Below are positions 1-20,134 of a stretch of 20,134 nt of DNA, in pieces. Position numbers and translations under genes: made by a program. This DNA is from a virus. The notes under the pieces are model-generated. The model worked only from the letters and a program-made list of their open reading frames with translations, had not been told where the DNA came from and searched no databases. Position 1 is the stretch's first letter, and each line of letters begins with the position of its first letter. The stretch is from the IMG/VR virus record IMGVR_UViG_3300012936_003594, positions 1 through 20,134 of that record. One strand, written 5' to 3'.

Positions 1-3000
1 ACGCATCTGGCAATGAAGTTGCTTTCATCTCCAAATTCTCTAATTTGGGTGTTAAAGAATGGGAAAAAACTTTAGAGAGTCAGGTTGGTCAAGAATATAC
101 AGAATTTATTAGACTTGATGTTAATGGAGATAATATTTGGGCAGTTGGTGAGAATAAACCAAACCAACCAGTTCTTGCAGCATACAATCCTGATGTATTC
201 CTTGCAAAATATGTTCAATCTATTGATGGACTGAGTGCAACCTTATCTTTCCAAAAAGGTTATGCTGGTATCTCTGGTTCTACTCGTGCAGATCATGTAA
301 CTGCAATCAAGAGATATTCTGATACTCGTTATATCATTGGTGGTTTCACTAATACCAACTCTACTGCTCCCTACGATGCTTATATTGCATCTATTGACTC
401 TACTGGTAACTTCTCTGCTAAGAGAAAGATTGCAACTGCCGCTAAGTCAGAAAAACTGATTGACTTGATTGTTCTTGATGATGCAGTCTATTTTGTCTTA
501 GAAACTTCAGATTCTTCCTCTTCCAATGATGTTAGACTTGCTTTTGGTAAGGCAACTATTGGAACTAGCGTAATCACAATTGATTTCATCAAAGAAATCA
601 ATAACACCTTATATTCTTTCTTAGATGTAAGTTTGGTTAGTGACGAATTTAAAGAATGCTATGTCACTGCTACTTTACGTCTGAAGTCAAACAACACAAC
701 TAAAGATAGTTTCTGGGTTGGTAAGTTTGATACTACTGGTGATCTTCTCTGGAACTATCGCTATATTGCTCCAGTTGGAAATACAATTCAAGTTGCACCT
801 AGAACTACAATCGACATCTTTGGTGATTTGAACGTTGCTTATACCAGAGTTGATGATACAACAGGATATAGAACTGTTGATACTGTCAAGATTGGTTATG
901 ACGGTGTAATGAAGAAGCAGACCAATAACTCATTTACTGCTAATAACATTGAGGGTATCAATGTACATGGTGTAACTGTTGATAATTCTGGTGATGTATA
1001 TACATTCGGTCAAACTTCATGGAACAGAAATGAATTCTTGTTCCCCTTCACTGCTGGTGCAATTACAGACACCACAGGACATTACACACTAACAAACGTT
1101 ACTACAAGTGGTTCTGTTACTCTTGCTGATAATGTTGCTAAGATTAACGGATATCAAACTGGTCAAACATCTTGGACTAATGGACACCTTAAAGTAACTG
1201 GTGCTCAATTAGGTACAAGGTTGAATGATAACTGGACCTTCGAGATGATGGTCTATAAAGATTCTACAACTACTTCAGTATCTCCTACTCAACATACTCT
1301 CCTTAGTATCGGTGATTCTACAGTATCTACTGGTGGTCTTTGGTTGTACTATGATGTTTCTAGTGGAAAATTAGAATTAGTTGTTACTGATAACACTACA
1401 TCAATTAACTCTGCTGGTAGTGCCCTTCAATCTACAGCAACAACAATGTTTGCCAATAATACTTGGCAGTTCGTTGCTCTTAAGAAAGAGGGTGATACAT
1501 TTACTGGATATGTCAATGGTATTCAGGTATTTACTGGTACTATTGCAAGCACAAGTCTTGGAAACAAAGATCTCTTAATTGGTCAAATTTCTGGTAGGGA
1601 TGCTACTCTTGGAACGTTCCGTTCTAATGAGCAAGGTCAATTCTTTGCTGAAAATGTTCGTTTAAGAAATAGAGCAATCACACCTACAGTTCCTGCTGAT
1701 GTAACTGCACTTCCTACTGTTGGTGGATTTGGATTTGCTTATGACTGGACTGATGATGCATGGTTTACAACTAACACTAATCGTTACGATTACATTGATT
1801 ATGTTGGTTTCGGTCTTAAGACTGATAAGAATTCTGATGCTGCAAGACTCGGTGATCAGGGAGCACAAACAAATACTGGAATTAGTTTCACAAGAACTGA
1901 TGTTACTGCTGTTATTGGATCTACATTAACGGTAACTAATGTCAATCTTGCCTTAGGTGGTACTGGTATTCAGACTCTTGACTTCGATGATGCAACAATC
2001 ACGATGCAGCAAGATACTGAGGCACTTACTTATACAAGTGACACTTGGAGTTCTAGAACTTCTACAGTTCCTTCGCCAGGTTCTCAAAAACTGAAAGTAT
2101 CTGCTGTTATTAGAGACAGATACTACATGAAAGTCACTAATACAGTGAAGATTGATAATGTTCAAGAATTGACAATCAATCAAGGATTTAATTTCACTGT
2201 TGGTGCAAAATTACGTCTTAATAATACTTCTGGTTCATTTATCAACAGTGGTTATATTCTTAGTGTAGATAAGACTAATAATAAGGTATTCCTTGCTGTT
2301 AATAATAATGAGTGGACAAATGATCTGAATACTGGACTTCTTGTTACAGAACAGTTTGCGGAACAAAGCACTTACGGAATTACTGGTCCTGTACCTGATG
2401 ACACTAATGAAATTGAAAATTATTCATTCAATTTAATTGACAATACAACACCTGGTACATTTGATATTGATCTTGATAAGTACAACGTAGATGGTACTTA
2501 CAATGCAGGTGGTGGACAAAATCTTGACTCCTTTGCTAAGTTCAAACCTTTTGATGTAAATTCTTACGCTGTAAAGATTGAAGAAGTCGCTGGCGGTTCT
2601 GCATACATTGTTGGATCTGTTGTTCAGATTGCATCTGGCAATATTTCATTCAATGCTGCATTCTCTACAGCACAGATTACAGGTTTGACTGGTGTATTGA
2701 AGATTACTCTGGTTTCTACCTTAGATAAGATTTTACAAGTTACTGCAGTTGCAAATACAAATGAAGTTTATGCAATTACTGCAGATCGTCACTATCTGAC
2801 TGCTGGTGAAAATATAAGTGTTGATGGTAACCCATCTGAGACTGTTGGTGGTGTTGTGTACGATGAATATGATGGTTCATTCACTGTTGATCGAGTCGTT
2901 AGTAGCAAAGAATTTGTATACAAACTTAAGACTGTAGCAGTTACTTCTCCCGCTACAAGTGCTGGTAATGTCAACATTTTCGTTAAGTCTCCTGTCTTGA

Positions 3001-6000
3001 AGATGTACTATGGTCATCAGTATCTGTTTGACCTCAGTCACTCTTCTTTGGTTGGTTCTAACCTGTCATTCTCTAAAGATAATCTGTTCAAACTTGAGTA
3101 TTCATTCAACTCTATTGAAAGAATCGGTACACCAGGCGTAACTGGTCAAGGACAACCTACACCTACAGTCAAACTGAAGGTTGATAATGATGTTGTCACA
3201 AATATTTCATATTACTTCGATCCTTCTAGAACTGGCGCAGATTCACCGATTGCACCTAGAAGTTATCTTGATATTGTCGATTCTCCTTATGTCGGCACAT
3301 TCACTATTACCACTACAACTGGTGGAACCATTACAACTGGTGATAATATCTTTAAGTTCCTTCTTGCAAATGAACCAGAGGGTGTTGCAACAGTTTCTCG
3401 TGCATCTTACAGCACATCTTCACTTAAAGCAGTTGGTCCTATTTCAGATATCAGAATTGTCAACTCTGGTGGTTTCTACTCTAGTTTGCCGATTGTAACT
3501 GGTATTCAATCTTCTCGTAAAATTGAAAGAGTTGATATCAATGAACCAGGTACTGAATATGCTGTTGGTGTATACAATGGTGTTCCTATCGGTGGAGATG
3601 GTGAGGGTGGTTTAGTTTCTATCAGAGTTGCTGATGGAACTGATTCTGAGGGTGTAAGTATTCCTGGTCAGATTCAAGAGGTTGTAGTTACCTCACCTGG
3701 TAAAGGATATACAACTGCAACAATTGATATTGAAGCAATTGATGGTATTCTCGGTGCTGGTTTGACTGGATCTGGTGCTGAATTGTCCGTTGTTATTCCT
3801 CCTTTCGGTACTGCTGCATCAGTCTTCACTAAAGGTGATAAAGTTGGTAAGATTAAGAAACTCAAGAACAACAACTTCGGTTATGATTATCCTCATGACT
3901 ATACGTTACGTCCTGAGATTACTTTCCCGATCAACGCTCAGTTAACTTCGACAAGTATTCTTGATAGTATTACAGTTACCAATCCTGGTTCTGGATATTC
4001 TCAGGCACCTGCAGTTGTAATTACTGGTGGTGGCGGTACAGGTGCTATCGCTGAAGCATCTATTAGAAACGGTCGTATCGATCAAATCCTTGTTAAGGAT
4101 CCTGGCGCTGGTTATTCTTCTGAACCAACAGTTGCGCTGAAATCTTCTTTCAACTATGTTGTTAACCTTGACTTAGGTCTTTTACAGTTTGCTTTCCCTC
4201 ATGGTATTCAACAGGGTGCTGCGGTTACACTGAATGTAGTTGATACTGGTGATGGTGCAGACTTCCCACTTGCTGCTGGTGCTCTTGGTCGTTTGAATTC
4301 AACAACCACTTATTATGCAATTGCTGGTAGTGCAAACTCTCTTGAAGATGATCAATTAAAACTTGCAATTACTCCAGCAAACGCAGAACTTGGAGATTCA
4401 ATCACATTTGCTAACGCTGGTATCGGTAGACAGCAACTGTTAACTACATCTTTCGGTGCAACTGCAACTGCAAACGTTATTACATCAACCTTCCTTGAAG
4501 GTGAACTGGTGTATCAAGGTGATAGTCTTGAGACTGCAACTGCGACTGGTTATGTTTCTACTAACAAGGGTTGGCAGGTTGGTCCTAGAATTCTGAAGAT
4601 TGTTGATTATACAGGTGATTTTGCTGCTAATCAAAGAGTAACAGGTGTTATCTCTAAGTCTTCTGGTATCATCAGTGATCTTAAGATTGCTAAGGGTGTT
4701 CTTGAGATTGGTTCTATTACTAGAACTACAGGTCAGTTTATCGATGATGTTGGTAAACCTTCTGAGATCATTCAGAAGATTCAAGACTCTTATTACTACC
4801 AAGACTTCTCTTACGCTGTTAAATCTTCTGTTTCTATTGACGACTGGAAAGATATTCTTATCAAGAATGTTCACCCTGCTTCGTTCAAAGTATTTGGTGA
4901 GTTGAACCTCAACGATTATGGTTCTATTCCTAACAAAGAAACTGATTTCCAACTTACTAAGTCTGTTGAACTTGCAAGAGAATCTATTGTTCCAAACATT
5001 CAGAATTTCTCTCTCGTAGAACCTCTCTATTCAGAATTTAACAATACTGAAGTTCTGTTCCGTCAGAAGAGACTAACTTCTTCTGAGAACATCCTTACTT
5101 CTGTTGTACAGAGAGTTGATGACATCTCCAACCTGTTTGATGGTGAACGAATCTCCTTCCCACTTACAGTTGCTGGTAATAATGTTGTTGCAAACGCTAA
5201 TCAACTTCTTATCGTTCTTAATGGTGTTGCTCAAACACCTAACACCTCATTTGAGATTCAGGGCGATGCTATTGTATTCAGTGAACCACCTCAACCTCCC
5301 GCAAGTGTTAAGTACGTCAATGTCACTGTAAATCAGATTGATATTGTAGATTTAACATTCACAAACCAAAGTGGTATTTTCCCACTTGTAGGTAATACTC
5401 TGGTTGGTGTTTCTTCTACCGCAAGACTGACAGTTACTAAAGTTGTTGGTGATAATATTCAAGGTTTCATTACTGAAGGTACATTCATTCTTGGAGAACT
5501 TTGCACAGTAGGTGCTACAGGATTCTCTGCTAACTTAAACACCAACAATCCAATCACTAATATTGGTCTGTTTGCTTTCGGTGAAACTGTTACTAATCTA
5601 GACGGTGATACTGCAAAGGTTGAACAGATCAACTTGGAAAGAGGACAAGAAACACCTCTTGCAGATTTGAGATATACAATTGGTGCTGCCACAACACAAT
5701 TTGAAGTTATTGATGCAACATCTGTAACTGATGCACCTGTCCCTGCAGGAACATTTACTATTGGATCTAACTATCAGTTTGGTTCTGAAATCTTTACTGT
5801 TGGCAACATTGTTGATGGTTCAGAATCTACAACTCTTACAGTTACTAGAGGACAAGTTGGTACTCAACCAGTAGCACAACAGGAAGATGCTCCTATTTAC
5901 GGAACACAAATTTCAGTTACTAATACACTGACTCTTAGTAAGACTGCTGGTACATATCAGTCTACACCTGGTCTTTATGATATTCAGTTGAACGACTACA

Positions 6001-9000
6001 TTATTGGTGCTTCTTCTAATGTTGTTGCTCAGATTACTTCTACTGCGGTATACACTGATCCTACAACAAATGAGTCTATTGGTCAGGTCAATATTTCTGA
6101 AGGTTCTTCATTCTTCGGTCTACTGTTCAACAGAATTACATCTCAGACTTATCCAAATATTGTTCTTGATGATATTTCTAAATCTCAGGTTAGTGTTGTT
6201 CAGTTTGATGATAATGCTACAGCATTTAACACCGAATTCCCCTCAAACGAACTAATCAACAACTATATCATTCCTTATGATAATGCAACTGGTGATTTAC
6301 AACAGGATGAGTTTATTCGTAACTACAGAGTTGAGTATGGTAACACAAGTGGTGACTTCACTGTAGGTGAGAGTGGTAAAGTTAGAAAACTAACATTCAC
6401 TGATGCTGTAGGCGATGGATTCTTCGCTGCTGGACATGTTATCAGAACTGAAGATACTAAGGCGGAAGTTATTGGTTATAATCAGGCAAGAAAGACACTG
6501 TATCTTGGTAAGATTGGTAGAACCAAATCTAATGGTCAAGATTATCATGCAGTAACATTTGCTAATAGTGCTCAGTTGGATACTGCACAAAAGCAATTTG
6601 GTCCTTCTTCACTTCTGGTTACAGGATCTACAAATGATTACATCAGCATTCCTTCCTCTGCTGAATTTGGTTGGAGCACTGGTGCATACACAATTGAAAT
6701 GTATATTCGTCCTGCAACTGCTGCAGTTTCTGGTACAGCAACTCTTGCAGACTTTAGAGCAGCAGCGACAGAAGTTGCTGGTCGTCTCTACTTACAAGCA
6801 GGTCAAATTCGTTATAACGTCAACGGTAGTGATTTGGTTACCTCTGGTGCAACAACTGTTGCTGCAGATAACTGGTATCATATTGCTGTACAGAAATCTT
6901 CTACCACTGTCAAGATTTACTTGAATGGTACAGAAGTTGGAACTGGAACTGATAGTGCTAACTATCCTGCAAAACCAGTTCGTTTCGGTGCTGATTACGC
7001 TGGTGCAAATGGATTCACTGGTCACATTGATGAGATCAGACTTTCTAACACTAACCGTTATACTACAGTTCCATTTACACCTCAGGCAGGTATCTTCCAA
7101 GGTGATGCTAATTCCAAGTTACTTCTTCACCTCGACGGTGCAGATGCACAAACTTATACCGAAGACTGGTCTGGTGCTGAAGGATTTACCAAAGGTGAAG
7201 ACTTCAATAATGATGCAATCCTTAGAACAACTCTAGTAAACTCTTCTACAGTTCCTGCTGGTTTCATTGGTAACTCTCAGAGATACTATGATGCTGCAGA
7301 TCTAATCATTGCAAATAAAGATTTTGTAGCGAAGGAAGTTGTATTCCAGATGCGTGAGAGATATCCTGAACTGGTTATCCTCGGTACTCGTTATACTCCT
7401 ACTAACGCAACATATGATGCTGAAACTGGTTTACTGTCAATGACAGTTGCTGGTAATTCCTTGACTAGCGGTGGTCAATTAACACCTGATTCTGTTGCAT
7501 ACGATCCAACAACAGGTGTACTAACAATCACAAAACTTTCTCATGGCGTAACAAATGGTCAGAGAATTAATATTAAGGTTGGCGGCATCACATTTACATG
7601 TGCTCAAGATAGCAACGCTACAAACCATCCTTACCCTCGTTCCACTGATCCTATCGCAGGCAAGTGGTTGAAGGTAGCAAATGCGACAACAGATACTTTC
7701 ACAGTTAATGTTGGAGTATCTTCAAATACAACAACACATACTTTTGTTTCTGCTCTCGCTAATGCAATTACAATTGAGAAAGATAGAATTAAGATTAATG
7801 ATAACGCACTGACCTTTACATGTGCGATGGATGGTAATACATCCAATAAGACATATCCTCGCAGCACAGACCCTGCTTCAAAGGATGTTGCTCTTCCAAT
7901 CATCTCCTCTACTTCAACTAATCTGACAGTTAACGTTGGACCTTCTCCTCTGGTTAATTTCCAACCATCTAATGCAACTTATGATCCTGCAACAGGTGAG
8001 TTTGTAATGACGATTGCCAACCATACAATTAATGTTGGCACACATATTAGATTGACTGCTGATTCGTTCACCTTTACTTGCACACAGGATGGTAACAGTG
8101 CTAATAAAACTTATCCTCGTGCAACTGCAGGCGATGGACAACCTGATCCTGCATACAACACTGCTCTTGAAGTTACTGCTGTTGGAACATCCACACAGAA
8201 TATCAGTAGTGCATCATATAACCCAACAACAGGTATCTTAACTGTTGATACTTCTGGTGCTCATAGTTTGTCTACTGGCGATAGAATTCAAATCGCAGAT
8301 GAGTCACTGACATTTACTTGTGCTTATGATAGCAATGCTACAAACCACACATATCCTAGACAAACTGATCCTATCAGAGGTGAGTGGGTTGAAGTAACCG
8401 TTGTTGATAGTGATACATTTACTATTGACATTGGCGTCTCTAGTGATACATCTACACACGCATTTGTATCTGCAACTGCTGGTGCATTGATCAAACAAAC
8501 TGGTACAGTTACTGTTAACGTCGGTGTTTCTTCTCAGGCAGATCAATACGCTCACACCTTTGTATCTGCTGCAGCAAATGCAGTTGTTACTGGTGGTAAT
8601 TATGTACATACTTTCGTATCTGCTGTTGCCAACAGTGTCATCGGTGATGAGAAAGTTAACTGTGAAGATGATATCAGAGATACACTCAACGCAATTGTAC
8701 AAGACATCCGTAATGGTTCTAACAACCACATTTGGGATGCATCTTCTTACTATGTTGATAGAACTCAGAATCCAGTTCAAATCGCACAGATTGAACCTGC
8801 AGTTAAGGAAACTCTCTTCGCTTATGAGAAAGTTGATGATATGCTTCAGTACATCATCACTAACACTCTCTGGCCAGTTGAAGGTGATCATGGATTGACT
8901 CAGTTTACTGATACTACAATCACTGATTCCACTACTAATTCCTATACTCAATTCACTCCTACAGGTGCAACTTATGATCCTGCGACAGGTGATCTGGTAA

Positions 9001-12000
9001 TTACTATTGGAACTCACTCCTTAACTACTGCAAATAGAATTGCGTTAACAACAGGTGGTATTTCGTTCACCTGCACTAAAGATGGTAATGATCGTATCAC
9101 TGCATATCCTCGTGCAACTGATCCTGCTGCCAATGCAGTTTTAGCAATTACTGCTGTTGTTCCAAACACATCAATCACAGTCAATGTTGGTAAGTCTGGT
9201 GCTCTTGATCAATACGTTCATACATATTCCTCTGCTCTTTCAAATGCAGTCACTGTTCTTGATTATACTACAGCAGATTGTGCTGATGTTTACAATACAG
9301 TTGGCAACCTGATTGATATCCTTACTGATACAATCTCTAATGCTGCTCTTACAAGTCCTGTTGATCACCTCGCATCTGTAACTAAAGTAGAACCTGCTAT
9401 TGAGTTTGCTGGTGGTACAGTCAATGCATATCTTGAAACAGATTTCACTATCGACTATCAAGACACTGTAAATGATCTCATCTATACAAATGCAATCGGT
9501 CCTGATTCACAGTATAGATTCAGAGATGCTGCTGGTTTGATTCGTGCTAATCGTACACCTATTGTTGATAAAGCAGCTGCTGATATGATTACACTTTATC
9601 CTGATCTTGCACAGGATATGCCTCGTAACCAAGGTGGTGGAAGCACAGACGGTACTCTCCGTTGTAAGACTGACCTTGGATTGATTCTTGATGCAATCGC
9701 TAATGATATTGAAGAAGGTGGTAACAAGAATACAGTTACTGCTGGTAACTTCTATGTTGGTGCTTCTGGAGAACTACAGCATGTTCGCTTACAAGCATTC
9801 CAGTCAATCTACGCACATGATCGTCTTGGTTTCTACGCAAAGCAAGCAATCACAGGTGATCTTGATGAAACAAATACTACAGCAATTATCGTTGGTGATT
9901 GGGGTATTACTCAAGATGGTGGTGGATGTGCAAACGTCAAGACTGCTATCGATACACTGATTACAACAATTAATGATATCATCGCACCTACTAGCGAAGA
10001 CTTCAATACTGCTGCTAACAGACTGTATTTCAACAGAGATTATATCGTTCAGGAAATTACTGGACTTACAACTGCAGAGTTTACATATCAACTCAACAAT
10101 GTAAATTACAGTGCTCTTAATACTTCACTTACAGCAGATCTTGAACTCATTATTCTGAGTATCATTTCTGACTTACAAACTGGTGGTAATAGCAGCACAA
10201 TTAAATCGATTGAAACTTATATCAATGCAAATCTTACTCTGAAAGATATCAGTGATATTCTTCTTGCAACTCTTTACTCTATCGAACAAATCAAGACGAT
10301 GGGTGAAAGAGCAGTACAGAATCTGTTGTATGATCAATTTGATGCTGTAACTGGTAATCAGTATGCTGCACAATATGCATCATCTCCTGCTTACAGAGAT
10401 AACATTACTCCTACTGATATCAATCAAGTTATCTACAGAATTAGAGATCTTGTAGATGAAGCAGTATCTATCCTGTCACCTGGCAGAGATGAAGCAAGAA
10501 GTGCAGCGAAGAATCTTCTCTATAATAAGAACTACTATAAGGAAGAAATCAGCACTCTTGCTACAGCACAATTTGGTACTGGTGCATGGACTTATGGAGA
10601 CTTCATTGATGGTCTCGTAGAAGATATCGTTCACGATCTGGTCACTACTGACGTAACTGTAGAAACAACAGCATATACAATCAATGTTGAAAGTGTAACT
10701 GGCAACTTTGTCGTCGGTGAAAATGTTGATTCTAGTAATGGTGGCGAGGCAACTGTTCTTGAATGGGATGAAGAGGATTCTATTCTCTATGTCGGTTCAT
10801 TCAGAGGATCTGCATGGGTAGCAACAAATACTCTTACTGGTGCAGGTGGTGCTACAGCAACTATTTCTACTAGCGGTGTAAGCAGTCCTTATGATTGGCA
10901 CACATCTCCTGCCAACGTTAAGATTCTCACTCGTGCAAGAAATATCACATCTAATATTTCAGGACAAGTTTCTGGAACTAACCTCTTCCCAGATCCAGAA
11001 AACTTCAACGCTGCTGGTTGGACAAATCAGTTTGTCACTAAGACTCTGAACGCTGCTACTGGTCCTGATGGCACATTAACTGCAGATAAACTTGTAGCAA
11101 CTGCCGATAACAATACTCACTTCACTTATAAGAACTTCGCTATTAATTCCTTTGAGACCTTTGATAGTGGATCTACAACATTCGACTCTGGAACAGAAAC
11201 ATTTGACACAGGTTCAGTTGGTATTGATACAACTCAGACCTTTACATTCTCTGTATTCCTTAAGTCTGACGGTACTAATCTTGGTAATGCTGCAAGAGTT
11301 ATGCTGGCACTTGACGATAGTCTTGCTACTAGACAGCAAGCATTCTTCGATGTCAACCTAGACGCTGGTACAAGTGCAAGTGTATTCACACCTCAAGGAG
11401 GTATTACTGTTGATGCATTCGGTGTTGTTCCTTATGGTGATGGTTGGTATAGAGCATACATCACTACCACATTCGCATTTGGTTTCAGTGAAATCCGCAC
11501 GCAGGTCTTTGTTGATGGTGGTGCTCCTTACGCTGGTAACGCAACATCTGGTATCTTTGCATGGGGTGCAAAACTCAATAAGGGTACACTTGATCCTTAC
11601 ACTGCAGGAAGCGGTCAAATCTTCTATGCAGATACTGAATACAACATCAAGAACTTTGCCATCGATCTCTTAGAAGGATTCATGGGTCAGGCACTTGATA
11701 ATACACTCGTAGAACCTTCACCAAATGCAGGATTCTATAAGTTCTATGATTCTACTGCTGCATCTGATTATTCTAAAGTAACAATTCAAAGATCTATTCG
11801 TTATGCACTGAATATCATTCGTCAGCAATTGAATGTTGATAGTTACTACACAACTCTCATCCAAGTCAACGGTATTTCTGTACCTGCTAAGACATTTGGA
11901 ACTAGAGATATTCCAGTTGGAATTGCAGGTGGTCTTAATAATGCCGATTATATCTACGGTTTGTTAAGTAATGAATATGCAGAACTTGAAAATATCAGTC

Positions 12001-13874
12001 TGAATGAAGGTCAGATTGTACAGGTATATCAGAGATTTAGAATTGATGGTGATATCACAGATGGTCCTTATACCATGGGTGAGACAGTAGCAAAACAAGG
12101 TGCTCCTTCTGTTACTGGTGTTGTTTACGGATTCTTTGAAGATGCTAACTACAAGTATCTTGATGTCCGTATTACTGCTGGTCCTTGGGCAATCACTGAC
12201 AACATTGTTGGTGCTCTGAATAGTACAACTGCTCAAATTAGTGCTATTGAAAATCGTATCCATATCATTGACCTGAAGGGCAACTTCGTTAATAACATTC
12301 CATTCAAAGGATATACTAGTGGATACACAGCACTGCCTACAGGATTCCTCAAGACAGAAGCTGCTGTAACAAGTAACTCTGGTGGTACTTTAACCGTTGA
12401 TACTGAGACTCTCTCAGGAACATTTGAGAAGACTTCTGTAATCTATCCAGAATCTTCTAGACAGTTCCTTGATGTTAGTAAGTACGCTGGTCTCGATGTT
12501 CAGGTGGGTCAAAGAATCGCGTCTGAAGGACACATCAGACTTGGTATTTCAATTATCAGTAATCTGAACGTATTCACTGTTGGTAATAGACTTTATAAGG
12601 TTGTCAATGGTAATCAGGATGCAAATACTTACGGTATTATTACTGAAGTTGATCTTGATAACAACTTTGTATACATCTCACAAGTATCTGGAACTATCGG
12701 TAACGGTGACTTAGTTGGTGATTATGGTGTTGCTGCTAACTTCCCTGTTGGATACGCAAGTGTATCTACTAAGGTTGTAACTGCTGGTGCTGCTGCAGCG
12801 TTGGTACAAGACATTCGTCTTGTCGGACTTAACAAGAGATTATATCTCAGTGATATTCGCGGTACATTTGATGTTAAAGATTCTATCAAGAGTATTGATG
12901 GATATCGCGCTGCTGTTGTTGCCAAGGTTGATCTTAAGGGTAGAGTTAAGCGTTCCTTCAGAGGTTTCGATGGAACACAGACTACATTCAAACTTACTAC
13001 AGATAATGGCACACAATACTTGCCTGATCCTGCAGGACATTTGATGATCTTCGTCAACGGTGTTCTTCAACCACCAGGCGCTACCAATGCATTCACAGCA
13101 TTCTCTGATCAGATTCAGTTCACTGAAGCACCTGATCTTGGAGCATCGTTCACTGGATTCTATGTTGGTAAACTGAGACAACTTGATGATATCTCGTTTG
13201 AGTTTGACTCCTTACGTCAATCCTTCAACCTCAAGCGTAATGATGTATTCTACTCACTGACATTGACTGAAGGTGTACAATCTACAGTCATCAGACCTGA
13301 AAATAATATCATCGTTTCTCTCAACGGTGTTCTTCAGGAACCTGGCGTTGGTTTCGAGATTGTTGGTTCTAGAATCATCTTCTCTGAGATTCCTCGTGTC
13401 GGGTCTACATTCGTCGCATTCTCTTATGTTGGTTCTGAAGCAGACGTTGATGCTGCTGAAGTTGTTCCTCCTATCGAACCTGGCGACTTTATTGAGATTC
13501 AAGGTGAAACTACGGATAGACAAGTTGCTCTTATTGAATCTTCTAACTCACTTATTACTTTCGATTATCTTGGTTCTGTCTTCGGACAAGATGGTCAGGC
13601 ATCTGCTCAACTTACCAGCGGATTCATTGACAAAGTACAAGTTACTGGCGGAGGTTCTGGTTACACATCCAGACCTACTGTAAGACTTGACTCTATCTCT
13701 GGATTTGATGGTCAGATTCGCGCACTGGTTGGTGTTGCGGGTGTTGAACTCAGTGCTGCTGGTTCTGGATATAAAAATCCATCAATTGACGTTGAAACCA
13801 GCGTACCTGATGATTGGACTGCCCCTGATCTTTCTTTATATGGTGAAGAGGTAATCGATCCTGAGATCCTATAA
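1..13874 (+). CDS. Giant modular virion structural protein, 5'-partial (4623 residues in window)
   Basis: The frame is open from the first complete codon at nt 3 to the TAA at 13872-13874, with no in-frame stop, so the true start lies to the left of the window. A TTG at nt 45 is not needed as a start, because residues before it (reading AFISKFSNLG) match the propeller-like repeat that follows. Modules in order by nt: propeller-like repeats (3-1020), LamG-like fold (1123-1690), a long beta-rich region, PGSGY modules (3438-4150), a DSYYYQDFSY block (4770-4912), an LNGV module (5112-5355), a second LamG-like fold (6541-7164), helical repeats with YDP/TFTC beta modules in their loops (7275-10656), a CBM-like domain (10974-11618), GExV-type modules (12040-12930), two LNGV modules (12945-13440) and a final PGSGY module (13620-13800). 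There is no catalytic motif and no membrane segment. Mass is about half a megadalton. By content and by location upstream of gp8 it is a tail, baseplate or fibre component, probably contacting the host surface. The structural role is fairly secure; the exact place in the virion is not known. Confidence 0.9.
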   Translation, partial: ASGNEVAFISKFSNLGVKEWEKTLESQVGQEYTEFIRLDVNGDNIWAVGENKPNQPVLAAYNPDVFLAKYVQSIDGLSATLSFQKGYAGISGSTRADHVTAIKRYSDTRYIIGGFTNTNSTAPYDAYIASIDSTGNFSAKRKIATAAKSEKLIDLIVLDDAVYFVLETSDSSSSNDVRLAFGKATIGTSVITIDFIKEINNTLYSFLDVSLVSDEFKECYVTATLRLKSNNTTKDSFWVGKFDTTGDLLWNYRYIAPVGNTIQVAPRTTIDIFGDLNVAYTRVDDTTGYRTVDTVKIGYDGVMKKQTNNSFTANNIEGINVHGVTVDNSGDVYTFGQTSWNRNEFLFPFTAGAITDTTGHYTLTNVTTSGSVTLADNVAKINGYQTGQTSWTNGHLKVTGAQLGTRLNDNWTFEMMVYKDSTTTSVSPTQHTLLSIGDSTVSTGGLWLYYDVSSGKLELVVTDNTTSINSAGSALQSTATTMFANNTWQFVALKKEGDTFTGYVNGIQVFTGTIASTSLGNKDLLIGQISGRDATLGTFRSNEQGQFFAENVRLRNRAITPTVPADVTALPTVGGFGFAYDWTDDAWFTTNTNRYDYIDYVGFGLKTDKNSDAARLGDQGAQTNTGISFTRTDVTAVIGSTLTVTNVNLALGGTGIQTLDFDDATITMQQDTEALTYTSDTWSSRTSTVPSPGSQKLKVSAVIRDRYYMKVTNTVKIDNVQELTINQGFNFTVGAKLRLNNTSGSFINSGYILSVDKTNNKVFLAVNNNEWTNDLNTGLLVTEQFAEQSTYGITGPVPDDTNEIENYSFNLIDNTTPGTFDIDLDKYNVDGTYNAGGGQNLDSFAKFKPFDVNSYAVKIEEVAGGSAYIVGSVVQIASGNISFNAAFSTAQITGLTGVLKITLVSTLDKILQVTAVANTNEVYAITADRHYLTAGENISVDGNPSETVGGVVYDEYDGSFTVDRVVSSKEFVYKLKTVAVTSPATSAGNVNIFVKSPVLKMYYGHQYLFDLSHSSLVGSNLSFSKDNLFKLEYSFNSIERIGTPGVTGQGQPTPTVKLKVDNDVVTNISYYFDPSRTGADSPIAPRSYLDIVDSPYVGTFTITTTTGGTITTGDNIFKFLLANEPEGVATVSRASYSTSSLKAVGPISDIRIVNSGGFYSSLPIVTGIQSSRKIERVDINEPGTEYAVGVYNGVPIGGDGEGGLVSIRVADGTDSEGVSIPGQIQEVVVTSPGKGYTTATIDIEAIDGILGAGLTGSGAELSVVIPPFGTAASVFTKGDKVGKIKKLKNNNFGYDYPHDYTLRPEITFPINAQLTSTSILDSITVTNPGSGYSQAPAVVITGGGGTGAIAEASIRNGRIDQILVKDPGAGYSSEPTVALKSSFNYVVNLDLGLLQFAFPHGIQQGAAVTLNVVDTGDGADFPLAAGALGRLNSTTTYYAIAGSANSLEDDQLKLAITPANAELGDSITFANAGIGRQQLLTTSFGATATANVITSTFLEGELVYQGDSLETATATGYVSTNKGWQVGPRILKIVDYTGDFAANQRVTGVISKSSGIISDLKIAKGVLEIGSITRTTGQFIDDVGKPSEIIQKIQDSYYYQDFSYAVKSSVSIDDWKDILIKNVHPASFKVFGELNLNDYGSIPNKETDFQLTKSVELARESIVPNIQNFSLVEPLYSEFNNTEVLFRQKRLTSSENILTSVVQRVDDISNLFDGERISFPLTVAGNNVVANANQLLIVLNGVAQTPNTSFEIQGDAIVFSEPPQPPASVKYVNVTVNQIDIVDLTFTNQSGIFPLVGNTLVGVSSTARLTVTKVVGDNIQGFITEGTFILGELCTVGATGFSANLNTNNPITNIGLFAFGETVTNLDGDTAKVEQINLERGQETPLADLRYTIGAATTQFEVIDATSVTDAPVPAGTFTIGSNYQFGSEIFTVGNIVDGSESTTLTVTRGQVGTQPVAQQEDAPIYGTQISVTNTLTLSKTAGTYQSTPGLYDIQLNDYIIGASSNVVAQITSTAVYTDPTTNESIGQVNISEGSSFFGLLFNRITSQTYPNIVLDDISKSQVSVVQFDDNATAFNTEFPSNELINNYIIPYDNATGDLQQDEFIRNYRVEYGNTSGDFTVGESGKVRKLTFTDAVGDGFFAAGHVIRTEDTKAEVIGYNQARKTLYLGKIGRTKSNGQDYHAVTFANSAQLDTAQKQFGPSSLLVTGSTNDYISIPSSAEFGWSTGAYTIEMYIRPATAAVSGTATLADFRAAATEVAGRLYLQAGQIRYNVNGSDLVTSGATTVAADNWYHIAVQKSSTTVKIYLNGTEVGTGTDSANYPAKPVRFGADYAGANGFTGHIDEIRLSNTNRYTTVPFTPQAGIFQGDANSKLLLHLDGADAQTYTEDWSGAEGFTKGEDFNNDAILRTTLVNSSTVPAGFIGNSQRYYDAADLIIANKDFVAKEVVFQMRERYPELVILGTRYTPTNATYDAETGLLSMTVAGNSLTSGGQLTPDSVAYDPTTGVLTITKLSHGVTNGQRINIKVGGITFTCAQDSNATNHPYPRSTDPIAGKWLKVANATTDTFTVNVGVSSNTTTHTFVSALANAITIEKDRIKINDNALTFTCAMDGNTSNKTYPRSTDPASKDVALPIISSTSTNLTVNVGPSPLVNFQPSNATYDPATGEFVMTIANHTINVGTHIRLTADSFTFTCTQDGNSANKTYPRATAGDGQPDPAYNTALEVTAVGTSTQNISSASYNPTTGILTVDTSGAHSLSTGDRIQIADESLTFTCAYDSNATNHTYPRQTDPIRGEWVEVTVVDSDTFTIDIGVSSDTSTHAFVSATAGALIKQTGTVTVNVGVSSQADQYAHTFVSAAANAVVTGGNYVHTFVSAVANSVIGDEKVNCEDDIRDTLNAIVQDIRNGSNNHIWDASSYYVDRTQNPVQIAQIEPAVKETLFAYEKVDDMLQYIITNTLWPVEGDHGLTQFTDTTITDSTTNSYTQFTPTGATYDPATGDLVITIGTHSLTTANRIALTTGGISFTCTKDGNDRITAYPRATDPAANAVLAITAVVPNTSITVNVGKSGALDQYVHTYSSALSNAVTVLDYTTADCADVYNTVGNLIDILTDTISNAALTSPVDHLASVTKVEPAIEFAGGTVNAYLETDFTIDYQDTVNDLIYTNAIGPDSQYRFRDAAGLIRANRTPIVDKAAADMITLYPDLAQDMPRNQGGGSTDGTLRCKTDLGLILDAIANDIEEGGNKNTVTAGNFYVGASGELQHVRLQAFQSIYAHDRLGFYAKQAITGDLDETNTTAIIVGDWGITQDGGGCANVKTAIDTLITTINDIIAPTSEDFNTAANRLYFNRDYIVQEITGLTTAEFTYQLNNVNYSALNTSLTADLELIILSIISDLQTGGNSSTIKSIETYINANLTLKDISDILLATLYSIEQIKTMGERAVQNLLYDQFDAVTGNQYAAQYASSPAYRDNITPTDINQVIYRIRDLVDEAVSILSPGRDEARSAAKNLLYNKNYYKEEISTLATAQFGTGAWTYGDFIDGLVEDIVHDLVTTDVTVETTAYTINVESVTGNFVVGENVDSSNGGEATVLEWDEEDSILYVGSFRGSAWVATNTLTGAGGATATISTSGVSSPYDWHTSPANVKILTRARNITSNISGQVSGTNLFPDPENFNAAGWTNQFVTKTLNAATGPDGTLTADKLVATADNNTHFTYKNFAINSFETFDSGSTTFDSGTETFDTGSVGIDTTQTFTFSVFLKSDGTNLGNAARVMLALDDSLATRQQAFFDVNLDAGTSASVFTPQGGITVDAFGVVPYGDGWYRAYITTTFAFGFSEIRTQVFVDGGAPYAGNATSGIFAWGAKLNKGTLDPYTAGSGQIFYADTEYNIKNFAIDLLEGFMGQALDNTLVEPSPNAGFYKFYDSTAASDYSKVTIQRSIRYALNIIRQQLNVDSYYTTLIQVNGISVPAKTFGTRDIPVGIAGGLNNADYIYGLLSNEYAELENISLNEGQIVQVYQRFRIDGDITDGPYTMGETVAKQGAPSVTGVVYGFFEDANYKYLDVRITAGPWAITDNIVGALNSTTAQISAIENRIHIIDLKGNFVNNIPFKGYTSGYTALPTGFLKTEAAVTSNSGGTLTVDTETLSGTFEKTSVIYPESSRQFLDVSKYAGLDVQVGQRIASEGHIRLGISIISNLNVFTVGNRLYKVVNGNQDANTYGIITEVDLDNNFVYISQVSGTIGNGDLVGDYGVAANFPVGYASVSTKVVTAGAAAALVQDIRLVGLNKRLYLSDIRGTFDVKDSIKSIDGYRAAVVAKVDLKGRVKRSFRGFDGTQTTFKLTTDNGTQYLPDPAGHLMIFVNGVLQPPGATNAFTAFSDQIQFTEAPDLGASFTGFYVGKLRQLDDISFEFDSLRQSFNLKRNDVFYSLTLTEGVQSTVIRPENNIIVSLNGVLQEPGVGFEIVGSRIIFSEIPRVGSTFVAFSYVGSEADVDAAEVVPPIEPGDFIEIQGETTDRQVALIESSNSLITFDYLGSVFGQDGQASAQLTSGFIDKVQVTGGGSGYTSRPTVRLDSISGFDGQIRALVGVAGVELSAAGSGYKNPSIDVETSVPDDWTAPDLSLYGEEVIDPEIL
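3..1020 (+). repeat. Propeller-like repeats at the visible N-terminal end of the giant protein
   Basis: Several copies of a strand pattern of the type xFxxKFDxxGxxxW recur about every 50-70 residues: AFISKFSNLGVKEW at the left edge, VFLAKYVQSIDG, AYIASIDSTGNF, FWVGKFDTTGDLLWNY and VKIGYDGVMK. Intervening stretches such as YIIGGFTN and DVYTFGQT fit the GxxxG/T turns of SBBP-like beta-propeller blades. The copies are weakly conserved. Because the first copy is cut by the window edge, more blades probably lie upstream. The assignment to a propeller is inference from pattern only. Confidence 0.5.
1123..1690 (+). other. LamG/concanavalin A-like lectin domain 1 of the giant protein
   Basis: The segment has the usual order of a LamG/laminin-like jelly roll: an early strand with W and G residues, NDNWTFEMMVYKD (the WTxEmwv strand), a loop and LWLYYDVSSGKLEL, then NNTWQFVALKKEGDTFTGYV with the W-x-hydrophobic-A-hydrophobic pattern, then YVNGIQVFTGTI (the xNGxxv hairpin) and a closing strand FFAENVRLRNRAI. 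Such domains bind sugars or proteins; in tail proteins they commonly serve adsorption. The fold is well supported by the strand order; the ligand is unknown. Confidence 0.75.
3438..4150 (+). repeat. PGSGY beta modules in the giant protein (several copies)
   Basis: The pattern is I-x-x-I-x-V-x-x-P/G-G-x-G-Y-x-x-x-P-x-V followed by a glycine-rich run. Copies visible here: RIVNSGGFYSSLPIV, VDINEPGTEYAVGV, VVVTSPGKGYTTATI, ITVTNPGSGYSQAPAVVITG with GGGGTGAIAEA after it, and ILVKDPGAGYSSEPTVAL. The same module occurs in the C-terminus of this protein, three times or more in the 1388-residue protein and once in gp8. This looks like a small beta-hairpin or prism-like repeat used as a structural spacer; no function is assigned. 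Confidence 0.8.
4770..4912 (+). other. DSYYYQDFSY / HPASFKVFGE conserved block
   Basis: The block reads IQDSYYYQDFSYAVKSSVS, then SIDDWKDILIKNVHPASFK and VFGELNL. This resembles a motif I associate with large structural proteins of marine T4-like phages (YYQxxSYxIKS...W...VK...HPxGFxxFGE). It is aromatic-rich, appears once in the window, and divides the beta-rich N-terminal half from the LNGV module that follows. Its role is unknown. The link to marine T4-like phages is from memory rather than a search. Confidence 0.6.
5112..5355 (+). repeat. LNGV module, copy 1
   Basis: The module starts with VDDISNLFDGERISFPLTV, continues with QLLIVLNGVAQTPNTSFEI and closes with DAIVFSEPPQPPASV. This gives the pattern FDGxxxxFxL...LxIxLNGVxQxPxxxFxIxGxxIxFSExPxxGxxF. 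Two further copies lie in tandem near the C-terminus of the same protein. It is a compact all-beta unit; function not assigned. Confidence 0.75.
5680..5910 (+). repeat. TTxxVxDATxxPxxGxFxIGxE..LTVTRGQxGT module
   Basis: The segment AATTQFEVIDATSV, PAGTFTIGSNYQFGSEIFTV and TLTVTRGQVGTQPV matches, in order of elements, a segment of the 1388-residue protein at nt 17955-18130 (DTTIYVDSTDAYPGSGSFI, ETISYTS, FSGLTRGV). The shared order is a TTxxV strand, an Asp-Ala/Ser-Thr turn, a Pro-rich loop, a GxFxI strand, an E-I/T-x-T strand and a L-T-x-R-G signature. A shared small beta domain in two neighbouring virion proteins is the simplest reading. Confidence 0.6.
6541..7164 (+). other. LamG/concanavalin A-like lectin domain 2 of the giant protein
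   Basis: This is the clearer of the two LamG folds. It has QKQFGPSSLLVTGSTNDYIS (the FGxSSLxF..GxDY/xI strand typical of LamG_3), then FGWSTGAYTIEMYIRPA (the FTxExWir strand), a variable loop, DNWYHIAVQKSSTTVKIYLN (the xWHHxAxxRxGxxxxxYvN pattern), then GFTGHIDEIRLSNTNRYT and TTVPFTP (the GxIDEiRiSnxxRYxxxFxP signature). It closes with LLLHLDGAD, the repeat of the outer strand. Marine phage tail proteins commonly carry this domain for surface binding. Confidence 0.9.
7395..7481 (+). repeat. YDP/TFTC beta module, N-terminal fragment (copy 0)
   Basis: Only the first hairpin is present: TPTNATYDAETGLLSMTVAG followed by NSLTSGGQL. It corresponds to the opening SxATYDPxTGxLxxTxxxHxLxxG part of the full module and stops where the TFTC strand should begin. 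The complete copy 1 follows at once. Confidence 0.7.
7482..7775 (+). repeat. YDP/TFTC beta module, copy 1 (complete)
   Basis: All elements are present: SVAYDPTTGVLTITKLSHG, then GGITFTCAQDSNATNHPYPR, STDPIAGKWLKV, DTFTVNVGVSSNTTTHTF and VSALANAI. It is about 98 residues, the reference against which I scored the other copies. The module has one cysteine in the TFTC strand. Function unknown; similar modules are familiar from marine T4-like phage structural proteins. Confidence 0.85.
7776..7961 (+). repeat. YDP/TFTC beta module, copy 2 (lacks the YDP hairpin)
   Basis: The copy begins directly at DRIKINDNALTFTCAMDGNT, continues with SNKTYPRSTDPAS and ends with NLTVNVGPSPLVNF. The opening YDPxTG hairpin is missing and the terminal HTFVSA strand is replaced by SPLVNF, so this is the middle portion only. 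Confidence 0.8.
7962..8201 (+). repeat. YDP/TFTC beta module, copy 3
   Basis: Elements: SNATYDPATGEFVMTIANHT, DSFTFTCTQDGNSANKTYPR, then ATAGDGQPDPAYNTALEVTA with a short insertion before the DP. The final TVNVGxSS and HTFVSA strands are absent and copy 4 starts immediately. Confidence 0.8.
8202..8639 (+). repeat. YDP/TFTC beta module, copy 4, with extra C-terminal halves
   Basis: A full copy runs from SSASYNPTTGILTVDTSGAH through ESLTFTCAYDSNATNHTYPR and DTFTIDIGVSSDTSTHAFVS. It is then followed by a second terminal half, TVTVNVGVSSQADQYAHTFV with SAAANAV, and a third shorter one, YVHTFVSAVANSV. The last strand pair has therefore been amplified within this copy. Confidence 0.8.
8955..9257 (+). 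repeat. YDP/TFTC beta module, copy 5 (separate insertion site)
   Basis: Elements: PTGATYDPATGDLVITIGTH, GGISFTCTKDGNDRITAYPR, ATDPAANAVLAITAV, SITVNVGKSGALDQYVHTYS and SALSNAV. It is complete and lies between helical parts B and B' of unit 1, apart from the copy 0-4 array by about 310 nt of helical sequence. Confidence 0.85.
9510..10000 (+). repeat. Helical repeat unit 2 (uninterrupted)
   Basis: Part A is FRDAAGLIRANRTPIVDKAA to TLYPDL; part B is LRCKTDLGLILDAIANDIEE with GGNKNTVTAGNFYV; part B' is GGCANVKTAIDTLITTINDI. These align element by element with unit 1 once its beta modules are removed (DAAxLIxANxxxV, YPxL, CxxDxxxxLxAIxxDIxxG, CxxVxxxxxxLIxxLxxxI). This is the best reference for the repeat. 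Confidence 0.8.
10005..10490 (+). repeat. Helical repeat unit 3
   Basis: Part A is NTAANRLYFNRDYIVQEITG; part B is LTADLELIILSIISDLQTGG followed by NSSTIKSIETYINA; part B' is TDINQVIYRIRDLVDEAVSI. The cysteine that opens parts B and B' in units 1 and 2 is absent here. Spacing from unit 2 is about 495 nt. Confidence 0.75.
10491..10656 (+). repeat. Helical repeat unit 4 (truncated or interrupted)
   Basis: Part A is ARSAAKNLLYNKNYYKEEIS to TAQF; part B starts as YGDFIDGLVEDIVHDLVTTD and then gives way to beta modules and the CBM-like domain. A helical stretch at nt 11636-11850 (YNIKNFAIDLLEGFMGQAL, then VTIQRSIRYALNIIRQQLN) may be the remainder of this unit, which would make the CBM-like domain another loop insertion. 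Confidence 0.6.
10974..11618 (+). other. CBM-like (CBM_4_9-type) carbohydrate-binding domain with a heptad insert
   Basis: The order of elements is that of a domain common in phage tail proteins: NLFPDPENFNAAGWT, then NAATGPDGTLTADKLVA, TFTFSVFLKSDGT, RVMLALDD, ITVDAFGVVPYGDGWYRAYI, and GIFAWGAKLNKGTLDPYTAG at the end. WYRAYITTT and the FAWGAKL...PYT ending are the most specific pieces. Between the early strand and SVFLKS lies an extra three-copy heptad (nt 11160-11222). The domain probably binds glycans, by family knowledge. Confidence 0.75.
11160..11222 (+). repeat. Three 21-nt heptad repeats FDSGSTT / FDSGTET / FDTGSVG
   Basis: The frame reads FDSGSTT, FDSGTET and FDTGSVG in direct succession, preceded by FET. 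The three 21-nt units differ at synonymous positions (gatagtgga, gactctgga, gacacaggt), so this is a protein-level repeat and not a recent slippage product. It sits inside the CBM-like domain, probably in a surface loop. Confidence 0.75.
12040..12930 (+). repeat. GExV-type beta modules (three successive copies)
   Basis: The pattern is F/Y-x-x-G-E/N-x-V...G-x-V...L-x-hydrophobic...G-x-F. Copies: YTMGETVAKQGAPSVTGVVY with YLDVRITAG; FTVGNRLYKVVNGNQ with YGIITEVDLDNNFVYISQV; LYLSDIRGTFDVKDSIKS with YRAAVVAKVDLKG. Similar units are at about nt 4610-4740, 5370-5530, 6350-6500 and 10690-10870 in this protein, and at 15960-16090, 18175-18290 and 18770-18900 in the 1388-residue protein. Conservation is low, so individual borders are uncertain. 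Confidence 0.55.
12945..13440 (+). repeat. LNGV modules, copies 2 and 3 in tandem
   Basis: Copy 2 (about 12945-13170): FRGFDGTQTTFKLTTDNG, HLMIFVNGVLQPPGAT, DQIQFTEAPDLGASF. Copy 3 (about 13171-13440): FEFDSLRQSFNLKRN, NIIVSLNGVLQEPGVGFEIV, SRIIFSEIPRVGSTF. Both follow the pattern of copy 1 at 5112-5355. Copy 3 is joined through VDAAEVVPPIEPGDFIEI to the terminal PGSGY module. Confidence 0.8.
13620..13800 (+). repeat. PGSGY module at the C-terminus of the giant protein
   Basis: VQVTGGGSGYTSRPTVRLDS is followed by a second, shorter turn VELSAAGSGYKNPSIDVET, after which the protein ends within 25 residues with an acidic tail (EEVIDPEIL). The close match to copies in the next proteins suggests shared module ancestry. 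Confidence 0.8.
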
Positions 13875-13877
13875 ATA
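13870..13877 (+). promoter_or_regulatory. T4-type late promoter box TATAAATA
   Basis: An exact TATAAATA is present. It overlaps the TAA stop of the giant gene (13872-13874) and lies 20 nt before the next ATG at 13898. T4 late promoters consist of this single box, read by RNA polymerase with gp55. By T4 geometry the transcript would start at about 13883, leaving a leader of about 15 nt. It is the only exact TATAAATA I found in the window, which favours a real signal. Confidence 0.75.
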
Positions 13878-13897
13878 ACTAAAAATTCCTACGAGTA

Positions 13898-15124
13898 ATG
13901 GCTAAACAAACACTCGGTCTTGGCACCTCCGCTAATGATAACACAGGTGATACTTTACGAATCGGCGGTGACAAGATCAATGATAACTTTAATGAGCTAT
14001 ATGCAGCGTTAGGTAACGGTACTAACTTAACTGTTAACGTTACCAACCCTGCTGTAGGGCAAGTCTTAAGGTATAACGGAACGACGTTCTTACCTTCGGA
14101 CTATACGAACCTTACTGCTAACTTAGATGTTAACGGAAATAATATCGTTTCTTCTGCCAATGGAAATATTGCCATTACTCCAAACGGCACTGGAAATACA
14201 ACTATTTCTAACGGCAGTATCGTTAACACATTTAACGGCACTACTGGTGTAGTTGATTTTCCTACAAAAATTCAGTATAAGAATGAATATTCTGCTCTTG
14301 GTAACGCACCAGCAGCAGCAACTTATACTGGTTATTTCTTCACTGTTGACGGTGATGATAATCCTTATGTAAACATCAATATCACCGCTGGTGGTGTTGG
14401 TGACACTAGAGCAAAACTTCTCACAGAGTATTCTAGTATTGATGCACTTTCTGATGTAGACACTACAACTGCAGCACCTACAGCAAACCAAATTTTAAAA
14501 TGGAACGGTACTAATTGGGCACCTGCTGATGATGGTGGCGGTGGTGGTGGAACAACACAGAACTTGTTTGAAACTGTCAGTGCTGATACTGGAAGTACAA
14601 CTGCTAATGCTGCAAATGATGCATTAACAGTTTCTGGCGGCACAGATATTACGACATCGATCACTGGAGATGTCCTTACAATCAATTATTCTGGTACACC
14701 CGTTACAACCTTTGCTGCTTTAACTGATACCGATGTTACTGGTATCACACAAGGTGATTCAATATTCTGGAATGGTCTTGATTGGGCAAGAATTCCCAGT
14801 CCAATCATTTGGTGGGAAATAAATGCTAACGGAGCATCTGATTATACTTTTGATGGTCCTGGTTTTACAGGAGCAGCAAATGATCCTACTCTGTATGTTT
14901 ACAGAGGATTTACTTATGCCTTTGATAATTCTATTCAAGGTGGAGCACACCCCTTCAGAATTCAAAGCACTCAAGGTTTGAGCGGAACCGCCTATACTAC
15001 GGGTCAATCTGGTAGTGGAACTGCTGTTCTCTACTGGACTGTTCCCATGGACGCTCCTAATACACTGTACTATCAGTGTACAATCCATGCAGCAATGAAT
15101 GGAACCATTAACGTTGTAAGTTAA
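13898..15124 (+). CDS. Fibre-like virion protein with C-terminal cupredoxin-like domain
   Basis: The protein has 408 residues. The N-terminus (LGLGTSANDNTGDTLRIGG, then KINDNFNELYAAL) is the classic phage tail fibre N-terminal motif. It is followed by LxDV/WNG repeats: VGQVLRYNGTTFLPSD, LSDVDTTTAAPTANQILKWN, and LTDTDVTGITQGDSIFWNG. A six-glycine linker follows WAPADD. Residues 303-408 form a cupredoxin-like domain: LYVYRGFTYAFDN, His351 in AHPFRI, then VLYWTVPMDAP and Cys394-x2-His397-x2-Met400 in YYQCTIHAAMNG. The spacing of the last three residues is that of amicyanin, and with His351 it makes a complete type 1 copper ligand set. No signal peptide is visible. The start is preceded by only a weak GAG at 13893-13895 as ribosome site. 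Probably a tail or baseplate appendage; metal binding is inference. Confidence 0.9.
   Translation: MAKQTLGLGTSANDNTGDTLRIGGDKINDNFNELYAALGNGTNLTVNVTNPAVGQVLRYNGTTFLPSDYTNLTANLDVNGNNIVSSANGNIAITPNGTGNTTISNGSIVNTFNGTTGVVDFPTKIQYKNEYSALGNAPAAATYTGYFFTVDGDDNPYVNINITAGGVGDTRAKLLTEYSSIDALSDVDTTTAAPTANQILKWNGTNWAPADDGGGGGGTTQNLFETVSADTGSTTANAANDALTVSGGTDITTSITGDVLTINYSGTPVTTFAALTDTDVTGITQGDSIFWNGLDWARIPSPIIWWEINANGASDYTFDGPGFTGAANDPTLYVYRGFTYAFDNSIQGGAHPFRIQSTQGLSGTAYTTGQSGSGTAVLYWTVPMDAPNTLYYQCTIHAAMNGTINVVS
14804..15121 (+). other. Cupredoxin-like domain with complete type 1 copper ligand set (fibre-like protein)
   Basis: The visible ligand candidates are His351 (AHPFRI), Cys394, His397 and Met400 (CTIHAAM). 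Cys-x2-His-x2-Met is the amicyanin loop spacing; plastocyanin and pseudoazurin have Cys-x2-His-x4-Met. The preceding strand VLYWTVPMDAPNTLYYQC fits the beta strand leading into the Cys of cupredoxins, and NGTINVV the last strand. The domain ends the protein, so it is probably exposed at the tip. Confidence 0.7.
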
Positions 15125-15129
15125 TATAA

Positions 15130-18100
15130 ATGGCAAGAAATGTTCCTGGATCTGGCGCTGTCATCGAACCCATCTTTGATGAGGTTTTCGGTGTTCGTGC
15201 TGTACGAGTAAAAGACGGTGGTACTGGATATGATCCTGCTGATCCACCTAGATTAACTGTTGATGGTTGTGGTACACCTGATCAGGCAGCATTACTGTAT
15301 CCAATTATTGATGCTGATTCAGGAAAAATTATTCACGTTAGAGTTCTGGAAAGAGGACGTGGATATGACCCATTAAGACTTCAAATTGTTCCAGAACAAG
15401 AAACTCCTAATGTTCTGACATCATTTGATATTAACAGAATTTGGCAATCGCATCCTAACTCTCCAACTAGCGGTTCGTTTGCTACAACAACAGACAGATT
15501 AACAATTCAATCGGACAATCATCCTAAACCAACTCCTCAGTTGACTGAGAGAGCACCTGGTGGTGGTCCTCTTGTAGATAGAACTTTCAATCAAACCTTT
15601 ATCTATCGTGGTGGTAAGGATGTTCCTAATCCTGGTGTAAGAGCAGATCAATTAGATAGAGTAACTGGTATATTAGCAAATGGTGGACTTCTCCACACTC
15701 CTGATTGGGGTGCAGATGGTGGAGCACCTGCAGGTTTTGCTATTGATGCAATCAAATATAATTACGTCAAAAATAATTCTGTTTATGATACTATTACTGA
15801 AGGTAATGTACAGTATTATCATAATAGTAAATTAATTAACGAGTTTAAACTCGACAATGGTGTATTTGATTGGGGTGATCAGAGATCATATACTTGGAAT
15901 GTAAAAGTAGAATATGGCAACATTGTGTTGTCTGTTACTAATGTTGATGAGAATCTCGGTTCAGTAGAAGTTGGTAGAATTGTAGATGAAATTGGTGGTA
16001 TTGCAAAGGGTGAGATCGCAAAGATCTCTAGAGATGGTCAAGGAAATATTGTTAGAATCTACTTAAGAAATGTATCTACAGGAGCATCATTCTCCGATGG
16101 TGACCGTTGTTTAGGATCTAACGGATTTAGTTTTACTATCAATGCAGATCCAGTTAGTCGAAATGTATATTATATTGATTTTGGACCAGATGCTTCTAGG
16201 TTCGGTCCCTTTGTGCCTGGCGAATATTACTTCGCACCAGAGAATATTCAAGTAAGGGCAGATGATTTAATCATCTTTAATCAGGTTGATTCTTCTAATC
16301 AACAAGGTATAGGACATCCAATCAGATTTAGTACAACTCAAGATGGTACATTAAATGGTGGAACTTTATATTATGACAGTACAGGTTTAAGTTCGGCACC
16401 TGCCGCTGATTATGAAAATGAGTATCAACCATTATTCACAATGAATGGTGATGAATCTGCAAGGATTTATTATCATTGTGCTCATCACAGATATATGTCT
16501 GGAGAATCTGGAGATGAAGGTTATATCATTTTAAACACAACTTCAGAAACATATAATCCTACCAACAATTATTATTCTAGAGATTTTTATCAGGTTGGTG
16601 CAGACATTGATAAGTCTAGGCATGTAGATGGTCACTCTAAAGTTTTAGGTATGTCCTTTGATGGATATCCCATCTACGGTCCTTGGGGATACAATTCTAG
16701 TGGTGCTGTAGCGAGAGAGGTTTCTTCATATCGACTGAGAACTGCAACAGAACTGCAGGGTTCTAGGGTTTCAATTGGTGTTACTACAGCAGGCACAGTT
16801 ACATACGCTGTAACACTATCAAATAATCAATATCAATTTGATGGATCTCGTCCAGCTTTCTTGAATTTAGATAGAGGTAAAACTTATATCTTCCAATGTA
16901 ATGATTCTAGTATGGATGCTGATACATTCTTACTATCTACTACAGAAAACTCTTGGCATTCCACTGGAGATAGTGCAAACATTGGTGACACATCATATGT
17001 TTATGGTTTAGGAGTTGAATATTATATTGATGGAGCATCTGTTACATACACACAATATCTTTCACAGTTTTCTGCTGCTACTACAAGAGAACTTAGATTA
17101 ACTGTTCGTGTTGATGCACCTAGATTGTTATATGCATTCTCATATGCAAACTCTGATAGAGGAATTAGAAGTGTTCAAGATGGATACGTTTTGGGGGATT
17201 TGATTTCTGATTATATCTACGATGCTTCTGTTGGAACTCTCGATGCATACAATGGTAAGTTTGCTGTAACTCCTGAATATCCGAACGGCACATATGCCTA
17301 CTTCATGACTGAAGATGGTAACGGTGATCCTGTTTATCCATATGCTATTGGTCCTAGATTTTATAGTGTTCCATTATTTGAAGGAGACACTGTACCAGCA
17401 ATTGTTGATGTTTTCCCTTCTGGTGCAGCTGGTGAAGTTGTATTGAATACTAACGGTAGTGTCTCTTATATTAAGATGACACAAAAAGGTGATAGTTATT
17501 TTGGTCCTGCAAAAGCAAAAATTCTTGGTGGTGAAGGAACTGGTGCCTTAGGAACTCCTACAGTTCAGACTGTTACTGGTCTATCTCTTCTTAATGCTGG
17601 TAGACAATATGCAACACCCCCTACACTTATTTTTGAAGGTGGTGGAGCAGGTCAAGGTGCTCAAGGTGCCGCAGAAGTTGATACTACAGGTAAAGTTACT
17701 GCTATCAATATTGTTGATCCAGGTGAATTCTATCAGGAACCTCCATTTGTATTGATTACAGGTGGCGGTGGTCTTGGTGCGAAAGCAAAAGCAACTATAT
17801 CTCAGGGTGAGATTACTGGTATTGAAATTACAGATCCTGGTAAAGGGTACACAACAGCACCCAATATTATCTTTACTAAACTTGTCAATCTCAAGAGAAA
17901 AACAAGAGCACGTCAGGCATTCAATGCAAGCAATATCTATCTAACTGGTCTTACTAAGGATGTTGGTGCATCTGATACAACGATCTATGTTGATTCTACT
18001 GATGCCTATCCTGGTTCTGGTTCGTTTATTCTGAATACAGAAACTATTTCATATACTTCTAAATCAGCGGGTAAGTTTTCTGGTCTGACTAGAGGTGTTA

Positions 18101-19296
18101 ATTTTAATTATGACCAGAGAGTTATCCTTGATGCTGGTCAGAATGATTCTAATGGATTATCAACATACAAATTTAGTGTTGGTGACCGAGTAATTAGAAG
18201 AGTTGAGAATCAAAACAATAAAATTGCTAAGGTTTATGATTGGAATCCTTCAACTAGAGAACTCTTAGTTGTATTTGAAGTTGATGAATTAGCATTTATT
18301 GACGGTGGTATTCCTTCTACTGAGGATGCTATTGTTCAGTTTGATGCTGGTGTTGCAACCAGCGCACCTGGTGGATTTGCACCACACGTTGTTTTAGTTT
18401 CTCAGGGTGATAATATTAATCTTTTGACAACTCCTCTTTCAATCTTAGCAGATAGAAAGTTTGAAGATAATGATGAAAACGAAGATCCAAACAATCCTGG
18501 TACATTCTTAGGAGATGGTATTGCTGACTTGGTAAATACAGGAACTGATTTTGAAAATCAGATTAGTCTTGATGGTGGTATTTACAATTCTCTTTATGGT
18601 ATTGAAGAAACTCAAGGTGGTCAAAACACAACCTTGTTCCAAGTTGGTGACAATATTAAAGATGCAAGTATTCCGTTCAAATTTGCGACAATTTCATCTG
18701 CTGGAGGACTCAGCGAAGGAGTTGAGCATAATGCTATCCTAAATATCTACTTGGATGCAAATGATGCAAACGGTCAGAATTACAGTGTAAATGAAGTCGT
18801 TACAGGTGCAATTTCTGGAGTACAGGGTACGGTAGTATCTTGGGATCCTGTGAACGTTGTTTTACAAGTTCAAGATGTTATTCCTTTCAATACTGGTAAT
18901 ATTAATGTTGGTATTGGAGGTTTATTATATGAGTTCTCTCAAGACGGAACTATCGTAGACTTCTTTATTCAAAATCCTGGCACAAACTACACCGCAACTC
19001 CAACAGTTGCTGTAGAAAACATCGGAGATATTCAAGCAACAGGAACTGTTAATATGACGACTGCTGGTGACCAAGTTGCTTCTATCACTATCACAAATGG
19101 TGGTTATGGTATTCAACAATCTGTTGATGGTACATATAACCTTCACCCAACAATTACATTCACTAATGCTGGTGGTGATACAACAGGAGCAAACGCAGCA
19201 GCATACGCTATTTTAGGTGGAGAAAAGATTAATGGAAATGGCGGTGCGTCTTACAGAATCAAGCGAATTGAATATGCGACAACAGTTCGTTCGTAA
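15130..19296 (+). CDS. Large virion protein with cupredoxin-like and YHYH-family domains
   Basis: The protein has 1388 residues and starts 5 nt after the preceding stop, with no clear Shine-Dalgarno sequence, so translation is probably coupled. N-terminal residues (VPGSGAVIEPIFDEVFGVRA) lead into PGSGY-type units (VRVKDGGTGYDPADPP, VRVLERGRGYDPL). A cupredoxin-like domain follows at about residues 345-472 with His396, Cys450, His453 and Met456. Then comes a YHYH-family domain in two halves (residues about 495-540 and 687-750), separated by a second cupredoxin-like domain without ligands (Phe670, Ala673, Asp676 in their place). The C-terminal 600 residues hold PGSGY modules, a LTRG-type module (nt 17955-18130) and GExV-type units. 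It lies directly upstream of gp8, where T4 has gp7; I see no sequence sign that it is a gp7 homologue. A tail/baseplate structural role is likely. Confidence 0.9.
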   Translation: MARNVPGSGAVIEPIFDEVFGVRAVRVKDGGTGYDPADPPRLTVDGCGTPDQAALLYPIIDADSGKIIHVRVLERGRGYDPLRLQIVPEQETPNVLTSFDINRIWQSHPNSPTSGSFATTTDRLTIQSDNHPKPTPQLTERAPGGGPLVDRTFNQTFIYRGGKDVPNPGVRADQLDRVTGILANGGLLHTPDWGADGGAPAGFAIDAIKYNYVKNNSVYDTITEGNVQYYHNSKLINEFKLDNGVFDWGDQRSYTWNVKVEYGNIVLSVTNVDENLGSVEVGRIVDEIGGIAKGEIAKISRDGQGNIVRIYLRNVSTGASFSDGDRCLGSNGFSFTINADPVSRNVYYIDFGPDASRFGPFVPGEYYFAPENIQVRADDLIIFNQVDSSNQQGIGHPIRFSTTQDGTLNGGTLYYDSTGLSSAPAADYENEYQPLFTMNGDESARIYYHCAHHRYMSGESGDEGYIILNTTSETYNPTNNYYSRDFYQVGADIDKSRHVDGHSKVLGMSFDGYPIYGPWGYNSSGAVAREVSSYRLRTATELQGSRVSIGVTTAGTVTYAVTLSNNQYQFDGSRPAFLNLDRGKTYIFQCNDSSMDADTFLLSTTENSWHSTGDSANIGDTSYVYGLGVEYYIDGASVTYTQYLSQFSAATTRELRLTVRVDAPRLLYAFSYANSDRGIRSVQDGYVLGDLISDYIYDASVGTLDAYNGKFAVTPEYPNGTYAYFMTEDGNGDPVYPYAIGPRFYSVPLFEGDTVPAIVDVFPSGAAGEVVLNTNGSVSYIKMTQKGDSYFGPAKAKILGGEGTGALGTPTVQTVTGLSLLNAGRQYATPPTLIFEGGGAGQGAQGAAEVDTTGKVTAINIVDPGEFYQEPPFVLITGGGGLGAKAKATISQGEITGIEITDPGKGYTTAPNIIFTKLVNLKRKTRARQAFNASNIYLTGLTKDVGASDTTIYVDSTDAYPGSGSFILNTETISYTSKSAGKFSGLTRGVNFNYDQRVILDAGQNDSNGLSTYKFSVGDRVIRRVENQNNKIAKVYDWNPSTRELLVVFEVDELAFIDGGIPSTEDAIVQFDAGVATSAPGGFAPHVVLVSQGDNINLLTTPLSILADRKFEDNDENEDPNNPGTFLGDGIADLVNTGTDFENQISLDGGIYNSLYGIEETQGGQNTTLFQVGDNIKDASIPFKFATISSAGGLSEGVEHNAILNIYLDANDANGQNYSVNEVVTGAISGVQGTVVSWDPVNVVLQVQDVIPFNTGNINVGIGGLLYEFSQDGTIVDFFIQNPGTNYTATPTVAVENIGDIQATGTVNMTTAGDQVASITITNGGYGIQQSVDGTYNLHPTITFTNAGGDTTGANAAAYAILGGEKINGNGGASYRIKRIEYATTVRS
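15190..15400 (+). repeat. PGSGY-type modules at the N-terminus of the 1388-residue protein
   Basis: Two copies are visible: VRAVRVKDGGTGYDPADPPR with LTVDGCGTPDQAAL, and IIHVRVLERGRGYDPLRLQI. Here the YTSxP turn of the usual module reads YDPxxPP or YDPL. An unusual cysteine is present in DGCGTP. Confidence 0.7.
16162..16545 (+). other. Cupredoxin-like domain 1 of the 1388-residue protein, ligands present
   Basis: Elements: ENIQVRADDLIIFNQVDSS, His396 in GIGHPIRFST, and YYHCAHHRYMSGE with Cys450, His453 and Met456. Cys-x2-His-x2-Met is the same spacing as in the fibre-like protein just upstream. HPIRF and HPFRI are also clearly related. The two domains are therefore paralogous, and both could hold a type 1 copper centre. 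Confidence 0.65.
16612..16746 (+). other. YHYH-family domain, N-terminal half
   Basis: DGHSKVLGMSFDGYPIYGPW (residues 500-519) is the hallmark of YHYH-family proteins: HSxxxGxxxDGxPIYGPxGY, followed by an SSYRL segment, here VSSYRLRTA. His498 and His502 are possible metal or structural ligands. The biochemical role of this family is not established to my knowledge. Confidence 0.8.
16789..17187 (+). other. Cupredoxin-like domain 2, ligands lost, inserted in the YHYH domain
   Basis: YQFDGSRPAFLNLDRGKTYI is the opening strand pair of the cupredoxin-like fold seen elsewhere in this window (compare LYVYRGFTYAFDN). LRLTVRVDAPRLLYAFSYAN matches VLYWTVPMDAPNTLYYQCTI strand for strand. The positions of Cys, His and Met are taken by Phe670, Ala673 and Asp676, so no type 1 copper site is possible. 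Its position between the two YHYH halves marks it as an insertion. Confidence 0.65.
17188..17380 (+). other. YHYH-family domain, C-terminal half
   Basis: The segment has DYIYDASVGTLDAYNGKFAV, TPEYPNGTYAYFMTEDGNG and VYPYAIGPRFYS, which fits the LDxxNGxxxxTPEYPxGTYxYxxT...YPYxIG ending of YHYH proteins. The four residues aligned with the family's name-giving Tyr-His-Tyr-His are Tyr722-Ala723-Tyr724-Phe725. Confidence 0.7.
17460..17880 (+). repeat. PGSGY modules in the middle of the 1388-residue protein
   Basis: Copies: VSYIKMTQKGDSYFGPAKAK, LSLLNAGRQYATPPTLIFEG followed by a GGGAGQGAQGAA run, INIVDPGEFYQEPPFVLITG with GGGLGAKAKA, and IEITDPGKGYTTAPNIIFTK. The last two are very close to the copies at nt 3960-4150 of the giant protein, including the glycine run and the following GxIxxIxI strand. 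Confidence 0.85.
17955..18130 (+). repeat. DSTDAxPGxGxF..LTRG module
   Basis: DTTIYVDSTDAYPGSGSFIL, ETISYTSKSAGKFSGLTRGV and FNYDQRVILD form a compact beta unit, related in order and signature to nt 5680-5910 of the giant protein. I know this unit from memory as frequent in T4-like marine phage structural proteins. Confidence 0.65.
18945..19220 (+). repeat. PGSGY modules at the C-terminus of the 1388-residue protein
   Basis: FFIQNPGTNYTATPTVAVEN and ITITNGGYGIQQSVDGTYNL with HPTITFTNAGGDTTGANAAA are divergent copies. The protein ends within 30 residues after the last one with a basic tail (YRIKRIEYATTVRS). Confidence 0.7.
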
Positions 19297-19300
19297 TGCA

Positions 19301-19308
19301 CATAAATA
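19301..19308 (+). promoter_or_regulatory. Probable T4-type late promoter box CATAAATA
   Basis: The box differs from TATAAATA only at its first base. It starts 4 nt after the stop of the 1388-residue gene and lies 26 nt before the gp8 ATG. By T4 geometry the transcript would start at about 19314-19315. Placement in an intergenic gap before a T4 late gene supports it; the one-base deviation lowers confidence. Confidence 0.6.
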
Positions 19309-19311
19309 AAC

Positions 19312-19317
19312 AGGAGG
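19312..19317 (+). promoter_or_regulatory. AGGAGG Shine-Dalgarno-like sequence before gp8, with long spacing
   Basis: This is the only strong Shine-Dalgarno match at any gene start in the window. It ends 17 nt before the ATG at 19335, well beyond the usual 5-9 nt. No earlier in-frame start is possible because an in-frame TAG occupies 19329-19331. It also coincides with the predicted start point of the late promoter just upstream. Confidence 0.5.
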
Positions 19318-19334
19318 ACAATAGTACCTAGCAA

Positions 19335-20134
19335 ATGGCAGCTCTACTTACTGATCAATTTAGGATTTTTTCAGCGAAAAAATTCATTAAGGCACTTGAA
19401 GGTCCTGACGCAAGTCAGAGCGATTCAGCGGCAGGTGCTAATAGAGATAGACTTTATCTGTTTATCGGAAGACCGCAAACGTGGGATAATGAAAACTCGC
19501 CTCCTCAGGCAGTTGATTCCTTCGGTGAGTTCTCTGACTCGTATGACGACATGATCTCTCTCAAGAGAGTTCTTGCTGCTGATACGGTTCAAGTTGTGAG
19601 ACGAATCGATTGGGTTTCTCCTGAAGAAACTACTGGTGGATTAGGATTCACCTATGACATGTATCGTCATGACTATTCTCCCTCCAAAACTGCTGCTTCT
19701 GGTGCTACAAAATTATATGATTCCGACTTTTATGTTGTGAATTCACAATATCAAGTTTACAAGTGCATTTATAATGGAACATCCCCGTCTGACCCCAATG
19801 GTAAACCTTCTACAGTTGAGCCTACTGGTACTTCCACTAGCATTATTACCACTGGTGATGGATACCGTTGGAAGTACATGTACACCATCCCTGTCGCTTC
19901 CGTCCTCAAGTTTTTCTCCAACGATTACATGCCCGTCTTCACAAACGACGCGGTAAAAACAAATGCAGTCGCTGGTGAGATTGATACTGTTGTAATTAAC
20001 TCAGCAGGTTATGGTTATAATAACGGCACATACGATAACGTTGCTATCAATGGCGACGGTACTGGTGGTCGTGTTTCCATCGTTGTTGATGGTGGTAAGA
20101 TTATTTCTGCTACTGTTACTTCTGGTGGTACTGG
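19335..20134 (+). CDS. 8: Baseplate wedge protein gp8, 3'-partial (266 residues in window)
   Basis: The ATG at 19335 opens a frame that continues past the right edge. It matches T4 gp8 in order: a short N-terminal helix (TDQFRIFSAKKFIKAL), LYLFIGRPQTWDN at residues 40-52 (T4: IFITFGRSEPWSS), VVRRIDWVSP (T4: VIPRRDWGD), FYVVNSQYQVYKCIYNG (T4: IVVCNSAPYN with VYRCLD), and DGYRWKYMYTIP at 175-186 (T4: DGYVWEYLFEIP). In T4, gp8 is a homodimer joining the wedge arms of the baseplate. After NDYMPVF, where T4 continues with its own wedge sequence, this protein has a PGSGY module (IDTVVINSAGYGYNNGTYDN, then GDGTGGRVSIVVDGGKIISA). This suggests a longer protein than the 334 residues of T4 gp8. Identity is secure; the C-terminus is not visible. 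Confidence 0.92.
   Translation, partial: MAALLTDQFRIFSAKKFIKALEGPDASQSDSAAGANRDRLYLFIGRPQTWDNENSPPQAVDSFGEFSDSYDDMISLKRVLAADTVQVVRRIDWVSPEETTGGLGFTYDMYRHDYSPSKTAASGATKLYDSDFYVVNSQYQVYKCIYNGTSPSDPNGKPSTVEPTGTSTSIITTGDGYRWKYMYTIPVASVLKFFSNDYMPVFTNDAVKTNAVAGEIDTVVINSAGYGYNNGTYDNVAINGDGTGGRVSIVVDGGKIISATVTSGGT
19980..20134 (+). repeat. PGSGY module inserted in gp8 (cut by window edge)
   Basis: The elements are a IDTVVINSAGYGY strand and turn, VAINGDGTGGRVSIVVDGGK, and IISATVTSGGTG at the edge, the last being the beginning of a second copy. T4 gp8 has nothing like this. The copy is typical of those in the two upstream giant proteins. Confidence 0.8.

Follow-up and report, generated by a model that had tools for sequence, protein, structure and literature searches.

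Genes and domains at the locus

The stretch of DNA that we analysed, hereafter the window, is the 20,134-base IMG/VR record IMGVR_UViG_3300012936_003594, whose four main genes all lie on the + strand. Judged from these gene sequences, the window is the baseplate module of a T4-like cyanomyophage, comprising gp9, a phrog_708 wedge protein with a YHYH domain, and gp8. Its features are given below with their supporting evidence in parentheses.

3-13874, + strand: giant virion protein, 3' part (phrog_701, phrog_18802)
13898-15124, + strand: gp9-like baseplate wedge/tail-fibre connector, 408 aa (phrog_677, E 7.7e-197, full length; PF07880, E 9e-9)
14804-15121, + strand: predicted C-terminal cupredoxin domain of gp9, residues 303-408 (AF2 pLDDT 95, pTM 0.87; VIA Z 10.3 to 6tfd)
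14948-14950, + strand: codon of His351, putative first ligand of gp9 (invariant in three family alignments; CAT/CAC 70/58)
15077-15097, + strand: putative ligand loop of gp9, Cys394-x2-His397-x2-Met400 (alignments; TGT/TGC 78/50, CAT/CAC 95/33)
15130-19296, + strand: phrog_708 baseplate wedge protein with YHYH domain, 1388 aa (phrog_708, E 0; PF14240, E 1e-15)
16162-16545, + strand: cupredoxin-like copy A, phrog_708 residues 345-472 (His, Cys, His and Met in 130/137 distinct proteins; AF2 pLDDT about 89)
16315-16317, + strand: codon of His396, putative first ligand of copy A (His in 131/131 proteins having copy A)
16477-16497, + strand: putative ligand loop of copy A, Cys450-x2-His453-x2-Met456 (Cys and His in 131/131; Met in 130/131)
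16555-16773, + strand: YHYH domain, first part, residues about 476-548, boundaries approximate (PF14240; contains the motif HVDGHSK...DGYPIYGP)
16786-17175, + strand: cupredoxin-like copy B, residues about 553-682, ligands lost, within the YHYH domain (partial family-profile matches; fold Z 8.1-8.2)
17176-17319, + strand: YHYH domain, second part, residues 683-730 (PF14240 profile positions 138-184 of 193)
19335-20134, + strand: gp8-like baseplate wedge protein, cut by the window end (phrog_438, E 1e-126; PF09215, E 1e-11)

The window gp9 belongs to phrog_677 (T4-like gp9), and it shares with T4 gp9 the gp9/10 N-terminal domain PF07880 and a baseplate role. In contrast, the C-terminal domain of T4 gp9 has no detectable sequence similarity to the window protein. 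A tblastn search with gp9 matched 328 phage records, nearly all of them marine cyanophages. In the 1388-residue protein the YHYH domain scored 58.6 bits against a curated cut-off of 25, matching in two stretches, and its residue H502 was invariant across 137 phrog_708 proteins. The YHYH domain has been predicted to be a Zn-dependent tail hydrolase (PMC7824862, which does not mention cupredoxin or copper). The present protein resembles other YHYH tail proteins in having PF14240, but differs in that copy A lies next to the domain and copy B splits it.

The giant virion protein contains a lectin-like Concanavalin A/laminin-G domain at residues 2209-2350 (window about 6627-7052; PF13385, E 4e-22), and is thus consistent with a host-facing role. 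Residues about 2530-3100 of the same protein (window about 7590-9310) hold at least five repeats of a motif that combines Cys with His/Lys (pattern FTC-x-(D)-x-N...(H/K)xYPR(S/A)TDP). The few Cys residues of the protein fall mostly in or near these repeats, which are possibly another small repeated tail domain.

Ligand motifs in gp9 and the phrog_708 protein

A first-pass annotation of this DNA had claimed that the two adjacent virion proteins each carry a cupredoxin-like domain with a complete set of type 1 copper ligands at the amicyanin spacing. Translation placed the residues in question at H351, C394, H397 and M400 of gp9 (loop C394-T-I-H397-A-A-M400) and at H396, C450, H453 and M456 of the phrog_708 protein (loop C450-A-H-H453-R-Y-M456), such that both domains have the amicyanin-type Cys-x2-His-x2-Met loop. 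The accompanying motifs HPFRI/HPIRF and LYYQC/IYYHC were likewise as quoted, and the interval 14804-16545 covers exactly both domains. Each of the two proteins contains the loop pattern a single time, and the other main proteins of the window lack it; its expected number from composition is no more than 0.0002 in either protein.

Two other readings of the Cys residue were ruled out. A disulfide or a random Cys was rejected in view of C394 being the sole Cys of the window gp9 and of a single Cys being found in 125/137 gp9 proteins having the motif; a heme site was rejected in the absence of CxxCH and with the fold being that of a cupredoxin. Direct comparison of the gp9 domain with copy A gave a weak BLASTP match (E about 1e-3). 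Aligning the two family alignments with hhalign returned a probability of only 24% (E 8e-4), a weak score such as very shallow alignments would be expected to give.

Predicted fold and putative ligand positions

We modelled gp9 residues 303-408 with AF2 from a 52-sequence family alignment, as the first-pass annotation had proposed. The model was confident (pLDDT 95, pTM 0.87) and contained nine strands. Foldseek found its best PDB matches in rusticyanin, three-domain copper nitrite reductase, AcoP, amicyanin-loop pseudoazurin, amicyanin and plastocyanin. In VIA-align the domain matched the N-terminal domain of Hyphomicrobium nitrite reductase (6tfd) with Z 10.3 (2.0 A over 89 residues) and rusticyanin with Z 9.5. 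As modelled, the gp9 domain therefore has the cupredoxin superfamily fold, a Greek-key beta-sandwich with about eight strands. The first His lies immediately ahead of strand 51-54 (model numbering), the Cys at the end of strand 87-92, and the second His and the Met in the turn preceding strand 99-105. On this topology and these fold matches, and without side-chain distances, the four positions of the gp9 model follow the layout of a type 1 copper site.

Copy A was modelled only as part of a 421-residue construct (phrog_708 residues 340-760), which had an overall pLDDT of 70 and values of about 89-90 over two domains. That copy A is a cupredoxin-like domain is supported by this model, subject to the low overall confidence of the construct.

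Profile searches of the PDB agreed with the models at a lower level of significance. Profiles of the gp9 domain and of the wider family gave weak matches to nitrite reductase, laccase, plastocyanin, pseudoazurin and amicyanin (E 0.01 to about 1), and the matches of the wider family profile were mostly copper proteins. In these alignments the His, Cys, His and Met were in register with the ligands of nitrite reductase and plastocyanin, which bears out the claim of a complete ligand set in terms of known copper sites. A single-sequence search of the PDB returned just T4 gp9/gp10 N-terminal matches and chance antibody matches. The copy A profile by itself matched no copper proteins in the PDB; copy A is therefore assigned on the strength of the family alignment and the model.

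Comparison with known copper protein families

The HMM search against cupredoxin families that had been proposed as a check gave a divided answer: the weak PDB matches pointed mostly to copper proteins, but no Pfam copper family passed its cut-off for the domain when 52 family members were scanned. PF00127 (plastocyanin/azurin) did not reach its curated cut-off, and only 1 of the 52 members attained even E 0.11. The nearest Pfam model was the plant At5g54830-like domain, found in 18/52 members (best E 1e-4), with the window's own match below the cut-off. NCBIfam held nothing relevant.

Cupredoxins usually have an Asn following the first ligand His. In more than 90% of the phage copies this residue is Pro rather than the amicyanin-type Asn, so the second sphere of the site differs from that of classical cupredoxins. 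His-Pro occurs at the type 1 sites of multicopper oxidases, of which the phage domain is in this respect reminiscent. The domain also resembles copper nitrite reductase, in that the N-terminal cupredoxin domain of the Hyphomicrobium enzyme was its best structural match; unlike nitrite reductase and the multicopper oxidases, it has no visible type 2/3 copper motifs and no partner domain. With amicyanin, plastocyanin, pseudoazurin and rusticyanin it shares the fold and the ligand order His...Cys-His-Met, and with amicyanin also the Cys-x2-His-x2-Met loop. Those small cupredoxins, amicyanin included, are free periplasmic electron carriers, whereas the phage domain is built as a module into a large virion protein, has Pro after the first His and is too weakly similar in sequence to reach the Pfam cut-offs. 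A cupredoxin encoded by a cyanophage is already known in plastocyanin, the petE auxiliary metabolic gene (PMC2984593), but that protein is a host-derived soluble electron carrier and not a structural module.

The unusual His-Pro second sphere, unlike that of electron-transfer cupredoxins, would suit a site filled by another metal (Zn, Cu(I) only, or a structural mix) that merely stabilises the fold, and assembly in the cytoplasm would, by inference, favour loading with Zn. We give this possibility little credence, given that Met, a poor Zn ligand, is retained in nearly all copies and that the ligand set and loop lengths fit copper proteins.

Conservation of the four residues

Our first scans of viral sequences used patterns that included the Cys/His loop and could have selected for the motif; conservation was therefore re-measured without reference to the loop, on loci anchored on the downstream gp8 gene and, separately, with a profile limited to the first part of the domain. 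The metagenomic loci remain biased towards close relatives of the window. Among the gp8-anchored loci, all four residues were present in 54/55 full-length gp9 proteins and 52/55 full-length phrog_708 proteins. The exceptions were L325 (a replaced domain), L267 (truncated at a contig end), L280 (a nested insertion) and L295 (the site in the other copy). In the phrog_708 protein of L280 (3373-7960), one cupredoxin domain is nested in a loop of copy A and separates the first His from the Cys-His-Met.

The ligands were retained in 136 of 137 distinct gp9 proteins: 134 had Cys-x2-His-x2-Met, two (L321 and L323) had a lengthened Cys-x4-His-x2-Met loop with all four ligands still in place, and one (L325) had a different C-terminal domain. 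All four residues were invariant across 52 family copies; in 17 very divergent copies the His, Cys and second His were invariant and the Met was present in more than 90%. The ligand codons in 128 distinct sequences (first His CAT/CAC 70/58, Cys TGT/TGC 78/50, second His CAT/CAC 95/33) interchanged freely between synonyms. The residues therefore do not vary freely, and the earlier suggestion that they are under selection held on loci picked without regard to the motif.

The 1388-residue protein contains a second cupredoxin-like copy, which the first-pass annotation had overlooked. Copy B (residues about 553-682) separates the two halves of the YHYH match, its first part matches the same family profile, and its fold gave Z 8.2 to a factor VIII domain and 8.1 to auracyanin A. 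In the window and most relatives copy B has lost all ligands, with A, S or G at the Cys position and mostly T, N or S at that of the second His. A DGWH-type motif at W609-H610 (window 16954-16959, where the sequence reads NSWH) is near-invariant in copy B, with H610 in 132/137 proteins; the ligand-free copy may have some other conserved function.

Comparison of the two copies across 137 distinct phrog_708 proteins was informative. In 130 the His, Cys, His and Met were in copy A, and none of these had a site in copy B; one further protein (L058) had a copy A with the His, Cys and His but no Met. The remaining six had no copy A, and the same six retained Cys-x2-His in copy B, with Met in five and a Lys at the Met position in L295. 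Every one of the 137 proteins thus had exactly one Cys-x2-His site; none had both and none had neither. Because the six form one clade, the site-swap to copy B is one evolutionary event, not six.

These data bear on whether a metal is needed at all, since the four residues could be kept for packing or assembly. Direct metal evidence is absent, and some fully conserved neighbours of the ligands (G, Y, P) are clearly structural, as this explanation would have it. However, copy B retains the fold while all four of its positions drift, the Cys is usually the only one of gp9, and the loop changes length while the ligands remain; we consider a metal-free role improbable. Copy B drifted after it lost the ligands, while copy A of these proteins kept them unchanged, which indicates that the fold does not need these residues. 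As far as sequence comparison can tell, selection acts on the metal site itself.

Family relationships and distribution

The domain is widespread in marine phages. It was found in the proximal tail fibre of P-SSM2, in tail fibres of Pelagibacter and Methylophilales phages and in several Prochlorococcus and Synechococcus phage proteins, and P-HM2 has two intact copies within one virion-region protein. The proteins that carry it are host-facing in context (tail fibre, proximal tail fibre, lectin and YHYH proteins).

A family tree placed the gp9 domains with other phage copies (99/99), apart from copy A and copy B, each of which formed its own group, and domains of other phage proteins were interspersed on each side of the 99/99 branch between the gp9 domain and copy A. 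The resolution of the tree was limited (114 columns, many open forks). A private duplication between gp9 and phrog_708 was not supported. On this tree, the gp9 domain and copy A most likely represent separate recruitments from a large marine-phage family and not a local duplication; the shared origin first proposed for them thus stands at the level of the family, but not as close paralogy.

In L325 (2955-4148) an unrelated domain replaces the C-terminal cupredoxin of gp9, which suggests that the gp9 C-terminus is an exchangeable module. Three small 'beta-sandwich proteins' of metagenomic Pithovirus/Marseillevirus in BFVD (A0A481Z6J5, A0A481YWX9, A0A481Z7Q7) matched the gp9 model with query TM about 0.70-0.76, which raises the possibility that giant viruses have the module too. 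A narrow scan of cellular genome contigs found one locus and no cellular source; this locus (L158, NZVD01000020.1) is filed under a planctomycete (Rhodopirellula) MAG, carries cyanophage-type gp9 and phrog_708 genes, and is probably a mis-binned phage contig.

The presence of the domain in host-facing tail fibres raised the idea of nutrient mimicry, in which a copper-loaded tail would bind a host copper-uptake receptor in the manner of the Ferrojan Horse for iron. Metal-bearing virions have already been discussed for iron, but no such copper receptor is known and the phages that bear the domain have diverse hosts; we regard this as very unlikely.

Discussion

The analysis established the predicted fold, ligands in register with those of known copper proteins, strong selection on them and their location in baseplate proteins. 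Our best explanation, to which we assign a probability of about two in three, is that true cupredoxin domains form both the gp9 C-terminus and copy A, that each retains a complete mononuclear copper site of type 1-like character, and that they serve as a host-facing, copper-bearing adhesion or docking module. Given that almost every relative retains the four ligands, copper is probably present in the virus tail, copper binding itself being inferred. That the metal in the site is copper, for which there is no direct evidence, we infer with good confidence; its presence in the mature virion, also an inference, seems to us somewhat favoured, and whether it has a structural or adhesive role, as we infer, or instead takes part in electron transfer is an even call.

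Under this explanation, the domains would be host-facing modules shuffled among the tail fibres and baseplates of marine phages. The apo-domain would fold first in the cytoplasm, and each copy would take up one copper ion once the virion met copper in the lysate, seawater or host periplasm. The bound metal could then rigidify the loop between the last two strands and create an exposed His-bearing patch, which may act as a docking surface, either attaching the fibre to the baseplate or, next to the YHYH domain, attaching the baseplate to the host envelope.

A redox role deserves consideration. Type 1 sites are built for one-electron chemistry, and oxidation or reduction of the copper at the host surface, or light-driven chemistry, might switch the state of the baseplate or fibres and so gate adsorption or trigger the tail. 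Adsorption of P-HM2 is absent in the dark, while the podovirus P-SSP7 adsorbs in the dark (PMC7112961), and P-HM2 is the phage with two intact domain copies. However, the window has no redox partner, pelagiphages and Methylophilales phages, which infect hosts other than oxygenic phototrophs, also have the domain, and the link to light is based on two phages, with the domain status of P-SSP7 not established. Redox-active copper is therefore unlikely, though it cannot be dismissed. The broader proposal, that marine tailed phages bear redox-active blue-copper sites on host-facing baseplates and fibres, with the redox state of the copper gating adsorption or triggering, could underlie the light-dependent adsorption of some cyanomyophages, but we offer it as a long shot. 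The lack of an evident redox partner, and the occurrence of the domain in phages that infect organisms other than oxygenic phototrophs, lead us to prefer a structural or docking role for the copper to electron transfer.

Several points weigh against a copper-bearing docking module. Proof of copper is lacking, the second sphere has Pro, no Pfam copper family matches and the fold of copy A comes only from a low-confidence construct. Copper is also scarce in the bacterial cytoplasm and in seawater. Within the openly licensed literature, we found no report of phage virions that have a cupredoxin domain or contain type 1 copper, and we know of no description of copper in a virus particle.

If copper is bound, T4-like cyanomyophages would have copper sites at several places in each baseplate, as would many other marine phages. 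Tail proteins would thereby gain a cofactor chemistry not previously described, and there would be a concrete handle on adsorption and on the interaction of the tail with seawater metals. The domain would also serve as a marker with which to annotate many 'hypothetical' proteins of marine viruses. Lastly, since the site is lost in one copy yet present in the other, whether a phrog_708 protein needs exactly one site can be tested directly.
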